From the NCBI RefSeq assembly GCF_001456355.1, contig NZ_CP010271.1, positions 1,550,001 through 1,614,000 of the forward strand: a stretch of 64,000 nt of DNA. The letters run 5' to 3'. Below are positions 1-64,000 of this stretch, in pieces. Source of the stretch: Mycobacteroides saopaulense (GTDB lineage Bacteria > Actinomycetota > Actinomycetes > Mycobacteriales > Mycobacteriaceae). The notes under the pieces were generated by a model that saw nothing but the letters and a program-made list of their open reading frames with translations, was not told the DNA's origin and searched no databases. The number at the start of each line of letters is the position of its first letter. Position 1 is the first letter of the stretch. A program made the position numbers and the translations under genes.

Positions 1-200
1 AGTCTCGTCATCTGGTGGACGGGCTTGCGCAGAAGTCCCTGTTCGGGAACATCCTGCTGATCGCCAAGGGACGTAAGGCAGACGTGTTGCTGCGCTACAA
101 CTTTCCGGCCACCGGTATCGACGACGACGACGCGTTGATGACGCTGCTGATGATGGTGTTCGCCACGGGCGCCGACGCGCGAAAGGCGCTGGGCAACTAA
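1..200 (+). CDS. C-terminal end of an unidentified protein (5' truncated by the window)
   Basis: The frame is open from base 1 to the TAA at 198-200, giving about 65 residues ending in ARKALGN. The GTG at 15-17 is just an internal codon; the real start lies before the window. The piece has a short acidic run (DDDD) and a hydrophobic helix-like tail, but no domain I recognise. Its stop abuts the stop of zur, so the two genes converge with no gap. In M. tuberculosis the gene convergent with furB/zur is the uncharacterised Rv2360c. This may be its counterpart by position only. Confidence 0.6.
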   Translation, partial: SRHLVDGLAQKSLFGNILLIAKGRKADVLLRYNFPATGIDDDDALMTLLMMVFATGADARKALGN

Positions 201-659
201 CTAAGAGCTTCGGCGTTCGGCGCTACAGCGGCTGCAGAAACCGAAGACCTCGACGGTGTGGTGCACCTCGGTGAAACCGTGCTCTTCGGCGATGTCGGTG
301 GCCCATTTCTCGACCGCGCCCGCCTGCACCTCCACCGCGAAACCGCAACTCTGGCATACCAAGTGGTGGTGATGGCCGTCCGAACAGCGGCGGTACACCG
401 ACTCTCCGGTGTCGTTGCGCAGCACGTCGACCTCGCCCGATGTCGACATGGACTGCAGCGTCCGGTAGACGGTGGTCAGGCCGATGCCCTCGCCCTCGCG
501 TTTGAGCTCGTCGTGTAGCTCCTGCGCGGACTTGAACTCGTCGGTCCGCTTGAGCAGGGCGGTGATGGCGGCGCGCTGGCGGGTGGAACGTACGGTCCCG
601 CGCAGGGCGGGCCGTTCCTCGCGGACGCTGGGGGGACCTCCGGCCTGCGTGGGCGTCAT
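201..659 (-). CDS. zur: Zur (FurB) zinc uptake repressor, Fur family
   Basis: This 152-residue Fur-family regulator represses zinc-uptake and zinc-sparing genes when zinc is abundant. The N-terminal winged helix covers roughly residues 20-90 (LTTVYRTLQ recognition region). The C-terminal dimerisation part has a His cluster at 96-99 and two Cys pairs, C102/C105 and C142/C145, typical of the structural zinc site. The start ATG (657-659) overlaps the smtB stop in an ATGA, so the pair is co-transcribed as smtB-zur, as in M. tuberculosis Rv2358-Rv2359. Identification as Zur rather than FurA rests on the smtB partner, the Cys pattern and the Zur-box-like site at 1450-1470 in front of the divergent operon. 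Confidence 0.93.
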   Translation of the reverse strand: MTPTQAGGPPSVREERPALRGTVRSTRQRAAITALLKRTDEFKSAQELHDELKREGEGIGLTTVYRTLQSMSTSGEVDVLRNDTGESVYRRCSDGHHHHLVCQSCGFAVEVQAGAVEKWATDIAEEHGFTEVHHTVEVFGFCSRCSAERRSS

Positions 660-1015
660 CTCTGTTCCTCGGTATGCGCGACCGCGTCGACGACGATGTG
701 GGAGAGGTGATCGTCGACGAGGCGGTACATGACCTCGCGGCCCTGGCGCTCCCCGGAAACCACTCCGGCGGCCTTCAGCACCCGCAGGTGCTGGCTGATG
801 AGCGGCTGGGCCACCCCGACCGCGTCGACCAGTTCATGCACGCAGCGCTGCGATTCGCGCAGCTGCAGCACGATGGCGATGCGCACCGGCGCGGCGAGCG
901 CGCGGAGCAGCTCACCGGACTGTTCGAGGATCTCGCGCGGGGGCAGCGGACCGGGCGGGGTGAGCGGCGCATGCGGCGGTTCGTCGTGTGCGGAGCTAAG
1001 CACGGTGTTCACCAC
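656..1015 (-). CDS. smtB: SmtB-type ArsR family zinc-sensing repressor
   Basis: A 119-residue ArsR/SmtB winged-helix protein. The DNA-binding helix-turn-helix (VAQPLISQHLRVLK) is followed by a beta wing. The C-terminal alpha-5 zinc site D-x-H-x10-H-x2-E is perfectly present as D101, H103, H114 and E117. In M. tuberculosis the homologue dissociates from DNA on zinc binding and derepresses its own operon with zur, so the two proteins respond oppositely to zinc. I took the GTG at 1013-1015, the first start in the frame; a second GTG follows directly. It is the first gene of the smtB-zur operon. I did not find a clear SmtB operator upstream. Confidence 0.92.
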   Translation of the reverse strand: MVNTVLSSAHDEPPHAPLTPPGPLPPREILEQSGELLRALAAPVRIAIVLQLRESQRCVHELVDAVGVAQPLISQHLRVLKAAGVVSGERQGREVMYRLVDDHLSHIVVDAVAHTEEQR

Positions 1016-1419
1016 GGCGATCTACCTCAACCTGAATCACGCCCCGGCCTGTCCGGAGACCCAACGTTTGAGTCCGGCGGCAAACCGGGCCCATCTATTG
1101 AGGGTAGTGGCCCGTAGCCGATCTGGTGGTAAGGGTGTGGCCGTGGCGGTCCGTGCCCGGTGCGGAGCCCCAGGGCGGACGGGCGACTCCCGCCACGCCT
1201 TCAACATTTGCTGCTTTGACCGGATCTGCCGCTGCGACGGGCGTTCGATGGCGTGGAAGGGCCTGTAAAGGCGGCGATTGCGGGCGTTCCCGCGGCCGCG
1301 ACCTCGCGTTCACTCCGGGCCTGCGCGAGGCGAATCCGCGGCAATCGCCCATCAAATTACTGCCCCGAACTGCTCGATTTCGGGTGAGCAGCGTCACAGC
1401 CCGCTCACAGGTCTCGGCG
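1016..1419. other. Divergent intergenic region between smtB and the large operon
   Basis: About 400 bases separate the smtB start from the promoter of the plus-strand operon. Open frames here have poor composition and no recognisable protein, and I see no RNA gene. It must hold the smtB promoter, but no convincing operator palindrome was found by eye. Confidence 0.5.
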
Positions 1420-1448
1420 TTGACACGGGGGCGCGCAATCTCTACGTT
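1420..1448 (+). promoter_or_regulatory. Predicted sigma-A-type promoter of the 22-gene operon
   Basis: A perfect -35 hexamer TTGACA (1420-1425) is followed after exactly 17 bases by a -10-like TACGTT (1443-1448). This puts the expected transcription start at about 1455, inside the Zur-box-like palindrome. A perfect -35 is uncommon in mycobacteria and suggests a strong promoter kept silent by a repressor. Confidence 0.65.
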
Positions 1449-1449
1449 A

Positions 1450-1470
1450 TGAAAACGATAATCATTATCA
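1450..1470. promoter_or_regulatory. Zur-box-like operator
   Basis: An AT-rich imperfect palindrome in a GC-rich setting, with half-sites TGAAAACGAT and ATCATTATCA around a central A. From memory, the published mycobacterial Zur consensus has the core GAxAATGATTxTCATTxTCA; 1451-1470 fits all but two of its fixed positions. It also resembles the enterobacterial Fur box, as expected for Fur-family sites. Its position over the predicted transcription start, next to the zur gene, implies zinc-dependent repression of the downstream operon. It does not resemble an IdeR iron box. Confidence 0.75.
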
Positions 1471-1505
1471 ATTAAGACTTTGATGCCTACCCGAGGATGA
1501 TCGTG

Positions 1506-2588
1506 ATGGCCGCCTTTGCTACCGACACCAATGAGTTGAAGAACACCGACAGCGGAAGTCGGCCGGGATGGTTCGTCAGCAGACGCGTCGACATCCTCTT
1601 TGTCTTCGGTCTGGGCGCATTGTTGTCCGCGGTGCTGTTCGCGGCCGACGGGCACAAGGGCGTGTTCCTGGTGGGTGCGGTGGTCTTCTCGCTGCTGTCC
1701 GACCTGCCGCATGTGCTCACCACCACGGCCCGCGTCTGGATGGATCCCCGGGAGCGGTCACGGTACTGGGCGCATTACGTGATCAGCTTCGTCGTGGTCG
1801 GCGCGATCGTCGGCACGTTGTGGTTCGGTGGCTGGTTGGTACCGCTGCTGGCCATCTGGGCCTACTGGCAGGTGTTCCACGTTCTCAAGCAGCACTTCGG
1901 GATCGTCAACATCTACGCAGCGAAGAACGGCTACAAGGGCCCGCGAAACCGGATCAAGTACGCGCTGTACGCCACCTGCCTGGCCCCGGTGCTGTACCGG
2001 GCGAGCCACGGCCTCAACTTCTCCGAGTACGAGGTCTTCGGTCACCGCCTGCCGTTCTCGAACCTGAGCGTACCGGTGCCACCCATTCCCGGCTTCCTGG
2101 TGATCGCTGGATTCGTCTGTGCCGCAGTCCTGTTGGGTGTCGCGGTGTGGGAGCAGTTCCAGCTCAAGCGGGCGGGGCAGCGCGCGCTGCCTGCCATGTC
2201 GGTGGCCACCTTTGTGATCGCGGCGCTGTCTTACAACCTGTCCTACCTGCTGGTTTCGGACCTCTTCGCGCTGATCCTGATCGCGACCACCACGCACAGC
2301 CTGCAGTATCACCTGATCAACTGGACGCGGAACAACACGCGCTTCGCGCGCAGCGAGGACCCGGGCGAGAAGAAGCTGCTCTTGGCGCGATTGTCGACGC
2401 GGAAGGCGCTGCCGCTGTACATCGCCTTCTTTGCAGGGCTGGGCATCCTCGCCGGCCAGCTCGACACGATCATCTTCGCGGTCCCGCTGACCTTTGTGCT
2501 GCACCACTTCTACATGGACGGTGCGCTGTGGAAGAGCAAGGGCAATCCCGAGTTGGCCCACGACCTGGGAATCGTCCGTGCTGGATAG
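1506..2588 (+). CDS. Polytopic membrane protein with conserved-looking histidines, first gene of the Zur-box operon
   Basis: A 360-residue integral membrane protein with about eight hydrophobic segments. His residues sit near membrane borders (DLPH, FHVLKQHFG, HSLQYH), with H333-H334 in the C-terminal HHFYMDGALWK. Such spacing is compatible with a metal-binding membrane enzyme or transporter, but I do not recognise the family. I chose ATG 1506 because GAGG at 1493-1496 lies 9 bases upstream; the ATG at 1497 directly abuts this ribosome site and is too close. It is the first gene after the Zur-like operator, and its end overlaps the next gene by 11 bases. A role in metal uptake or in lipid modification is inferred from context only. 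Confidence 0.75.
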   Translation: MAAFATDTNELKNTDSGSRPGWFVSRRVDILFVFGLGALLSAVLFAADGHKGVFLVGAVVFSLLSDLPHVLTTTARVWMDPRERSRYWAHYVISFVVVGAIVGTLWFGGWLVPLLAIWAYWQVFHVLKQHFGIVNIYAAKNGYKGPRNRIKYALYATCLAPVLYRASHGLNFSEYEVFGHRLPFSNLSVPVPPIPGFLVIAGFVCAAVLLGVAVWEQFQLKRAGQRALPAMSVATFVIAALSYNLSYLLVSDLFALILIATTTHSLQYHLINWTRNNTRFARSEDPGEKKLLLARLSTRKALPLYIAFFAGLGILAGQLDTIIFAVPLTFVLHHFYMDGALWKSKGNPELAHDLGIVRAG

Positions 2589-3756
2589 AGCACTGATCGA
2601 GCAGCCGGCCGGGCAGCGGCAGGCACGCCCGCCGGTATCGGTGCGCAGGGTCGAGTCACACTGCGAGGCCAAGCAATTCGTCGCGATGCCTTGGCGCGTC
2701 TACGGTGACGATCCGCTCTGGCGGCCCACGCTGCGTCGCGTCATGCACGCGAAGATGAACTCCAAGCACAACGCGCTGCACCGTGAGGTGCAGATCGAGA
2801 ACTTCGTCGCCTACCGCGGCGGTAGCCCCGTCGGACGCATCTCCGCGGCCATCGATTCGGCATACGTGCAGCGTTACGGCGACTGCGCATTCTTCGGATT
2901 TTTCGAGAGTGTGGACGACGAGGCGGTCACCGCCGCTCTACTCGGGGCGGCCGAGCAGTGGGCCGCCGGCCGGGGCGTGACCAAGATGGTCGGTCCGTTC
3001 AGCTACACCTCCCGCGAAGAGGTCGGACTCCTGGTCTCCGGGTATGACCGACCGCCCGCACTCATGCAGCCGTACAACCCCCGGTATTACCCGGCGTTGG
3101 TGGAGGCTTCCGGATACCGCAAGAAGTTCGACAGCGCCTCCTACCGTTGGCATGTCGACGGCAGCCGGGACGTTCGGCAGCGTCTGCTGCGGCGAGCCGA
3201 CGCGGTGATGCGCGACCAAGGACTGACGGTGCGCTCGGTGCGGATGCGCCGCTACGCCGACGAGCTGGAAATGCTGCGGGGTCTCTACAACGACTCCTTT
3301 GCCCATCACCCGGAGAACGTTCCGCTCAGCCGCGAGGTGTTCTCGGGTATGGCAGCCGAAATGCGGCCGCTGATCGATCCGAACATCGTGCGAATCGTCG
3401 AATCCGATGGCGTTCCCGTCGGATTCCTGCTGATGCTGCCGGATGTCAACGAGATCGTCGGGCGCTCCGGTCGGCTTACCCCGCCACTGTTGGCTCGCCT
3501 CGCCGCCCGGCGTGAGGGGCGCATCCGCGGGATCGAGACGGCGGTCGTGGTGCTCATCGGTGCGGTGCAGACCCAATTCGGGGCCGGGATCGGACGGGTG
3601 CTGGCAGGGGAGATCGTCCGGACGATCACCGGCAGCGGCTACTCGTCGGTCGCCACCACGTGGGTGCACGAGGACAACGTGTGGTCGAATTCGCTGACCT
3701 CCCAGATGAAGACAGACCCCGAGAAGATCCACCGGGTCTACCAGAAGGCGCTGTGA
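2578..3756 (+). CDS. GNAT-fold N-acyltransferase-like protein (YghO type)
   Basis: A 392-residue protein. The frame is open further upstream, but the fitting start is GTG 2578, overlapping the previous stop by 11 bases. It resembles YghO-like GNAT proteins: an N-terminal region with VGRISA and GFFES, the stretch GPFSYTSREEVGLLV, and a second acyltransferase-like half (from about residue 220) ending in an HEDNVWS segment. GNAT enzymes move acyl groups from CoA or carrier proteins to amines. In this operon, with diamine-forming enzymes and an acyl carrier protein, it is a candidate N-acyltransferase. The substrate cannot be read from sequence. Confidence 0.72.
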   Translation: MLDRALIEQPAGQRQARPPVSVRRVESHCEAKQFVAMPWRVYGDDPLWRPTLRRVMHAKMNSKHNALHREVQIENFVAYRGGSPVGRISAAIDSAYVQRYGDCAFFGFFESVDDEAVTAALLGAAEQWAAGRGVTKMVGPFSYTSREEVGLLVSGYDRPPALMQPYNPRYYPALVEASGYRKKFDSASYRWHVDGSRDVRQRLLRRADAVMRDQGLTVRSVRMRRYADELEMLRGLYNDSFAHHPENVPLSREVFSGMAAEMRPLIDPNIVRIVESDGVPVGFLLMLPDVNEIVGRSGRLTPPLLARLAARREGRIRGIETAVVVLIGAVQTQFGAGIGRVLAGEIVRTITGSGYSSVATTWVHEDNVWSNSLTSQMKTDPEKIHRVYQKAL

Positions 3757-4736
3757 TGGGCGACCGGACACTGGTCACCGGGGCCACCGGATACCTGGGA
3801 TCCACCCTGGTGAAATCCCTGGTGCAGGCCGGGGAGCGGGTCACCGTCCTGACCAACCCGCACGAGGCGGACGTGCTTCCCGGAGGGCTGCGCGAATACG
3901 TCGAGACGACCCGTGCGGACATCACCGACGCACGCAGCGTTGACGACGCGATGCGCGGCGCCTCTCACGTGTACCACCTTGCCGGCATCGCATCGCCGAA
4001 TTCCCGCCTGGGGCACAAGATCTGGCAGACCAATGTGCTCGGCACCTATCACGTGGCGCGTTCGGCGCTACAGCACGACGTGCAGCGCATGGTGCATGTG
4101 TCGTCCACCGCCGCCATCGGGTATCCGCCCAACGGGGTGGTGGCGGACGAGGATTTCGATCCGCGTGATTCGGTGCTGGACAACGTGTACTCGGCGACCA
4201 AGCGTGCGAGTGAGCAACTGGTGTTGGACTTCGTCGAACGCGGCCTGAATGCCGTCGTGGTGAACCCCGCCGCGGTGTTCGCGCCGGGGACCGGGCCCGC
4301 CCGGTCCTGGCAGGGGCTGCTGGTCGCCGCGCGCAAGGGCCTGCTGCGTGTGGTGCCGCCGGGAGGCACCGCCGTGTGCTCGGCACGAGACTTCGTCGCC
4401 GGTATCACGGCGGCAATGGCCAAGGGAGACAGCGGGCGTCGATACATCCTCAGCACCGCCAACCTGTCCTACCGGCAGATCGGAGAGCTGCTGGTGGCCG
4501 CGGTGGGCCGTGCGCATCCGGTGCGGTCTGCGCCGATGGGGCTCTTCCGGGCAACGGGCAGGGGAAACAGGCTGCTGCGCGATGTCTCCGGCCGCTTTGA
4601 CCCCGACGATGTGCTGGCTGCCGAGAACATCGAGCTGATGGCTCGCGAGCTGTATTACGCACCCGACAGGGCCGTGCGAGAGCTGGGAATTCCCAAGGTC
4701 TCTACCCACGAATTGATAGCGGAGTTCGTACGATGA
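3756..4736 (+). CDS. NAD(P)-dependent epimerase/dehydratase (extended SDR)
   Basis: A 326-residue extended short-chain dehydrogenase. The N-terminal Rossmann motif TGATGYLGS starts near residue 8, and the catalytic YxxxK is Y145/K149 in YSATKRASEQ. After it comes the usual VVNPAAVFAPG segment. This subgroup resembles dihydroflavonol-reductase-like and sterol-dehydrogenase-like proteins acting on keto/hydroxy groups of lipids or polyketides. ATG 3756 overlaps the previous stop by one base (TGATG). In the pathway it may reduce or oxidise a hydroxyl on the acyl chain, possibly one installed by the neighbouring desaturase/hydroxylase (inference). Confidence 0.85.
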   Translation: MGDRTLVTGATGYLGSTLVKSLVQAGERVTVLTNPHEADVLPGGLREYVETTRADITDARSVDDAMRGASHVYHLAGIASPNSRLGHKIWQTNVLGTYHVARSALQHDVQRMVHVSSTAAIGYPPNGVVADEDFDPRDSVLDNVYSATKRASEQLVLDFVERGLNAVVVNPAAVFAPGTGPARSWQGLLVAARKGLLRVVPPGGTAVCSARDFVAGITAAMAKGDSGRRYILSTANLSYRQIGELLVAAVGRAHPVRSAPMGLFRATGRGNRLLRDVSGRFDPDDVLAAENIELMARELYYAPDRAVRELGIPKVSTHELIAEFVR

Positions 4737-5791
4737 CGGTCGAGCCACGGCAGGTACAGGCCGGCTCCAAGGAAGCCCTCGGCATCTCGATGGCCGATGC
4801 GCGTGCGCTGGTGGCAGACCTGGCGGCCCGCAGACAATGGATCTATTGGCTGGACCTTGCCGCTTGCCTGGCAATCGGGTACACGGCCTTCCTGTTGTGC
4901 CCGGCAGAGAATCTACTCTCGATGCCTGCGGTGGCGTGCATTGTGGTGGCGGCCTTCGCGTTCTATCGCGCCGTGCTGTTCGTGCACGAGCTCGTGCACG
5001 CCGAGGAAGACTTGCGCTGGTTCTCGGTGGTATGGCATGCGGTGTGCGGAATACCTTTTCTGGCACCGAAATTCACCTTCGAGTTCCACCACGAACACCA
5101 TGCGTCGCGCACCTACGGGACGGCGGAGGACGGCGAGTACGTCACCTACGCCAGTGAACCGCGCTGGCGCATCATCGTGTTGCCGTTCACCGCGCTGGGC
5201 GGACCGCTGGCCTTTGTCTTCCGGTTCCTGGTGCTTGCTCCGCTGAGCTGGCTGATTCCGGCGATCCGGCCGGTGGTGCTGACCCGGGCGTCCTCGCTGA
5301 TGATCGACGCCGACTTCGAGCGCCCGCTGCCACCGGCGGGCACCCCGCGTTCGTGGCTGGTGCAGGAGATCGCTTGTTTCGCCTACACATCGGCCATGCT
5401 GGTACTGCTGCTCCTGGGCGCCTACTCGCCGTATCGGTTGGTGGAGGCCTATGCCGTGATTGCCCTGGCATTGTTCGTGAACTGGCTGCGCGTGCTGGTG
5501 GCCCACCGGTATGAGGGCAAGAGCGAGCGCATGACCTTCCCGGAGCAGGTTCTCGATTCGATCGATCACCCGTCCGTGCCCGTCCTTGGTTCGCTATGGG
5601 CGCCGGTCGGGTTGCGTTTCCATGCGGTGCACCACTTTTTCCCTCAGCTGCCTTACCACCAGCTGGGGGAGGCGCGCCGGCGGCTGATGGCGGCGATCCC
5701 GCCCGATGCCGGGTACTGGTCCACCGAAGACCGTTCACTCGCCTCATCGCTGCGGCGGCTGCTCGCCCACCCGCGTAAGGAGGCGGTATGA
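4733..5791 (+). CDS. Membrane fatty acid desaturase/hydroxylase family protein
   Basis: A 352-residue membrane di-iron enzyme with the three histidine boxes of the fatty-acid desaturase superfamily: HELVH (H85, H89), HHEHH (H119, H120, H122, H123) and HAVHH (H297, H300, H301). Hydrophobic pairs lie at about 40-85 and 160-190, with more segments around 215-260. Family members introduce double bonds or hydroxyls into acyl chains using O2. ATGA overlaps with both neighbours show tight coupling. In this context it would tailor the fatty acyl group handled by the acyl-AMP ligase and acyl carrier protein encoded downstream. Desaturation versus hydroxylation cannot be told from sequence. Confidence 0.85.
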   Translation: MTVEPRQVQAGSKEALGISMADARALVADLAARRQWIYWLDLAACLAIGYTAFLLCPAENLLSMPAVACIVVAAFAFYRAVLFVHELVHAEEDLRWFSVVWHAVCGIPFLAPKFTFEFHHEHHASRTYGTAEDGEYVTYASEPRWRIIVLPFTALGGPLAFVFRFLVLAPLSWLIPAIRPVVLTRASSLMIDADFERPLPPAGTPRSWLVQEIACFAYTSAMLVLLLLGAYSPYRLVEAYAVIALALFVNWLRVLVAHRYEGKSERMTFPEQVLDSIDHPSVPVLGSLWAPVGLRFHAVHHFFPQLPYHQLGEARRRLMAAIPPDAGYWSTEDRSLASSLRRLLAHPRKEAV

Positions 5792-7143
5792 CCACAAGTC
5801 AATTCACGTCCACGGCACGAGAGTCCGGGGCCGCGACATACTCTCGGCGATTGCCCATACGGCCGGTCGAGGCGCGGGGCGCACGCGTGCGCGCCGACGA
5901 CGGCCGCTGGTACGTCGACTGCTTGGCCGCCGCGGGTGCCATGTCGCTGGGCTGGAACCACCCGGTTGTCAGCGAGGCGGTCATCAAGACGGTTTCCTCG
6001 GGCGAGCCGCTGCTGTCGTTGGACTTTCACACCCCTACCCGGGATCGATTCGTCGAGGAGCTGCTCTCCATCCTGCCCGTGCGGCTGGCAGCCGATGCCA
6101 ACATCCACTTGTGCTCACCCAGCGGGGCGAGCGCGGTCGAGGCCGCCCTGATGCTCGCCGAGATCGCCACCGGTGGCCGTGAACACATTGGCGTGCAAGG
6201 TGGATTCCACGGATGCACGCGGGCCGCGCGCGCCACGAGCTCCGGCGGCGGCCTGCGCCGACAACCGGTGGTGTTGTCTCCGCAGGCCAGCTTTCTGCCC
6301 TATCCGCAGGATTACCGCAGTCCCTTCGGGGTGGGCGGGGAGCAGGGTGTCGAACTGGCGATCGCGGTGGCCGACGCACTCACGCGCCCGCACAGCGGAG
6401 TGACGGCCCCGGCATCGTTGATCGCCGAGTTCGTGTTGGGAGAGGGTGGGGTGATCCCGGCGCCGGCGCGGTGGGGGCAGGCGCTGCGCCGTACGGCATC
6501 GACACTCGGTGTCCCACTGATCGCCGACGAGGTGCAGGCGGGTATGTATCGCACCGGCCCCGCCTGGGCGTTTCAGCACTGCGGCATCGAACCCGACATG
6601 ATGGTCATCTCCAAGGGGCTCGGTTCCGGTATTCCGATCGCGGTTCTGGTGGTGCGCAAGGAATTCGACGTGTGGGAGCCCGGAGCGTTCACCGGCACCT
6701 TCCGTGGCAACGCGATAGCCTTCGCCGCGGCGAGCGCCGTGATCCGCTTCGCGCGGGAGAACGGTCTGCGCGGGCAGGTGACCGCTCGCGGCCAGGTCTT
6801 CCGGGATGGTCTGAACGCCATCGCATCCGGTTCGAACCTGGTCGGCGACGTGCGCGGGGTCGGCCTCATGCTGGGTGTGGAGATCGTGGACCGCGACCAG
6901 CCGTGGCCGGACGACGCCGGAGCGCCGGCCCCCGATCTTGCGACCGAGATTCAGCAGGCCTGCCTGCAGCACGGTCTCATCGTCGAGACCGGTGGACAGT
7001 ACGGCAACGTGGTGCGGTTCCTGCCGCCGCTGACCATCGAGGAACCCGACATCTCCGCCGCGCTCAACGCCTTCGAGGCTGCACTCGCGGCGGTGGAGCG
7101 CACCCGGTCAACCAGTGGATCCGAGCTCGCGGAGTCACGATGA
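5788..7143 (+). CDS. Class III PLP aminotransferase, probable diaminobutyrate-2-oxoglutarate type
   Basis: A 451-residue fold-type I class III aminotransferase. D247 of the DEVQAG motif binds the PLP nitrogen, and K276 in ISKGLGSG is the expected Schiff-base lysine. The sequence resembles the EctB/Dat group, which converts aspartate semialdehyde to L-2,4-diaminobutyrate. The strongest functional hint is the next gene, a decarboxylase of the diaminobutyrate decarboxylase type. Adjacent dat-ddc pairs make 1,3-diaminopropane and feed siderophore pathways such as rhizobactin and acinetobactin. Start ATG 5788 overlaps the previous stop by four bases after an AAGGAGG-like ribosome site. Ornithine or beta-alanine transamination remain alternatives. 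Confidence 0.85.
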   Translation: MTTSQFTSTARESGAATYSRRLPIRPVEARGARVRADDGRWYVDCLAAAGAMSLGWNHPVVSEAVIKTVSSGEPLLSLDFHTPTRDRFVEELLSILPVRLAADANIHLCSPSGASAVEAALMLAEIATGGREHIGVQGGFHGCTRAARATSSGGGLRRQPVVLSPQASFLPYPQDYRSPFGVGGEQGVELAIAVADALTRPHSGVTAPASLIAEFVLGEGGVIPAPARWGQALRRTASTLGVPLIADEVQAGMYRTGPAWAFQHCGIEPDMMVISKGLGSGIPIAVLVVRKEFDVWEPGAFTGTFRGNAIAFAAASAVIRFARENGLRGQVTARGQVFRDGLNAIASGSNLVGDVRGVGLMLGVEIVDRDQPWPDDAGAPAPDLATEIQQACLQHGLIVETGGQYGNVVRFLPPLTIEEPDISAALNAFEAALAAVERTRSTSGSELAESR

Positions 7144-8645
7144 CGGCGAACCAGAGTCCCTTCGTGAGTGTCTTTCTCACGGGAGATAGCGAAAACACCT
7201 ACCGCGAGGCCATCGCACTGGCGGCCGACCGGGCCGGCGGCGCGCTGGGCGGTGCCACCGTGCCCGGACTGGTCGACGGTTACGCCGCGCTGAAACGCGA
7301 GGCCGGGCGGCTGGATCTCGACGACCCCGACGGGGTGGGACTGAGCCGGGCGTTGGACGAAGCAGCGGGATTGCTCGCCGAGAAGTCGGTCGTGGTAACG
7401 CATCCCGCATACCTGGCGCATCTGCATTGCCCACCCGCGTTGCCGTCGCTGGCCGCAGAGGTGCTGATCAGCGCGTTCAACCAGTCGATGGACTCCTTCG
7501 ACCAGGCTCCTGCGGCTACCGCCATCGAACAGCAGGTCATCGAATACCTGTGTGCCAGAATGGGATACGGGCTGGCCGCCGACGGCACTTTCACCAGCGG
7601 CGGTACCCAGTCGAATCTGCAGGCACTGCTGCTGGCCCGCGATCTCTTCGCCCGCAGATCAGGATGGGATATCGCGACCCAGGGACTGCCGCCGGAGGCC
7701 GGTTCATGGCGGGTGCTGTGCACCCGGCAGACACATTTCTCGGTGCAGCAGGCTCTTCGGGTGCTCGGTCTCGGTACGGCCGCCGTCATCGAGGTGCCCA
7801 CCGACGATGCCGGGCGGCTGCGGTCCGAGGCGCTCCCGGAGATCCTGGACGACGCGGACCGCGCGGAAACGCCGATCTTCGCCCTCGTACTCACCGCCGG
7901 AACAACCGATTTCGGGGCGATCGACCCGCTGGAGGCGTCCACCGAGCTGGCCCGGGCGCGGGGCATCTGGGTCCACGTGGACGCCTGCGCGGGTGGCTGC
8001 CTGATCTTCAGTGAGCAGCATCGGGGCCTGCTGCGCGGTATCGAGCAGGCCGACTCGGTCGCCATCGATTTCCATAAGCTGCTGTTCCAGGCGATCAGTT
8101 GCAGTGCGCTCTTGGTGCGTCACCGGGAGAGCTTCGAAGTGCTTGCCGCGCACGCGGATTACCTCAACCCGGTCAGCGATGCGGAGCAGGACGTGCTCAA
8201 TCTGGTGGGCAAATCCCTGCAGACCACCCGCCGCTTCGACGCGCTCAAGGTGCTGGTCACCTTGCGGGCGGTGGGGCAGCGGCATGTCGCCGCGATGATC
8301 GATGCCACCTGTGCGGCGGCCTCGGCCGCGGCGGCAGTGGCGGACGAGCATCCGGACCTGGAATTGGCGGCGCCGGTGTGTACCAACACCGTGGTGTTGC
8401 GCTGGCGGCAGCCGGACGTCGCTTCTGAGGCGCGTGACCTGATAAACGAAACGGTGCGGGCAGAGCTCGCCCACAGCGGCCGCGCGATCGTGGGGCGCTC
8501 CAGCGCCGCTGGGGGTCAGGCGATCAAACTCACCTTCGTCAATCCCTTGGTCACCGCCTCTGCGGCGGCCGCGATGGTCTCCGAGATCGCCGCCCATGGC
8601 AACAGGATCTGGCGTGCGCGTACCCCGGAGGTCAGCGCCATATGA
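7140..8645 (+). CDS. Group II PLP decarboxylase, probable L-2,4-diaminobutyrate decarboxylase
   Basis: A 501-residue group II PLP-dependent decarboxylase of the glutamate/aromatic/diaminobutyrate family. It has an HxDAC motif (VHVDACAGG) and the PLP lysine K313 in AIDFHKLLFQ. Length and motifs fit L-2,4-diaminobutyrate decarboxylase, which releases CO2 to give 1,3-diaminopropane. ATG 7140 overlaps the aminotransferase stop in ATGA, matching the conserved dat-ddc pairing. The longer open frame upstream is noise inside the aminotransferase gene. If the assignment is right, this gene commits the pathway to a diamine head group for acylation. Confidence 0.83.
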   Translation: MTANQSPFVSVFLTGDSENTYREAIALAADRAGGALGGATVPGLVDGYAALKREAGRLDLDDPDGVGLSRALDEAAGLLAEKSVVVTHPAYLAHLHCPPALPSLAAEVLISAFNQSMDSFDQAPAATAIEQQVIEYLCARMGYGLAADGTFTSGGTQSNLQALLLARDLFARRSGWDIATQGLPPEAGSWRVLCTRQTHFSVQQALRVLGLGTAAVIEVPTDDAGRLRSEALPEILDDADRAETPIFALVLTAGTTDFGAIDPLEASTELARARGIWVHVDACAGGCLIFSEQHRGLLRGIEQADSVAIDFHKLLFQAISCSALLVRHRESFEVLAAHADYLNPVSDAEQDVLNLVGKSLQTTRRFDALKVLVTLRAVGQRHVAAMIDATCAAASAAAAVADEHPDLELAAPVCTNTVVLRWRQPDVASEARDLINETVRAELAHSGRAIVGRSSAAGGQAIKLTFVNPLVTASAAAAMVSEIAAHGNRIWRARTPEVSAI

Positions 8646-9352
8646 GCGACCAGCTGGCACGTGTGGAGCGCGTCTCTGCCGCCGACGCACGGTTCGCCTG
8701 GGCCAAGAACGTGGAGTTCTCGATCTTCGGTCTGGAGAACGACTTCGCCGACGACGTCGATATCGCGGCAGGGGAGATGGTGCACTACCGCCCCTGGGAG
8801 CGCTCGTCGGAGATCTACGTGGGCTTCTCCGGGGAATCGCCCGAGCATCCCGTCGGCGTACTGCGAGCCCTGAGGCACGATCCCGAGCTGGGCCTCGGCA
8901 GCTTCAGTACGCTGCGCGACGCCCGAAACTACCGCCACGGCACCGGAGCCGCACGCAATTATCTCTATCCGCAATGGGATTCGTTCTTCGACGGTGTTGC
9001 GCCGGAGCGCATCGCCGAGCTGGCGACCCAGGGAGTGCGCAAGAGCCATCGCCGCGCCGGGATGATCGAGCAGATATGGCACGAGTTCTTCGGCGCGCTG
9101 GCGACCGAGGGTGTCCACTTCGTCACGGTGGCGTTGGTGGTGCCGCTCTTCGACTGGTATCAGCACCTGCTGTCGGAGAGGCTGCACCAGATCGGCGACA
9201 TCCTGCCTCACTACATCGGGGCCGACAGCGTGCCCGCGGTCCTCGACATCAGTGGGTCATTCGTTCCGGATGCCGCCGGTGCCGTGCAGAACGGCTCGCT
9301 GTTGGCCGCCACGGCCACCCCCTCGTCCCCCAAGAAGGAAAGAGTCAGATGA
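8642..9352 (+). CDS. GNAT-like protein, possible acyl-ACP-dependent N-acyltransferase
   Basis: A 236-residue soluble protein with no signal peptide. An early YVGFSGESPEHPVGVLRALR segment, the central KSHRRAGMIEQIWHEFF and the later FVTVALVVPLFDWYQ follow the beta-strand/helix pattern of GNAT-fold enzymes. They recall N-acyl amino acid synthases (FeeM) and acyl-homoserine lactone synthases, which take acyl chains from acyl carrier protein. I see only this overall resemblance, no diagnostic motif, so the family call is tentative. The operon also encodes an acyl carrier protein and an acyl-AMP ligase, so an ACP-dependent acyl transfer to the diamine would make sense. ATGA overlaps bind it to both neighbours. 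Confidence 0.55.
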   Translation: MSDQLARVERVSAADARFAWAKNVEFSIFGLENDFADDVDIAAGEMVHYRPWERSSEIYVGFSGESPEHPVGVLRALRHDPELGLGSFSTLRDARNYRHGTGAARNYLYPQWDSFFDGVAPERIAELATQGVRKSHRRAGMIEQIWHEFFGALATEGVHFVTVALVVPLFDWYQHLLSERLHQIGDILPHYIGADSVPAVLDISGSFVPDAAGAVQNGSLLAATATPSSPKKERVR

Positions 9353-9855
9353 GATCGATTCACACCGAAGAGCACGTCTTCCGCAAGGTCAGCGAGATCG
9401 ACTGTCCCGTAGACAAAGTATGGGAGCGGGTGACCACCCAAGAGGGCATCAACGACGAGATGGGCCCGTACATGAAGATGACGATGCCCAAGCAGTTCCG
9501 TGGCAAGTCCATCGCGGATGTCACCCCGGGCACCCGCATCGGCAAGAGCTTCCTGCTGCTGTTCGGTGTGCTCCCGTTCGGGTTCGACGACATCACCGTG
9601 GCGCGGCTGGAGCCCGGCCGGATGTTCCGCGAGGAATCCCTGATGACGGGTATGCGGGTGTGGGTGCACCACCGCACTCTGGAACCGCTGGGCGACAAGA
9701 CGATCGTCACCGACGAGGTCACCCTGGCCCCGCAAGCCCCGATGGGTCTGATCCCCGGTTGGGGCCGGCTGCTGAGCAAGATCCTGGCGGCCTTCTTCAC
9801 GCACCGGCACCGGCGCCTCAGCCGTACCCTTTCCGTCGCCGGAGTGCCGCGATGA
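9349..9855 (+). CDS. SRPBCC (polyketide cyclase/lipid-binding fold) protein
   Basis: A 168-residue protein with the START/Bet v1-like pattern: an early V-x-EIDCPVDKVWERVTTQEGI segment, a central strand-rich part (TPGTRIGKSF, ARLEPGRMFREES, VWVHHRTLEPLGDKTIVTDEVTL) and a basic C-terminal helix (FFTHRHRRLSRTL). Such proteins bind hydrophobic ligands or act as small cyclases. In a lipid-assembly operon it could carry or shape the acylated product. ATG 9349 follows an AGGAAAG ribosome site and overlaps the previous stop; the longer upstream frame is out-of-gene noise. Confidence 0.75.
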   Translation: MRSIHTEEHVFRKVSEIDCPVDKVWERVTTQEGINDEMGPYMKMTMPKQFRGKSIADVTPGTRIGKSFLLLFGVLPFGFDDITVARLEPGRMFREESLMTGMRVWVHHRTLEPLGDKTIVTDEVTLAPQAPMGLIPGWGRLLSKILAAFFTHRHRRLSRTLSVAGVPR

Positions 9856-10595
9856 GACGTCTCGGCGCGGGCGCGCTCGCGGTGCTGGCGGTGGCGATGG
9901 CCTCCGCGTGCGCGCCGGTGAACGAGGAAGCCGGGAAACCCGTCGGGCACGCCTTCCAGTTGCTGAAGTACCCTGCGTCGCAGGCAGATCCGGCGGCAGA
10001 GCCGCAAGGAAAGTCCCCCTTCGGTGATTACGCACTGGAAGTGTCCGGCTCGGTGACGTATCTCGGCGAGACCACCGCCCTCCCGGGTGCGGGTGTCATG
10101 ACCGTCGGGCCGGGACCGCGACGCGGTGAGCTGAAGATCGAGCAGTACTACCAGGGAGACCGATTCCCCTACGAAACGGGGATCGTCTCCGGTGGAGACG
10201 GCAAGCCCAGCACGCTCGATGCCATCACCATCGTCAACCCGCTGGACTCGCGGGTGACCCTGCAATGCGCGGTGGACGGCGGAATCGCCTTGGCGGATAT
10301 CGACGGTGAGCGTGAGCTGGCCGGAACATGCGGTGGGGGATCGAAGGCGCACGGGCACGTGAGGGCCGATGGCAGTCGCAAGGCGACGTGGCGCGACAAA
10401 CCCGTCGACCTGATCCGCACCGTGGTGGACCTGACCATCACCGGCTCCAGCAGCGGTCAGATCCACCAGGTCAACGAGGTCCCCAGGGACGGCAGCTTCC
10501 CCCTGTCCACATCGATCGACGTGAACATGACGGCGCAGGGCATCAGTCTCACCCAGAAGCTGCAGCGCCACGTCCTCCCGAAAGTGAAGGACTGA
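9852..10595 (+). CDS. Secreted lipoprotein of unknown function
   Basis: A 247-residue protein with a lipoprotein signal: basic MRR, a hydrophobic stretch, then lipobox A17-S18-A19-C20. The mature part is rich in beta strands and turns (SGSVTYLGETTALPGAGVM, repeated DG and TITG segments) and has two further Cys (in TLQCAVDGG and AGTCGGGS). No family is recognised. ATG 9852 overlaps the previous stop (ATGA). Sitting between the SRPBCC gene and the ABC exporter, it may be the envelope partner that receives the exported product or a metal complex (inference). Confidence 0.75.
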   Translation: MRRLGAGALAVLAVAMASACAPVNEEAGKPVGHAFQLLKYPASQADPAAEPQGKSPFGDYALEVSGSVTYLGETTALPGAGVMTVGPGPRRGELKIEQYYQGDRFPYETGIVSGGDGKPSTLDAITIVNPLDSRVTLQCAVDGGIALADIDGERELAGTCGGGSKAHGHVRADGSRKATWRDKPVDLIRTVVDLTITGSSSGQIHQVNEVPRDGSFPLSTSIDVNMTAQGISLTQKLQRHVLPKVKD

Positions 10596-10598
10596 TTG

Positions 10599-11537
10599 AT
10601 GACAACGGAAACACAGACTCCGGCGCTGCGCGCGACCGATCTGGTCAAGGCCTACCCGGGGTCGGAGGCCCGGGCGGTGGACGGCTTGAACCTGACGATT
10701 CCGCGAGGTGTCGTCTACTGCCTGCTGGGCAGGAACGGGGCGGGCAAGACCACCACCATTCGCATGGCCACCACCCTGCTCACCCCCACCAGTGGGGAGC
10801 TCGAGGTGCTCGGCGTTCCCGTGGACAAGACCAAGGAGCTGCGCCCCCTCATCGGTGTGGCCCTGCAAGAGGTGGCACTCGATCTGTGGATGTCACCGGT
10901 CGAGCAGATCCGCATGAGTCTGGCCATCGCCGGCTGGCCCAAGGCGCGGCGCAAGGCGCGCGAGGAACAGCTCATCGAGCAGTTCGGCCTGAGTAGCTAT
11001 GTGAACCGCAAGGTGGGCGCGCTGTCGGGCGGCATGCGCCGCCGCGTCGACGTCGCGCTGGCGGTCGCGCACAACCCGCAGATGCTCTTTCTCGACGAGC
11101 CCTCCAGTGGGCTGGATATCGAAGGCAAACAGGAGGTTTGGAATGCTATCCGGCTGCTGCGTTCCGAAGGGCGGACCGTCGTGCTGACCACACACGATAT
11201 GGACGAGGCGGTGTCACTCGCCGACGAGGTGGGCATCGTCAAGAGCGGACAGCTCGTGGCGTCGGGCTCCACCCAGGAGTTCACGCGCAGCCACGGTTAC
11301 GCCGTCGAGATCTCGGCCTACGGCGGCATCTCCGAGGACACGGCCAACGAATTGGTGGCCGCGGGCTACACCCTGCAACGCGGTGAGACCGGGACCTTGT
11401 CCGGGACATTGGATTCCGCGTCCGCTACCGACCTGGAGGCGCTCAGTGCCCAGCTCGGTCGCGTCGGGTTGGGTGCGGCCAGCATCGAAGTGCGATCCAC
11501 CTCGCTGCGCGACGCATTCCTGGAGGTGACGCAGTGA
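10599..11537 (+). CDS. ABC transporter ATPase, DrrA-like exporter
   Basis: A 312-residue ABC ATPase with Walker A GRNGAGKTT from residue 44, signature LSGGMRRR, Walker B LFLDEP with D166/E167 and a switch His in TTHDMDEA. The C-terminal extension (about 230-312) is typical of the DrrA/CcmA-type export subfamily. I prefer ATG 10599, three bases after the upstream stop, over the TTG at 10596. It pairs with the following ABC-2 permease. DrrAB-like exporters of mycobacteria move lipids across the inner membrane, so export of the acylated product is the likely job. Confidence 0.92.
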   Translation: MTTETQTPALRATDLVKAYPGSEARAVDGLNLTIPRGVVYCLLGRNGAGKTTTIRMATTLLTPTSGELEVLGVPVDKTKELRPLIGVALQEVALDLWMSPVEQIRMSLAIAGWPKARRKAREEQLIEQFGLSSYVNRKVGALSGGMRRRVDVALAVAHNPQMLFLDEPSSGLDIEGKQEVWNAIRLLRSEGRTVVLTTHDMDEAVSLADEVGIVKSGQLVASGSTQEFTRSHGYAVEISAYGGISEDTANELVAAGYTLQRGETGTLSGTLDSASATDLEALSAQLGRVGLGAASIEVRSTSLRDAFLEVTQ

Positions 11538-12304
11538 ACGCCTTGTCCAACACCGCGCGGCTGTTTCGCCGTTACGTCGTCGTGGGTCTGCGACAGCCGG
11601 TCTTCGGGTTCATCTTCCCGATCGTCTTCCCGGTCGTCCTGGTGATCTTCGTGCGGTCGATGTTCCAGCGGGTCGCCGACCTACCCGGGTTCCCGCTGTC
11701 CTCCTACACCGCGTACATCGCGCCGGGCCTCATCATGCTCATTCCGATGCTCGGCGCGGGTTACGGCGCAGGCACACTCATCGACGAGATCCGATCGGGG
11801 TTCACCGACCGGCTGCGGCTCTACGGCGTGTCCACCGGACAGATCATGGCGGCCAAGATCGGCTTCGAGATGTTCCGCATCCTCCCCGCGGCGGTCATCG
11901 TCATCGGACTGCTGGCCTTCCTCGACGCGCCGCTGCGGGCGGGGCTGTTGACAGGGTTCTTCCTGGTTCTGGTGATGTTCCTATGGTCGGCGGCGTACAG
12001 CTCCCTGTTCTACCTGGTGGCGTTGCGCACCCTCAATCCGCAGGCGCCCGTGGCGATGCTGCCGCTGGCCCTACCGGTGCTGTTCGTCAGTCAGGCACTC
12101 ATGCCGTCGGTGTTCCTGTCCGATTGGCTCAGGATCAGCATCAACGCGAATCCCTTCTCCCACATCGTGTCCGCCGCCTCCACGATCATGTACGGCGAAT
12201 TCGACGCCATGCTGGTGGTCAAGGGCGCCCTGGTTGCCATCGGCATGTTCGCGCTGCTGCAAATCCCCATCCATCTGGTGATCCGCCGCAAAATCGGCAA
12301 ATAG
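11534..12304 (+). CDS. ABC-2 type export permease, DrrB-like
   Basis: A 256-residue membrane protein with six hydrophobic segments. The ABC-2 family stretch includes GLIMLIPMLGAGYGAGTLIDEIRSG (about residues 65-90) and FSHIVSA late in the protein. Start GTG 11534 overlaps the ATPase stop (GTGA). With the ATPase it forms a two-gene exporter like DrrAB. No periplasmic binding protein is present, which argues for export. Confidence 0.9.
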   Translation: MNALSNTARLFRRYVVVGLRQPVFGFIFPIVFPVVLVIFVRSMFQRVADLPGFPLSSYTAYIAPGLIMLIPMLGAGYGAGTLIDEIRSGFTDRLRLYGVSTGQIMAAKIGFEMFRILPAAVIVIGLLAFLDAPLRAGLLTGFFLVLVMFLWSAAYSSLFYLVALRTLNPQAPVAMLPLALPVLFVSQALMPSVFLSDWLRISINANPFSHIVSAASTIMYGEFDAMLVVKGALVAIGMFALLQIPIHLVIRRKIGK

Positions 12305-12321
12305 AAGGCATAGAGAAAAAT

Positions 12322-12597
12322 ATGGAAACCCCGTCACAACACGATGTTCTTCGCGCAAGCGACTCATCACAGGTCCGTGAGTTCCTCATCGAATTCATCG
12401 CCGAGGAGCTTGAGCTACCCACCGCGGACGTCAACGACTTCTCGGAACTGGTGGGCGATCTCGGGTTCGACTCGCTGTCATTCGCCCTGGGAGTCTCGGA
12501 GATCAAGGGTCGCTTCGGCATTCAGCTGACCAAGGACGACGTCTTCGAATGCAAGACCCTCGGCGCGCTGATCGAGCTCGTGGAGAGTCGACTGTGA
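12322..12597 (+). CDS. Acyl carrier protein
   Basis: A 91-residue stand-alone acyl carrier protein. S51 in GDLGFDSLSFALG is the 4'-phosphopantetheine attachment site. Helix 1 (VREFLIEFIAEEL) and the acidic helix 2 region are typical. ATG 12322 is chosen because the frame upstream is only the antisense-like continuation within the permease; the spacing of 17 bases is the largest inside the biosynthetic part. A dedicated ACP beside an acyl-AMP ligase means a fatty or other carboxylic acid is loaded as a thioester for transfer, as in FAAL/ACP pairs and the Rv0099-Rv0100 pair of M. tuberculosis. Confidence 0.93.
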   Translation: METPSQHDVLRASDSSQVREFLIEFIAEELELPTADVNDFSELVGDLGFDSLSFALGVSEIKGRFGIQLTKDDVFECKTLGALIELVESRL

Positions 12598-14252
12598 CGA
12601 CGAATCCGGTGATCGAGCGGTTGCGGGCCGGCGCCGGCATCGCCCACCGCGGCCTCACCTCGGCACCAATCGGCCCCGACGGGACGTCGCTGCTGGACGA
12701 GTTGCGCACGGTGCCATGGGCGGATGTGCACCTGACGGGGTTGCGCATCGCGGGTGCCCTCCAGGCCGCGGGGGTACGCCCCGGTGACGCGGTCGCGGTA
12801 CTGGCCGGTGCCCCCGGCGAAATCGCTCCACTGGTGCAGGGCATCTGGCTCTCCGGCGCCTCGGTGACCATGCTGCACCAGCCGACCCACCGGTCCGATA
12901 TGCGCGTGTGGGTCGAGGACACCGGCCGGGCACTGGCCGCGGTCGGTTCCTCGACGGTTGTGGTGGGCGACCCGTTCATGGCCGCCGTCGGCCAGTTCGG
13001 GTCCGTCGCCACGCGCGTTTTGGAGTTGCCCGCCCTGTTGAACGGGCCGCCCGGCGAGGTTGTGGAGACCGACCAGGACGCTATCGCCTTCCTGCAGTTG
13101 ACCTCCGGCTCCACCGGTACGCCCAAGGCCGTCAGCATCAGCTACCGCAATATCGAGGCCAACCTGCGGGCCATGGTGAGCGCGTCCGGCGCGGACCCCG
13201 AAACGGATGTGGTGGTGAGTTGGCTGCCGCTGTTCCACGACATGGGAATGATGGGCTATCTGATCGTCCCGATGTGCCGGGGAATGAACACGGTCAGCGT
13301 GACGCCGATGGACTTCCTCGGTGATCCGCTGTTGTGGGCGAGGCTCATCAGTACCTATCGCGGCAGCATGACAGCGGGCCCTAACTTTGCGTACTCACTG
13401 CTGGCCCGCCGCCTGAGCAAGGCACCCGATGGTGCATATGACTTGTCCTCGTTACAGTTCGCGCTCAGCGGTGCCGAGGCGATCGACGTCGCGACCCTCG
13501 AACGGTTCGCGGCGCAGGGCGCTCGCTTCGGTATGCGGGCTGAGGCCATCGTCCCCGCCTACGGTATGGCCGAGGCCACGCTGGCGGTCTCGTTCGTGCG
13601 GCGCGGTGAGGGGTTCCGGGTGTGCCCGCCGCATCCCGATCTGGTCGCAATAGAGGGCGCAGAGGTCAGTGCGCGTGTGCCGCTGGGGCTTCCGCTGCCC
13701 GGATGCGAGGTGCGGGTGGTCAACGACGACCGCGAGGTGTTGCCCGTGAACGCGATAGGCGAGCTGGAAATTCGTGGGGACAATGTCACCGCCGGGTACC
13801 GCACGGCATCGGGATTCGAGCCGATGTTGGACGCGCAGGGCTGGTTGTCCACGGGCGATATCGGCTACTTGATGCAGGACGGTCAGCCGGTGATCTGCGG
13901 GCGTAAGAAGGACATCCTGATCATCTCGGGGCGCAACGTGCATCCCGAGGACATCGAGCGGTCGGTCGTCGGGGTGGCCGGCGTTCGTTCCGGCGGCATC
14001 GCCGCGGTGCGTCTGTCCACGGCGGCGGCCGGTGAAGGATTTGCGATGGTGGCCGAATCGGCGCTACACGCGAACACCGCCGAGAGCGCACGCATCCGTG
14101 CCGAGGTGGCCGATCGTGTCTACCGCACCCTTGGGGTGAGCCCGCGTGACGTCCATGTGGTCCCCGCCGGTTGGATCCCGAAGACGTCCTCGGGGAAGCT
14201 GCGCAGGAGAGCCACCACTGAACGTCTAGCAAAATGTAGTGTGAGGCGATGA
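12594..14252 (+). CDS. Acyl-AMP ligase (FadD/FAAL-like) for loading the ACP
   Basis: A 552-residue ANL-superfamily adenylating enzyme. The P-loop LTSGSTGTPK covers residues 169-178. YGMAEATLAVSF, GWLSTGDIGYL and CGRKKDILIISGRNVHPEDIE follow in order, with the catalytic lysine region TSSGKLRRR at the end. The YGMAEATL and GRNVHPEDIE wording is closer to fatty acyl-AMP ligases, which load carrier proteins, than to acyl-CoA synthetases. I could not confirm the FAAL insertion by eye. GTG 12594 overlaps the ACP stop (GTGA), a strong sign that the ACP is its partner. Confidence 0.88.
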   Translation: MTTNPVIERLRAGAGIAHRGLTSAPIGPDGTSLLDELRTVPWADVHLTGLRIAGALQAAGVRPGDAVAVLAGAPGEIAPLVQGIWLSGASVTMLHQPTHRSDMRVWVEDTGRALAAVGSSTVVVGDPFMAAVGQFGSVATRVLELPALLNGPPGEVVETDQDAIAFLQLTSGSTGTPKAVSISYRNIEANLRAMVSASGADPETDVVVSWLPLFHDMGMMGYLIVPMCRGMNTVSVTPMDFLGDPLLWARLISTYRGSMTAGPNFAYSLLARRLSKAPDGAYDLSSLQFALSGAEAIDVATLERFAAQGARFGMRAEAIVPAYGMAEATLAVSFVRRGEGFRVCPPHPDLVAIEGAEVSARVPLGLPLPGCEVRVVNDDREVLPVNAIGELEIRGDNVTAGYRTASGFEPMLDAQGWLSTGDIGYLMQDGQPVICGRKKDILIISGRNVHPEDIERSVVGVAGVRSGGIAAVRLSTAAAGEGFAMVAESALHANTAESARIRAEVADRVYRTLGVSPRDVHVVPAGWIPKTSSGKLRRRATTERLAKCSVRR

Positions 14253-15118
14253 CTGGGCAGGGCCAGCAGGTCCGTGTCCGCCCCGTGGTGTCCAAAGTGG
14301 TTCGCCCACTGGGTTATCGAAGTGCGGTCTATATACGACATCACCCGATTGCTGCGCTCACCACAGTGGGCGAGCAATTTGTCCTGGGCGTGCATACGCT
14401 GCGCTACTTCGTGACGGATTTGGTGACCGGTCGTTTTCAGTGGACGGAGTTCGTGCGGCAGGCGGCCTTCATGGCGGGTACGGCCGTGATGCCGACGGTG
14501 CTGGTGGCACTGCCCATCGGGGTGACGCTCTCCATTCAGTTCGCGCTGCTCGCGGGGCAGGTCGGTGCTACCTCGCTGGCCGGTGCGGCGAGCGGCCTGG
14601 CGGTGGTGCGGCAGGCCGCATCTCTGGTGGCGGCCATGTTGTTGGCCTCGGCGGTGGGCTCGGCGATGACCGCCGATCTCGGGTGCCGCACCATGCGTGA
14701 GGAAACCGCGGCCATGGAGGTCATGGGTGTCTCGGTGGTGCGCCGCCTCGTGGTCCCGCGGTTTGCCGCGGCCATTCTCATCGGTATCGCTCTTACCGGC
14801 GTGGTGTGCTTTGTGGGGTTCCTGGCCAGTTACCTGTTCAACGTGTTCGTACAGGGCGGTGCCCCAGGCAGTTTCGTCGCCACCTTCGCATCGTTCGCCA
14901 CCCCGGCGGACCTGCTGCTGGCACTGATGAAGGCGGCGGTCTACGGGGCCGTCGTCGCGGTGATCGCCTGCCAGAAGGGGCTGGCCGCGCACGGTGGGCC
15001 GACCGGAGTGGCCAACTCGGTGAACGCGGCCGTCGTCGAGTCTGTGCTGCTGCTCATGATCATCAACGTCGTGGTCAGCCAGGTCTACACCATGCTGTTC
15101 CCCAGGGCGGTGCTGTGA
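14249..15118 (+). CDS. yrbEA: YrbEA, Mce transporter permease
   Basis: A 289-residue MlaE/YrbE-family permease with five or six membrane segments. The family stretch TADLGCRTMREETAAMEVMG is intact. YrbE proteins form the inner-membrane channel of Mce lipid importers, driven by the separate Mkl ATPase, which is not in this window. ATG 14249 overlaps the acyl-AMP ligase stop by four bases, so the importer is continuous with the biosynthetic genes. Confidence 0.93.
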   Translation: MTGQGQQVRVRPVVSKVVRPLGYRSAVYIRHHPIAALTTVGEQFVLGVHTLRYFVTDLVTGRFQWTEFVRQAAFMAGTAVMPTVLVALPIGVTLSIQFALLAGQVGATSLAGAASGLAVVRQAASLVAAMLLASAVGSAMTADLGCRTMREETAAMEVMGVSVVRRLVVPRFAAAILIGIALTGVVCFVGFLASYLFNVFVQGGAPGSFVATFASFATPADLLLALMKAAVYGAVVAVIACQKGLAAHGGPTGVANSVNAAVVESVLLLMIINVVVSQVYTMLFPRAVL

Positions 15119-15975
15119 CCGTCACGCTTGACAACGGCCACAAGACTTTTCGTCCCATGGTCTTCACGGTGGATGTCGCTGCCGGTCCGCTGGCGCGTCT
15201 CGGCCACATGGTCACCTTCTTCGTGCACGCCTTCCTGGCGATCCCGATCGCACTGCGCCGCTATCGGCGTGAATTCTTGCGGCTGCTTTCGGATATCACC
15301 TGGGGCAACGGGTCGATCGTCGTCGGCGGTGGAACGGCAGGGGTGGTGCTGGTGCTCGGCATCACCTCGGGAGCTCTGGTGGCGATCGAGGGCTACAACT
15401 TCCTGAGCCTCATGGGGCTCGGGCCCGCTACCGGTGTCATCTCCTCGATGGTGACCACGCGTGAGCTCGCCCCGATCATGGCCGCGCTGGCCTTCGCGGT
15501 GCAGGCGGGATGCCGGTTTACCACCCAACTGGGCTCCATGCGTATCGCGGAGGAAGTCGACGCGATGGATTCCCTTGCCATCCGACCGATTCCGTACCTC
15601 GTGACCACGCGCCTGCTGGCCTCTGTGGTCGCCATCGTGCCCCTGTATGCAGCATGCTTGACGATCAGCTACCTGTCTTGTCAGCTGATGGTGCGTCTTG
15701 TCAGCGGCGGTTCGACGGGGCCGTATCTGCACTACTTCACACTGCTGATCAACGGGACCGATATTGCCTACTCGGTCCTCAAGGCGATCGTCTTCGTATG
15801 GATCGCCTCGGCGGTGCAGTGCTACTACGGCTTCTGCGCAGACGGGGGTCCGGAGGGTGTGGGCATCGCCGCCGGGCACGCGATGCGCGCCAGCATCACC
15901 GCGGTGATCATCGTCAACATGCTGCTGACCATGGCGCTGTGGAGTGTCGATTCGGGCGCCAGGTTCGGGGGTTGA
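15115..15975 (+). CDS. yrbEB: YrbEB, Mce transporter permease
   Basis: A 286-residue YrbE/MlaE permease paired with YrbEA. It has the long hydrophobic helices of the family and the loop TTQLGSMRIAEEVDAMDSLA (about residues 135-155), with GFCADGGPEGVG near the C-terminus as in other YrbEB proteins. Start GTG 15115 overlaps the yrbEA stop (GTGA). The two permeases together form the membrane unit for the six Mce proteins encoded next. Confidence 0.93.
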   Translation: MTVTLDNGHKTFRPMVFTVDVAAGPLARLGHMVTFFVHAFLAIPIALRRYRREFLRLLSDITWGNGSIVVGGGTAGVVLVLGITSGALVAIEGYNFLSLMGLGPATGVISSMVTTRELAPIMAALAFAVQAGCRFTTQLGSMRIAEEVDAMDSLAIRPIPYLVTTRLLASVVAIVPLYAACLTISYLSCQLMVRLVSGGSTGPYLHYFTLLINGTDIAYSVLKAIVFVWIASAVQCYYGFCADGGPEGVGIAAGHAMRASITAVIIVNMLLTMALWSVDSGARFGG

Positions 15976-15976
15976 C

Positions 15977-17485
15977 GTGAAGAATCGCCGTGATAGCCAC
16001 CACGATCTGGATGGTGCCGTCTTCTCGCGCCGCCAGCTGCTGGTGCGCGGGGGCGCCGCGCTGGCCGTCGTCGTCGCCATGACGGCGGCGCTGTTGGTCA
16101 AGTCGACCGGAGTGCTGGACCGGTATGTGAACATCGTCGCCGAGCTGCACAACGTCGGCGATGGTCTGCCGCCGCGGTCGGATGTGAAGTATCGGGGCGT
16201 GCTTGTTGGCACCGTCGACGGAGTCACCTCGGGGGTCGGTATGCAGCCCAACCGGGTGCATGTGCGGTTGAAACCCCTTTATGCTCCATCGATTCCCGCC
16301 ACCGTGACCGCACGGGTGGTACCGAGCAACGTGTTCGCGGTCTCGGCCCTGCAGCTCGTCGACCATGGGTCCGGTGCGCCGATTCGCGAGGGTGGGCATA
16401 TCGCCGAGGACACCCGCCTGCCCACCGTGCTGTTCCAGACCACCGTCAACAAGCTGCGCGAGATCCTCACCGCGACCGGTCGGGGCCGCGAGGACAACAC
16501 CCTGGGGATCCTGGCAGCCGTGGGAGCCGCCACCGACCATCGCCGCGTCGAACTACTCACCAGTGCGGCACAACTCGACCGCGCACTCGATCAGCTCAAT
16601 GCCGTCGTCGCGACCGACCAAGGCCCTTCGACGGTGTCGGCGTTGGTGCATGCCGCCCGTGGGCTCTCGCAGACCGCACCGGATCTGGTTGATGCCTTGC
16701 ATCAGGCCGTGGTGCCCATGCAGACCCTCGCCGAGAAACGGGACCAATTGCGCACATTCATCGGTGCGGGGGTGCACACCACCGGCACCACCGCGGAGTC
16801 GCTGCGCAACCACACCGACCAACTCATCCAGATCACCACCGATCTGACACCGGTGCTGGGCGTGCTGGCCGACAACGCCCAGCACTTCGTGCCGATCTCC
16901 CAACGCATCACCAGGTTCTCGGACACCTTCTTCCAGCAGGTGTGGGACCCGGAACTGACCACCGCGCGGGGTCGGGTGAACCTGTCCTTCACCCCGTCGT
17001 ACACCTACACCCGCGCCGACTGCCCGCGTTACGGAGAACTCAAGGGGCCCAGTTGCTTCACGGCACCGCAGATCGCGGTGCGCCCGGACCTGCCTGAGGT
17101 ACTGCTGCCGCAGAACTATCACCCGCCGGCCAATCTGGCGCCGCCGCCGGGAACGGTGGTCGGCGAGAACGGCAACCTCGTCGCCGTTGGACCGCCGTTG
17201 GTCAACCCGAACCCGGACCTGCGTGACCCCAACCCGCCGGTGCCGTCCTGGCTCACTCCCGCTCCGCCTGTACCCGGCAGTGCCGACCCGGGTCAAATCG
17301 GCATGGCACCCGCTTCTTTCGGTGGAAACGTGGGTCCGGTCGGCAGCGTGCAAGAGCGCGGACAGCTGGGCCGAATCCTCGGACAGCCGGCCACCTCGGC
17401 AGACCAGCTGGTGCTCGGGCCCATCGCCCGGGGCGCCGTCGTGACCAGAACACAGGACCTGAACAACCAAGGAGATGCTCGATGA
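15977..17485 (+). CDS. mceA: MceA protein of the Mce lipid importer
   Basis: A 502-residue Mce-family protein. An N-terminal membrane anchor (about residues 20-40) precedes the MCE/MlaD domain (AELHNVGDGLPPRSDVKYRG onward, about 45-125), then a long helical region (to about 340) and a proline-rich C-terminus with many PPxP segments. Mce proteins assemble as a hexameric tunnel across the periplasm. I prefer GTG 15977, one base after the yrbEB stop, over the ATG at 15944 inside yrbEB. It lacks a lipobox, as usual for MceA. Confidence 0.9.
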   Translation: MKNRRDSHHDLDGAVFSRRQLLVRGGAALAVVVAMTAALLVKSTGVLDRYVNIVAELHNVGDGLPPRSDVKYRGVLVGTVDGVTSGVGMQPNRVHVRLKPLYAPSIPATVTARVVPSNVFAVSALQLVDHGSGAPIREGGHIAEDTRLPTVLFQTTVNKLREILTATGRGREDNTLGILAAVGAATDHRRVELLTSAAQLDRALDQLNAVVATDQGPSTVSALVHAARGLSQTAPDLVDALHQAVVPMQTLAEKRDQLRTFIGAGVHTTGTTAESLRNHTDQLIQITTDLTPVLGVLADNAQHFVPISQRITRFSDTFFQQVWDPELTTARGRVNLSFTPSYTYTRADCPRYGELKGPSCFTAPQIAVRPDLPEVLLPQNYHPPANLAPPPGTVVGENGNLVAVGPPLVNPNPDLRDPNPPVPSWLTPAPPVPGSADPGQIGMAPASFGGNVGPVGSVQERGQLGRILGQPATSADQLVLGPIARGAVVTRTQDLNNQGDAR

Positions 17486-18549
17486 GAGGCACGGCAACGC
17501 GCGGGCCCCTGATCGGGCTGGCCGTCTTCCTGGTGATCGCCACGGTGTTGACCTGGCTCGTGTACGTCACTCTGCGCCGGGATGTCAAGGGTTCCACGGT
17601 GTCCTACGCGGCGATGTTCACCGACGTCTTCGGGCTGCGTGAGGGTGACGATGTGCGGATCGCGGGCGTGCGCGTCGGGCGGGTCCAGCACATCGAGCTC
17701 ATCGGAACCGTCGCCAAGGTGAGCTTCGCGGTCCAGGACGGTCAGCCTCTGCCCGCCGACGTCACCGCGTCGGTCACGTATCAGAACATCGTGGGTCAGC
17801 GTTATCTCGCCTTGGCACAGACACACTCGGGCGCGGGCGGTTTACTGGCGCCGGGTGGTGTCATCCCCGTCGAGCGCACCGAACCCTCCTTCGATATCGG
17901 CACCCTGCTCAACGGATACGAGCCGCTGTTCGCGGTCTTGGATTCGGCGCAGGTGAACAACCTCACGCAGGCCGTCATCGGGTCGCTGCAGGGGGACACC
18001 GCGGCGTTCGCCACCCTGGTGGATCAGACGTCGACGTTGACCAAGACGTTCACCGGCCGTGACGATGCGCTGGACCATGTGATCGCCGGCCTGGACAACG
18101 TGGTGGGCAGCCTCGCCGCGCAAAACAAGGATTTCGAGGACGCCATCGGCGCCACCCGCTCCGTGGTGGGCCAGTTCGACAGCCGCCGGCCCGAGCTGGT
18201 GGCCTCGGTGGGGAAGATGACCGAGGTGGTCAGAAACCTGTCGCGGATCGCCAGGGATGTTGATCCGTCAGTGCACGAATTGCTCACGCGCGAGCCCGGT
18301 TACACCCAGCACATGCTGGACATCGAGCCGCAGATCGCATACGCGGGTCTCAACACACCGCTGTTCCTCAAGGGTCTGGCGCGCATGTTCGGGCAGGGCG
18401 CCTACATGAATGCCTATGCCTGCGACGTGAACATCTACGGGTTCTTCCCGGGGCTCAACGACGTCGTCCCGATCATCGTCAACGCGGCCACTCCGGGTGG
18501 GCGGGCCAAGCACACCGCACGCTGTAGGAACGCCGGCGATGGCGGCTGA
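17482..18549 (+). CDS. mceB: MceB protein of the Mce lipid importer
   Basis: A 355-residue Mce-family protein with an N-terminal anchor (about residues 8-30) and MCE domain (about 35-120: FTDVFGLREGDDVRIAGVRVG). A helical region follows, and the C-terminus carries NAYACDVNIYGFFPG, the paired-Cys motif common to MceB. ATG 17482 overlaps the mceA stop (ATGA). Confidence 0.92.
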   Translation: MRGTATRGPLIGLAVFLVIATVLTWLVYVTLRRDVKGSTVSYAAMFTDVFGLREGDDVRIAGVRVGRVQHIELIGTVAKVSFAVQDGQPLPADVTASVTYQNIVGQRYLALAQTHSGAGGLLAPGGVIPVERTEPSFDIGTLLNGYEPLFAVLDSAQVNNLTQAVIGSLQGDTAAFATLVDQTSTLTKTFTGRDDALDHVIAGLDNVVGSLAAQNKDFEDAIGATRSVVGQFDSRRPELVASVGKMTEVVRNLSRIARDVDPSVHELLTREPGYTQHMLDIEPQIAYAGLNTPLFLKGLARMFGQGAYMNAYACDVNIYGFFPGLNDVVPIIVNAATPGGRAKHTARCRNAGDGG

Positions 18550-19591
18550 GGTGCGCATGTCCCGGCTCTCCGTTCTTCGTAGACCGCTGGACTCCCACAA
18601 CAAGACCTGGCTCGGTGTGATCGCGGTGGCCGTCGTGGCAGCGCTCATCGGCGCACTGCTGCTGGTGAAGCAAGTGGGCCTGGGGTACCGGCAATTCACC
18701 GCCGAGTTCCTGCAGGCCGCCGCGCTGCGACCGGGGAATATCGTCACCGTCGCGGGGGTGCAGGTCGGTTCGGTGACCGGTGTGCGGCTGGCGGGTGACC
18801 ATGTGGAGGCGACTTTCCGGGTGCGTGACAACATTGCGGTCGGCCGTGAATCGCGGGCCGCGATCAAGATCACCACGCTATTCGGCTCCCGGTATCTGGA
18901 CCTGCGACCGGCAGGCGGCGGAGCTCCCGAGGGCCGGCGGATCAGCCTGCAGCACACCGAGGTTCCCTACGACTTGCAGGCCGCACTGGCCGATTCGACC
19001 CGCACCTTCGAGCAGGTGGACGCCGATCGCATCGCCTCGTCGCTCACCGTGCTCGGTACGCAACTGGACGGGCTGCCCGGTGTGGTGCCGCAGGCCATGG
19101 AGAACGTGCGTGCGCTGTCCTCGGTGATCGCTCAGCGGCGCGAGCAGTTGGGCACGCTACTGACCAGCACCGAGAGCGTCACCGGCATGCTGCGCCGCCA
19201 GCAGTCCGATATCGGCACCTTCATCCGCCAGGGACAAGAGCTGGTGGGCGAGTTCGTGGCACGCTCGGCGGCCTTCCACGCGATGATGCGCTCACTGCAG
19301 AGCATCGTGGAGTCGCTGCGCACCATCGTGGTGGGCGATCACCGTGCCCTCGATGGGGTCATCCACACCATGGAGGAGCTCAGCGGCAAGCTCGCCAAGC
19401 AAGATGCCTTGTTACGCAACCTGCTCCAGATCGCACCGGTGCCCATTCGTGAAATCGCCAACGCCACCGGGTTTGGCAACTCGATCGAGGCAAACCCGGG
19501 TGGGGGCGCTCTCATCGATTCGTGGATGTGTGCGATCAGCGGCCGCGCCAAGCAATTCGGGATGCTCGAGTACTTCAAGGACTGCCAGTGA
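18539..19591 (+). CDS. mceC: MceC protein of the Mce lipid importer
   Basis: A 350-residue Mce protein with an anchor at about residues 22-42 and MCE domain (FLQAAALRPGNIVTVAGVQVG) at about 45-130. The helical part follows, ending with SWMCAISGRAKQFGMLEYFKDCQ-type Cys residues; only these C-terminal Cys stand out. I take ATG 18539, which overlaps mceB by 11 bases; an internal ATG at 18557 is possible. No long proline-rich tail is present, so it is shorter than many MceC proteins. Confidence 0.88.
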   Translation: MAAEVRMSRLSVLRRPLDSHNKTWLGVIAVAVVAALIGALLLVKQVGLGYRQFTAEFLQAAALRPGNIVTVAGVQVGSVTGVRLAGDHVEATFRVRDNIAVGRESRAAIKITTLFGSRYLDLRPAGGGAPEGRRISLQHTEVPYDLQAALADSTRTFEQVDADRIASSLTVLGTQLDGLPGVVPQAMENVRALSSVIAQRREQLGTLLTSTESVTGMLRRQQSDIGTFIRQGQELVGEFVARSAAFHAMMRSLQSIVESLRTIVVGDHRALDGVIHTMEELSGKLAKQDALLRNLLQIAPVPIREIANATGFGNSIEANPGGGALIDSWMCAISGRAKQFGMLEYFKDCQ

Positions 19592-20697
19592 CCAAGATTC
19601 GCACCATCCTCCTGATCGCGGTGGCACTGGTCCTGGTCGTGACCACCGCGGGCGCGGCATGGTCCGTCACCCGGGACAGTGGAACCATCACCGTCACGGC
19701 CCAATTCGACAGTGCCGCAGGCCTGTATCCCGGCAATGTGGTTGCCGTGCTCGGCATGCCGGTAGGGCAGGTCTCCAAGATCACCGCCAGGGGCGGCTAC
19801 GCCGAAGTGGAGTTCACGGTTGACGGTCAGGTGAAGGTCCCCGCCGATGCGCAGGCCGTCACCCTCTCGACGTCAATCCTCACCGACCGTCAGGTCGAAC
19901 TGTCGCCGCCGTATCGCGGCGGGCCGGCGCTACGCGACGGCGACACCATCGGCCTGAACCGGACCCGGACCCCCGTCGAATTCGACCGGGTGCTCGGCAT
20001 GCTCGACAAACTCTCCGGATCCCTTCGCGGTGACGGCGCCGGGGGCGGGCCCATCGCCTCGGTGCTCAATGCCGGTGACGGGGTGGCCGCCGGCAACGGT
20101 GACCGAATCAAGACGGCACTGGACGAGTTGTCCCGGGCCTTGCGCCTCGGCGCCGACGGCGGGGCGCACAGCCGCGAGCAGATGACCGCCATTGTCCGGA
20201 ACGTGAGCGGTCTGTTGGACGCGGCGGCCCGCAACGACGCGAGCCTGCGCCAGTTCGGTTCCACGGTGCGGCAACTCAGCGACATCCTGGCCCGTGAGAA
20301 CTTTGGTTCGGGCAGTACCGGGCGGCAGTTCAACGAGGTGATCGAGCAGACCGGGAAGATCCTGCAGGACAACCGCGACGCCGTCCGCCGCGGTATCGCC
20401 AACGGCAACAAGAGCATCCAGACGGTCTACGACCGCCAGCGGGAGGTCGCCGAATTCTTCGACGTGTTGCCGCTGATGGCCGACAACCTCTACAACGCCA
20501 TCGACCAGCGCAACGGCGCAATACGTGCACACTTCCTGGCCGACCGCATGGTCTTCGACGGCCAGATGGCCAAGGAGATCTGCAATCTGATGGGACTGCG
20601 CCAACTTGGTTGCAGCACAGGAACCTTACAGGACTACGGTCCCGACTTCGGGCTGACGTACATGCTCGACGGGCTCGCCGCGATGGGACAGAAATGA
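19588..20697 (+). CDS. mceD: MceD protein of the Mce lipid importer
   Basis: A 369-residue Mce protein with an N-terminal anchor (IRTILLIAVALVLVV) and MCE domain (FDSAAGLYPGNVVAVLGMPVG, about residues 35-115). A helical region and a Cys-containing end (CNLMGLRQLGCSTG) follow. Start GTG 19588 overlaps the mceC stop (GTGA). Many MceD proteins are longer with a proline tail; this one is compact. Confidence 0.9.
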   Translation: MTKIRTILLIAVALVLVVTTAGAAWSVTRDSGTITVTAQFDSAAGLYPGNVVAVLGMPVGQVSKITARGGYAEVEFTVDGQVKVPADAQAVTLSTSILTDRQVELSPPYRGGPALRDGDTIGLNRTRTPVEFDRVLGMLDKLSGSLRGDGAGGGPIASVLNAGDGVAAGNGDRIKTALDELSRALRLGADGGAHSREQMTAIVRNVSGLLDAAARNDASLRQFGSTVRQLSDILARENFGSGSTGRQFNEVIEQTGKILQDNRDAVRRGIANGNKSIQTVYDRQREVAEFFDVLPLMADNLYNAIDQRNGAIRAHFLADRMVFDGQMAKEICNLMGLRQLGCSTGTLQDYGPDFGLTYMLDGLAAMGQK

Positions 20698-21857
20698 TGC
20701 GACGCAGGCTATCGGCATTCGCCGCGATCATGATCCTCTGCGCGGGGTGTTCCACCGGTGGACTGGCCGACCTGCCACTGCCCGCCCCCGGATTGGGTGG
20801 TGGGGGATACCGGCTGACGGCCGTGTTCGCGAATGCGCTCAACCTGCCCGAGCGCGCCAAGGTGAAACTGGCCGGTGCCGACATCGGCGAGGTGGAGTCC
20901 ATGGCGGCCAGGGACTTCCACGCGGTGACCACCCTGCGCATCCGCCACGACGTCACGCTTTCCGCTGGCAGCACCGCGCAATTGCGCACCGCCACACCGC
21001 TCGGTGACGTCTTCGTGGCCATCACCGCGCCCGAACGACCCCACGGCGGCACGCTTGCCGACGGCGACACCATCCCGATAGATCAGACCGGTGCGGCGGC
21101 AACCGTGGAGTCGGTGCTCAGCTCGGCCGCGATCCTGGTGAACGGCGGTGCGGTGCACAATCTCACCAACGTCGTCAACGGCATGGGTAGGGCGGCCGGT
21201 CCGGACGGTGAGGCCTTCGGGCGCATGATCGGAAAGTCCAACGAGCTGCTGGGCAAGCTCAACGCGCGCTCGGGGCAGCTGGATGCCGCGATGACGCAGA
21301 CGGCCCGGCTGGCGGAGGCGCTCGACGGCAGGAGCGAGGAACTCGGGCAGGTGTTGCACGCGGCGGGTCCGGCGACGGCGACCTTGCAGGAAAACGCCGG
21401 CCAGATTTCCGATCTGGTGCTGCTGCTGGGTGATACCGCGCGCGAGTTGGGCAAGTTCCCGTCCATCGCGGGCACCGATACCAGCGGACGCAGCGTGGTG
21501 GCCGATGCCAACGCCATCTCCCGGTCGTGGAACGACGTGGTGCTGGATCCGGAGACCAGACTGCTCTCGCTCAACCGGCTGTACGCACCCTTCATCAAGA
21601 TCACCGCGGGTTCGTACATTTCCGGCCGCGCCGGTATCGACCGTCTGGTGCTGGGTGCGATACCGGATGCGGGTTTCGGGGGAGATCCGGGCTTCCACGG
21701 CCCCAAGCGATACGACTGGAACAAGCTCGTCGGCACCCTCAAATACTCGTTGTGGCGGCTGCAGGAACGTGTGGTCGGGCAGGGCCCGGAAGCGCAGGGC
21801 CCTGAGGTACAGCGCCCCGCCTCGCCGGAGGCTGGTCTACCGGGGTCCGGGCGATGA
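20694..21857 (+). CDS. mceE: MceE lipoprotein of the Mce lipid importer
   Basis: A 387-residue Mce protein with a lipoprotein signal (hydrophobic FAAIMILCAGCST, lipobox LCAGC), the usual mark of MceE. The MCE domain (FANALNLPERAKVKLAGADIG) spans about residues 40-125, then helical segments. ATG 20694 and the adjacent ATG 20697 are both possible; the first gives the ATGA overlap seen through the operon. Confidence 0.9.
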   Translation: MMRRRLSAFAAIMILCAGCSTGGLADLPLPAPGLGGGGYRLTAVFANALNLPERAKVKLAGADIGEVESMAARDFHAVTTLRIRHDVTLSAGSTAQLRTATPLGDVFVAITAPERPHGGTLADGDTIPIDQTGAAATVESVLSSAAILVNGGAVHNLTNVVNGMGRAAGPDGEAFGRMIGKSNELLGKLNARSGQLDAAMTQTARLAEALDGRSEELGQVLHAAGPATATLQENAGQISDLVLLLGDTARELGKFPSIAGTDTSGRSVVADANAISRSWNDVVLDPETRLLSLNRLYAPFIKITAGSYISGRAGIDRLVLGAIPDAGFGGDPGFHGPKRYDWNKLVGTLKYSLWRLQERVVGQGPEAQGPEVQRPASPEAGLPGSGR

Positions 21858-23053
21858 GCCGCGCGTGGGTGAGCGGGCTGTCGCTCGTTGCGACCCTGGC
21901 CATTTCGGTCGCCTACCTGCTGGTCGCAGTGCTGCATGTGCGGCCGCTGGCGTCGAGTTACCCGGTGACCATTCAGCTCGCCGAGTCCGGGGGCCTGTTG
22001 CCGCACCAGGACGTGACGCTGCACGGTGTGCGCATCGGCTCCGTCGAGTCACTGACCTTCACCAGAGACGGCGTGAACGCGACCGTCACCGTGGACAGCG
22101 AGGTGCGCGTGCCGGCCTCCGCTGCGGTACGGGTCTCCGGGCTGTCCCCGGCCGGTGAGCAATACCTCGACTTCTCCGCGGCATCGGATGCGGGCCCGTT
22201 CCTGTCCGCCGGGGATGTGATCACCCGCGACCGCACCGCTATACCCGTCACCCCGGCGCAGCTGCTGACCCACGCCGACGGCGTTCTGGCCCAAGTGGAT
22301 CCGGTGAAGATCGCACGCATCAAGAAGGAACTGAGTCTGAGCGCCGACGGGCCGCGCAAGCTCACCGACATCGTCGACGGCGGGGTCTTCCTGCTGGCCA
22401 CCCTCGACTCGGTGCTGCCCGAGACGGTCAGCGCGATCAAGGACAGCCGCACCGTGCTGTCGGCGGCCGTGGACGTCAACGGCGGCATCGCGGCCACTGC
22501 CCGAAATTTGCGCGGCACCCTGGCGGGTGTCAACGCGATGGACGGCGGCTACCGCAAGCTCATCGACCAATCCCCGCGAGTGCTGCAGGCCACGGACAAG
22601 CTGTTCGACGACAACTCCGACACCATGGTGCAACTGTTGGCCAACCTGGCCGTCAATGCCCGGCTGTCCTACGTGCGCGTGCCCGCGCTCAGTGCCCTGT
22701 TCCCGGCCTATCGTGGTTCGGCGCTGGAGGCGTTCATCAGCACCATGCACGACCACGGACTGTGGGTGACCTCCGATCTGTATCCGCGGTACGCCTGCGA
22801 TTACGGCACACCCCGGCGCCCACCCTCCTCGGCGGACTATCCGGAACCGTTCCTGTACACCTACTGCCGCGACGACGATCCCGCCGTCCTGGTTCGGGGT
22901 GCCAAGAACGCGCCGCGTCCCGCGGGCGACGACACGGCCGGGCCCCCGGCCGGCGCCGACCTGGGCGCCACCTCCGACCCGACGCCGCCGGGCCGATACA
23001 CCGTGCCGACGCCCTACGGCGGACCCGCACTGCCCATCGAGCCACCGAAATGA
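21854..23053 (+). CDS. mceF: MceF protein of the Mce lipid importer
   Basis: A 399-residue Mce protein with an N-terminal anchor (about residues 7-30) and MCE domain (IQLAESGGLLPHQDVTLHGVRIG). A long helical region and a low-complexity Pro/Gly-rich C-terminus follow. The late Cys pair (YPRYACDYG and YTYCRDDD) is typical of MceF. ATG 21854 overlaps the mceE stop (ATGA). It completes one full YrbEAB-MceABCDEF set. Confidence 0.91.
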   Translation: MSRAWVSGLSLVATLAISVAYLLVAVLHVRPLASSYPVTIQLAESGGLLPHQDVTLHGVRIGSVESLTFTRDGVNATVTVDSEVRVPASAAVRVSGLSPAGEQYLDFSAASDAGPFLSAGDVITRDRTAIPVTPAQLLTHADGVLAQVDPVKIARIKKELSLSADGPRKLTDIVDGGVFLLATLDSVLPETVSAIKDSRTVLSAAVDVNGGIAATARNLRGTLAGVNAMDGGYRKLIDQSPRVLQATDKLFDDNSDTMVQLLANLAVNARLSYVRVPALSALFPAYRGSALEAFISTMHDHGLWVTSDLYPRYACDYGTPRRPPSSADYPEPFLYTYCRDDDPAVLVRGAKNAPRPAGDDTAGPPAGADLGATSDPTPPGRYTVPTPYGGPALPIEPPK

Positions 23054-23952
23054 CGATGCCGACGCACAACGCGCAGCCGCGTCCGGCTTCTGCGGCCGGA
23101 CGTGCGGTGCACACCCGCCGCATCGCGTTCACATTCGACGGGGCGGCGCCCTCGCGGCGGCATTTCGTGGCCGACGACATCGCCATGAGCCATCTGGTGG
23201 CACTCTTGTCGGGCTTCTTCCCGTCCGGTGAGGAGTTCTTCATCCAGTCGGTGCGGCGCTACGACCGGCAGATCACCGACCCCGTGCTCAAGAAGCAGGT
23301 TGCCGGGTTCATCGGGCAGGAGATGACCCACGGGATCCAGCACCGCGAACTGAACACGCAGTTGGTGCACCGCGGCTACTGGGCGACCGGGCTCATGGAC
23401 CGGGTGGGCGCGCGTTTGGTCAAGCGCATGAAACAGCATCGGGACCGGCTGCCGGACAGCGTCGCCCGGTGCGCACTGGCCATCACCGCCGGCGTGGAGC
23501 ACCTCACGGCCATCCTCGGAGAGCAGGTGCTCAGCGTGCCCTGGATACAGCACCAGCTGACCGACCCCGAGGTGCGCGCGATGCTCAACTGGCACGCCAT
23601 CGAGGAGATGGAACACAAGTCCGTCGCCTTCGACGTGTACCGCTACATCGGTGGCGGCGAGCCGATGCGCATCGCGGCGATGATCGCGACCCTGGCGCTG
23701 TTCCTGAGCCGGACGGTGATCCTGCTGGCCTCGATCGCCACCGATCCGTGGGCGTGGCGCCACCCGCTGCGCACCCTGCGCAGCGTGCTGACCTTGCCGC
23801 GCACGCCGCTGTTCGCCGGACTCGGCGCCAAAATCCGGTGCTACCTGCAGCCGGGATTTCACCCCGACGACATCGACCACGGCCCGTTGCTCGAGAAGTG
23901 GCGCCAGGAGTACTTCGGTCCCGAGGGCATCCTGCTGGACCATCTGAAGTAG
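23050..23952 (+). CDS. Predicted metal-dependent hydrolase (PF10118-like), last gene of the operon
   Basis: A 300-residue protein resembling the uncharacterised predicted metal-dependent hydrolase family PF10118. His/Glu motifs suited to metal binding are spread along it: [13 protein letters not shown] (about residue 95-110), AGVEHLTAI and [17 protein letters not shown] (about 180-196). A hydrophobic segment near 215-235 suggests membrane association. ATG 23050 overlaps the mceF stop (ATGA), so it belongs to the operon rather than to glyS, which starts 100 bases later. As the last step it could cleave the re-imported lipid (inference). Confidence 0.8.
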
Positions 23953-24052
23953 CTGCTGCGACCACCGAGGTAAAAAGCTCTTTCTTCGGCCCTTAGGCTG
24001 TTCAGGTCAATTACTGCAGTCCTGTGGATCTCAAGAGGAGCCTGAGCAGATC

Positions 24053-25486
24053 GTGGCCGCCAAGCCGAACAGTGCCGATAGGAAGCCGGTCAACAATATC
24101 GAGGCCGTCGTCAACCTCGCCAAGCGCCGGGGACTCGTGTACCCCTGCGGTGAGATTTACGGCGGTACCAAGTCGGCGTGGGACTACGGACCGCTCGGTG
24201 TGGAGCTCAAGGAGAACATCAAGAAGCAGTGGTGGCGCTCGGTCGTCACCAGCCGCGACGATGTCGTCGGCCTGGATTCCTCGGTGATACTGCCCCGTCA
24301 GGTCTGGGTCGCCTCCGGTCACGTCGACGTGTTCAACGACCCGCTGGTCGAGTGCCTGAACTGTCACAAGCGGCACCGCCAGGACCACTTGCAGGAGGCC
24401 TACGCGGAGCGCAAGGCGGCCAAAGACGCACAACCCATCGATCCCGAGTCGGTCCCGATGACCGAGATCGTCTGCCCGGACTGCGGCAACAAGGGGCAGT
24501 GGACCGAGCCGCGCGACTTCAACATGATGCTCAAGACCTACCTGGGTCCCATCGAGACCGAAGAGGGTCTGCACTACCTGCGTCCCGAGACGGCCCAGGG
24601 CATCTTCGTCAACTTCAAGAACGTCGTCACCACGTCGCGCCAGAAACCACCGTTCGGTATCGGTCAGATCGGCAAGAGCTTCCGCAACGAGATCACGCCC
24701 GGCAACTTCATCTTCCGCACGCGCGAGTTCGAGCAGATGGAAATGGAGTTCTTCGTCGAGCCGTCGACCGCGCCCGAGTGGCACAAGTACTGGATCGACA
24801 CCCGGCTGCAGTGGTACGTGGATCTGGGTATCGACCCGGAGAACCTGCGGCTGTACGACCACCCCAAAGAGAAGCTGTCGCACTACTCCGACGGCACCGT
24901 CGACATCGAGTACAAGTTCGGTTTCAGCGGCAACCCGTGGGGTGAGCTGGAGGGCATCGCGAACCGCACCGACTTCGACTTGTCCACGCACGCCAAGCAT
25001 TCCGGTGAAGACCTGTCGTACTACGACCAAGCCGAGGATCGCCGCTACACCCCGTACGTGATCGAGCCTGCGGCCGGTCTCACCCGCTCGTTCATGGCCT
25101 TCCTGGTCGACTCGTATCACGAGGACGAGGCCCCGAACGCCAAGGGCGGGGTGGACAAGCGCACCGTGCTGCGCCTGGATCCGCGCCTGGCGCCGGTCAA
25201 GGTCGCGGTGCTGCCGCTCTCGCGCAACGCCGACCTGAGCCCGCGCGCCAAAGCGCTGGCCGCCGAACTGCGCCAGAGCTGGAATGTCGACTTCGACGAC
25301 GCCGGTGCCATCGGACGCAGGTATCGTCGACAGGACGAGATCGGCACCCCGTTCTGCGTCACAGTCGATTTCGACTCGCTCGAAGACGACTCCGTCACCG
25401 TTCGCGACCGCGACGAGATGACCCAGCAGCGTATTCCGATCGGCGGCGTGGCCGATCATCTCGCCAAATCTCTCAAGGGCTGCTAG
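24053..25486 (+). CDS. glyS: Glycyl-tRNA synthetase (class II, homodimeric type)
   Basis: A 477-residue class II aminoacyl-tRNA synthetase that charges tRNA-Gly. The early [18 protein letters not shown] segment and [12 protein letters not shown] are signatures of the single-chain bacterial/eukaryotic-type GlyRS. An insertion with two Cys pairs (CLNCHKRH and [10 protein letters not shown], about residues 102-145) may bind zinc. The C-terminal anticodon-binding domain starts around 370. The start is GTG 24053 after an AAGAGGAG ribosome site further upstream. In M. tuberculosis glyS lies directly next to smtB; here the 22-gene operon separates them. Confidence 0.96.
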
Positions 25487-25499
25487 CCGAGGAGCAGAA

Positions 25500-26894
25500 A
25501 TGACTGACGTCCAGAACCACATCGGAATCGATCCCGCCAGCGCGCCCATCGAGGCGCCGGCGGCCGAGGCGCAGGTCCGTGCCGACGACCGTGGACACGT
25601 GTTCCACTCGTGGTCCGCGCAGGCCATGATCGACCCACTGCCCATCGCCGGGGGATCGGGCGCCACCTTCTGGGATTACACCGGCAAGGAGTACCTGGAC
25701 TTCAGCTCGCAGCTGGTGAACCTCAATCTCGGACACCAGCATCCCCGTCTGGTCGAGTCCATCAAGCGTCAGGCCGACAGGCTTGCCACCATTCAACCGG
25801 CCTTCGCCAACGACGTGCGCGGTGAGCTGGCCCGCCTGGTGACCGAGCGCGCCCCGGGAACGCTGAACAAGGTCTTCTTCACCAACGGCGGCACCGAGGC
25901 CGTGGAGCACGCCGTGCGCATGGCGCGTCACCACACCGGCCGTCGCAAGGTGCTTGCCGCGTACCGCAGCTACCACGGTGGCACCACCACCTCGATGTCG
26001 CTGACCGGTGAGCCGCGCCGCTGGGCCAACGACCCGGGCGACAACTCGGTGGTGCACTTCTTCGGCCCGTACGCCTACCGTTCGGCGTTCCACTCCACCT
26101 CGCCCGAGCAGGAAACCCAAAGGGCGCTGGAGCATCTGGAGCAGCTCATCAACCTGGAGGGCCCGCCCACGATCGCCGCGATCATCCTGGAGTCGGTGGT
26201 CGGCACCAACGGTGTGCTGGTGCCCCCGCCGGGTTACCTGGCCGGGGTCCGCGAGATCTGCGATCGTTACGGCCTGGTGTTCATCGCCGACGAGGTCATG
26301 GTTGGCTTCGGGCGTTTCGGAGAATGGTTCGCCATCAACGCCTTTGACGTCACCCCGGACCTCATCACCTTCGCCAAGGGCATCAACTCCGGTTACGTGC
26401 CCCTCGGTGGTGTGGTGATCTCCGATGCGATCGCCACCAGCTTCGATCACCGTCCGTACCCGGGTGGTCTGACGTACTCCGGTCACCCGTTGGCCTGCGC
26501 GGTCGGTGTGGAGACCATCAAGGTGTTCGAGGACGACAAGATCCTGGAGCGGGTGCGCGATCTCGGCGAGCGCGTGGTGCGTCCGGAGCTCGAGCGCTGG
26601 GTGCAGACGCACCCGAGCGTCGGCGAGATCCGTGGCCGCGGATTGTTCTGGGCCGTGGAACTGGTGCGCGACAAGGAAACTCGCGAGCCGTTGGTGCCGT
26701 TCAATGCCGGCGGTGAGGCCGCCGGACCGATGAACGCCTTCGCGGCGGCGTGCAAGAAGGACGGCCTGTGGCCGTTCACGCACTTCAACCGCACGCACGT
26801 GGCGCCTCCGCTGATCATCAGCGAAGAGGATCTGCGGCGCGGGCTCGCGATCATCGACGAGGCGCTCAAGGTCGCCGACGGGTACGCGGTTTAG
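25500..26894 (+). CDS. Class III PLP aminotransferase (taurine/beta-alanine-pyruvate type)
   Basis: A 464-residue fold-type I omega-aminotransferase. It shows [16 protein letters not shown], the PLP-aspartate motif [13 protein letters not shown] and the Schiff-base lysine in [16 protein letters not shown]. The N-terminal HVFHSWSAQ and overall length resemble taurine-pyruvate and related omega-amino acid:pyruvate aminotransferases. It starts 13 bases after glyS with GAGGAG before ATG 25500, so it may be co-transcribed with glyS. Its stop overlaps the convergent ACC-deaminase-like gene by four bases. Substrate is unproven; gamma-aminobutyrate is an alternative. Confidence 0.85.
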
Positions 26895-27913
26895 CCGGTG
26901 AAGACGCCGCTGTAGGCGTTCAGTGCCGGCTGGCCACCCAGATGGGCGTACAGCACGGTTGAGCCGGGCTCGATTGTCCCGTCGATAACCAGGTCGATCA
27001 GCCCTGCCATCGACTTGCCCTCGTACACCGGGTCGGTGATCATGGCCTCCAGCCGCCCGCACAGCCGGATCGCTTCGGTGGTGGATTCGACGGGCACGCC
27101 GTACTTTTCGCCCGCCCACCCCTCCAGCACGGTGATCTCGTCGGGGCGCAGGTCGCGTTCGAGGCCGATCTGACTCGCGGTGTGCCGCGCGATTCGGGTG
27201 ACCTGGTCGAGGGTCTGCGGGAGGGTGGCCGATGCGTCGATGCCCAATACCCGCCGCGGTGGGCCCCCGGCATCGGCGAGTGCGGCGAATCCCGCGATCA
27301 TGCCGGCATGCGTCGATCCGGTGACGGTGCACACCACGATGGTGTCGAAGAAGACGCCCAGTTGTTCTTCCTGGGCGGCCACTTCATACGCCCAATTGGC
27401 GAAGCCCAAGCCGCCGTACTTGTGTTCAGATGCGCCTGCGGGGATGGGATAGGGCTTGCCGCCACGGTTTTCGACGGCGGCCAGGGCGACTTCCCACGAC
27501 CGGCGGATGCCGATGTCGAAGCCCGCCGGGTCCAGCTGCGTGTGGGCGCCCATGATGCGTGACAGCAGGATGTTGCCGACCTTGTCGTTGACGGGGTCGT
27601 CCCAGTCCACCCAGCGTTCCTGCACCAGGTGGCATCGCATGCCCAGCACCGCCGCGACGGCGGCCACCTGCCGGGTGTGGTTGGACTGATATCCGCCGAT
27701 GGATACCAGGGTGTCGGCGCCGCTGGCGAGAATGTCCGGGACGATGTATTCCAGCTTGCGTATCTTGTTGCCGCCGAAGGCGAGCCCGGAGTTGCAGTCC
27801 TCCCGCTTGGCCCAGATCTGGGCGCCGCCGAGATGTCGGCTCAGGCGTTCCAGGTGATGGATGGGGCTGGGCCCGAAGGTCAGCGGGTAGCGGGGAAAAT
27901 CGTGTATCGACAA
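26891..27913 (-). CDS. acdS: 1-Aminocyclopropane-1-carboxylate deaminase or related PLP enzyme
   Basis: A 340-residue fold-type II PLP enzyme. K50 in [16 protein letters not shown] is the expected Schiff-base lysine. [18 protein letters not shown] and the late [13 protein letters not shown] also match ACC deaminase closely, and length is right (about 338). ACC deaminase splits 1-aminocyclopropane-1-carboxylate to 2-oxobutyrate and ammonia; the close relative D-cysteine desulfhydrase is the alternative. It lies 48 bases downstream of a GntR-family gene in the same direction, which probably controls it. Catabolism of an environmental amine or D-amino acid is the likely role. Confidence 0.82.
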
Positions 27914-27961
27914 GGCGCTCTCCTGGCGTTGTTCGGGTAGATCGTTGTGGAACAGCGTGTT

Positions 27962-28642
27962 TCAGCTGGCTCCGCGCTCTTCCTGCGTGCCGTCTTCGGG
28001 CGCGGGGATGAGGGTGTGCCAGTTGTCGCGTGTTGCGCGGCCGGCGCCCTCGCTGTCACCGGCCTCGCACCGGGCGATGATCTGCTCGTGCAGAGCCACC
28101 GAGTGGCGCCCGTCGCGGCTGGAGAACCGGATGCGTTCCAGGCGGCGCAGCACCGGGGTGACCTGTTCGAGTACGGCGGCGATGTACGGGTTGGCGCTGG
28201 CCTCGACGGCGACGGTGTGAAACTCGTCGTCCGCGGCCAGTGCGGCATCGGGGTCGTGGGCGTCGAGCGCGGCGGCAAAGCGGGTGTTGGCGTGGCGCAT
28301 CGCGGCCAGATCACCGGCGGAGATGTTGGCGATGGCTTCCCGCACAGCCAGCTCGTGCATCGCGGCGGCGACCGACTGCGCCGCACGTGCCTCGCGGACG
28401 TCGACGGGGCTGACGATGGTGTGCCGACCGGGCTGGGTCTGCACCAGACCGGCCTGCTCCAGGCGGGCGAGGGCCTCGCGGATCGGGGTTCGGCTCACGC
28501 CGAGCCACCGGCTCAGTTCGTCGTCGCGCAGGCGCTCGCCGGGGGCCAGGGTGCCGTCCACGATGGCCTTACGCAGGGCCTTGTATGCGTCGTCGCGCAG
28601 GAGAGACCGCGCTACGACGCCTTCCGACGGGGGTACTGGCAT
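27962..28642 (-). CDS. GntR family (FCD) transcriptional regulator
   Basis: A GntR-type winged helix (LRKAIVDGTLAPGERLRDDELSRWLGVSRTPIREALARLEQAGLV) at the N-terminus is followed by an all-helical FCD domain with spaced His/Asp residues that may bind a metal-bound ligand. I start at ATG 28642 (226 residues). The frame is open to 28678, but that extension would be coded by the palindrome TGCAATATATTGCA, better read as an operator. It likely controls itself and the ACC-deaminase-like gene downstream. Confidence 0.85.
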   Translation of the reverse strand: MPVPPSEGVVARSLLRDDAYKALRKAIVDGTLAPGERLRDDELSRWLGVSRTPIREALARLEQAGLVQTQPGRHTIVSPVDVREARAAQSVAAAMHELAVREAIANISAGDLAAMRHANTRFAAALDAHDPDAALAADDEFHTVAVEASANPYIAAVLEQVTPVLRRLERIRFSSRDGRHSVALHEQIIARCEAGDSEGAGRATRDNWHTLIPAPEDGTQEERGAS

Positions 28643-28655
28643 GCAATATATTGCA
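28642..28655. promoter_or_regulatory. Perfect 14-bp palindrome, likely GntR operator
   Basis: TGCAATATATTGCA is a perfect inverted repeat at the beginning of the minus-strand GntR gene. It is AT-rich against a GC-rich background and overlaps the first base of the preferred start codon and a TATATT that could serve as a -10. This placement suits autorepression. Confidence 0.55.
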
Positions 28656-28708
28656 CATCGGTCGGCAGGAATCGTCAAGTACCCGGACGTGCCGGGGTGA
28701 TGCGCCTG

Positions 28709-30742
28709 TTAGAAGCGGCCGCTTCCGCCGCGATAGCTGATTCCCGAAGACCGGGATGAGCCGCCGTAGGAGGACGACCCGGACCCGGACCAGGAACTGT
28801 GATGGCTCGATCCGCCGCTGAGCATGCCGCGCAGGATGCCGCCGATCACCGCACCCGCCACATTGCCGGCCACGTCACCGGCGACGCTGTATCCGCCATA
28901 GTTGCCGTACCCGTTGCTGTAGTAAGACTGCGCCGCGCGGACTTCTTGCATCGCGCCGCTTTCGGCGCGCGCGGCCAGCTCGGCGGCGCGGTTGGCCCAC
29001 AAGATGGCGTTCGACGGATTCGACTCGCGGCTGGCCTCGGCGGCGGCGATGCTGCGCTCCGCCTCGGCGATGTCGCCCCGGGCCCCCGCGCCGATGGCAC
29101 CGCGATGCAGGCCGATGTACTGGCTCACCGAGGTCACCTTCTGGCGGGCGTTGCCGATGGCTTGTGCCAGCGCCCGGGCCCGGCGTTCGGCGGCGGCCTG
29201 CTCCTGCTGCACGGCCGCCAGCAGCTTGTCCAGCTCGGCGTCGGCCTTCGAGAGGTGGCCGAACGCCGTCAGGGGATCGGTGGCTCCCACGCGCTCGGCG
29301 TCGGCGACCGCCGACACAGCGGCATCGTGCGCCTGTGCCAGCTCCTTGGCATACGGCACGGCGGCCTGTTTTTGCAGTTCCTCGGCGTGAGCGATGCCCG
29401 ACTTGGTGTCCGCGATCGCCGCCGGCAGGGCGTCGGTGGCGTGCCGAATGTTGTTGGCGGCGTTGTCCACCGCGTCGAGCAGCGCGGTGGCCTGGTTGAG
29501 CGCCGACTCGGCCCCGCGCACCGCGTCCACGAGGCTCATCTGCTGGCCCTCCATCGGACGGGCCGCCAGTTCCCGCCCATGCGTGATCCGCGAATCCGCG
29601 AAGCGGACGCGCTCGTTGGCCTCGGTGATGTTTTCGGCGATCGGGGCCAGCGCCGCGCCGTCGAATTCGGTGCGCAACTGGGCCAGGATCTTTTCGGATT
29701 CGGGCACCCGTGCGGAGATCGCCACCACCTGTTGGGTGAGCGCGTTGAGCCGGTCGGGTGCGTTGATCACCAGGTTGCGCAGACCGTCGAAGGCCGTGGA
29801 CTGCTCGTCGAGGGTGCGGTCGGCGCGCGTGGCGGAGGTGATCACCTCGATCAGCAGCCGCCGCTGTTCCATCGGCGTCTCGGGGATGGCGTCGTCGAGC
29901 TGCTTGCGCACGGAGAAGGACTGCGCCAACGTCGCTTTCGCCGACTCCACGGCCTGGCGGAACGGCGTCGTCTGCTCGGTGCCGAACTCCTCGACCGCCA
30001 GCGCGAGCTCGGCCTCACTGGTGCGCACCGCGTTGTCGACATTCACCACAATCGATTTCGACAGCTCGTCGAGCGCGTCGACCGATTGGGCGGCCAGCGC
30101 CTGGGCGTCGGACGGGTCGATGCCCTTGGCGGCCTCGACCTCGGCGCGCCGTCGTGCCCGGTTGCGGAACCACGAATACAGCACGAAGGCCCCGACGATG
30201 ATGCCGCCGAACGCCAGCGCGCCCAGGATGGGCTTCCACGGTACGGCGAATGTCGAGGCGATCGCGTCCTCCAGACCGTTGGCGGTCTTGATGGCGGCGC
30301 CGTCCCAATCTTCCTTCCGCAGGGCCGGTTCGATGGTGTTGGACCGCAGGTCGTCGACCTCGGAGTCGGTGACATTCTGGATGTTCGACGGGAGCTGGAA
30401 GGAGTAGGCGCGGTCCTCGGTGGCCACCGCCAGCAGGGCGTCGCGGTCGCCGAAATTGCTTGCCTTCATGGTCTGCTCGGCCCAGGCCGCGGCGCCGGTG
30501 TTCCCGAAGTCTTTGACGAACACCACCCACAGCCGCACGTGCTGCGTCTCGTAGAGCTGGTCGATGGCGGCACGCACCCGCGACGGGTTCTTGAGCGCCC
30601 CGGCGCGATCGGTGACATAGCTCGGAACCCGGAAGGGCGGGTCGGCGCTCGCCGCCGGGGCCAACAGCAGTGTCGGGGCAAACACCGTGAACACCGCGAT
30701 CAGGACTCCCAGCAGACCCCCGAGGGCACGCAGCAGACGCAT
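28709..30742 (-). CDS. TPM-domain exported/membrane protein (Rv2345-like)
   Basis: A 677-residue protein with an N-terminal signal (hydrophobic LLGVLIAVFTVFAPTLLLAPAASA). A TPM domain follows (VTDRAGALKNPSRVRAAIDQLYETQHVRLWVVFVKDF, about residues 40-155), then a single membrane helix near 170-190. The long alpha-helical, Ala/Glu-rich cytoplasmic or coiled-coil region covers about 195-600. The tail is Gly/Ser/His-rich (GSGSSSYGGSS). It matches the arrangement of M. tuberculosis Rv2345 and likewise lies beside dgt-dnaG. TPM proteins are linked to membrane quality control and surface stress, but the mycobacterial role is unknown. ATG 30742 is preferred to TTG 30751. Confidence 0.86.
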   Translation of the reverse strand: MRLLRALGGLLGVLIAVFTVFAPTLLLAPAASADPPFRVPSYVTDRAGALKNPSRVRAAIDQLYETQHVRLWVVFVKDFGNTGAAAWAEQTMKASNFGDRDALLAVATEDRAYSFQLPSNIQNVTDSEVDDLRSNTIEPALRKEDWDGAAIKTANGLEDAIASTFAVPWKPILGALAFGGIIVGAFVLYSWFRNRARRRAEVEAAKGIDPSDAQALAAQSVDALDELSKSIVVNVDNAVRTSEAELALAVEEFGTEQTTPFRQAVESAKATLAQSFSVRKQLDDAIPETPMEQRRLLIEVITSATRADRTLDEQSTAFDGLRNLVINAPDRLNALTQQVVAISARVPESEKILAQLRTEFDGAALAPIAENITEANERVRFADSRITHGRELAARPMEGQQMSLVDAVRGAESALNQATALLDAVDNAANNIRHATDALPAAIADTKSGIAHAEELQKQAAVPYAKELAQAHDAAVSAVADAERVGATDPLTAFGHLSKADAELDKLLAAVQQEQAAAERRARALAQAIGNARQKVTSVSQYIGLHRGAIGAGARGDIAEAERSIAAAEASRESNPSNAILWANRAAELAARAESGAMQEVRAAQSYYSNGYGNYGGYSVAGDVAGNVAGAVIGGILRGMLSGGSSHHSSWSGSGSSSYGGSSRSSGISYRGGSGRF

Positions 30743-30792
30743 GGTCGCCAATCTAATGCCTCGCGAGGCGCGGGGAACCGTCCTGGCAGACT

Positions 30793-32085
30793 GTGCCTAC
30801 GATGCGCAAAAAGGATGCCTACACCGATTCCGACCGTGAACGCGTCGTCACCGAAACACCCAAGACGGCGATGATGGACATCCCGGCTGCTTCTTTGACG
30901 GAGTACCGGACCGACTTCGCGCGCGACCGCGCACGCGTCCTGCACAGCGCCGCCTTCCGGCGTCTGGCCGACAAGACTCAGGTGGTGGGCCCGCGCGAGG
31001 GCGACACGCCGCGCACCCGGCTGACCCACTCGGTGGAGGTGGCGCAGATCGGGCGCGGCATCGCCACCGGCCTGGGCGCCGACCCCGATCTGGTGGACCT
31101 GGCGGGCCTGGCGCATGACATCGGTCATCCGCCGTACGGACACAACGGGGAGCGCGCGCTCGACGAAGTGGCCGTCGACTGCGGCGGCTTCGAGGGCAAT
31201 GCCCAGAACCTACGCATCCTCACCCGGCTGGAACCCAAAGTGGTTGACGCGGACGGCAACAGTGCCGGGCTGAACCTGACGCGGGCAGCGCTGGATGCGG
31301 CGACGAAGTACCCGTGGCTGCGTCCGCCGGGTGGCGGAAAGTTCGGCGCCTACGACGATGAAGTGGACGCGTTGACCTGGGTGCGCCACGGCGCTCCGCC
31401 GCGGCGCCGGTGCCTGGAAGCGCAGATCATGGACTGGTCCGACGACGTCGCCTACTCGGTGCACGACGTCGAGGACGGCGTGATCTCCGGACGCATCGAC
31501 CTGCGGGTGCTGGCCTCGCCGGGGGAGGCCCAGGTGCTCGCGGAGCTGGGCGTGCAGTCCTTCGGCGGGCTGGAGCAGGGCGCGCTGGAGGAGGCAGCGG
31601 CACGCTTGGCCACGCTGCCGGTGGTCGCGGCCATCGGCCCCTACGACGGCACCCTGGGGGCCTCGGCCGACCTCAAGCGGTTGACCAGTGAGTTGGTGGG
31701 CCGGTTCGCCTCCGCGGCGATCGGGGCCACCCGAAAGGTTGCCGGGGACGGGCCGCTGGTCCGGTTCGAGGCCGAGTTGACCGTGCCCGAGGTGGTGGCC
31801 GCCGAGGTGGCGGTGCTGAAAATGCTTGCGCTGCAGTTCATCATGTCCGATCCGAAGCATATTGCGGTACAGGCCCGGCAGCGTGAACGCATTCACCGGG
31901 TGGCGCGCTGGCTGGCCGAAGGGGCCCCGGCCACCCTGGACCCGGTGTTCCTGCCCGCGTACAAGGATGCCGTCGACGCCGCGGCCCGCACCCGCGTGGT
32001 CATCGACCAGATCGCGTCCTACACCGAGAGCCGGTTGGAGCGGGTGGACCGCGATAGCCTGGGTGTTCAGGCCAGCTGGGGGTAG
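30793..32085 (+). CDS. dgt: Deoxyguanosinetriphosphate triphosphohydrolase-like protein
   Basis: A 430-residue HD-superfamily dNTP triphosphohydrolase. [11 protein letters not shown] precedes H79 in [13 protein letters not shown], and H108/D109 in [15 protein letters not shown] form the HD metal site; the later [10 protein letters not shown] carries further ligands. It hydrolyses dNTPs to deoxynucleosides and triphosphate. GTG 30793 and ATG 30802 are both possible starts. It precedes dnaG by 20 bases, and the two are probably co-transcribed, as in M. tuberculosis (Rv2344c-Rv2343c). Confidence 0.94.
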
Positions 32086-32105
32086 GGCGGCATAGACTGA
32101 CCCAA

Positions 32106-34007
32106 ATGGCCGGACGCATCCCTGATCGCGATATCGCGGCGATTCGTGAGCGCACCCGGATCGAGGACATCGTCGGCGACTACGTCCAGCTCAAACGGGC
32201 GGGTGCCGACTCGCTCAAGGGCCTGTGCCCGTTCCACGACGAGAAGTCGCCGTCGTTCCATGTGCGGCCCAACCACGGGCATTTCCACTGCTTCGGCTGC
32301 GGCGAGGGCGGTGACGCCTACACCTTCATCCAGAAGATCGAACACATCACGTTCGTGGAGGCTGTCGAGCGGTTGGCTGATCGCATCGGCTACACCATCA
32401 ACTACGAGGGTGGCGGCACCGCCGCGCAGCGTGACCGTGGTACCCGGGCGCGGCTCGTGGCCGCTAACGCCGCGGCGCAGGAGTTCTACGCCGCCGCACT
32501 CGATTCACCCGAGGCGGCACCGGCGCGTCAGTACCTGACCGAGCGCAACTTCGACGGCGCGGCTGCCAAACAATATGGGTGCGGATACGCGCCGTCGGGG
32601 TGGGACACCCTGACAAAGCACTTGATGCGCAAGGGTTTCGAGTTCAAGGAGCTCGAGGCGGCGGGTCTGTCGAAGGAGGGCCGCCGCGGTCCGATAGACC
32701 GGTTCCACCGGCGGCTGCTGTGGCCGATCCGTGCCAGTAGCGGCGAGGTGATCGGCTTCGGTGCGCGCAAGATCTTCGACGACGACACCATGCCCGGCAA
32801 GTACGTCAACACCCCGGAAACCATGCTGTACAAGAAGTCTTCGGTGCTGTTCGGTCTCGATATGGCCCGCCGGGACATCGCCAAGGGGCACCAGGCCGTG
32901 GTCGTCGAGGGCTACACCGATGTGATGGCCATGCACCTGGCGGGTGTGACGACCGCGGTGGCCTCCTGCGGTACGGCCTTCGGCGACGAGCACCTCTCGA
33001 TGCTGCGCCGCCTGATGATGGACGACTCGTACTTCCGTGGCGAGCTCATCTACGTGTTCGACGGCGATGCCGCCGGCCAGGCCGCCGCGCTGAAAGCCTT
33101 TGAGGGAGAGCAGAACCTGGCGGGGCAGTCGTTCGTGGCGGTGGCCCCGGACGGGATGGATCCGTGCGATCTGCGCCTCAAGTCGGGGGAGGGGGCGTTG
33201 CGGGATCTGGTGGCGCGGCGCATCCCGCTTTTCGCGTTCGCGATCCGCAGTGCACTGGCCGAGTCGGACCTGGAGATCGCCGAGGGGCGCGTGGACGCGC
33301 TGCGCCGGTGCGTGCCGATGGTCGCCAAGATCAAGGACCCCACGCTGCGCGACGAGTACGCCCGTCAGCTCGCCGGATGGGTCGGTTGGGACGATGTGGC
33401 GCAGGTGCTCGCGCGGGTGCGTGAGGAGGCTGGTAAGGCCGCCAAGGGCGGTGCGGTGGCGACCGACCGTCGTCCCCGTGGGACCGAGCCCGCGGCGCCG
33501 AAGGTCAGCATGCCCGACCCCAAGGATCCGACGCTGTGGCCGCAGCGCGAGGCGCTCAAGGCGGCACTGCAGTTCCCGGCGTTCGCCGGACCGGTGTTCG
33601 ACTCGCTGACTACCGACAGCTTCACCCACCCCGGATACGTGGCGGTGCGCACCGCGATCGAGGCGGCCGGCGGCACTGCGGCGGGGATCGTCGGTGCGGA
33701 GTGGATCGAGAAGGTGCGTCAGAGCGCGTCGTCGCAGAACCAGGTGACGTTGATCAACGCGCTGACCGCCGAGGTGATCCAGGTGGACAGCGACGAGCGG
33801 CTGCCCCGGTACATCGGGTCGGTGCTGGCCAAGTTGCAAGAGGTGTGGGTCGGGCGGCAGGTGGCCGAGGTTAAGTCCAAGCTGCAGCGGATGTCACCGG
33901 TGGAGCACGCCGACGAGTACCACGCGTTGTTCGGCGATCTGGTGGCGCTGGAGGCGTACCGGCGCAGTCTGCTGGAACAGGTCAGCGGGGACGATCTGTC
34001 CGTCTGA
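32106..34007 (+). CDS. dnaG: DNA primase
   Basis: A 633-residue DnaG primase that makes RNA primers for replication. The N-terminal CHC2 zinc finger is C41, H44, C62, C65 (CPFHDEKSPSFHV to CFGCGEGG). The TOPRIM catalytic region has VVEGYTDVMA (about residues 265-275) and the DGDAAG motif (about 320). A helicase-binding C-terminal domain follows, ending near the dgt-dnaG operon end. The ATG at 32106 fits homologues beginning MAGRIPDRDI. Confidence 0.97.
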   Translation: MAGRIPDRDIAAIRERTRIEDIVGDYVQLKRAGADSLKGLCPFHDEKSPSFHVRPNHGHFHCFGCGEGGDAYTFIQKIEHITFVEAVERLADRIGYTINYEGGGTAAQRDRGTRARLVAANAAAQEFYAAALDSPEAAPARQYLTERNFDGAAAKQYGCGYAPSGWDTLTKHLMRKGFEFKELEAAGLSKEGRRGPIDRFHRRLLWPIRASSGEVIGFGARKIFDDDTMPGKYVNTPETMLYKKSSVLFGLDMARRDIAKGHQAVVVEGYTDVMAMHLAGVTTAVASCGTAFGDEHLSMLRRLMMDDSYFRGELIYVFDGDAAGQAAALKAFEGEQNLAGQSFVAVAPDGMDPCDLRLKSGEGALRDLVARRIPLFAFAIRSALAESDLEIAEGRVDALRRCVPMVAKIKDPTLRDEYARQLAGWVGWDDVAQVLARVREEAGKAAKGGAVATDRRPRGTEPAAPKVSMPDPKDPTLWPQREALKAALQFPAFAGPVFDSLTTDSFTHPGYVAVRTAIEAAGGTAAGIVGAEWIEKVRQSASSQNQVTLINALTAEVIQVDSDERLPRYIGSVLAKLQEVWVGRQVAEVKSKLQRMSPVEHADEYHALFGDLVALEAYRRSLLEQVSGDDLSV

Positions 34008-34008
34008 C

Positions 34009-34257
34009 CTACTTGTTGTCGAGCTGAGGCTCGGGCTCCAGGATCATGGTCGTCTCGTCGATCGGTGTGAGCTCCACCATGTGCGGGTCAGGGGACAGCG
34101 AGTTGGCCAGGCGCCGTCGGCTGATCTCGATCAGCTTCTTGGTCGCGGGGCTGCCGGTGACGGCCTGATACCCATTGACGATCTGCTCGTATCGGCGGCG
34201 GCCAGCCTTCGCACCCAGCACGTAGCCGGCTGCCAGCACCAACAAAACCCGAATCAC
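34009..34257 (-). CDS. Small membrane-anchored protein (Rv2342-like)
   Basis: An 82-residue protein with an N-terminal hydrophobic helix (VIRVLLVLAAGYVLGAKAG) and a basic YEQIVNGYQAV helix; the tail is acidic. The frame continues upstream to 34395, but GTG 34257 has a strong GGTGGAGGG ribosome site directly before it and matches the size of M. tuberculosis Rv2342 (about 85 residues), also convergent with dnaG. Function unknown. Its stop lies one base from the dnaG stop. Confidence 0.8.
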   Translation of the reverse strand: MIRVLLVLAAGYVLGAKAGRRRYEQIVNGYQAVTGSPATKKLIEISRRRLANSLSPDPHMVELTPIDETTMILEPEPQLDNK

Positions 34258-34479
34258 GAACCCTCCACCAACTAACGAAGTTCTCCCTATCCTGCCTGAC
34301 GCTCCTGTGAACGGCTGCGTCAGGACGGTCACATCTGCCCGCCTCTGAGCGACAACCCACGATGCCCACCGTTTTTGTCGCTCGTAGGCGGGCACCGAGG
34401 GGAACCGACTTGGCTTTCACCCCCGGTCGTAGGCTAGAGTCATGCCTCGGCTCGCGGTACAAACAACGCGAACCGGTAA

Positions 34480-34552
34480 TCCCCTGTAGCTCAATTGGCA
34501 GAGCTTCCGACTGTTAATCGGACGGTTCTTGGTTCGAGTCCAAGCGGGGGAG
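34480..34552 (+). tRNA. tRNA-Asn (GTT)
   Basis: Cloverleaf fits fully: 7-bp acceptor (TCCCCTG with CGGGGGA), D-arm GCTC/GAGC, anticodon stem TCCGA/TCGGA around loop CTGTTAA (anticodon GTT) and T-arm CTTGG/CCAAG with TTCGAGT. Discriminator G at 34552; no encoded CCA. Accessory genes begin just after it, consistent with tRNA-linked insertion. Confidence 0.97.
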
Positions 34553-34573
34553 CGCAGCAGGTTCTACGCCTCG

Positions 34574-34605
34574 AACTCCGTCTCCTCATGGAGGCGGAGT
34601 TTTGC
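34574..34605 (+). terminator. Rho-independent-like terminator of tRNA-Asn
   Basis: Twelve-base stem AACTCCGTCTCC / GGAGGCGGAGTT (one G-U) with a TCAT loop at 34574-34601, ending in a short TTTT run. It lies 22 bases after the tRNA. Confidence 0.75.
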
Positions 34606-34757
34606 GTTCACCGGCCAACAGCGATTCCGCACCGCGTCTAGGAGTCTCCACGCGACTCCACGCCAGCGCACACGACTGAGCGGCCATTATCCGGCTCGGT
34701 GCTTTGCCCGGTGGCGGCCAAGGCGGCGATTCGCGGACCCGTCGCTGGCTTGAATCC

Positions 34758-35081
34758 TCAACCCCGGGGTTCGCGTCGATGCCACCATGGTGCTGATCGC
34801 CAAGCTTCGCCTTCGATGGTCACTTCTCGGAAGCGTTCGTCGAGTTCGGCAACCGCCAGCCGGAGCCGGTGTGCACGGCGACCGCCGCGGTGCATGAGTG
34901 ATTCGAGCCGGTCGCGAGCGTCGTCAAGAATGAGACCGTCACACCATGGGCAGAAGCCGGTACGTTCATGGCCGCCTTCGCGTACTCGTTTCTCTGTTCG
35001 CTCTACGTGTTGGCGCCATTGGTTGAGATATCGCAGGGCGGCGCCATCTTGGCGGGGCCGGCGGATGCGGTGCGGGTTCAC
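34758..35081 (-). CDS. Small uncharacterised Cys-containing protein
   Basis: A frame of up to 107 residues. It contains GFCPWCDGLILDDARDRLESL, then an Arg/Leu-rich helical part and a WWHRR end. This arrangement (CxxC, ARDRLE, leucine/arginine helix, tryptophan-rich tail) is familiar from small actinobacterial proteins of unknown function. Codon pattern is coherent over the last 70 residues. The first 30 residues and the start ATG 35081 are uncertain. The surrounding 34606-35243 shows nothing else convincing. Confidence 0.5.
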   Translation of the reverse strand: MNPHRIRRPRQDGAALRYLNQWRQHVERTEKRVREGGHERTGFCPWCDGLILDDARDRLESLMHRGGRRAHRLRLAVAELDERFREVTIEGEAWRSAPWWHRREPRG

Positions 35082-35243
35082 CGCTGGAATAGGGCTCGTG
35101 CCCTTTCATGGAAAGTGTTCATATGCAACGCCGTATCGTGGCGCGGCCGGTGCAGGTCGGCCAAGATGCCGACGAAACCAAGATAGCAGGGAAGTCCGCG
35201 AAGGTGGCTGGCCGCACGCGCTCACAGTGGGCAGCCTGGGAAT

Positions 35244-35480
35244 CTAGCTGGGTGACTCGACGTCCTGTCCCGACGCGTAGTGAATCGTGACCGGGACGCC
35301 GGTCACCTCCTCGATCAGCATCGCGCCTAGCGGCTTCAGCTCGTAGTACCGGTGAACGTTGCCCTGCGTATCGGGCGCTGTGGAGCATGGCCCGTTCGGG
35401 CATACCACCCTGATCGGCGCCGCGAGCACGGCGATGAGCAGCGCGCCGACAATACCCGTGATGATGGCAGTTCTTTTCAC
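35244..35480 (-). CDS. Small exported protein, unknown function
   Basis: A 78-residue protein starting at GTG 35480, with GAGGGGTGAC just upstream as ribosome site. An N-terminal signal or anchor (AIITGIVGALLIAVLAAP) is followed by a short extracellular part with two Cys (VCPNGPC) and VTGVPVTIHYASG. The frame runs further upstream without a fitting start. Unknown family. Likely secreted or membrane-anchored. Confidence 0.6.
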   Translation of the reverse strand: MKRTAIITGIVGALLIAVLAAPIRVVCPNGPCSTAPDTQGNVHRYYELKPLGAMLIEEVTGVPVTIHYASGQDVESPS

Positions 35481-35568
35481 GTCACCCCTCGCTCGTCTCG
35501 TCCCCCGCAGCGCCAGATAGTCCGATCCAACGCCACCGCCAACTCGTCCGCGGACCAACGCCTCTGAT

Positions 35569-36097
35569 CTACGCCACCTGCCACAAACGACAGGCTACTT
35601 CTGGGGTCTCCGTGCAGATCGTGAACCGACGCTGCGGATGCTTGTAGCCGCCCTCGGCGCAGCCGTCCAAAGTGGTAGTGTCCAAGATGATCTCGATTGG
35701 CCTGATGCGTTTGGGTGCATCGGTGTCGGTGCAGGCAACCTTGGTTACAGGCTGGGCCACGCTGATGCACGACGATGTGTCCCATGCCAGGTCTAGACAT
35801 GCGGTGTACTGGCAGGTGGCCGCGGAGTTGGCGTAGACCGAGTGGTCGGCATCCCCGCATTCTTTCGGAACATTCACACGCTGAACGACCCGGTAGGTAT
35901 TTCGGTCCGAACCACAATCCACCACCGTTCAGTGCGGCATTCACCAGCTCGCCGCCCAAATTCACGCACCCACCCACCGGCGCCTCGAGGACCGAGGCCA
36001 GTCCCGCATACGGTCGAGGCGCCAGGATAGCTTCCGGTACGGCGCAACATGAGTCTGACGCTTGTGACCTGGGGAAAACCGCGATACCGTTGCGCAA
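35569..36097 (-). pseudogene. Frameshifted LppU-like Cys-rich secreted protein
   Basis: Two adjoining minus-strand frames together read like the conserved domain of LppU-type mycobacterial proteins. One frame gives APVGGCVNLGG then NAALNGG (about 35925-35986). The other resumes with DCGSDRNTYRVV, later ACLDLAWDTSSC, and ends at 35569. The switch falls in GGTGGTGGATTG (complement of 35915-35926), where removing one G joins the frames as GGDCGS. So a single-base insertion, or a sequencing error, seems to break the gene. No signal peptide is recognisable at the 5' side, so the start is also unclear. GTG 35925 could only give the C-terminal half. Confidence 0.5.
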
Positions 36098-36126
36098 TCG
36101 GAGCTTTGCTGCCAGCAGGGAGAGCT

Positions 36127-36636
36127 ATGAGAAAGCTGGGTTTATTAGTCCTTGCGGGCGCGCTGTTGCTTGCGTTTTTCGTCGTCTACGTCCGGGATCG
36201 TCCCGAGAGAAACGAGGCTCCGGTCTCTCGTGATGAGGCCGTTGGAGTCGCCTCCCCAACTACGGTCGCAACGATTTACATTGGCGGCCTCGTGCCCGCG
36301 CCTTTCTCCGATGTCGACGCCGTTATCGGTGGAGAGCAGCCGGTCTATAACGAGCCCAGATTCAGCGATGAGTCTTCGTCTACCGAGCCGCCAAGGCAAC
36401 GGTCGTGGACTTTGGCTTCGGGTACTCACGTCACCGTGAAATGTAGAGCGGGCTTGCCGTACTACACCTCCGAGGGCCGGACCTGGACTCCAGATTTATT
36501 CGTGTACTACGAATCGGGAAACCCTGCAGTCCAAGGGCAGGGTTACATCGCCGGGACCGCAATCGCTCTCCGGGGCCGCACGCCAGACACCAACCAGTTG
36601 ATTAGCGGGGAGCAGCTGCGGCTGTGCGGGCGATGA
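36127..36636 (+). CDS. Exported or membrane-anchored protein, unknown function
   Basis: A 169-residue protein starting at ATG 36127 with GGGAGA just upstream. The N-terminus is MRKLG followed by a hydrophobic helix ([17 protein letters not shown]). The rest is extracellular with two Cys (VTVKCRAG and RLCGR) that may form a disulfide. Base composition is somewhat lower in G+C than neighbouring core genes. No family recognised. Confidence 0.65.
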
Positions 36637-36793
36637 CTTGTGTGAACGACGGCATGCAACACGACACCTCGCGCCGGCCCGATCTCGCTTCGATCCAAAC
36701 AACCTGCGTGCCAGTCGTGCAACGACTACAAGCCAGGACTGGGGGACCGCGGCTAGCTTGATGCGATGGACGGCGGCGGCAATGCTAGGCGAT

Positions 36794-37012
36794 ATGGCGC
36801 AAGGCATCGTGAAGTTCTTCAAGCCCGAGAAAGGCTGGGGTGCGATCACGTCACCTGAGCTGCCCGACGGGCTGGACGCCTTCGCGCACTACACGGCGAT
36901 TGAGGGCGAGGGCTTTCGGATGCTCAGTGAAGGGGAGGGCGTTGAGTTCGACTATGAGAAGAGGCAGCAGGACAGCTTCCAGTTCGTCGCAACACGCGTG
37001 CGTCAGCTCTGA
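36794..37012 (+). CDS. Divergent cold-shock-domain protein
   Basis: A 72-residue OB-fold cold-shock protein beginning [18 protein letters not shown]. The RNP1-like motif reads KGWGAI instead of the usual KGFGFI, and the RNP2-like motif DAFAHYTAI instead of VFVHFSAI; the [19 protein letters not shown] part follows the normal pattern. Such proteins bind single-stranded nucleic acids. ATG 36794 is chosen by homology to the family N-terminus; the frame is open much further upstream without a fitting ribosome site. Confidence 0.8.
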
Positions 37013-37036
37013 CTCGCGCCGACTGACTTGTGCGAC

Positions 37037-37296
37037 CTACTTGCGACGTAGCGCCCAATCTTCGCGCATCTCGCGACTGAAGCGCCATCCGATCCCATCG
37101 AAGGATTCCATGATCGGCTGCCCACCACCCGGTGACGGTAATAGGCAGGGCCCGCAAGGATCACTCCTAGAAATAAACCAAACAGCATCACGGTTATGGC
37201 TTTACGCCACATGCCTTTGACGGCGAAGTAGATCGGCCCAAAGAACAGAGCTGGCAGCCTTGTCCGGTCTCGCTGCCGATACCTTCTCGGTAGCAT
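37037..37296 (-). pseudogene. Small membrane protein gene (DUF2628-like), apparently frameshifted
   Basis: One minus-strand frame from ATG 37296 gives LPALFFGPIYFAVKGMWRKA and a hydrophobic helix (ITVMLFGLFLGVILAGP), much like DUF2628 membrane proteins. After about 37120 a second frame gives a natural-looking end, ESFDGIGWRFSREMRED then WALRRK and a TAG at 37037-37039. Staying in the first frame yields a poor tail that runs into the cold-shock gene. A frameshift near 37110-37130 is therefore likely. Evidence is by eye only. Confidence 0.35.
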
Positions 37297-37303
37297 CCGG
37301 CGC

Positions 37304-37741
37304 ATGGCCATCAAGCTCGAGAACGTTGGGATCGCCGTGCGCGACCTCGAAGCGACTATCGCGTTTTTCACCGACCTCGGTCTCACGGTCGTCGGCCGCG
37401 CCACGGTCAGCGGCGAGTGGACCGAGACGGCCGTGGGCCTCGATGGCAACCACGCGAACATCGCGATGCTCCAAACACCGGACGGTCATGGCCGCCTCGA
37501 ACTGTTCGAGTACATCCATCCCGAAGCAATCGAGTCGAATCCCACTCGTCCCAACGAGATTGGCATGCATCGTGTCGCCTTCTCAGTCGATGACATCGAC
37601 CAAGCCCTTGAGATAGCCGCGAAGCACGGCTGTCATCCACTTCGAGGCGTCGCGACCTACGAAGACATCTACAAACTCACGTACGTTCGCGGCCCCAGCG
37701 GCATCATCGTGATGCTCGCCGAGGAGCTGCAGAAGGGCTGA
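37304..37741 (+). CDS. VOC/glyoxalase family protein
   Basis: A 145-residue vicinal-oxygen-chelate protein with the two beta-alpha-beta-beta-beta halves: LENVGIAVRDLEATIAFFTDLGL then MHRVAFSVDDIDQALEIAAKHGC, ending in YVRGPSGIIVMLAEEL. Possible metal ligands are GHGRLELFE in the first half and H of MHRVAF in the second. Glyoxalase, dioxygenase and resistance proteins share this fold, so the reaction is unknown. ATG 37304. Confidence 0.88.
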   Translation: MAIKLENVGIAVRDLEATIAFFTDLGLTVVGRATVSGEWTETAVGLDGNHANIAMLQTPDGHGRLELFEYIHPEAIESNPTRPNEIGMHRVAFSVDDIDQALEIAAKHGCHPLRGVATYEDIYKLTYVRGPSGIIVMLAEELQKG

Positions 37742-37761
37742 CCGGACTTGCTCTGCCGCCG

Positions 37762-38250
37762 ATGCGAGTCATACTTCATCCGGTGAGGAGCGCAGTGCGT
37801 GTGGGCGTGGTCTTGATGGCCTGCGCGCTTGTTTCGTGCTCACGCGCCCCCGAGCTTCCGCCGATGGAAACCGAGGTGAGCGACGGCCCGTTGGTCTGCA
37901 AGGTCCAGGAGATGGTCCGCCTCGGAAACATGGTGCCGATGCTGACCTCGCACGGTTCGCTGCCGCGACCAACCGGGTATTGGGCGGCGTTCTCGATCGT
38001 GGTCACCAACAACGGCGCCGAGAAGTCGAGCGCATTCAATGTCACCGACCAATCGTTAGCCACCTCGGAGGGGCCTGTCGTGCCCCTACCGAAGATCCAT
38101 GAACTTTTGGGCAATCCTGTCGACGTCCTCGCCGGGGATCAGGAGACGTTCACCGTCGCCTTCGAGGTGCTTCCCGGCGCGATCATGCGCTCCTTGACCC
38201 TTCGGTGCGGCACCAAGTCCATCACCGTGGGCGTGGACCAGCCGAGCTAG
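37762..38250 (+). CDS. Lipoprotein with DUF4352-like extracellular domain
   Basis: A 162-residue lipoprotein. The signal ends in lipobox ALVSC with C26 as the lipidated residue. The mature domain has FSIVVTNNGAEKSSAFNV and LAGDQETFTVAFEVLPGA, an immunoglobulin-like pattern of secreted DUF4352-type proteins, plus two Cys (VCKVQEM, LRCGTK). It starts 20 bases after the VOC gene. A GTG at 37798 would also leave a signal peptide. Function unknown. Confidence 0.7.
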   Translation: MRVILHPVRSAVRVGVVLMACALVSCSRAPELPPMETEVSDGPLVCKVQEMVRLGNMVPMLTSHGSLPRPTGYWAAFSIVVTNNGAEKSSAFNVTDQSLATSEGPVVPLPKIHELLGNPVDVLAGDQETFTVAFEVLPGAIMRSLTLRCGTKSITVGVDQPS

Positions 38251-38344
38251 CCGGCACCCCGCGACGCGCGTTTATCTCCCGACAATGTCGGGTATCCGAG
38301 CGTGCACCACCCGAACAACTGGTGACGAGGCAAGGAGCGGGCGC

Positions 38345-38548
38345 ATGACCGTCGTAGCCGGAAGTACGTTCGAGCGATTGGTGGGCGGCCGTCTCACCAC
38401 CTATGTCGTCAAGGCCGTGCGTTGGGCACCGTTTCAGTACGCCGAGGTGGAACCCGTGAAGGGCGGCAGACGCCAATCGATGCCGCTGCGGGAGATCGAG
38501 GAGCGTGTGGTCGATTTCCGGTCCCTGGAGGAGCTCGCGGATCTCTAA
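38345..38548 (+). CDS. Small hypothetical protein
   Basis: A 67-residue protein with a clear AAGGAGCGGG ribosome site before ATG 38345. The sequence (FERLVGGRLTTYVVKAVRWAP, then MPLREIEERVVDFRS) looks structured, mixed alpha/beta, without membrane segment or Cys. Not recognised. It lies 32 bases upstream of a small secreted protein gene. Confidence 0.65.
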   Translation: MTVVAGSTFERLVGGRLTTYVVKAVRWAPFQYAEVEPVKGGRRQSMPLREIEERVVDFRSLEELADL

Positions 38549-38580
38549 ATCCCAAGCCGCAGCGGGACTATCCTGGAGGC

Positions 38581-38847
38581 ATGAAGCGACCACGCAAAGT
38601 GGCGCGAATTCTCGGCTCCGCACTTGTCGCGGCAGCTCTGGCTTCAGCGCCAATGATCTTGCCCAGCCCGGCAGCGGGCACCGCCCACGCGACCGTATGC
38701 GCGTCGGCCGGAACCACCTCCAAATGCGAGGGTGTGCCCAGCTCGGCCTGGTACGGCTACGGCTATTACCCACCCGGTGCGTACTGGGGAGCTCCGGGAT
38801 ACCCGCCCTTAGCGGGGGCGGGCATCCCGATACGTCCTATCCCTTGA
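38581..38847 (+). CDS. Small secreted Tyr/Pro/Gly-rich protein
   Basis: An 88-residue protein with a signal peptide (MKRPRKVARILGSALVAAAL) ending near the AHA at about 36. The mature part has two Cys (VCASAGTTSKC) and an aromatic low-complexity tail (WYGYGYYPPGAYWG). This layout is common to small mycobacterial exported proteins of unknown role. Its stop region overlaps the convergent lipoprotein gene by 11 bases. Confidence 0.65.
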   Translation: MKRPRKVARILGSALVAAALASAPMILPSPAAGTAHATVCASAGTTSKCEGVPSSAWYGYGYYPPGAYWGAPGYPPLAGAGIPIRPIP

Positions 38848-39550
38848 CGGCGTTGACGGCCTTCACGAAGACGTCGGACAGCTCGTTACGGTCGACCTCA
38901 CCCATGCCCGACACCGACACGGCGTGGTGATCGTCGAGCTGCGCGGAGTAGGCGACCTGCGCCATTTCCTTCTCCATGCCGGGCGCGCTGATCTTGATAC
39001 TGGTCGAGGTCCCGCTCGTCGTCACTCCGTCGATGGCGGGCGCGTCGATCTTCTCGCCGGTGCCCTCGGCCATGCCGGCGATCGAAATGGTGAACTTGTC
39101 GCACGCGCCGCCCGTGGTGTCGGCGGGAATCGGGTTCACAGTCTCCATCGCCGCGGCGATGATCATCGTCTTGGACAGCGGATCGGCGCCGCCCTTGGCT
39201 CCGGTGATGCCCTGCATCGACGTCCCGGTCACCTGCGGGAAGGCGCCCAACATCTTGTCGGCGCATTCCTGCGGCGTGAAGGTGGCCTTGTCGAAGATGC
39301 CCTTCATCTGGTCGAGCATCTCCTGGGTGACCGTCGTCTTGGGCTGCACCTCGACGGTGTACCCGGCGGGGAACTGGTCCTTGATGGTGTCGATCTTGGC
39401 GATGTCGATGCTGCTGGCCGGGGCCGCAGAGCTGGTGGCGCTGCTGACCGACGTGTCCGCGGACTCGTCCTTCTTGTCGTTGTTCGAACACGCCAGCAAC
39501 AGTCCGCCGGTCAATACGACGGTGCCGAAAACGGTAAGCGAACGATTCAT
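38837..39550 (-). CDS. Lipoprotein, DUF5642-like
   Basis: A 237-residue lipoprotein with signal and lipobox (GGLLLACSNN). A Ser/Ala/Asp-rich linker (about 25-47) is followed by IDTIKDQFPAGYTVEVQPKT, ECADKMLGAF and further segments typical of mycobacterial DUF5642 lipoproteins, related in layout to LppH/PknH sensor-type domains. Two mature Cys (QECADK, GACDKF) probably pair. It is divergent from the VIT-family gene with 59 bases between. Function unknown. Confidence 0.72.
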   Translation of the reverse strand: MNRSLTVFGTVVLTGGLLLACSNNDKKDESADTSVSSATSSAAPASSIDIAKIDTIKDQFPAGYTVEVQPKTTVTQEMLDQMKGIFDKATFTPQECADKMLGAFPQVTGTSMQGITGAKGGADPLSKTMIIAAAMETVNPIPADTTGGACDKFTISIAGMAEGTGEKIDAPAIDGVTTSGTSTSIKISAPGMEKEMAQVAYSAQLDDHHAVSVSGMGEVDRNELSDVFVKAVNAVKG

Positions 39551-39609
39551 GTCGGTAATTCCCCTCTGAGCAGTGCGTTTTCAGCAACCTGGAAGTAGAT
39601 TCAATCATC

Positions 39610-40341
39610 GTGGCAATCGACGGCTCTACGGGATCTGCCGAACTACCGCATGAATTTGACCACACGCACCCAGACGTGTCCGGGGGATGGTTGCGTGCGG
39701 CCACGTTCGGCGCCATGGACGGCCTGGTTACCAACACGGCTCTGGTCGCCGGTGTGGGTGCCAGCGGGCTCGACGCGCACGCCATCGTGCTGACCGGCGC
39801 GGCCAGTCTGGTGGCGGGTGCGTTCTCGATGGCGCTCGGGGAATTCACGTCGGTATCGACGTCCAACTCGCAGATCGAGCACGAGGCGAGCGTGGAGCGT
39901 CGCGCGATCCAGCTGCATCCGGACGCCGAGAAGCAGGAGCTCATCGGCATGCTCGGCGACATCGGCCTCTCGCCGCAGACCGCGGCTGCCGCGGCCGACG
40001 AGATCCATCGGGACGAGAACACCGCGGTGACGATTCACCTCACCCGCGAGCTCGGCGTCAATCCCAACGACACCCCGTCGCCGTGGGTGGCCGCCATCTC
40101 CTCGTTCCTGACATTCTCGGTGGGCGCCGTGGTGCCGCTGATCCCGTTCCTGCTGGGCTTCGCGTCACTATGGGCCGGGCTGATCTGCGGCGGCGTGGGC
40201 CTGCTCATCGCAGGATGGGTCGCTGGGCGCTTCACCGCGCGGGCCCCGTGGATAAGTGCCGTGCGACAGTTGGCCTTTGGCGCCATCGCTATCGGTGCCA
40301 CCTACCTGATAGGCCATGTGATCGGCGTCGCGGTGAATTAG
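39610..40341 (+). CDS. VIT1/CCC1 family Fe/Mn transporter
   Basis: A 243-residue membrane protein with the VIT family signature GWLRAATFGAMDGLVTNTALVAGVGAS in the first membrane segments. A cytosolic helical part has EHEASVERRAIQLHPDAEKQEL and ADEIHRDENTAV, with acid residues suited to metal handling, and three C-terminal membrane helices follow. Family members move Fe2+ or Mn2+ out of the cytosol. The start is GTG 39610. No IdeR-like box is seen in the 59 bases upstream. Confidence 0.88.
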   Translation: MAIDGSTGSAELPHEFDHTHPDVSGGWLRAATFGAMDGLVTNTALVAGVGASGLDAHAIVLTGAASLVAGAFSMALGEFTSVSTSNSQIEHEASVERRAIQLHPDAEKQELIGMLGDIGLSPQTAAAAADEIHRDENTAVTIHLTRELGVNPNDTPSPWVAAISSFLTFSVGAVVPLIPFLLGFASLWAGLICGGVGLLIAGWVAGRFTARAPWISAVRQLAFGAIAIGATYLIGHVIGVAVN

Positions 40342-40404
40342 TGCCCCGCGCGGCGAAGCTGAGAAGGCGCTGAGAGCGGTTGAGCCTGCTGGCAGAATTG
40401 TGAA

Positions 40405-42426
40405 GTGAATTTCACCAGGGTGCCGCTGAAACCCGATGAGTTGGCCCAGGCGGCCGTCATGGCCGCGCTCACCGCATCCATGGTCATCATCGGCACCACC
40501 CTGCCCATCTTCGGCGCCATCCAACTGCTCGGCGCGGTTCCCATGGGTCTGCTCGGCTACCGGTATCGCGTCCGGGTGCTGCTGGCCGCGGCACTGGCCG
40601 GTGGCGTCATCGCGTTCCTGCTCGCCGGGCTCGGCGGATTCATCGCGATGTGCCAATGCGTCTACATCGGCGGCCTCACCGGGGTGGTGCGCCGTCGCGG
40701 GCACGGCATGCCCGTGTTGACGGTGCTCGGGGTCATCTGCAGCACGATCATCGCCGCCTTGGCGGTCGGCGCGCTGTCGCTGCTGGAACGGATGCGCACC
40801 CTGCTCTTCGATGCGCTGCGGGCCTCGCTGGAGGGCCTGTTCAAGATGATTGCGCATGTGCCGCATCTGGAATTCGTGGGTGCGGACGCCACCAGCGCCA
40901 TCGACTTCGCGATGCGCAACTGGGTGTGGTTCATCGGCGGCATCGTCTTCACCTTCGTGCTGCTGCACACGATGTTCGGCTGGTGGGTGCTCTCCCGGGT
41001 GATCAGGCGGCTCGCCGTGATCCCCGATGTGCACCAGCTCGATCCGCCGGCCGACGCGGGTGCGGTGGGCCCGGTGCCAGTTCGTCTGCACGATGTGCGT
41101 TTCCGCTATCCGCGTGGCGAAGCCGATGCGCTGGCGCCGCTTTCGATGCACATCGATATCGGTGAGCACGTCGCGATCACCGGCCCCAACGGTTCCGGCA
41201 AGAGCACCCTCATGCGCATCCTGGCCGGGCGCGAACCCACGTCCGGTGAGATCCAGCGGCCCGGAACGGTGGGTCTCGGCGCGGTCGGTGGCACCGCCAT
41301 CGTCATGCAGCATCCGGAAAGTCAGGTGCTGGGCACCAAGGTCGCCGACGACGTGGTGTGGGGCCTGCCCGCCGATCACCAGGTCGATATCGACGGTCTG
41401 CTGCGCGAGGTCGGGCTGGAGGGCATGGGGCAGCACAGCACGTCGTCGCTGTCGGGCGGAGAGCTACAGCGGCTGGCAGTGGCTTCGGCGCTGGCGCGCG
41501 AACCCGCGCTGCTGGTGGCCGATGAGATCACCAGCATGGTCGACCCGCAGGGACGCCAGGATCTGCTCGGGGTCCTGTCCCGGCTCACCGCCCAGCACCG
41601 AACATCCTTGGTGCACATCACACATTTTCAGTCCGAGGCTGTCGCCGCTGACCGCGAAGTGGCGCTGCGTGCCGTCAACGGCAAGACGGCCCGTACTGCG
41701 ATTCAGACCGTGCCCGTGCCCACCACCACGGCCGCGACGCCCGATGTCGAGTCGCCGGTGGTTCTCGAATTCGACTCCGTCGGCCATCAATATGCCAGCG
41801 GCACACCATGGTCCAAGACGGCGTTGCACGATGTGTCGCTGACCGTCCACGAGGGCGACGGTGTGCTCATCCACGGCGGCAACGGCTCGGGCAAGTCGAC
41901 GCTGGCCTGGATCGCCGCCGGCCTCACCAAACCCACGACGGGCCAGTGCCTTTTGGACGGTAAGCCGGTCTCCGATCAGGTGGGGTCCGTCGCCATCTGT
42001 TTCCAGGCGGCCCGGTTGCAGCTGCTGCGCAGCCGCGTCGACTACGAGATTGCCTCGGCAGCAGGGTTTTCGGGGCGCGATACGGCGCGCGCCATCGAGG
42101 CTCTGGCCCGGGTGGGACTCGAGCCCGGCTTGGCCACGCGTCCCATCGATCAACTCAGTGGCGGCCAGATGCGCCGGGTGGTGTTGGCCGGATTGCTGGC
42201 CCGCTCGCCGCGTGCGCTCATTCTGGATGAGCCGCTCGCGGGTCTGGATGCCGAGGCGCAGGCCGGCCTGCTGCGGCTGCTGATCGAGGTGCGTGAGCGT
42301 GAACGGCTGACCATCGTGGTCATCTCGCATGACTTCGACGGCATGCAGGAGCTGTGTCCGCGCACCGTGCACCTGCAATCCGGCGTGCTGCTGCCCGAGT
42401 CGGTGGCATCGGGGGACCGGTCATGA
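40405..42426 (+). CDS. ECF transporter fusion: membrane S-component-like domain plus two ATPase domains (Rv2326c-like)
   Basis: A 673-residue fusion. Residues 1-215 form about six membrane helices like an ECF substrate-binding component. Two ABC ATPase domains follow, with Walker [10 protein letters not shown] (260-268) and GGNGSGKST (491-499) and signatures LSGGELQR and LSGGQMRR. The second Walker B is [11 protein letters not shown]; in the first it is [12 protein letters not shown]. The same three-part design is seen in M. tuberculosis Rv2326c. ECF systems import vitamins or metals. The substrate is unknown. Start GTG 40405; ATGA overlap with ecfT. Confidence 0.9.
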
Positions 42427-43229
42427 CCACGACACGTGCACCGCGCCGCCCCGTTGTGCTGTTGCGTCCGGTGCCCGGCACCTCGACCATTCACGAGCTG
42501 TGGGCGGGGACCAAACTCATTGCGGTCTTCCTGATTTCGGTGCTGCTGACGCTGTTTCCCACCTGGACAGCTATCGGAGCGGTGGCCGGGTTGGTGATCC
42601 TCACCGCGTGGCTGGCGTACATTCCGCGCGGCGCCGTACCCACCATCCCGATGTGGATGCTGGCGCTGGTGATCGGCGGTAGCCTCACCGTGTTCTTCAG
42701 CGGCGGGCCACCGTTTTGGCACATCGGCGGATTGACCATCGGATTCCACGGGGTGCTCGCGGTCGCGCGCACGACCGCCGTCGCGATAGTGCTGCTCGGT
42801 GCCGGAGCCATGGTGTCGTGGACCACCAATGTCTCCGAGATCGCGCCCGCGGTGGCGCTCTTGGGTCGGCCGCTGAAGGTCTTCGGGATCCCGGTCGACG
42901 AGCGCGCCGCCACGCTGGCGCTGTCGTTGCGGTCATTCCCGATGTTGTTCGACGAGTTCCGGGTGCTGGTCGCGGCCCGCAGGCTGCGTCCTCCTCAGGT
43001 GCGCGAGGGCAGGCGCGGGTTCCGGTGGGTGTCCGAGGTGGTCGATATGCTCACGGCGGCCATCACGGTCGCCCTGCGGCGTGCCTCGGAGATGGGGGAT
43101 GCGATCACGGCGCGCGGTGGTACCGGGCAGATCGCGGCGCACCCGGTGCGGCCGGGTCTGCGTGATGCGGTGGCGCTACTGCTGCTGATCGCGGTCGGAA
43201 CCGCGGTCGTGTTGTTCGAGGTGCTGTAG
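42423..43229 (+). CDS. ecfT: ECF transporter transmembrane protein EcfT (Rv2325c-like)
   Basis: A 268-residue CbiQ/EcfT-family membrane protein with hydrophobic segments at about 35-60, 65-95 and 100-135. A cytosolic coupling part includes [15 protein letters not shown] and [16 protein letters not shown]; the A-R-[RG]-type coupling motifs contact the two ATPase domains. ATG 42423 overlaps the fused component (ATGA), so the two genes form one transporter. Confidence 0.9.
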
Positions 43230-43245
43230 CGCGGGGGAATGGCGT

Positions 43246-43301
43246 CGAGTGTGCCGATGGTGTCGATTTCTGGGGGAATTTCGACCGTATCCGCACACTC
43301 G
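43246..43301. terminator. Long inverted repeat between convergent ecfT and uspC
   Basis: CGAGTGTGC (from 43246) and GCACACTCG (to 43301) form the perfect base of an imperfect stem of about 24 bp around a G-rich loop. It fills the 80-base gap between two converging genes, so a bidirectional terminator is the simplest reading. Confidence 0.6.
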
Positions 43302-43309
43302 GCGCGCAG

Positions 43310-44572
43310 TTACCGCTCCAGTGCCTTGTTCGCCGCCTGCTGCGCCTGTTGCAACGCGGTGTGTACGTCGAGCCGTCCCAGGAACATCTCGGCGAAATAG
43401 GGCTTCAGCGCGGCGAACCCGGCCCCGTAGCCACGCCCATTGGGTGCGGCGATCTGGGGACCGTTGAGCACCTCGAAGAACGGTGCGACGTCGACGCCCT
43501 TGCCCGCCCAGTGCTGAAAGTACGGCTCCCGCGCGCTGAGCACGGCCGGGATCGCCGCGCCGTCACGGCCCAGGAACGCGTTCCCGTCGGCGCTACCCAT
43601 CCAGGCCAGCACCCGCTGGACGGCCTCGGGATGCGCCGACGACGAGTTCGCGGCCGCCACAATGCCGTTGGTGACGCTGACCCGGCCCTGCGGTCCGGCG
43701 GGCATCATCGCCACGCCCCACGGGAAGGTGGCGTTCGCCTGGATCTGTGCCAGGTTATAGGTGCCGGACTGGAACAGCGCCATCCGTCCCTGCAGGAACT
43801 GGTTGCGCGAGAAGTCGTTGTTGTCGTTGGTGTCGGCGGCCGACGGCGCCACCTTGTCGACGTTGATCAGATCCACCAGGTAGGTGAAGGCCATCTGCGC
43901 GCGCGGGTTGGCGAACGCGAACCGGTCGTCGGCCTGGAACACCGCACCCGCCGAGCCGAGGTAATTCAGGTAGATGCCTTGTAAGTCGTTGGCGGCGTTG
44001 TATCCCCAATGGCCGGGCCCGGTGAGCCGGTGCAGCATCGGGCGTAGCGTGTCGACGGAGGGATCGGCATCCCAGCGCAGTTCGGCGAGCTCGGTGGGAT
44101 CGACCTGGGCCTCGTCGAGCAGGTTCTTGTTGTAGTACAGGGCAATCCCGGCATCGCTGAGCTGTGGCACGCCCCAGAGCTTGCCGCCGCGGGTGAATTG
44201 GGCGACGACGGATGGATCCCAGTCCGCGTGCGGTGCAACGGGGATGAGGTTCCCGGTGTCGGAGTAGTCGGACAGGTAGCCGCTGTTGACCCAGAAGATG
44301 TCGTCGGCGCCGTGCCCGGCCACATCGGTGCGCAGACTGTTGAAGTAGCTCGCATACGAGGTGACGGTGACGGTCACCTCGATCTCGGGATTGCGGCGGC
44401 TGAACTCGCCGAACGAGCTGCGATACGCCGTGGCCACCTGCTCGTCCCAGACCCGGACGGTGACTACCGTCTTCCCGTGCGGCGTCTTCGGAATTCCCAG
44501 CCATACCGCGATTCCGAAGAGCAGCAGCGCAACCAGCCCGAGGACCAACACGGCGCGTGTCGAGGATTTCAT
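43310..44572 (-). CDS. uspC: UspC-like sugar ABC transporter substrate-binding protein
   Basis: A 420-residue family 1 extracellular solute-binding protein. After MKSSTRAV comes a hydrophobic anchor (LVLGLVALLLFGIAVWLGI). The mature part has typical SBP segments: VTVRVWDEQVATAYRSSF, DDIFWVNSGYL, LWGVPQLSDAGIALYYNKNLLDEA and FQSGTYNL. No lipobox Cys is present, so it is anchored by the helix or secreted. ATG 44572 overlaps the uspB stop by one base (TGATG); the longer upstream frame belongs to other genes. Order and synteny match M. tuberculosis uspA-uspB-uspC (Rv2316-Rv2318), an amino-sugar importer. Confidence 0.88.
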   Translation of the reverse strand: MKSSTRAVLVLGLVALLLFGIAVWLGIPKTPHGKTVVTVRVWDEQVATAYRSSFGEFSRRNPEIEVTVTVTSYASYFNSLRTDVAGHGADDIFWVNSGYLSDYSDTGNLIPVAPHADWDPSVVAQFTRGGKLWGVPQLSDAGIALYYNKNLLDEAQVDPTELAELRWDADPSVDTLRPMLHRLTGPGHWGYNAANDLQGIYLNYLGSAGAVFQADDRFAFANPRAQMAFTYLVDLINVDKVAPSAADTNDNNDFSRNQFLQGRMALFQSGTYNLAQIQANATFPWGVAMMPAGPQGRVSVTNGIVAAANSSSAHPEAVQRVLAWMGSADGNAFLGRDGAAIPAVLSAREPYFQHWAGKGVDVAPFFEVLNGPQIAAPNGRGYGAGFAALKPYFAEMFLGRLDVHTALQQAQQAANKALER

Positions 44573-45387
44573 CACTTGAGTCCGCTCAACGTGATGGAAC
44601 GGACGATGTACTTCTGGAACGCCACGAACAGCATCACCAGCGGCACGATCGCCACCGTGGTCGCCGCCATCACGATGGGCCACTGCGCATTGAACTGGGA
44701 CTGCAGCCCGGCGGTCGCGACGGTCAGCACCCGCCAGTTGCCTCCGCTGGTGATCACCAACGGCCACATGAAGTTGTTCCATTGCGACACCACGGTGATG
44801 AGCGTCAGCGTGATCAGGATCGGCCGGCTGACCGGAACCACCACATGCCACAGGATGTCCAGGGTGCTGGCCCCGTCCAGCCGGGCCGCGCGAATCAGGT
44901 CGTCGGGGATGGTGCGGAAATGTTCACGCAGCAGGAAGATCGCGTAGGGCGATCCGAACATGAACGGGATGACCAACGCCCAGAACGTGTTCCGCAGGCC
45001 GACCTGCGTCAGCATCAGATACATCGGCACCACGGTCACCGTGGCCGGAATCATCAGCGTGGCCAGGTACACCCAGAACAATCCGTCGCGCCCCGGGAAC
45101 TGCAGGCGCGCGAAGGCGTACGCGGCCAGCACGGAGAACGTCAGCTGGCCGATCACGATGATCGCCGTCATCAACACCGTCACCAGTGCCGCGCGCCCGA
45201 ACCCGGCGTCGGCCAGCCCGGTGTAGTTGGCGATCGTGAACGGATTCGGCGGGGCCAACGGAGAGTCGGCAGAGAACTGCTGCGTGGTCTTCAGCGATGC
45301 CGACAGGGCGAACAGGAACGGCCCGAGCGTGAGTGCTGCGCCCAGGATCAACAAGAGATAGACGAGCGCATTCCTAGACCAGGTCAT
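44572..45387 (-). CDS. uspB: UspB-like sugar ABC transporter permease
   Basis: A 271-residue MalG-type permease with six membrane segments and the EAA loop AARLDGASTLDILWHVVVP (about 180-200), which docks the ATPase. No ATPase gene is in this operon; such systems in actinobacteria often share a multi-use MsiK/UgpC-type ATPase. ATG 45387 overlaps the uspA end by 14 bases. Confidence 0.92.
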   Translation of the reverse strand: MTWSRNALVYLLLILGAALTLGPFLFALSASLKTTQQFSADSPLAPPNPFTIANYTGLADAGFGRAALVTVLMTAIIVIGQLTFSVLAAYAFARLQFPGRDGLFWVYLATLMIPATVTVVPMYLMLTQVGLRNTFWALVIPFMFGSPYAIFLLREHFRTIPDDLIRAARLDGASTLDILWHVVVPVSRPILITLTLITVVSQWNNFMWPLVITSGGNWRVLTVATAGLQSQFNAQWPIVMAATTVAIVPLVMLFVAFQKYIVRSITLSGLK

Positions 45388-46252
45388 AGCTCACCCGCGT
45401 CCGGAAGTAGCGGTGCTGGATCACCGTGACGGTCACCAGGATCAGGAACAGGATCAGCGACATCGCGGCCGAACGTCCCACATGAGCGGACTCGAACGCC
45501 TCGGCGTACACGCGGTGCGCGGCCAGGTCGGTGCGGTTCTGCGGCCCACCGCCGGTGAGCGCGTACACGGTGTCGAAGGTCTGCACCGCACTCACCACCC
45601 CGGTGACAAGGACGAAGAAGAAGGTGGGCCGCAGCATCGGCAGGGTGATACGGCGGAACCGCTGCCAGGCCGTCGCACCGTCCACGCGGGCCGCGTTGTG
45701 CACATCGCCCGGGATGGCCAGCAGACCCGCCATGAAGAACAGCGCCACATAACCGACGTTTGTCCACACACTCACCGCCGCCACCACCGGCAGCGCCAGC
45801 GAGGGGTCGGTGAGCCATTCGATGCGCGCGCCGAGGAGGCGCTCCATAAAGAACCCGATCGCGCCATCGGTGGGTGCCAACATCCAGTGCCACAGCACGC
45901 CGATGGCCAGCGGCGCGCAGATCCAGGGGATCACGTAGATGGTCCGGAACAGCACGGTGCCGGGCAGGCCGCGCACCAGCAGCGTCGCCGCGAAAAGCCC
46001 GAGCGCCGTCTGCACCGGGATCACCAACGCCACGAAAAGCAGCGTCACCAGCAGGGAGTGACCAAAGGCGCCGTCGGTGAGCACCGAACGCCAGTTGTCC
46101 AGGCCGACGAACTCGATGGGGCCCAGCAGATCCCAGCGGCACAGGCTCAGCCACACCACCACCAACATGGGCAGCAACAGAAACGCGGCCACCCCGAAAA
46201 GACTCGGGGCCAGCAGCCCGTATGCGACGGCTGTCTGCCGCGACCTACTCAC
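45374..46252 (-). CDS. uspA: UspA-like sugar ABC transporter permease
   Basis: A 292-residue MalF-type permease with six membrane segments and EAA loop AARVDGATAWQRFRRITLPM (about 210-230). First gene of the uspABC operon, divergent from the TldD gene with 73 bases between. Imports a sugar together with UspB and UspC. The substrate, thought to be an amino sugar in M. tuberculosis, is inferred by homology. Confidence 0.92.
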   Translation of the reverse strand: MSRSRQTAVAYGLLAPSLFGVAAFLLLPMLVVVWLSLCRWDLLGPIEFVGLDNWRSVLTDGAFGHSLLVTLLFVALVIPVQTALGLFAATLLVRGLPGTVLFRTIYVIPWICAPLAIGVLWHWMLAPTDGAIGFFMERLLGARIEWLTDPSLALPVVAAVSVWTNVGYVALFFMAGLLAIPGDVHNAARVDGATAWQRFRRITLPMLRPTFFFVLVTGVVSAVQTFDTVYALTGGGPQNRTDLAAHRVYAEAFESAHVGRSAAMSLILFLILVTVTVIQHRYFRTRVSYDLV

Positions 46253-46266
46253 GGGAACATTAAATC

Positions 46267-46291
46267 GCCGATGAGCCGCTTGCGCGAAGAG
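46267..46291 (+). repeat. 25-bp direct repeat, copy 1
   Basis: Identical to 47835-47859, beginning GCCGATGAGCCG and ending CGCGAAGAG. It sits in the uspA-tldD divergent gap, 35 bases before the tldD start. It could encode a short M-S-R-L-R-E-E peptide start, or be a dispersed genomic repeat. Confidence 0.7.
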
Positions 46292-46325
46292 CGGGTGCCT
46301 GGACGGCGACGGTAGCGTTGAGCGT

Positions 46326-47843
46326 GTGACTCGGTCCGTAGATTCCGATTTCCTGGCGCTTCCGCGCGCCGCACTTGCCGATGCTGCTTTGAGCGCGGCC
46401 CGCGCCGCCGGTGCCAGCTATGCCGACTTACGCATCCATCGGCTCGTCAACGAGGAGCTGGTGCTCCGGGACGAGCAGGTGGAGACCGCGGTCTCCGGGC
46501 GCACCATCGGTTTGGCGGTGCGGGTGATCGTCGACGGAACCTGGGGATTCGCCTCGCATGTGCAGCTGGACGCGGCGGCCGCCGCCGAGACCGCGCGCCG
46601 GGCGGTGGGAGTCGCGCGCGGGCTGCGGAGCCTGAACCGCGAGCGGGTCGAGCTGGCGGCCGAGCCGGTCTACGCCGACGTGCAGTGGGTGTCCGAGTAC
46701 GAGATCGATCCGTTCGAGGTGTCGCAGGCCGACAAGATCGCGGTATTGCAGGAGTATTCGGGGCGGCTGCTGGCCTCCGACGGTGTCGACCACGCTTCGG
46801 CGACGCTCACGGCGGTCAAGGAGCAGACCTTCTGCGCCGACACCTTCGGCTCGTCCATCACGCAGCAGCGGGTGCGCATCATGTCGCAGCTGGACGCGAT
46901 CGCGGTCGATGCCGCCACCGGGTCCTTCGAGACCATGCGCACCCTGGCCCCGCCGATGGGCCGCGGCTGGGAGGCCGTCGGCAGCGACGGTGTCTGGGAC
47001 TGGAGCACCGAGCTGCGCGAGATCCCGGAGCTGCTCACCGAGAAGGTGAAGGCGCCCAGCGTCGTCGCCGGCCCCACCGACCTGGTGATCGACCCCACCA
47101 ACCTGTGGCTGACCATCCACGAATCCATCGGCCACGCCACCGAATACGACAGGGCCATCGGCTATGAGGCCGCCTACGCGGGCACTTCGTTCGCGACCCC
47201 CGACAAGCTCGGCACCATGAAGTACGGTTCGCCCGTCATGAACGTCACCGCCGACCGTAACGAGGTCCACGGTCTGGCCTCGGTGGGCTACGACGACGAG
47301 GGGGTGGCCTCGCAGCGCTGGGACCTGGTGCGCGACGGCATCTTTGTCGGTTACCAGTTGGACCGCGTGTTCGCGCCCCGGCTGGGCCAGGAGCGTTCCA
47401 ACGGCTGCTCGTACGCCGACTCGCCGCACCATGTGCCGATCCAGCGCATGGCCAACGTGTCTCTGCAGGCCTCCCCGGAGGAGCGCTCGACCGACGACCT
47501 GATCTCCGGAGTCGAAGACGGCATCTACATCGTGGGCGACAAGTCGTGGTCAATCGACATGCAGCGCTACAACTTCCAGTTCACCGGGCAGCGGTTCTAC
47601 CGCATCCGCGGTGGCAAGCTGGACGGCCAGCTGCGCGACGTCGCCTACCAGGCCACCACCACCGACTTCTGGGGTTCGATGGAAGCCGTTGGCGGCCAAT
47701 CCACCTGGCGACTGGGCGGAGCCTTCAACTGCGGTAAGGCCCAGCCCGGACAGGTGGCGGCGGTCAGCCACGGCTGCCCGTCGGCGCTGTTCCGCGGCGT
47801 CAACGTTCTGAACACCAAAGAAGAGGGCGGTAGCAGCCGATGA
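46326..47843 (+). CDS. tldD: TldD-family metallopeptidase (Rv2315c-like)
   Basis: A 505-residue TldD/PmbA-family protein. The HExxxH zinc motif is intact: H265, E266, H270 in TIHESIGHATEYDRAIGYE. The C-terminal part has QRYNFQFTGQRFYRIRGGKL and SVLEA-type strands ending in GCPSALFRGVNVLN. TldD pairs with TldE/PmbA as a heterodimeric protease that digests unfolded peptides and matures some peptide products. The partner is the next gene. GTG 46326. The same pair occurs in M. tuberculosis as Rv2315c-Rv2314c. Confidence 0.93.
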   Translation: MTRSVDSDFLALPRAALADAALSAARAAGASYADLRIHRLVNEELVLRDEQVETAVSGRTIGLAVRVIVDGTWGFASHVQLDAAAAAETARRAVGVARGLRSLNRERVELAAEPVYADVQWVSEYEIDPFEVSQADKIAVLQEYSGRLLASDGVDHASATLTAVKEQTFCADTFGSSITQQRVRIMSQLDAIAVDAATGSFETMRTLAPPMGRGWEAVGSDGVWDWSTELREIPELLTEKVKAPSVVAGPTDLVIDPTNLWLTIHESIGHATEYDRAIGYEAAYAGTSFATPDKLGTMKYGSPVMNVTADRNEVHGLASVGYDDEGVASQRWDLVRDGIFVGYQLDRVFAPRLGQERSNGCSYADSPHHVPIQRMANVSLQASPEERSTDDLISGVEDGIYIVGDKSWSIDMQRYNFQFTGQRFYRIRGGKLDGQLRDVAYQATTTDFWGSMEAVGGQSTWRLGGAFNCGKAQPGQVAAVSHGCPSALFRGVNVLNTKEEGGSSR

Positions 47844-47859
47844 GCCGCTTGCGCGAAGA
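47835..47859 (+). repeat. 25-bp direct repeat, copy 2
   Basis: Second exact copy of the repeat at 46267-46291. It overlaps the last codons and stop of tldD and lies just before the pmbA ribosome site and start at 47872. Both copies precede a gene start by a few dozen bases. Confidence 0.7.
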
Positions 47860-47871
47860 GGAGACGGCACA

Positions 47872-49248
47872 GTGATCCCCGCACAGCAGGTCGCCGAGGA
47901 TGTCCTGGCCGAAGCCGCGCGACGCGGCGGCGCCGACGACACCATCGTCTTGATCCAGGACAGCAGCGAGGCCTCGCTGCGCTGGGCGGGCAGCTCCATG
48001 ACCACCAACGGCGAGTCGATCAAGCGCAGCATCGCGGTGATATCGATTCTGCGGCAAGGTGATCAGGCCCGTGTCGGTTCGGTGCTCACCGAGGATGCCG
48101 ATCCGGCCGCGCTCGCCGGTTTGGTGGCGGCCAGCCAGACCGAGGCCGCGGCCGCGCCGCCGTCGCGCGATGCCATGCCGCTGCTGGGGCCCGGTGAGGC
48201 CGTGGGGGAGAGCTGGGATGCGCAGATCTCGCGTACCGGCGCCGACGTGTTCGGCTCGCTGGCCGCCGACCTCTCGACGGGCTTCGACGGCCCGGACACC
48301 CTGTACGGGTACGCCCGCCACGAACGCCAGACCACTTTCTTGGCGTCATCGACTGGGCTGCGCCGCCGGTTCACCCAGCCGACGGGCCAGGTGGAGATCA
48401 ACGCCAAGCGCGGTGTCGGCAGCGCGTGGGCCGGGGTGTGCACGCCCGAATTCGTGTATGTGCCCACCGAATCGCTGCTGCGCCAGCTCTCCGAAAGGCT
48501 CACGGCCGCACAGAATCAGATCGAGCTCAAGGCAGGCCGCTACGAGACGCTGCTGCCGCCGTCGGCGACCGGGGACCTCATGCAGTACCTGGTGTGGACG
48601 ATGGGCGGGCGCGGCGCGCACGAGGGCCGCAACGCCTTCGCCGGGCCGGGCGGCACCCGCATCGGGGAGCGCCTGACCGAGCTTCCGGTCACGGTCTACT
48701 CGGACCCGTCGTACCCGGGGCTGGAGAGCAGCCCGTTCGTGGCGACGCCGATCTCCCGGGAATCGTTGTCGGTCTTCGACAACGGCATCGGCATCGAGCG
48801 CGTCGACTGGGTGCGCGACGGCGTGATCAACGCACTGAGCTATTCGCGTGCCGATGCCGCCGAATTTGGTGCCGCCCCCACGGTGGGCGCCGATAACCTC
48901 GTCATGACCGGGGGAGGCAGCCAGACGCTGGAGCAGATGATCGCCGCCACCGAGAACGGTCTGCTGCTGACCACGCTGTGGTACATCCGCGAGGTGGACC
49001 CGACCACGCTGCTGCTGACCGGGCTCACCCGCGACGGGGTGTACCTGGTGCGCGACGGCCAGATCACCGGCGCCGTCAACAACTTCCGCTTCAACGAGAG
49101 CCCGATCGATCTGCTGCGGCGCGTCTCGCAGGTGGGCGTCACCGAGTACACGCTGCCGCGCGAGTGGAGCGACTACGCCACCCGCCAGGCCATGCCGGCA
49201 CTGCGGATTCCGGATTTCCACATGTCGTCGGTCAGCGCGGCGCAGTAA
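47872..49248 (+). CDS. pmbA: PmbA/TldE-family protein (Rv2314c-like)
   Basis: A 458-residue TldE/PmbA homologue, the partner of TldD that lacks the HExxxH site. Motifs include LPPSATGDLMQYLVWTMGGRGAHEGRN in the position corresponding to the TldD active-site region, and GLLLTTLWYIREVDPTTLLLTGLTRDG. Start GTG 47872 after GAGGAGACGG. Together with TldD it would form the peptidase. Confidence 0.92.
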   Translation: MIPAQQVAEDVLAEAARRGGADDTIVLIQDSSEASLRWAGSSMTTNGESIKRSIAVISILRQGDQARVGSVLTEDADPAALAGLVAASQTEAAAAPPSRDAMPLLGPGEAVGESWDAQISRTGADVFGSLAADLSTGFDGPDTLYGYARHERQTTFLASSTGLRRRFTQPTGQVEINAKRGVGSAWAGVCTPEFVYVPTESLLRQLSERLTAAQNQIELKAGRYETLLPPSATGDLMQYLVWTMGGRGAHEGRNAFAGPGGTRIGERLTELPVTVYSDPSYPGLESSPFVATPISRESLSVFDNGIGIERVDWVRDGVINALSYSRADAAEFGAAPTVGADNLVMTGGGSQTLEQMIAATENGLLLTTLWYIREVDPTTLLLTGLTRDGVYLVRDGQITGAVNNFRFNESPIDLLRRVSQVGVTEYTLPREWSDYATRQAMPALRIPDFHMSSVSAAQ

Positions 49249-49272
49249 GGGGGCCGCTTAGCGGTCTCCACA

Positions 49273-49291
49273 GAACCTTCACAAAAGGTTC
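49273..49291. promoter_or_regulatory. Inverted repeat upstream of the two-component operon
   Basis: GAACCTT and AAGGTTC are separated by five bases, 36 bases before the response-regulator start. It may be an operator for autoregulation or a weak terminator after pmbA; there is no T-run, which favours an operator. Confidence 0.4.
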
Positions 49292-49326
49292 CAGCCATCC
49301 CCACAAGCGTCAAATAACCTGTTCAT

Positions 49327-50010
49327 GTGCCCAGCCAGCGAAGAATCTTGGTTGTCGACGACGAGCCGACGATCTGTGCGTCCATATCCGCGCGGCTTTG
49401 CGCCGAGGGGTATGCGGTAGACACCGAGGACAACGGCCTCGACGCGGTGCGGCATTGCCGCGAAACCCCGCCGGATCTGATGGTGCTCGACGTCATGCTG
49501 CCCGGCCTCGATGGGCTGGAGGTCTGCCGCCAGGTGCAGGCGCAGGCGCCGATCCCGGTGCTGATGCTCACCGCGCGCGGCACCGAAACCGACATGTTGG
49601 TGGGCCTGGGAGTGGGGGCCGACGACTACCTGCCCAAGCCGTTCAGCATGCGGGTGTTGGTGGCCCGGGTGGCCGCCCTGCTGCGCCGCGCCGAGCGGGT
49701 CGCGCCGCCGAGCACCGATGTGCGCATTGGGCAGGTGCGCATCGACGTGTCCGAGCGCCGCGTGTACCACCGGGACGACGAGGTGCACCTGACGCGCACC
49801 GAGTTCGATCTGCTGGCCTATCTGGCCGATAACCCGCGGGTGGCGATCAGCCGCGACCGGCTGCTGGATCAGGTGTGGGGCTGGAGCGAGGGGCTGCCGT
49901 CGGGCCGGCGCACCGTAGACAGCCACATCAAGGCGTTGCGCCGCAAGCTCGGCCAGGAGCTGATCCGCACCGTGCACGGCATCGGATACGCGTTGGAGGT
50001 ACCGCGATGA
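49327..50010 (+). CDS. OmpR-family response regulator
   Basis: A 227-residue response regulator. The receiver domain has phosphoacceptor D55 (VLDVMLPGLDG), acidic pair DDE near residue 11, T in LTARG and K in LPKPF. The winged-helix DNA-binding domain (about 130-225) has LTRTEFDLLAYLADNP and RTVDSHIKALRRKLG. The GTG start at 49327 is used; an ATG at 49325 is out of frame. Its ATGA overlap with the kinase and the membrane-protein gene makes a three-gene operon. I could not assign it to a named mycobacterial system. Confidence 0.93.
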   Translation: MPSQRRILVVDDEPTICASISARLCAEGYAVDTEDNGLDAVRHCRETPPDLMVLDVMLPGLDGLEVCRQVQAQAPIPVLMLTARGTETDMLVGLGVGADDYLPKPFSMRVLVARVAALLRRAERVAPPSTDVRIGQVRIDVSERRVYHRDDEVHLTRTEFDLLAYLADNPRVAISRDRLLDQVWGWSEGLPSGRRTVDSHIKALRRKLGQELIRTVHGIGYALEVPR

Positions 50011-51023
50011 GCCAACTGCTGGAACTGCTGCCGCGACCGCTGGATCCGTTGCGCTCCTTCAAGTTCAAGACGGCGGTGCTGGTGGGGGTGGCGCTGCTGA
50101 TCGCCACGTGTCTGCTGTGGATCACCGCCGAGTGGAAGCTTCGGTACGCGCTCACGCTGGCGTTGTTCGTGTCGTTCGGGGTGACGTGGTTTCTGGCGCA
50201 CGGTATGACCTCGCCGCTGCGGGATATGACGGCGGCGGCGCGTTCGATGGCCCAGGGCGACTACTCGCGCCGGATTCGCTCCACCTCACGCGATGAAGTG
50301 GGTCAACTGGCAACGGCTTTCAACCACATGGCCGCCGAGCTGCAATCCGCTGAGAAGTACCGCCGTGAGTTGGTGGGCAACGTCTCCCACGAGCTGCGCA
50401 CACCGATCACGGCGCTGCAGGCGGTGCTGGAGAACATCGTCGACGGGGTGGCCGAGCCGGACCCGGCGACGCTGAAAACCGCACTGGCACAGACCGAACG
50501 GCTGGGCCGGCTGGTCGATGACTTGCTGGATCTGTCGAAGCTCGAGAACGGATCGGTTCCGGTGCAACGCGAACCGTTCGCGGTGCGCGAGTTCGTCGAT
50601 GACGCGGTGGCCGAGGCGAAGACGACCGGACGCCAGGTGCGTTACCACGTGACCGTCGAGCCGTTCGATTTGGCGGCGGTCGCCGACACCGCGCGGCTGC
50701 ACCAGGTGGTGGCCAACCTGCTGGACAACGCTTCCCGGCACAGCCCGCCCGGGGGACAGGTGTCGGTGTTCGCGCGCACCGAGAACGACGCACTGCTGCT
50801 GGAGATCGCCGACACCGGGCCCGGCATCGCACCGCACGAAAGATCACGAGTGTTCGAGCGATTCACCCACGGGGGATCGCGCGACGGCGGCACCGGTTTG
50901 GGGCTGGCCATCGCGCAGTGGGCCGTCGATTTGCATGGCGGCCGTATCGAAATCGTGGACGCGCCCGGCTGCCGGGTGCGCGTCACATTGCCGCAGTTCG
51001 ACAACGAGGAGGGGAATTCATGA
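50007..51023 (+). CDS. Sensor histidine kinase
   Basis: A 338-residue kinase with two membrane helices (about 29-45 and 50-70) and almost no extracellular loop. A HAMP domain (about 70-120) follows, then H128 in VSHELRTP, and an HATPase domain with NLLDNASRHSP, DTGPGIAPHE and GTGLGLAIAQW. The tiny external part suggests it senses a membrane or intracellular signal, or needs the downstream membrane protein as sensor (inference). ATG 50007. Confidence 0.93.
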   Translation: MSQLLELLPRPLDPLRSFKFKTAVLVGVALLIATCLLWITAEWKLRYALTLALFVSFGVTWFLAHGMTSPLRDMTAAARSMAQGDYSRRIRSTSRDEVGQLATAFNHMAAELQSAEKYRRELVGNVSHELRTPITALQAVLENIVDGVAEPDPATLKTALAQTERLGRLVDDLLDLSKLENGSVPVQREPFAVREFVDDAVAEAKTTGRQVRYHVTVEPFDLAAVADTARLHQVVANLLDNASRHSPPGGQVSVFARTENDALLLEIADTGPGIAPHERSRVFERFTHGGSRDGGTGLGLAIAQWAVDLHGGRIEIVDAPGCRVRVTLPQFDNEEGNS

Positions 51024-52570
51024 CCACTGGTTCGATAGTGCCGCCGCCGTATCCGATTCCGGGGGCGCCGGCCGAGGCCGCAGTGCCGCCCGTGCCGCGC
51101 CCGCCGGTACCGATCTTCGGGCCGCCGTCGCGGTTTATGACGGCCTGGCCCCGGGACATCCGCTCGAAGATGACCCAGGGGGCGCTGCTCAGCGGTATCG
51201 GGGCGGGTCTAGTGGGGGCGCTGTGCTGGCGCTCGTCACTTCCGGGTCTGGGCTGGACGCTGACGGCGTTCGCGGTGGCCCTTGCGGCCTTCGCAACACA
51301 GAAGGTGCAGTGGACGCCCACCCGTGTCGGCGCGCTAGTGCTCGCGCTGTGCCTGGCGGTGGTGCCGACCGTGCGGGACGCGGGATGGCTTGTCGCGCTG
51401 TGTGTCCTGACGTCGCTGGCGTTGTTCGTGTACGCGCTGGCTCCGGCGCGGACGTGGACGGGACTGATCTACGGGCAGTTCGTGATGCTGAGGGCACCGT
51501 TCCGTGTGGCGGGCTGGATGCGCCGCGGCACCCGCACCATGTCGCGGGGTCGCAAGATCAACCCAGACCGGGCGGCCATCGTCGTGCTGATCACGCTCGG
51601 CCTGGTGGCGGCGTTCGGGGCGCTGCTGGCCGACGCCGACGCGCGGTTCAACGCGTTGATCAGCGGGGTCTTGCCGTTCGTGTCCTTCGGCGATGTGGTT
51701 GGCCGGGTCGTCGTCGGCGTGCTGGTCGGTGGGTTCGCCTTGGGCGCCATCTACGTGCTGTCCAAGCCGCCGAGCTTTGACCGATTGGCGCCGACCGAGC
51801 CCAAGAAGCTGCCGCGCTGGGAGTGGAGCTTGCCGCTGGCCGCGCTGAATCTGCTGTTCATCGCGTTTGTGGGCGTGCAAATTTCGATGCTGTTCGGGGG
51901 AGACGAGCACGTGCAGGTCACTGAGGGGTTGACCTACGCAGAGTATGCGCGCCAGGGCTTTTGGCAGCTGCTGTTCGTCACCATCCTGGTGCTGGGGGTG
52001 ATCGCAGTGGCGATCCGCGTCGCGGGGCGCGAGGATGCGCGTGACCGGCTGTACCTACGGGTGCTGATCGGCGGGCTGTGCCTGACCACGCTGGTGATCG
52101 TGGCCTCGGCCATTCACCGGATGTCGTTGTACGAGAAGGCGTATGGGTTCAGTGTGGAGCGGCTGCTGGTGCGCTGGATCGAGCTGGGCATGGCCGTGGT
52201 GTTGGTGCTGATTCTGGTGGCGGGCATCCGGATGAGTGCGCGGTGGCTGCCCACCGCTGTGGTGGCGGTCGGTTCGTTCGGGATGCTCGGGTTGGCGATC
52301 TTCAACCCGGAAAGCTATATCGCGCAGCGTAACGTCGAGTTCTTCCAGCAGACCGGCAAGATCGACCAGTGGTACATGGGGAGCTTGTCGTCCGACGCAT
52401 TCGCGGCGACGAAGTCGCTACCCGAGGACGTACGGGACTGCGTGCAGGGCAAGATTGCGTATCACCTGCGGGAGACTGCGCCCTGGTACGAGTACAACGT
52501 GAGCCGGGAGAAGATCCGGGCTGCCGAGGTCAAGGCAGCGTCGTGCAACCTGGATTACGACCACAGGTGA
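51020..52570 (+). CDS. DUF4173/DUF4153-type polytopic membrane protein
   Basis: A 516-residue membrane protein. A Pro/Ala-rich cytosolic N-terminus (IVPPPYPIPGAPAEA) comes first, then about 12 membrane helices. LLFIAFVGVQISMLFGGDEHVQVTEGLTYAEYARQGFWQLL is the hallmark region of DUF4173 proteins; only its first and last parts need be checked. A C-terminal extracellular-looking part follows. ATG 51020 has a GAGGAGGGG ribosome site and overlaps the kinase stop (ATGA), so a functional link with the two-component system is likely. Biochemical role unknown. Confidence 0.85.
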   Translation: MTTGSIVPPPYPIPGAPAEAAVPPVPRPPVPIFGPPSRFMTAWPRDIRSKMTQGALLSGIGAGLVGALCWRSSLPGLGWTLTAFAVALAAFATQKVQWTPTRVGALVLALCLAVVPTVRDAGWLVALCVLTSLALFVYALAPARTWTGLIYGQFVMLRAPFRVAGWMRRGTRTMSRGRKINPDRAAIVVLITLGLVAAFGALLADADARFNALISGVLPFVSFGDVVGRVVVGVLVGGFALGAIYVLSKPPSFDRLAPTEPKKLPRWEWSLPLAALNLLFIAFVGVQISMLFGGDEHVQVTEGLTYAEYARQGFWQLLFVTILVLGVIAVAIRVAGREDARDRLYLRVLIGGLCLTTLVIVASAIHRMSLYEKAYGFSVERLLVRWIELGMAVVLVLILVAGIRMSARWLPTAVVAVGSFGMLGLAIFNPESYIAQRNVEFFQQTGKIDQWYMGSLSSDAFAATKSLPEDVRDCVQGKIAYHLRETAPWYEYNVSREKIRAAEVKAASCNLDYDHR

Positions 52571-52620
52571 CCTGGCTTCCAGGGGCTTGGCAGGGGATCG
52601 GCTAGAGTCGTGACCTGCTG

Positions 52621-52694
52621 GGGGCGGTAGCTCAGTTGGTTAGAGCCGTGGACTCATAATCCATTGGTCGCGGGTTCGAGCCCCGCCCGCCCTA
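52621..52694 (+). tRNA. tRNA-Met (CAT), elongator type
   Basis: Cloverleaf: acceptor GGGGCGG with CCGCCCT (first pair G-U), D-arm GCTC/GAGC, anticodon stem GTGGA/TCCAT around loop CTCATAA (anticodon CAT) and T-arm GCGGG/CCCGC with TTCGAGC. Elongator Met is favoured over Ile2(CAT) by resemblance to mycobacterial metU; not proven. The G-U first pair and altered 3' acceptor may reflect the insertion history next to it. Confidence 0.85.
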
Positions 52695-52842
52695 CAAACA
52701 GAGGTGTATGACGTCGGGTGATGCTTGGCGTTTCTGTGTCGGGTGAGGTTTACGGCGTTTCGGCTGATGCTTTTACACGTGGTTCGGTTGATCCTTGACA
52801 CTCCCTAAATGAGGGAGTTGAGCGTGGTCGAGCAGCGGTATC
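52653..52842 (+). repeat. Direct repeat copy 1: tRNA-Met 3' half, spacer and IS481-type 5' end
   Basis: Three blocks in this stretch recur in the same order at 54849-54986: the tRNA 3' half (52653-52695), GTATGACGTCGGGTGATGCT (52706 onward) and the transposase start (52780-52842). Copy 2 has one substitution and a 4-base loss in the tRNA part and lacks about 56 bases of spacer. Confidence 0.8.
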
Positions 52843-53090
52843 AGGCCGTGTTGGCCGTGATCAGCGACGGTTTGTCGGTTTCGCAGGTCGCCTCGAAGGT
52901 GAGGGTTTCTCGGCAGAGGCTGTATGCCTGGTTGGCCCGGTATGAGGCGCAGGGCCTGGAGGGTTTGGCGGATCGGTCGCGTCGGCGGAAGGGCTGTCCG
53001 CATCAGATGCCAGCGGCGGGGGCAAGACCGAGCGGTTTCACCGAAGCCGAGTTCCTCAGCACCGCAGCGCCTTTCCTCACCTCAAGACCA
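52809..53090 (+). pseudogene. IS481-family transposase remnant
   Basis: MRELSVVEQRYQAVLAVISD and RVSRQRLYAWLARYEAQGLEGL then SRRRKGCPHQM match the N-terminal helix-turn-helix of IS481-family transposases. After PHQM the frame collapses. GKTERFHR, a motif from the later catalytic part, is coded at about 53020-53045 in another frame. So the gene has an internal deletion and is dead. DDE residues are missing. Confidence 0.75.
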
Positions 53091-53238
53091 ACGGTCCAAG
53101 CTGAATCTGACTCCAGTCAATTGACAATTTTCCTCGCCCCCGGTCCCACTACATCAACGAGTGGCTGATGAACTATCGCAATGTGTTCGATAGCAGAAAT
53201 CTGAGACCCGGAGCAGGTGAGCTGCCTTTCAAATTCGC

Positions 53239-54573
53239 TCATAGCTGGCCCCGCGCAACGATCTGTCGAACGTCGATGCCAACTCGATAGTTGCGGTGAC
53301 TGTCGCAGATGATTCCTGTCATTTTCTTATTCCGCGCAATGCGATTCAGCAGTGCTGATTGGAGAAGGATTTCCGCTGATCGCGTAATGGTGTAAACGTC
53401 TTCGGCATCGTATGAGAAGACGGGTTCGTGCTTGATTCGATTGTACGTATCTCGGAAAATCTTTGACCACACATCTAGATCTCCAACAAACTCCTTGAAA
53501 GCCGAGCCGGCGAACTTCGCAAGACATTGCGTCAAACTTCCGTTTGGTTTCCCTGCCCACGCCACTCCAGCTCTGCGATGAATCTCTGACCAATAGTCAA
53601 TCGCAGCGGCAATCTCCATGCATCGGGTTTCCACTGCCAGGCCGCGTCCGAAGCGGTAAATCTTGCTGATTGGCCCAGTTGCACGTCCGTGCTTGCGTGA
53701 TAACTCAATCCAGCCGTCTACCCCTCTAATTCCGCCAATCTGCGAAAGGTTGAATACTGGATATTTATTCATTGATTTTGGTGCTTCGCTCCCCGGCGGA
53801 ACCGTCATAATGCGGCTAATCCAGAGTTCAGGAGACCGTGAGAAAACACTCTCTTGCTTCAGCTCGATATCTGCTGTGCCGACGTCGGCAACTACGAAGC
53901 CTTCGTAAGCCATGTTGATGAGGTCTTGCACGGCAAGAATAGGCTCAAGGTGATCCTCCCATTGTCTCGGCTTCGTGCTCTTGGTGACAACTGCCAACGG
54001 ATTCTTGAGCACTCGGACGTCATCTGGCCCTGAAACTGACCAATGAGACGAGAAGGACACTTCAATTCCGCGCCGTACCGGCGCTGTAATCTCTTTTGAT
54101 GGACGAAGTTTGGCATCTACAGATTTGGAACGGCCTACTGCGTCGGTGTGCCTCTTCATTGCCACGCCGCCTATACCCGACCAGAACATTACTCTAGGGA
54201 AAGTCACAAGCATTCTTGTCAGTTTCTCGCTAGCGACGTTGCGCAAATTCACGTTTGAGAGAACTGACTGCAATCGATAAGATTCTGAGGAAGACCTAAC
54301 GCCACCGATGTTGCTGTTACTGCTAATTCCAGAGATATCGTAGAACACGGCGCCGGCGGGTTTAGTTGAACCATATATGACTCGTGGAATTTCTCGGCTG
54401 GCGGTCGAGGCTGTATACGGATCAAGATTTGTCACCGTCTCTATGTGGATCAGTCTGTCGTCTTTGAGCTCCACATGTCCATTCGCGGCTTCTTCGTAGT
54501 TCAAAACTTTATCCAGGTCCGTCCAAAATTGGCCGGTAGTCCCATTCAGTATGTCTTGCAATTCGTCGGCCAT
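53239..54573 (-). CDS. ApeA-like HEPN protein, candidate anti-phage defence gene
   Basis: A 444-residue soluble protein. The N-terminal half (IPRVIYGSTKPAGAVFYDIS and the strands after it) resembles the ApeA N-terminal domain. The C-terminal part (about residues 310-425) is all-helical and ends with WSKIFRDTYNRIKHEP and EILLQSALLNRIA, resembling the Apea-type HEPN domain. The typical HEPN Rx4-6H spacing is not exact here: R-D-T-Y-N-R-I-K-H places either 2 or 7 residues between R and H. G+C is clearly lower than in flanking core genes (near half, estimated by eye), suggesting transfer. It is the only intact cargo between the duplicated tRNA-Met ends. ATG 54573. Confidence 0.6.
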   Translation of the reverse strand: MADELQDILNGTTGQFWTDLDKVLNYEEAANGHVELKDDRLIHIETVTNLDPYTASTASREIPRVIYGSTKPAGAVFYDISGISSNSNIGGVRSSSESYRLQSVLSNVNLRNVASEKLTRMLVTFPRVMFWSGIGGVAMKRHTDAVGRSKSVDAKLRPSKEITAPVRRGIEVSFSSHWSVSGPDDVRVLKNPLAVVTKSTKPRQWEDHLEPILAVQDLINMAYEGFVVADVGTADIELKQESVFSRSPELWISRIMTVPPGSEAPKSMNKYPVFNLSQIGGIRGVDGWIELSRKHGRATGPISKIYRFGRGLAVETRCMEIAAAIDYWSEIHRRAGVAWAGKPNGSLTQCLAKFAGSAFKEFVGDLDVWSKIFRDTYNRIKHEPVFSYDAEDVYTITRSAEILLQSALLNRIARNKKMTGIICDSHRNYRVGIDVRQIVARGQL

Positions 54574-54848
54574 TTCCGCATGTTACAAGCTGATTCAACG
54601 GCGATGATTGAACCACGCCGAACCAATCTGCGGCTTACCCAACTAAACCCTGCCTTGGCGAAGGTGAGCAGCGAGCGGGCAGCAGTCGGGCCGGTGAGCC
54701 GACCAGCGGTAAGGCATTCACGTGACCGTGTTTGAGTCGGTCACGGGGCGGAAGCAATTGAATCGCAAGGCATTCAATGCGTTCAAACGGATCGCGCGGC
54801 GCTTCAACCGAGGCTCTGGCCTGACCTCGAAACGCCAGGTGACGAGTT
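54574..54848. other. Gap with no convincing gene
   Basis: Between the ApeA-like gene and the second tRNA fragment I find only short frames of poor quality. One plus-strand stretch (about 54722-54840) gives RKAFNAFKRIARRFNR, which may be a decayed transposase or integrase fragment, but I cannot assign it. Confidence 0.4.
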
Positions 54849-54986
54849 CTCATAATCCGTTGGTCGCGGGTTCGAGCCCCGCCCTACAGGTTGTCTTGTA
54901 TGACGTCGGGTGATGCTTGACAGCTGTTTCGGTTGATCCTGGCGCTCCTTCAATCAGGGAGTTGAGCGCGGTCGAGCAGAGGTATC
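54849..54986 (+). repeat. Direct repeat copy 2: tRNA-Met 3' fragment plus IS481-type 5' end
   Basis: The tRNA fragment (54849-54887) starts at the anticodon loop and has the full T-arm, but it lacks four acceptor bases and the 5' half, so it is not a functional tRNA. GTATGACGTCGGGTGATGCT follows at 54898, then the IS481-type start (GGGAGTTGAGCGCGGTCGAG) to 54986. This has the layout of an attachment-site or transposition duplication. Confidence 0.75.
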
Positions 54987-55096
54987 TGGGCCGCCATGTG
55001 ATTGCAGATTTTCTTGAAATTGTTGGAACCAGATTGGCCCTAGTGTCGTCGTATCTAGATGAATGCCAGTTGTGACGACGAAACGCGAGGTCAGTG

Positions 55097-55492
55097 GTGA
55101 GTGTTCGGGACTATCAGTTCGACATGACCGGGATGAGCCCCGAGGAGCGCGAGCGCGCGGCGACGGGAGCGCAGGGGATCTTGCATATGGAAGACGGAGC
55201 CGGCAAGACCATGGCACAGAAGCTCCTCGTTGTGCGTGATTCGCTGAACGATGCACTGAAAGCAGCCGAGCGTGCTCAAGAGGTCGCGGGGTTCGGCGAG
55301 TTGCAAACCGGCTATGAGGTCACCAAGTTCTACAAGGACCAGTCAACGGAGGCGCGCGCCAAAATCACGGCTGACAGGGATGCAGTGCAGAAGCAGATTG
55401 ACCATTTCCTGGCGATGGAGCTGCTGTACAAGAACCAGGACGATTACAACGCCGGCAACTTCGGTGCGTACCAAGCGAGCGTTGTTTACTGA
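55097..55492 (+). CDS. Helical protein at the start of a type VII-associated cassette
   Basis: A 131-residue, mainly alpha-helical protein without signal peptide or Cys. Helices around LVVRDSLNDALKAAERAQEVAG and EARAKITADRDAVQKQIDHFLAMELL suggest a helical hairpin like ESX substrates and chaperones, but no WXG motif is seen. GTG 55097 is preferred to GTG 55094 by spacing from GAGG (55087-55090). Its stop overlaps the next gene by one base (TGATG). Function unknown. Confidence 0.7.
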   Translation: MSVRDYQFDMTGMSPEERERAATGAQGILHMEDGAGKTMAQKLLVVRDSLNDALKAAERAQEVAGFGELQTGYEVTKFYKDQSTEARAKITADRDAVQKQIDHFLAMELLYKNQDDYNAGNFGAYQASVVY

Positions 55493-56097
55493 TGCGCTGG
55501 CTCATGTCGCTGCCCATAGCCGCGTGCATCGTTGCGTTGACTGCCGCAGGGTGCACCGATACCACCGGGGGCATCGCGAAAACTGATTCATCCGCGAGTA
55601 AGCAATCCGCCTCAGCCTCGACTTCGACACCGGTCACCAATACATTGCCGAGTCCACATCCTGGCCCGACGGACAACAACAACGGCACGAGCTTTGATCC
55701 CTGCCTTGCGTATTCAGCAGATGAATTGCGGGCATGGGGTGTGAAGCCGGGTTCGGTTGAAGACCTCGCTAACACGCCCTCGCTGCAGCGGGGTTGCGCC
55801 TGGTCCGGGGATGGATGGGACGTCCAGCAGACCGTGCTCAATCGCCCCATAAGTGACTATCTCAACCAGGACCTGTTCCCTGGATCTGAACAAGTGACCG
55901 TCGAGGGGCTCGCCGCGGTGCGATGGCGTGATGAGGTTGACCCGCAGCGTGTCTGTTACGTGGAGCTTCCTGCTCAGAAAGCGTCCGTGGGAACGATCGT
56001 TGGTGTACGGAACCCCCAGGCGCAGAAAGTGATTCCAGACGCCTGCACGAAGGCGATGAGCATTGCAACAGATACAGCCAAGAAGCTGCCCAAGTAG
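55492..56097 (+). CDS. DUF3558-type lipoprotein
   Basis: A 201-residue lipoprotein with lipobox TAAGC (about residue 21) and a Ser/Thr/Pro-rich linker. A DUF3558-like domain follows: FDPCLAYSADELRAWGV, SLQRGCAWSG, CYVELPAQ and ending DACTKAMSIATDTAKKL, with four Cys probably in two disulfides. DUF3558 lipoproteins are frequent in mycobacteria near secretion loci. It may protect the producer from the co-encoded effector (inference). Confidence 0.82.
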   Translation: MRWLMSLPIAACIVALTAAGCTDTTGGIAKTDSSASKQSASASTSTPVTNTLPSPHPGPTDNNNGTSFDPCLAYSADELRAWGVKPGSVEDLANTPSLQRGCAWSGDGWDVQQTVLNRPISDYLNQDLFPGSEQVTVEGLAAVRWRDEVDPQRVCYVELPAQKASVGTIVGVRNPQAQKVIPDACTKAMSIATDTAKKLPK

Positions 56098-56121
56098 GGC
56101 CTGAACAGGGGAGACGATTTC

Positions 56122-57336
56122 ATGGCTGACGATGGATGGCAGAGCCGTTCTCATGCTGACATTGTGGGGAAGCTAGGTGCGCTGAAGGCGGACAACGCGT
56201 TCACTCTGGCCAACACATGGAGCGATGTATACACGAAGCTCTCTGATGCGGCCGTCTCATACGGCAATGCGAAATCCAAACTGGCAGAGCCAGATTTCTG
56301 GACGGGTAAAGGCCCTGAGGCTGCGCTCGATGAGATGACTACCAAGGAACGCGAACTCAATTCGGACAGTGGGACGTCAGCGAAAGCGGGCAAGATGAGT
56401 ACAGCCTTGTTCCAGGACGGCGAGGTGCTCTCGCAGTCCTCGCGGGTAGCGCAAGCGTATCCGGTGCCGCCCGATGACACCGATGCTGATTCCAAAAAGA
56501 AGCTGCTGGAGGCGGTCAGGGCTGAGGCGCAGCGCCTTTACACCTCGCCGTTGGAGGCCGACCGGCCCAAGTTCACGGAAGACTCGAATACCACTGCTGG
56601 TGGCCCTATGCCTGCGGGGCCTGGCGGCAACAACGACGGCGGTGGTGGTTCGAGTTCGGGCGGTTCTGGCAGCGGTACTCAAACCCCGCCGTCATCCTCG
56701 GACGGCTTGGCCAGCAAGGACACCAAACCGCAACTGGCCGGTGGCGAGGGTCAGCAGGCTGGCGCAGGTCAAGGACAGGGCGGCCAGGGCAGTGGTTCCG
56801 GTGGCGGCACTCCGGGTGGTGGTCAGGGCGCGGGTTCTGGTGGTGCTGGTTCTGGTTTGGGTTCTGGCTCGGGTGGTTCTGGCCTGCCGATCGGTAGCAC
56901 GACTGCGGCTGGGTTCTCGCCGTCATCGACGGGTACGGGCGTCGGTGGGTCAGGTTCAGGTGTGGGCGGACCTGGCGGGCTGAGCGCGCTGCGCGGTGGG
57001 GCGGGCTTGCCGGGCGGTGCCGCAGCTGGTGCTGGCGGTGGTGGCGTGAATCCCGCTGGTGTGGGTGCTGCCGGTGTACGTGGCATGGGCCCCATGGGAA
57101 TGATGGGAGGCGCCGGTGGGCACGGTCGCGGGGGCAAGGGTGAAGACGATGACGATCACGCGACGCCGCAGATCCTGATCAATTACGACAACACCGACGA
57201 GTTCATGGGCGACATGCCAGCAGCTTCACCGGGGGTTATCGGTGACTGGTCCGAGCAGGAGAAAGCCGAAAAGGCAGCGCGGGATCGGGAAGTTCGCCGC
57301 TACAAAGCCCTTGGCTGGGACGTGAAGTTCGAGTGA
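56122..57336 (+). CDS. PPE-like type VII secretion protein with Gly-rich middle
   Basis: A 404-residue protein in three parts. Residues 1-150 are helical (LGALKADNAFTLANTWSDVYTKL) with FWTGKGPEA, a WxG-like turn resembling PPE/EspB-type domains. Residues 150-335 are Gly/Ser-rich low complexity. The last 60 residues, after an acidic KGEDDDDH stretch, are a conserved-looking end (NYDNTDEFMGDMP, GWDVKFE). This layout occurs in actinobacterial WXG100-linked cassettes. ATG 56122. A partner or carrier for the downstream effector is plausible. Confidence 0.7.
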   Translation: MADDGWQSRSHADIVGKLGALKADNAFTLANTWSDVYTKLSDAAVSYGNAKSKLAEPDFWTGKGPEAALDEMTTKERELNSDSGTSAKAGKMSTALFQDGEVLSQSSRVAQAYPVPPDDTDADSKKKLLEAVRAEAQRLYTSPLEADRPKFTEDSNTTAGGPMPAGPGGNNDGGGGSSSGGSGSGTQTPPSSSDGLASKDTKPQLAGGEGQQAGAGQGQGGQGSGSGGGTPGGGQGAGSGGAGSGLGSGSGGSGLPIGSTTAAGFSPSSTGTGVGGSGSGVGGPGGLSALRGGAGLPGGAAAGAGGGGVNPAGVGAAGVRGMGPMGMMGGAGGHGRGGKGEDDDDHATPQILINYDNTDEFMGDMPAASPGVIGDWSEQEKAEKAARDREVRRYKALGWDVKFE

Positions 57337-57367
57337 CCACGGCCGGTGTGCCGGAAGGGGTACGGCG

Positions 57368-57685
57368 ATGAGTGAGACCTTCAATGTGAGGTCAGAAGAT
57401 CTTCACCGGCACGGTGAGTCGATTCTTGACGCGGTGAAGATCTCCCGCGACGAGCACGCGGGCCATCACGATCAGATTGAGGAGGCCTCCTCCGGTTGGA
57501 TCGGTGAATCGGCCTCTGCCCTCGTGGATCTACACAAAGCATGGGTTGACCAGCGTGCGACGCTGCATCACCAACTTAACCAAGTTGGTATCGGCATGCA
57601 GGAAGACGCCAAGACGTTCGCGGCCATGGAGGAGCAGAACCGTGGCTCGATCGGTAAGGCGAATCCCGCAAATGGGGGAGCTTAG
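57368..57685 (+). CDS. WXG100 (ESAT-6-like) protein
   Basis: A 105-residue WXG100-family protein with W44-I45-G46 in SSGWIGESA, the turn between its two helices. Family members are small helical-hairpin substrates of type VII secretion, often as heterodimers. ATG 57368 follows GAAGGGGTACGGCG. It lies between the PPE-like gene and the NlpC/P60 effector gene, separated from the latter by three bases. Confidence 0.85.
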   Translation: MSETFNVRSEDLHRHGESILDAVKISRDEHAGHHDQIEEASSGWIGESASALVDLHKAWVDQRATLHHQLNQVGIGMQEDAKTFAAMEEQNRGSIGKANPANGGA

Positions 57686-57688
57686 GTC

Positions 57689-59050
57689 ATGGTGACCCCC
57701 GCTGATATCGAGAAGTGGAATCCGGACAAGCTACTTGCTGTGATCGGGACCGCTGAGAGCGCCCACAAATCTCTGGAGAAACTTGGCGAGAATTACGACG
57801 GCACCAAACGGAGTTTGAGTGACTGGGGTGGTTTGACGGCCGAGGCGTGGAAGGCCCAACACGGTAAACTGCGTACCGACATCACCGAGCAGGGTCGGCA
57901 GGCTAAAGCTGTCGCCGACGCCATGAAGCCCCTCTATGACGAGGTCCTGGCCGTCAAGCGCGAGTACCAAGACATCAAGGGGACTGTCGAGCGAAACGCG
58001 TCATTCGACAGCTCGGGTGCCACCGTCCATTGGAAACTCAATCCGAACGGCACTATCAACACGGGTGGCGCGTCCCTGGATTACCAGTCCGCGATGGTCA
58101 AACAGGACCTCGAACAACGTATGCAGAATGTCTTGACCAAGGCAACCACTGTCGATGCGGACATCGCAAATGCATTGCGTGCCATCACGTCCGGCGGTGT
58201 GCCAACCATCGGCGGCCAGGCGCCAGTAGACAAACCAAAGGACGAGCCCAAGCCCGCGCCGCAAGACCCATCGGTGTTGGCGTCTGGGCCCGTGGGTGGG
58301 CCGGATGGAAACCCGCCGTATCCCAATGGGGCCACGCCGACCATGATCCCCGGCAAGACAATTCCGATGGCCGATAACCCGCCTGGGTGGGATCAGAACA
58401 TGGCTCCCGGACCGCAACGCGATCAGGCATGGAAGGACTACCTGTCGGGTAAGAATCCGGACGGCAGCCAACGTGCACCCGGAACGCCGCCGCTGGCGTT
58501 GCCTAAGCCGGAAGCTGTGAGTGACAAGGGGTTACGTGTTATTGGTGCGGCCGGACGTCAGCAAGGCGTTTCGTATGCCTGGGGTGGCAACAAGTCTGTG
58601 GGCGGGCCAACTCAAGGGACGCTTGCGGGGGACCCGCCCGACGGCGGCGCACATCGGTATCACGATGACCAGCGCACAGGTTTCGACTGTGGGGGACTCG
58701 TGCGCTATTCGACTCAGCAGGGCGCCGGATACGATGTGTTCCAGCGGGCGGACGGTCTGGATTCTGGTGCGGGCACGGACCGGATCGACAAGAGTCAGCA
58801 CCTTACGCCGGTATCCGGCGGGGCCAGAATTCCCTCCGGGAAGATCTCGAGTATCGCGCAGCCGGGCGACATTCTTGTCTTCGAGACCCCGGGCAGCGGT
58901 CATGAAGCATTTAGCGGCAACAACACTCAGCACACCGGTATATATGTCGGTAATGGATACATGATCAATGCGCCTGAATCGGGAAAGCCTGTCAGGTTGG
59001 ACAATGCGGACGAGGATAGCCGTATGACAGACGTGTTGAGGCTCAAGTGA
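57689..59050 (+). CDS. Putative type VII effector with C-terminal NlpC/P60 domain
   Basis: A 453-residue protein. The N-terminal 170 residues are helical with a WGG at 47-49 and WKAQHGK, resembling a fused WXG100-like secretion domain. A Pro-rich linker follows (about 175-275). The C-terminal NlpC/P60 peptidase domain has catalytic C334 in GFDCGGLVRY and H415 in QHTGIYVGNGYMINAP. NlpC/P60 enzymes cut peptidoglycan peptides. No Sec signal is present, so export by a type VII system is likely. It may remodel the cell wall or attack competitors. Confidence 0.83.
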   Translation: MVTPADIEKWNPDKLLAVIGTAESAHKSLEKLGENYDGTKRSLSDWGGLTAEAWKAQHGKLRTDITEQGRQAKAVADAMKPLYDEVLAVKREYQDIKGTVERNASFDSSGATVHWKLNPNGTINTGGASLDYQSAMVKQDLEQRMQNVLTKATTVDADIANALRAITSGGVPTIGGQAPVDKPKDEPKPAPQDPSVLASGPVGGPDGNPPYPNGATPTMIPGKTIPMADNPPGWDQNMAPGPQRDQAWKDYLSGKNPDGSQRAPGTPPLALPKPEAVSDKGLRVIGAAGRQQGVSYAWGGNKSVGGPTQGTLAGDPPDGGAHRYHDDQRTGFDCGGLVRYSTQQGAGYDVFQRADGLDSGAGTDRIDKSQHLTPVSGGARIPSGKISSIAQPGDILVFETPGSGHEAFSGNNTQHTGIYVGNGYMINAPESGKPVRLDNADEDSRMTDVLRLK

Positions 59051-59682
59051 TGAGGGTGTTGCTTGCCGGACTGCTGATGGTGTTGGTGGGTTGCACGCAA
59101 GCACCCACTGCGACAACGGAACCTCCCGCGCCGCCGGACAGTAGCACCCTGACTCTGAGTGTTGCGGAAGTGCGTGAGATAACGCCGCCTGCACTCGAAT
59201 CAGAGCCCGACTTCGACCTGCATAAGCCATACACCGACCCGCAGCCTGATCTCGACATGTCTGTCGCGTGCCAAAAACTGTTCAACCAGGACCAGAAGTT
59301 CGGTGAGGGGTGGACGAACTTCCGCACCCTCACATATTCCGGGCCGAGCAACATTGGAATCAAGCAGAGCATCGCTGTATACCCAGACCGCAACGCAGCC
59401 CAAGCGGTCTTCGGCGGAATCCAGGACAACCTGTCGGCCTGTCAGAAAAGCTATCCCGTCGCGCGTTACGGCGCTCCATACACGCTGAGCAAGCTAGCAG
59501 GCGATGACAAGACCGTCATGGCCCAGTACGCCGACACCGTCAACGGACCGGGCAGTGTCGAGCTGTATCGACTGGACGAGCAAGTGATCATCGATGTCAG
59601 CGCCGCCCACTTTTCCACCGACCCGCATGTGGCTGAAACCGTCTTGCAACGGATTCGAGAGAAACTGCGTTCTCGCGCGTGA
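59050..59682 (+). CDS. Lipoprotein with PknH-like sensor domain
   Basis: A 210-residue lipoprotein: short signal MRVLLAGLLMVLVGC with lipobox LVGC. The mature domain contains FGEGWTNFRTLTYSGPSN, SIAVYPDRNAAQAVFGG and LSACQKSYP, the order of the PknH-like extracellular domain; its Cys pair is SVACQKL and SACQKS. ATG 59050 overlaps the effector stop by one base (TGATG), preferred over GTG 59047. Position directly after the peptidase suggests an immunity or regulatory partner (inference). Confidence 0.75.
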   Translation: MRVLLAGLLMVLVGCTQAPTATTEPPAPPDSSTLTLSVAEVREITPPALESEPDFDLHKPYTDPQPDLDMSVACQKLFNQDQKFGEGWTNFRTLTYSGPSNIGIKQSIAVYPDRNAAQAVFGGIQDNLSACQKSYPVARYGAPYTLSKLAGDDKTVMAQYADTVNGPGSVELYRLDEQVIIDVSAAHFSTDPHVAETVLQRIREKLRSRA

Positions 59683-59701
59683 CTGCCAAGAGGTATGCCC
59701 A

Positions 59702-60178
59702 ATGACGAAGCCGCAGCCCCAACTAGATCCGCCGCGGCTGGAGCTGGCCGCGGGCTTGTACGACATGGCGTCCTGGCAGCTCGACGTATTCCTCGATGAC
59801 GCTGCTGGCTACGGTATTTCGCCAAAGGACGCCGCGAGCCTTCAGGCACTGGTTGACCTGATGCGGTGGCAAGCCGAGGGGTACCGGCGTTATGCGGCGA
59901 AGATGCGCGCCGAAGACGAGATGGTCGACGCCTACTTCGCGGGTGATGTGGTGGTGCCGAACACTGCGGCAGCTTTCGAGGCATCGATCACCCGCCCCGA
60001 CCATCCGCCCTTCCCGAAGCGGTCCGAAGCCATCGATTACCAGCTACTGCGGCCCGTGCGAGAACAACTCGAAGAGGCCCACACAGTGCTCTCTCGTGGC
60101 TCCAGGCCGGTGATGGCCTATGCAGCTAAACAGGCCGCGGCGCTTTACTCTTGGTGTCATCCGACGTTGCCTGTGTGA
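59702..60178 (+). CDS. Helical hypothetical protein of the type VII cassette
   Basis: A 158-residue cytosolic-looking, mostly helical protein (LELAAGLYDMASWQLDVFLD, DLMRWQAEGYRRYAAKM, REQLEEAHTVLS). No signal or recognised domain. ATG 59702 with AAGAGG upstream, 19 bases after the lipoprotein gene. It ends the cassette and may be a chaperone or immunity factor. The following 60179-60323 holds no gene. Confidence 0.65.
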   Translation: MTKPQPQLDPPRLELAAGLYDMASWQLDVFLDDAAGYGISPKDAASLQALVDLMRWQAEGYRRYAAKMRAEDEMVDAYFAGDVVVPNTAAAFEASITRPDHPPFPKRSEAIDYQLLRPVREQLEEAHTVLSRGSRPVMAYAAKQAAALYSWCHPTLPV

Positions 60179-60323
60179 CGATCGAAAACGTGCACGGGTA
60201 GCGGCATCCCGGAACCTGGCTTGCTTCACGTCACACGAGGCGCATAGCGTCGCTCGCAAGTCCCTTGAAGAGCCGGGACGCTCCGAGAGAGCATGCGCTG
60301 TACTAAGCGCACGCCGAGAAGCC

Positions 60324-61145
60324 CTACGCGATCATCGGGTCGATCGCAGACCTCGGCACCAGCACCTGCAACGCCCCGTACGAGTCCGGCAGTATCGCGC
60401 CCTGGTCGAAGAAGAACATCACTCCGTCGTTGAGTACCGCGAAATTCTGGTAGTTCGAAGGGTTGTACAGCGACGCGGGGGAGAACGGCAACGGCGGCGG
60501 GGGAGGTGGCGTCGTCGTCGAAGTCGTAGCCGACGTGGTGGTGGTCGGCTGTCCCGAGGTTGTTGTCGTCGGCGTGGGAGTCGCCACCGGCGGCGGTGCC
60601 AGCTGCTGCTGCAGCTGAGCCTGAACGATCGGTGCGACGATCTTCAACGGATCATCGACCCGCCACAGCGGCGCACTTTCTTTGTCGTCCTGCGCAACCG
60701 TGTAGAGGATCGGCTTGCGGTAGCTCTGGTCCCAGTTGTAGGCCTTGAACGTCGTCTGCGCGCTGCCGGTGTTTTGGTAGATCTTGAAGACCACGGTCTG
60801 CGTGCCGCGCGGGGGAATCGCCGAGGTGTATGCCGTCGGCTTGATGCTCAGCTGATACGGCGTGCTGCGGGCGGTATTGGACTTTGCGGTGTTGAGAAAT
60901 GCGTCGCGCGTCTTGGCGACGTATTCGGCGATCGGCTTCTGTTCCGGGTAGTTCAGCGGAATGGTGATGTCGGCGCTATACCCGGGGTCCGAGAGGCGGA
61001 TCTCACACGTGGTGCCGGTGTTATTGCCCTTGAGGTCGGCGCAGTAGTCGTGTGGCGCCGCCCCCGCTACGCCAGAAAAACCGAAGATGGCGGCAGCCGT
61101 GGCCAGTACGGACACGCTTACCGAGCGTATGGATAAGTAGGGCAC
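60324..61145 (-). CDS. MPT64-like secreted protein (DUF3298/RsiV fold) with Pro/Thr linker
   Basis: A 273-residue secreted protein with signal peptide (VSVLATAAAIFGFSGVAGAAP). The main domain has TCEIRLSDPGYSADITIPLNYP and the paired Cys (DYCADLK, TTCEIR). A Thr/Pro-rich insert (about residues 185-220) precedes the final strand set FAVLNDGVMFFFDQGAILP and LQVLVPRSAI. This ending is nearly that of M. tuberculosis MPT64 (Rv1980c). Function of the family is unclear; MPT64 is an immunogenic secreted protein. The low-complexity insert inside the domain is unusual. Confidence 0.8.
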   Translation of the reverse strand: MPYLSIRSVSVSVLATAAAIFGFSGVAGAAPHDYCADLKGNNTGTTCEIRLSDPGYSADITIPLNYPEQKPIAEYVAKTRDAFLNTAKSNTARSTPYQLSIKPTAYTSAIPPRGTQTVVFKIYQNTGSAQTTFKAYNWDQSYRKPILYTVAQDDKESAPLWRVDDPLKIVAPIVQAQLQQQLAPPPVATPTPTTTTSGQPTTTTSATTSTTTPPPPPPLPFSPASLYNPSNYQNFAVLNDGVMFFFDQGAILPDSYGALQVLVPRSAIDPMIA

Positions 61146-61319
61146 GCCTGCACTCTAACTTCGCAAGGTGAACCAAGTGCCCGGACCGCAGAACTGAGCC
61201 ACCGAACCGACCTGCGCCTTTGAAGCTCCTGATAATCAGATGGAAGCCCTCTCCGCAGCCTCGTCACCTCGGTACGATCACTGCGTCCTTGGATCTTGAA
61301 CCCCTACGAGGGAGTGGCC

Positions 61320-63680
61320 ATGACGGGATCACCCGAATCCGGATTCAACGGCAAAATCGCGCTGGACATAAGGGATTCCGAACCGGACTGGACTCCCTAC
61401 GCCGCACCCACCGCGCCCGAGGGCGCGCCCAACGTCCTGTATCTCGTCTGGGATGACACCGGTATCGCCACCTGGGACTGCTTCGGCGGCCTCGTCCAGA
61501 TGCCCGCCATGAGCCGCATCGCCGAACGCGGCGTGCGCCTCTCGCAGTTCCACACCACCGCCCTGTGTTCACCCACCCGCGCCTCGCTGCTCACCGGCCG
61601 CAACGCCACCACCGTCGGCATGGCCACCATCGAGGAGTTCACCGATGGCTTTCCGAACTGCAGCGGCCGCATCCCCTTCGACACGGCGCTGCTCTCGGAG
61701 GTGCTGGCCGAAAAGGGCTGGAACACCTACTGCGTCGGCAAGTGGCACCTGACGCCGCTGGAAGAGGCGAATCTCGGTGCCACCAAGCGGCATTGGCCCC
61801 TGAGCAGAGGTTTCGAACGGTTCTACGGATTCATGGGTGGCGAGACCGACCAGTGGTACCCGGACCTGGTCTACGACAACCACCCCGTCGAACCGCCCGC
61901 CACCCCCGAAGAGGGCTACCACCTGTCCAAGGACATCGCCGACAAGACCATCGAATTCATCCGCGACGCCAAGGTGATCGCCCCCGACAAGCCCTGGTTC
62001 TCCTACGTGTGCCCCGGTGCCGGGCACGCCCCGCACCACGTCTTCAAGGAATGGGCCGACAAGTACGCCGGCACGTTCGACATGGGCTACGAGCTGTACC
62101 GCGAAATCGTGCTGGAGAACCAGAAGAAGCTCGGCATCGTCCCATCGGACACCGAATTATCGCCCGTCAACCCGTATCTGGACGTCAAGGGCCCCAACGG
62201 TGAGCCCTGGCCGCTGCAAGACACGGTGCGCCCCTGGGACTCGCTCAACGACGAGGAGAAGCGCCTCTTCTCCCGCATGGCCGAGGTGTTCGCCGGCTTC
62301 CTGAGCTACACCGACGACCAGATCGGCCGCATCCTGGACTACCTGGAAGAGTCCGGCCAGCTCGACAACACCATCATCGTGGTGATCTCCGATAACGGCG
62401 CCAGCGGTGAGGGCGGCCCCAACGGCTCGGTCAACGAGGTCAAGTTCTTCAACGGCTACATCGACACCGTTGAAGAGAGTCTGCGCTTCTACGACAACCT
62501 CGGCGGCACCGACACCTACAACCACTATCCCATCGGCTGGGCGATGGCGTTCAACACCCCCTACAAGCTGTACAAGCGCTACGCCTCCCACGAGGGCGGC
62601 ATCGCCGACACCGCAATCATCAGCTGGCCCAAGGGAATCGCCGCGCATGGCGAGGTCCGCGACACCTACGTCAACGTCTGCGATATCACCCCGACCATCT
62701 ACGACCTGCTGGGCATCACCCCGCCCGCGGCGGTCAAGGGCATCGCCCAGAAGCCGCTCGACGGCATCAGTTTCACCGCGGCACTGAAAGATCCGAAAGC
62801 GGACACCGGCAAGGACACCCAGTTCTACACGATGCTGGGCACCCGCGGCATCTGGCACAACGGCTGGTTCGCCAACACCGTGCACGCCGCGACCCCCTCG
62901 GGCTGGTCGCACTTCGACAAGGACCGCTGGGAGCTGTTCCACATCGAGTCCGACCGCAGTCAATGCCACGACCTCGCCAACGAGCATCCGGAGAAGCTCG
63001 AAGAGCTCAAACAACTCTGGTTCGCCGAGGCCGACAAATACAACGGCCTGCCCCTGGCCGATCTGAACCTCCTGGAAACCATGACCCGGTGGCGGCCCTA
63101 CCTGGCGGGGGAGCGCACCTCGTTCACGTACTACCCGAACAGCGCCGAGGTGGGCCTCGGCGCCATGGTAGAGATTCGGGGACAGTCGTTTTCGATCCTC
63201 GCCGAGGTCAGCACCGACACCGGAGCCGAGGGCGTCATCTTCAAACAGGGTGGCGCGCACGGCGGGCACGTGCTGTTCATCCAGGACGGCAAGCTGCACT
63301 ACATCTACAACTTCATGGGGGAGAAGGAGCAGAAGGTCTGCTCCGAGGCTGCGGTGCCGTTGGGTGCGCACGTGCTCGGGGCGCGCTTCGTCAAAACCGG
63401 CACCGCCCCGGGCAGCCACACCCCGGTCGGCGATGTCACCCTCTTCGTCGACGAAGACGCCGTCGGCTCACTGGGCGGCGTGCGGATCCATCCCGGCACA
63501 TTCGGTCTGGCCGGCGCCGGCCTGTCCGTCGGACGCAACAGCGGCTCGGCGGTCTCCTCGCAGTACAAGGCGCCGTACGCCTTCACCGGCGGCACCATCG
63601 CGCAGGTGGTCGTCGACATCTCCGGGGAGCCCTACGAAGACCTGGAGAAGAAGCTGGCGATCGCCTTCGCGAAGGATTAG
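61320..63680 (+). CDS. Arylsulfatase (type I, formylglycine-dependent)
   Basis: A 786-residue sulfatase. C83 in ALCSPTRASLLTGRN is the cysteine converted to formylglycine (CxPxR motif). D45/D46 in VWDDTGIA are metal ligands; GKWHLTP and ISDNGASGEG complete the alkaline-phosphatase-superfamily core (about residues 38-570). The C-terminal 200 residues are strand-rich. Length and layout match large mycobacterial AtsA/AtsD enzymes. No signal peptide is seen. ATG 61320 has GAGGGAG upstream; TTG 61296 is less likely. It hydrolyses sulfate esters for sulfur supply or modifies sulfated lipids or sugars. Confidence 0.92.
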   Translation: MTGSPESGFNGKIALDIRDSEPDWTPYAAPTAPEGAPNVLYLVWDDTGIATWDCFGGLVQMPAMSRIAERGVRLSQFHTTALCSPTRASLLTGRNATTVGMATIEEFTDGFPNCSGRIPFDTALLSEVLAEKGWNTYCVGKWHLTPLEEANLGATKRHWPLSRGFERFYGFMGGETDQWYPDLVYDNHPVEPPATPEEGYHLSKDIADKTIEFIRDAKVIAPDKPWFSYVCPGAGHAPHHVFKEWADKYAGTFDMGYELYREIVLENQKKLGIVPSDTELSPVNPYLDVKGPNGEPWPLQDTVRPWDSLNDEEKRLFSRMAEVFAGFLSYTDDQIGRILDYLEESGQLDNTIIVVISDNGASGEGGPNGSVNEVKFFNGYIDTVEESLRFYDNLGGTDTYNHYPIGWAMAFNTPYKLYKRYASHEGGIADTAIISWPKGIAAHGEVRDTYVNVCDITPTIYDLLGITPPAAVKGIAQKPLDGISFTAALKDPKADTGKDTQFYTMLGTRGIWHNGWFANTVHAATPSGWSHFDKDRWELFHIESDRSQCHDLANEHPEKLEELKQLWFAEADKYNGLPLADLNLLETMTRWRPYLAGERTSFTYYPNSAEVGLGAMVEIRGQSFSILAEVSTDTGAEGVIFKQGGAHGGHVLFIQDGKLHYIYNFMGEKEQKVCSEAAVPLGAHVLGARFVKTGTAPGSHTPVGDVTLFVDEDAVGSLGGVRIHPGTFGLAGAGLSVGRNSGSAVSSQYKAPYAFTGGTIAQVVVDISGEPYEDLEKKLAIAFAKD

Positions 63681-63943
63681 GCGGGCCAGTCGGTGAGCTG
63701 TTCCCACTCGCCGAACGGCGGCTTGTGCTCGGCCTTGATCACGATCTGCCCGGTGACCGCCGACCCGGGGTGGTACTCGTCGATCGCGAAACCCCCCTGC
63801 CGGTTCTCCGGCGTCGCGCCGTCCCAGATGTAGATGGGGCCGGGCTCGGCATCGACTTCGGCCACCTCGGTACCGCACTCGGCGACGGGCTCGTCGCGCC
63901 CCACCCCGGTGTGCTTGCCGTCGGTACGTCGCCAGATGCTCAC
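63677..63943 (-). CDS. Small conserved hypothetical protein
   Basis: An 88-residue protein (start ATG 63943) with PGPIYIWDGATPENRQGGF and SAVTGQIVIKAEHKPPFGEWEQL. It looks like a compact beta-rich soluble domain. It converges with the arylsulfatase gene, overlapping stops by four bases. No family recognised. The last 57 bases of the window show nothing further. Confidence 0.6.
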   Translation of the reverse strand: MSIWRRTDGKHTGVGRDEPVAECGTEVAEVDAEPGPIYIWDGATPENRQGGFAIDEYHPGSAVTGQIVIKAEHKPPFGEWEQLTDWPA

Positions 63944-64000
63944 GATCCGGATGCTACGCGCTGGCGCGCGCGCTGGGCAGCCACAACTTGACGATGTGGT

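Follow-up and report, generated by a model that had tools for sequence, protein, structure and literature searches.

The window, a stretch of 64,000 nucleotides from Mycobacteroides saopaulense, carries beside smtB and zur a long run of closely packed genes headed by a Zur box, which raises the question of what these genes make and move when zinc is scarce. The first-pass annotation placed a pathway for an acylated diamine at 1506-14252 and considered a zincophore lipid possible, an interpretation that is partly supported here. The idea is not new, as it already stands in a table of PMC8951752 for M. abscessus, where the same operon (MAB_1680-1701) is labelled putative Zn-siderophore biosynthesis and transport. 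By annotation, MAB_1680-MAB_1701 agrees with the window's operon in all 22 genes and in their order, and its first gene too is preceded by a Zur box (PMC8951752, PMC10034137, as far as their available passages go); there is no difference in kind, the two operons being orthologous and the species related. In those passages the two papers show expression in response to zinc and to hypoxia/DosRS, and not the product or an analysis of the enzymes. What is added here is the conservation across genomes together with the Zur boxes, the grouping of Dat, the fold of p07, the FAAL-like character of p13 and the histidines of p01.

Our best reading is a putative NRPS-free lipid zincophore built on 1,3-diaminopropane, which would leave through DrrAB, bind zinc and return through Mce. 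That the 22 genes make, export and take back a small acylated diamine lipid under zinc starvation is proposed tentatively, with slightly less than an even chance of being right. If true, some mycobacteria would respond to a lack of zinc with a lipid metallophore that belongs to neither the NRPS nor the opine class, and a metal-loaded lipid would be the cargo of one Mce system, which would so serve metal acquisition; two questions would become open to experiment, namely the cargo of an orphan Mce complex and the means, besides ABC importers, by which these mycobacteria gain zinc.

Operon boundaries, Zur boxes and conservation

The genes of the stretch 1506-14252 make up the first 13 of a unit of 22 that spans 1497-23952 (Table 1) and extends past 14252 with yrbE-A/B, mceA-F and, last, a gene of family PF10118. 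The genes of the earlier unit are thus present, with a boundary that was set too short and omitted the Mce half. All the enzymes it listed are intact open reading frames at their annotated coordinates, and the joining of genes by overlaps, which it had described, is seen in 16 of the 21 junctions as four-base overlaps; the other five range from an 11-base overlap to a 17-base gap, all figures using start codons picked by hand.

Table 1. Features of the operon and its divergent neighbours in the window, with the basis of each assignment
Feature	Coordinates	Strand	Basis
zur (furB), divergent neighbour	201..659	-	Fur-family NCBIfam matches, below cut-offs
smtB, divergent neighbour	656..1015	-	ArsR/SmtB model NF033788, above cut-off
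Zur-box-like palindrome before gene 1	1447..1473		1 mismatch to TRWYGRNAAYSRTNNNCRWYW
p01, polytopic membrane protein, histidine-rich; oxidase-like or metal-binding	1497..2588	+	MAB_1680 by order
p02, GNAT-family acyltransferase	2578..3756	+	via homologue P0094
p03, SDR / NAD-dependent epimerase-reductase	3753..4736	+	PF01370 E 3.3e-31
p04, membrane fatty-acid desaturase/hydroxylase	4733..5791	+	PF00487 E 3e-21, over cut-off
p05, Dat, putative diaminobutyrate 4-transaminase	5788..7143	+	NCBIfam, PDB, tree
p06, Ddc, group II PLP decarboxylase	7140..8645	+	PF00282, over cut-off
p07, AHL-synthase/FeeM-like N-acyltransferase	8642..9352	+	structure model
p08, SRPBCC/START-like protein (weak)	9349..9855	+	Polyketide_cyc2 E 0.06, below cut-off
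p09, probable exported lipoprotein	9852..10595	+	lipobox-like cysteine
p10, DrrA-like ABC ATPase	10596..11537	+	TIGR01188 229.6 bits, cut-off 312
p11, DrrB-like ABC-2 permease	11534..12304	+	TIGR00025 E 1.3e-8, below cut-off
p12, acyl carrier protein	12322..12597	+	PF00550, over cut-off (scanned as 12310-12597)
p13, fatty acyl-AMP-type ligase	12594..14252	+	PRK07768 745 bits, cut-off 572
p14-p15, YrbE/MlaE-type permeases	14249..15975	+	TIGR00056 E 1.6e-34, 2.9e-32, below cut-off
p16-p21, six Mce proteins (mceA-F)	15977..23053	+	p16: TIGR00996 E 4e-21, below cut-off
p22, PF10118 predicted metal-dependent hydrolase (accessory)	23050..23952	+	PF10118 227 bits (scanned from 23053)

The Zur-like site noted at first pass is real: two overlapping matches, at 1447-1467 and 1453-1473, each differ by one base from the published mycobacterial consensus TRWYGRNAAYSRTNNNCRWYW. 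A match with at most one mismatch lies upstream of gene 1 in all 16 syntenic loci elsewhere, and so in 17/17 with the window, and by this promoter box the operon would belong to the Zur regulon in every one; mononucleotide shuffling of the 16 upstream stretches gave such a match in 2 of 1600 cases. In the genome of M. saopaulense itself, perfect matches occur at four places, all at gene starts, two of them at a divergent gene pair that encodes ribosomal L28 and an MRF-type GTPase, and the others at the genes of an AztC/ZnuA-like protein and of a ZigA-like GTPase. At one mismatch the same genome has 42 matches on both strands against 4 for a reversed control, and genome-wide such matches are mostly chance-like. 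Taken with its promoter, the 22-gene run would form one Zur-controlled unit.

Among 396 genomes searched, 18 were positive for the p07 probe and 17 of these carry 21 of the genes together and in the same order, each set behind a Zur box; Mce loci lacking p07 would escape a collection gathered in this way. The 21-gene block sits beside smtB-zur in nine loci, those of Mycobacteroides type with zur adjoining the operon (the window among them), and elsewhere in eight. In seven of the eight relocated loci, relatives of AztC/ZnuA-like, AztD or ZigA-like proteins are encoded no more than about 6 kb past mceF, in neighbourhoods that carry exact Zur-consensus sites. In the eighth (G252) the stretch fetched is free of zinc-handling genes, which counts against a zincophore, while the movement of the block as a unit to zinc-handling surroundings in the other seven, like the Zur box in 17/17 full loci, argues for one.

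A gene-order search with p07 alignment, which scored seven candidates per genome, matched 4 of 397 genomes, all from one genus of 85, and genus searches around other genomes matched 0/4 and 0/2. Protein searches named homologues of p01 and p07 for Nocardia, and of p07 and p02 for Segniliparus. The p07 and p01 homologues of Nocardia sp. CDC159 carry the locus tags NDR87_00380 and NDR87_00410, which are 30 numbers apart, a spacing that would fit the same gene order.

Expression of the orthologous operon in M. abscessus

RNA-seq reported in passages of PMC8951752 shows all 22 M. abscessus orthologues down by 3.6 to 10.3 log2 units with a zinc-carrying inhibitor, a response that supports the zincophore reading. 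MAB_1681-1698 are also induced by hypoxia in a DosRS-dependent manner (PMC10034137, whose available passages make no mention of zinc); zinc is therefore not the sole signal in M. abscessus, and this counts against that reading. The authors of the hypoxia study suggest a role in the cell wall, and passages of PMC8586431 report induction of the orthologous genes in biofilms. Both observations favour envelope remodelling under stress, in which an acyl-diamine membrane lipid for zinc starvation and hypoxia would be spread by Mce/DrrAB and bind no zinc, and the FAAL, ACP, desaturase, Mce and START-like proteins would suit a structural lipid. We consider this rather unlikely, as the seven relocations to zinc-handling genes with Zur sites suit acquisition better and one related dat-ddc pair sits in a siderophore cluster.

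PMC6734328 also describes the operon or parts of it in the passages available. It is not described in those of PMC7174638 (on M. smegmatis Zur/SmtB), PMC9044949, PMC9505556 or PMC8526041, the last of which describes patient isolates with changes in furB (MAB_1678c). Among the papers listed from the literature searched, where subscription journals are thinly covered, none names the product.

Enzymes of the biosynthetic half

The aminotransferase-decarboxylase pair had been assigned to the diaminobutyrate type; the best models bear such names and the Dat grouping agrees, with both proteins below curated cut-offs. For Dat, each of the five top NCBIfam models bears the name diaminobutyrate transaminase, and the scores stay below the curated cut-off in every case (PRK06938, 473.5 bits against 671; TIGR00709, 375 against 401.6), and the best PDB chain, 6rl5, is by name a diaminobutyrate--2-oxoglutarate transaminase. 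A phylogeny outside diamine-forming families had been named as grounds for refutation; Dat falls inside a clade (100/100) whose 21 rows are of Dat type. Eight of the twelve other class III matches in the M. saopaulense genome were included in the tree and lie outside this clade, with long branches among them.

The top NCBIfam model of Ddc is NF052646 (RhbB diaminobutyrate decarboxylase, 391 bits against a cut-off of 900). In a tree with one outgroup (PanP), built on rows other than the desferrioxamine type, its nearest neighbour outside the unit is a decarboxylase from genome G023 that itself lies beside Dat. Ddc most likely converts diaminobutyrate to 1,3-diaminopropane, judging from the Dat gene adjoining it in 17/17 loci. 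Its best PDB match is nevertheless 5o5c, a decarboxylase of desferrioxamine biosynthesis (344 bits, against 327 for the diaminobutyrate-type 2qma), which counts slightly against the diaminopropane route and would suit action on ornithine or lysine; another amide would likewise result were diaminobutyrate itself the acyl acceptor. Such a different diamine is quite improbable, given that the adjacent Dat makes diaminobutyrate the likely substrate and that the best match to Ddc in a plasmid collection, 50% identical and haloarchaeal, is Dat-linked. The latter pair adjoins IucA/IucC siderophore genes (Halorussus vallis) and, with the Dat clade and the G023 relative, favours the zincophore reading; around a Pantoea dat-ddc pair, no siderophore genes occur in the stretch listed, which speaks against it. 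RhbA/RhbB of the rhizobactin cluster are likewise a neighbouring pair from these Dat and Ddc families. These siderophore modules feed IucA/IucC-type synthetases, in whose place the operon has FAAL/ACP and GNAT-type acyltransferases.

At family level, the two GNAT-type proteins, desaturase, SDR, ACP, acyl-AMP-type ligase and DrrAB-like pair of the earlier list hold up. The top model of p13, though over its cut-off, is itself named a CoA ligase, and p13 resembles FAALs more than it does acyl-CoA ligases, since MbtM and FAAL models rank next (336-187 bits) ahead of the acyl-CoA ligase PRK06187 (175). Of 18 PDB sequences listed, which include FadD23, FadD28 and FadD32, six go by the name of fatty-acid-AMP or acyl-adenylate ligase and the others are PKS/NRPS domains or 'acyl-CoA' ligases by name. 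Short motifs are kept throughout the 17 loci, namely SKGL in Dat, the catalytic-lysine D[FY]HK in Ddc, DSL in the ACP, and the His boxes HE[LI]VHA and HAVHH of p04, whose middle box has an invariant H..HH; no PDB relative of p04 was found by sequence.

The predicted model of p07 has the fold of AHL synthases and FeeM (an N-acyl amino acid synthase), with identities of 9-13% among the ten best rows. The ACP and FAAL encoded nearby, which would supply acyl-ACP, suggest that p07 uses it to acylate an amine, the acceptor presumably being a diamine; fold and neighbours together favour the zincophore reading. The scan gave no direct family match for p02, whose homologue P0094 (68% identical) passes the PF00583 gathering threshold; a resemblance of p02 to bacterial ceramide synthase would be speculative. 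HpnA and SdmB, below cut-off, are the closest NCBIfam models of p03. Seven histidines of p01 are invariant or nearly so, with no clear match in the PDB. The lipid-binding fold assigned to p08 is matched weakly by an SRPBCC-like model in a protein present in 17/17 loci, and p09 has a lipobox-like cysteine near residue 20 in 17 N-termini and no family in Pfam/NCBIfam scans.

Kupyaphores and related isonitrile lipopeptides (INLPs) are metal-linked products in which a FAAL/ACP-activated fatty acid is joined to a diamino unit, components that the operon also has, and an NRPS and an isonitrile-forming oxygenase are expected in their clusters. Family profiles found no NRPS, PKS, thioesterase or ScoE-type oxygenase among 17 of the 22 genes, in line with the earlier statement on NRPS and PKS; the other five, p17-p21, are Mce-like and each below 400 residues. 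An isonitrile pathway for a copper or zinc chelator is thus highly improbable, even with INLP genes reported for M. abscessus in passages of PMC8586431, and the operon differs further in having Dat/Ddc and Mce. Nor do the 17 genes scanned include a nicotianamine-like synthase or opine dehydrogenase, a difference from staphylopine and pseudopaline, small secreted opine zincophores tied to zinc starvation.

Transport genes and the proposed route

Two YrbE and six Mce genes make up an Mce operon, with p14-p16 scanned and all below NCBIfam cut-offs, and p17-p21 taken as Mce from their gene order and from how MAB_1696-1700 are annotated in the passages available. Known Mce cargoes are lipids, which counts against the zincophore reading, as does the failure of Dat, Ddc, DrrA, DrrB, YrbE and p16 to reach their NCBIfam cut-offs. 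The Mce half might instead import external lipids, either fatty acyl chains or mycolic acids, for use by the biosynthetic half, and FAALs do take free fatty acids. Acyl-chain import by MAB_1693-1699 has been proposed (PMC8586431) and mycolic acid importation mentioned (PMC10034137), in passages of both papers. We regard this as improbable, because the six-gene mce block is never split from the biosynthetic genes in the 17 full loci, loci that were chosen by p07.

In the zincophore route that we infer, Dat would convert aspartate semialdehyde to 2,4-diaminobutyrate and Ddc this to 1,3-diaminopropane. A fatty acid would be loaded onto the ACP by the acyl-AMP ligase and modified by the desaturase/hydroxylase, p01 and the SDR, probably gaining oxygen ligands; an N-acyl-diamine alone binds zinc weakly, and the reading therefore requires such putative extra groups. 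AHL-synthase-like p07 would then move the acyl chain from the ACP to one amine and p02 acylate the second, p08 and lipoprotein p09 would handle the lipid, and DrrAB would export it for return, presumably zinc-loaded, by the YrbE/Mce complex. It is rather unlikely that this amounts to a new chemical class of metallophore, defined by an AHL-synthase-fold acyltransferase, an oxidised ACP-borne chain and a dat-ddc diamine, with tailoring by p01, whose fold is not a recognised one, and import of the zinc-lipid complex by a dedicated Mce system. The accessory gene p22, which in eight loci is upstream, partial or not found, directly follows mceF in the nine Mycobacteroides-type loci.

A 22-gene operon next to smtB-zur

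The source genome of the window is a single contig of 4.65 Mb, of which the window spans bases 1550001-1614000. The operon is a same-strand run of 22 genes (p01-p22, in order) from 1497 to 23952, with 4-base overlaps at 16 of its 21 junctions and a largest gap of 17 bases, figures that rest on the start codons picked in this analysis. The first-pass annotation ended the pathway at 14252, which falls between p13 and p14 and so splits the operon. Family scans covered 17 of the 22 genes.

Features of the window and perfect Zur-consensus sites of its genome
Feature	Window position	Assignment or remark
zur and smtB	201-1015	divergent to operon
Zur site	1447-1473	1 mismatch to published consensus
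p01		His-rich membrane protein
p02		GNAT
p03		SDR
p04		desaturase
p05	5788-7143	Dat, diaminobutyrate 4-transaminase type
p06	7140-8645	Ddc, group II PLP decarboxylase
p07		acyltransferase
p08		SRPBCC-like
p09		lipoprotein
p10-p11		DrrAB-like exporter
p12		ACP
p13		FAAL-type ligase
p14-p15		YrbE permeases
p16-p21		Mce; p17-p21 by gene order and orthologue annotation
p22		PF10118
Second class III aminotransferase	25638-26867	PF00202; a short way downstream of operon
Low-G+C stretch	52001-56000	G+C 0.56-0.58 against about 0.65-0.68 across most of the window; may be foreign DNA
Perfect Zur sites (two)		divergent pair of ribosomal L28 and MRF-type GTPase genes
Perfect Zur site		start of AztC/ZnuA-like lipoprotein gene; protein below NCBIfam cut-off
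Perfect Zur site		start of ZigA-like GTPase gene; protein below NCBIfam cut-off

The operon as such is already known. MAB_1680-MAB_1701 of M. abscessus comprises the same 22 genes, in identical order by annotation and preceded by a Zur box; an inhibitor found by the authors to carry zinc is reported to lower its expression by 3.6 to 10.3 log2 units, and the operon is labelled there as putative Zn-siderophore biosynthesis and transport, including an MCE transporter (PMC8951752). MAB_1680 is listed as a predicted Zur target (PMC6734328). MAB_1693-1699 are described as strongly induced in biofilms, where the authors propose fatty-acyl import (PMC8586431). A p02 homologue (P0072, 89%) is named for M. 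abscessus subsp. bolletii.

Before p01, every one of the 16 syntenic loci has a site within one mismatch of the consensus, compared with 2 of 1600 mononucleotide shuffles; one site search used a pattern derived from the operon site itself, which alone is no proof. In the window's genome, perfect matches occur in four places, each at gene starts, and the genes there are of the kind found in the published Zur regulon. Allowing one mismatch raises the count in the genome to 42 over both strands, against 4 with a reversed control, and many weak sites are therefore chance. A Zur-box-like site with one mismatch also lies just above the start of a gene for a PPE-like protein that has a run rich in His and Asp (G000:C1, about 679460-680795; 1460-2770 of the fetched locus L137); in the published regulon this gene probably corresponds to MAB_0809c.

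Conservation across the genus

Across the genus, homologues of p07 were found in 18 of 396 genomes, counting that of the window, the closest being that of Mycobacteroides chelonae S00154 (95% identity). When the surroundings of the 17 others were fetched and compared with the operon, p01-p21 were complete, in unchanged order and with open frames, in 16, so that 17 of 18 carry the full unit; because loci were selected by p07, partial clusters lacking it would escape detection. The remaining genome, G261, has only a p07 homologue (44-47% identical; an open frame of 228 residues). This lone gene (G261:C10:132668-133288) directly precedes an acyl-CoA-ligase-like frame (27% to p13), possibly acyl transfer in a two-gene version.

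Nine full loci, the window included, adjoin smtB-zur, and eight lie elsewhere, including those of M. houstonense (G246) and M. peregrinum (G352). In seven of these eight, relatives of AztC/ZnuA-like, AztD or ZigA-like proteins, accompanied by exact Zur-consensus sites, occur within about 6 kb past mceF: ZigA- and AztC-like genes in four, these plus AztD genes in two, and AztD genes only in G312. In the eighth, G252, the stretch fetched holds no zinc-handling genes. In G246, the one relocated locus in which these families were scored against NCBIfam, one AztD gene exceeds the cut-off (449 of 400 bits) and the ZigA-like and AztC-like genes fall under theirs. A further exact site lies immediately past the last mce gene in seven of the relocated loci, those of G246, G312, G364, G208, G315, G352 and G078.

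The unit thus moves whole, biosynthesis together with Mce, and in either setting it is mostly found among zinc genes. That these 21 genes are kept as one unit across two zinc neighbourhoods is new here.

Enzymes, product and transport

The first-pass assignment of Dat to a diamine-forming family is borne out by phylogeny, a placement new in this analysis. In a tree of 29 rows, using eight of the genome's twelve other class III paralogues and subject to a long-branch warning, Dat falls within a 100/100 clade of 21 rows that excludes all eight paralogues and includes rows from S. meliloti 1021 (annotated as rhbA in a different S. meliloti entry), Halorussus, Pantoea, Streptomyces, G023, G031 and G035. 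Consistent with this predicted function, the top five of 69 NCBIfam models, all under cut-off, and the best PDB chain are named diaminobutyrate transaminases.

For Ddc, the best NCBIfam model is RhbB, under cut-off, and PDB scores are too close to tell the two enzyme types apart, with 327 bits for the diaminobutyrate decarboxylase 2qma and 344 bits for the desferrioxamine-type 5o5c; PanP is the sole outgroup of its tree. Diaminobutyrate is the favoured substrate because Dat adjoins Ddc in all 17 full loci and their relatives form other dat-ddc pairs. One such pair adjoins IucA/IucC genes; the Pantoea pair is not beside them. Another, whose Dat and Ddc share 65% and 51% identity with those of the window, stands in G023, a further genome of the genus, without the remaining operon genes (L031, G023:C3:303000-322000, about 9237-12253).

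The modelled fold of p07, also new here, resembles that of AHL-synthase/FeeM N-acyltransferases. p13 exceeds the PRK07768 cut-off; its next models are those for MbtM and FAALs, which outrank the ones for acyl-CoA ligases, and 6 of its 18 listed PDB matches are named acyl-AMP or acyl-adenylate ligases. The ACP exceeds the PP-binding cut-off and keeps its DSL motif in 17 of 17 loci.

The best-supported reading is a Zur-controlled pathway whose product would be a lipid with oxidised chains built by N-acylation of 1,3-diaminopropane; in zinc starvation DrrAB would export it and YrbE/Mce would bring it back. The analysis shows which genes are present, how they are linked, the site in the promoter and the modelled folds; substrates, zinc binding and the direction of Mce transport are what we infer. 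A simple acyl-diamine would be a poor zinc ligand, and therefore either the oxidative genes would have to contribute or the lipid belongs to the envelope. The latter, the main rival, is helped by the reported DosRS-dependent induction of MAB_1681-1698 by hypoxia, in an account of these genes that does not mention zinc and matches their Mce proteins to no single M. tuberculosis mce locus (PMC10034137).
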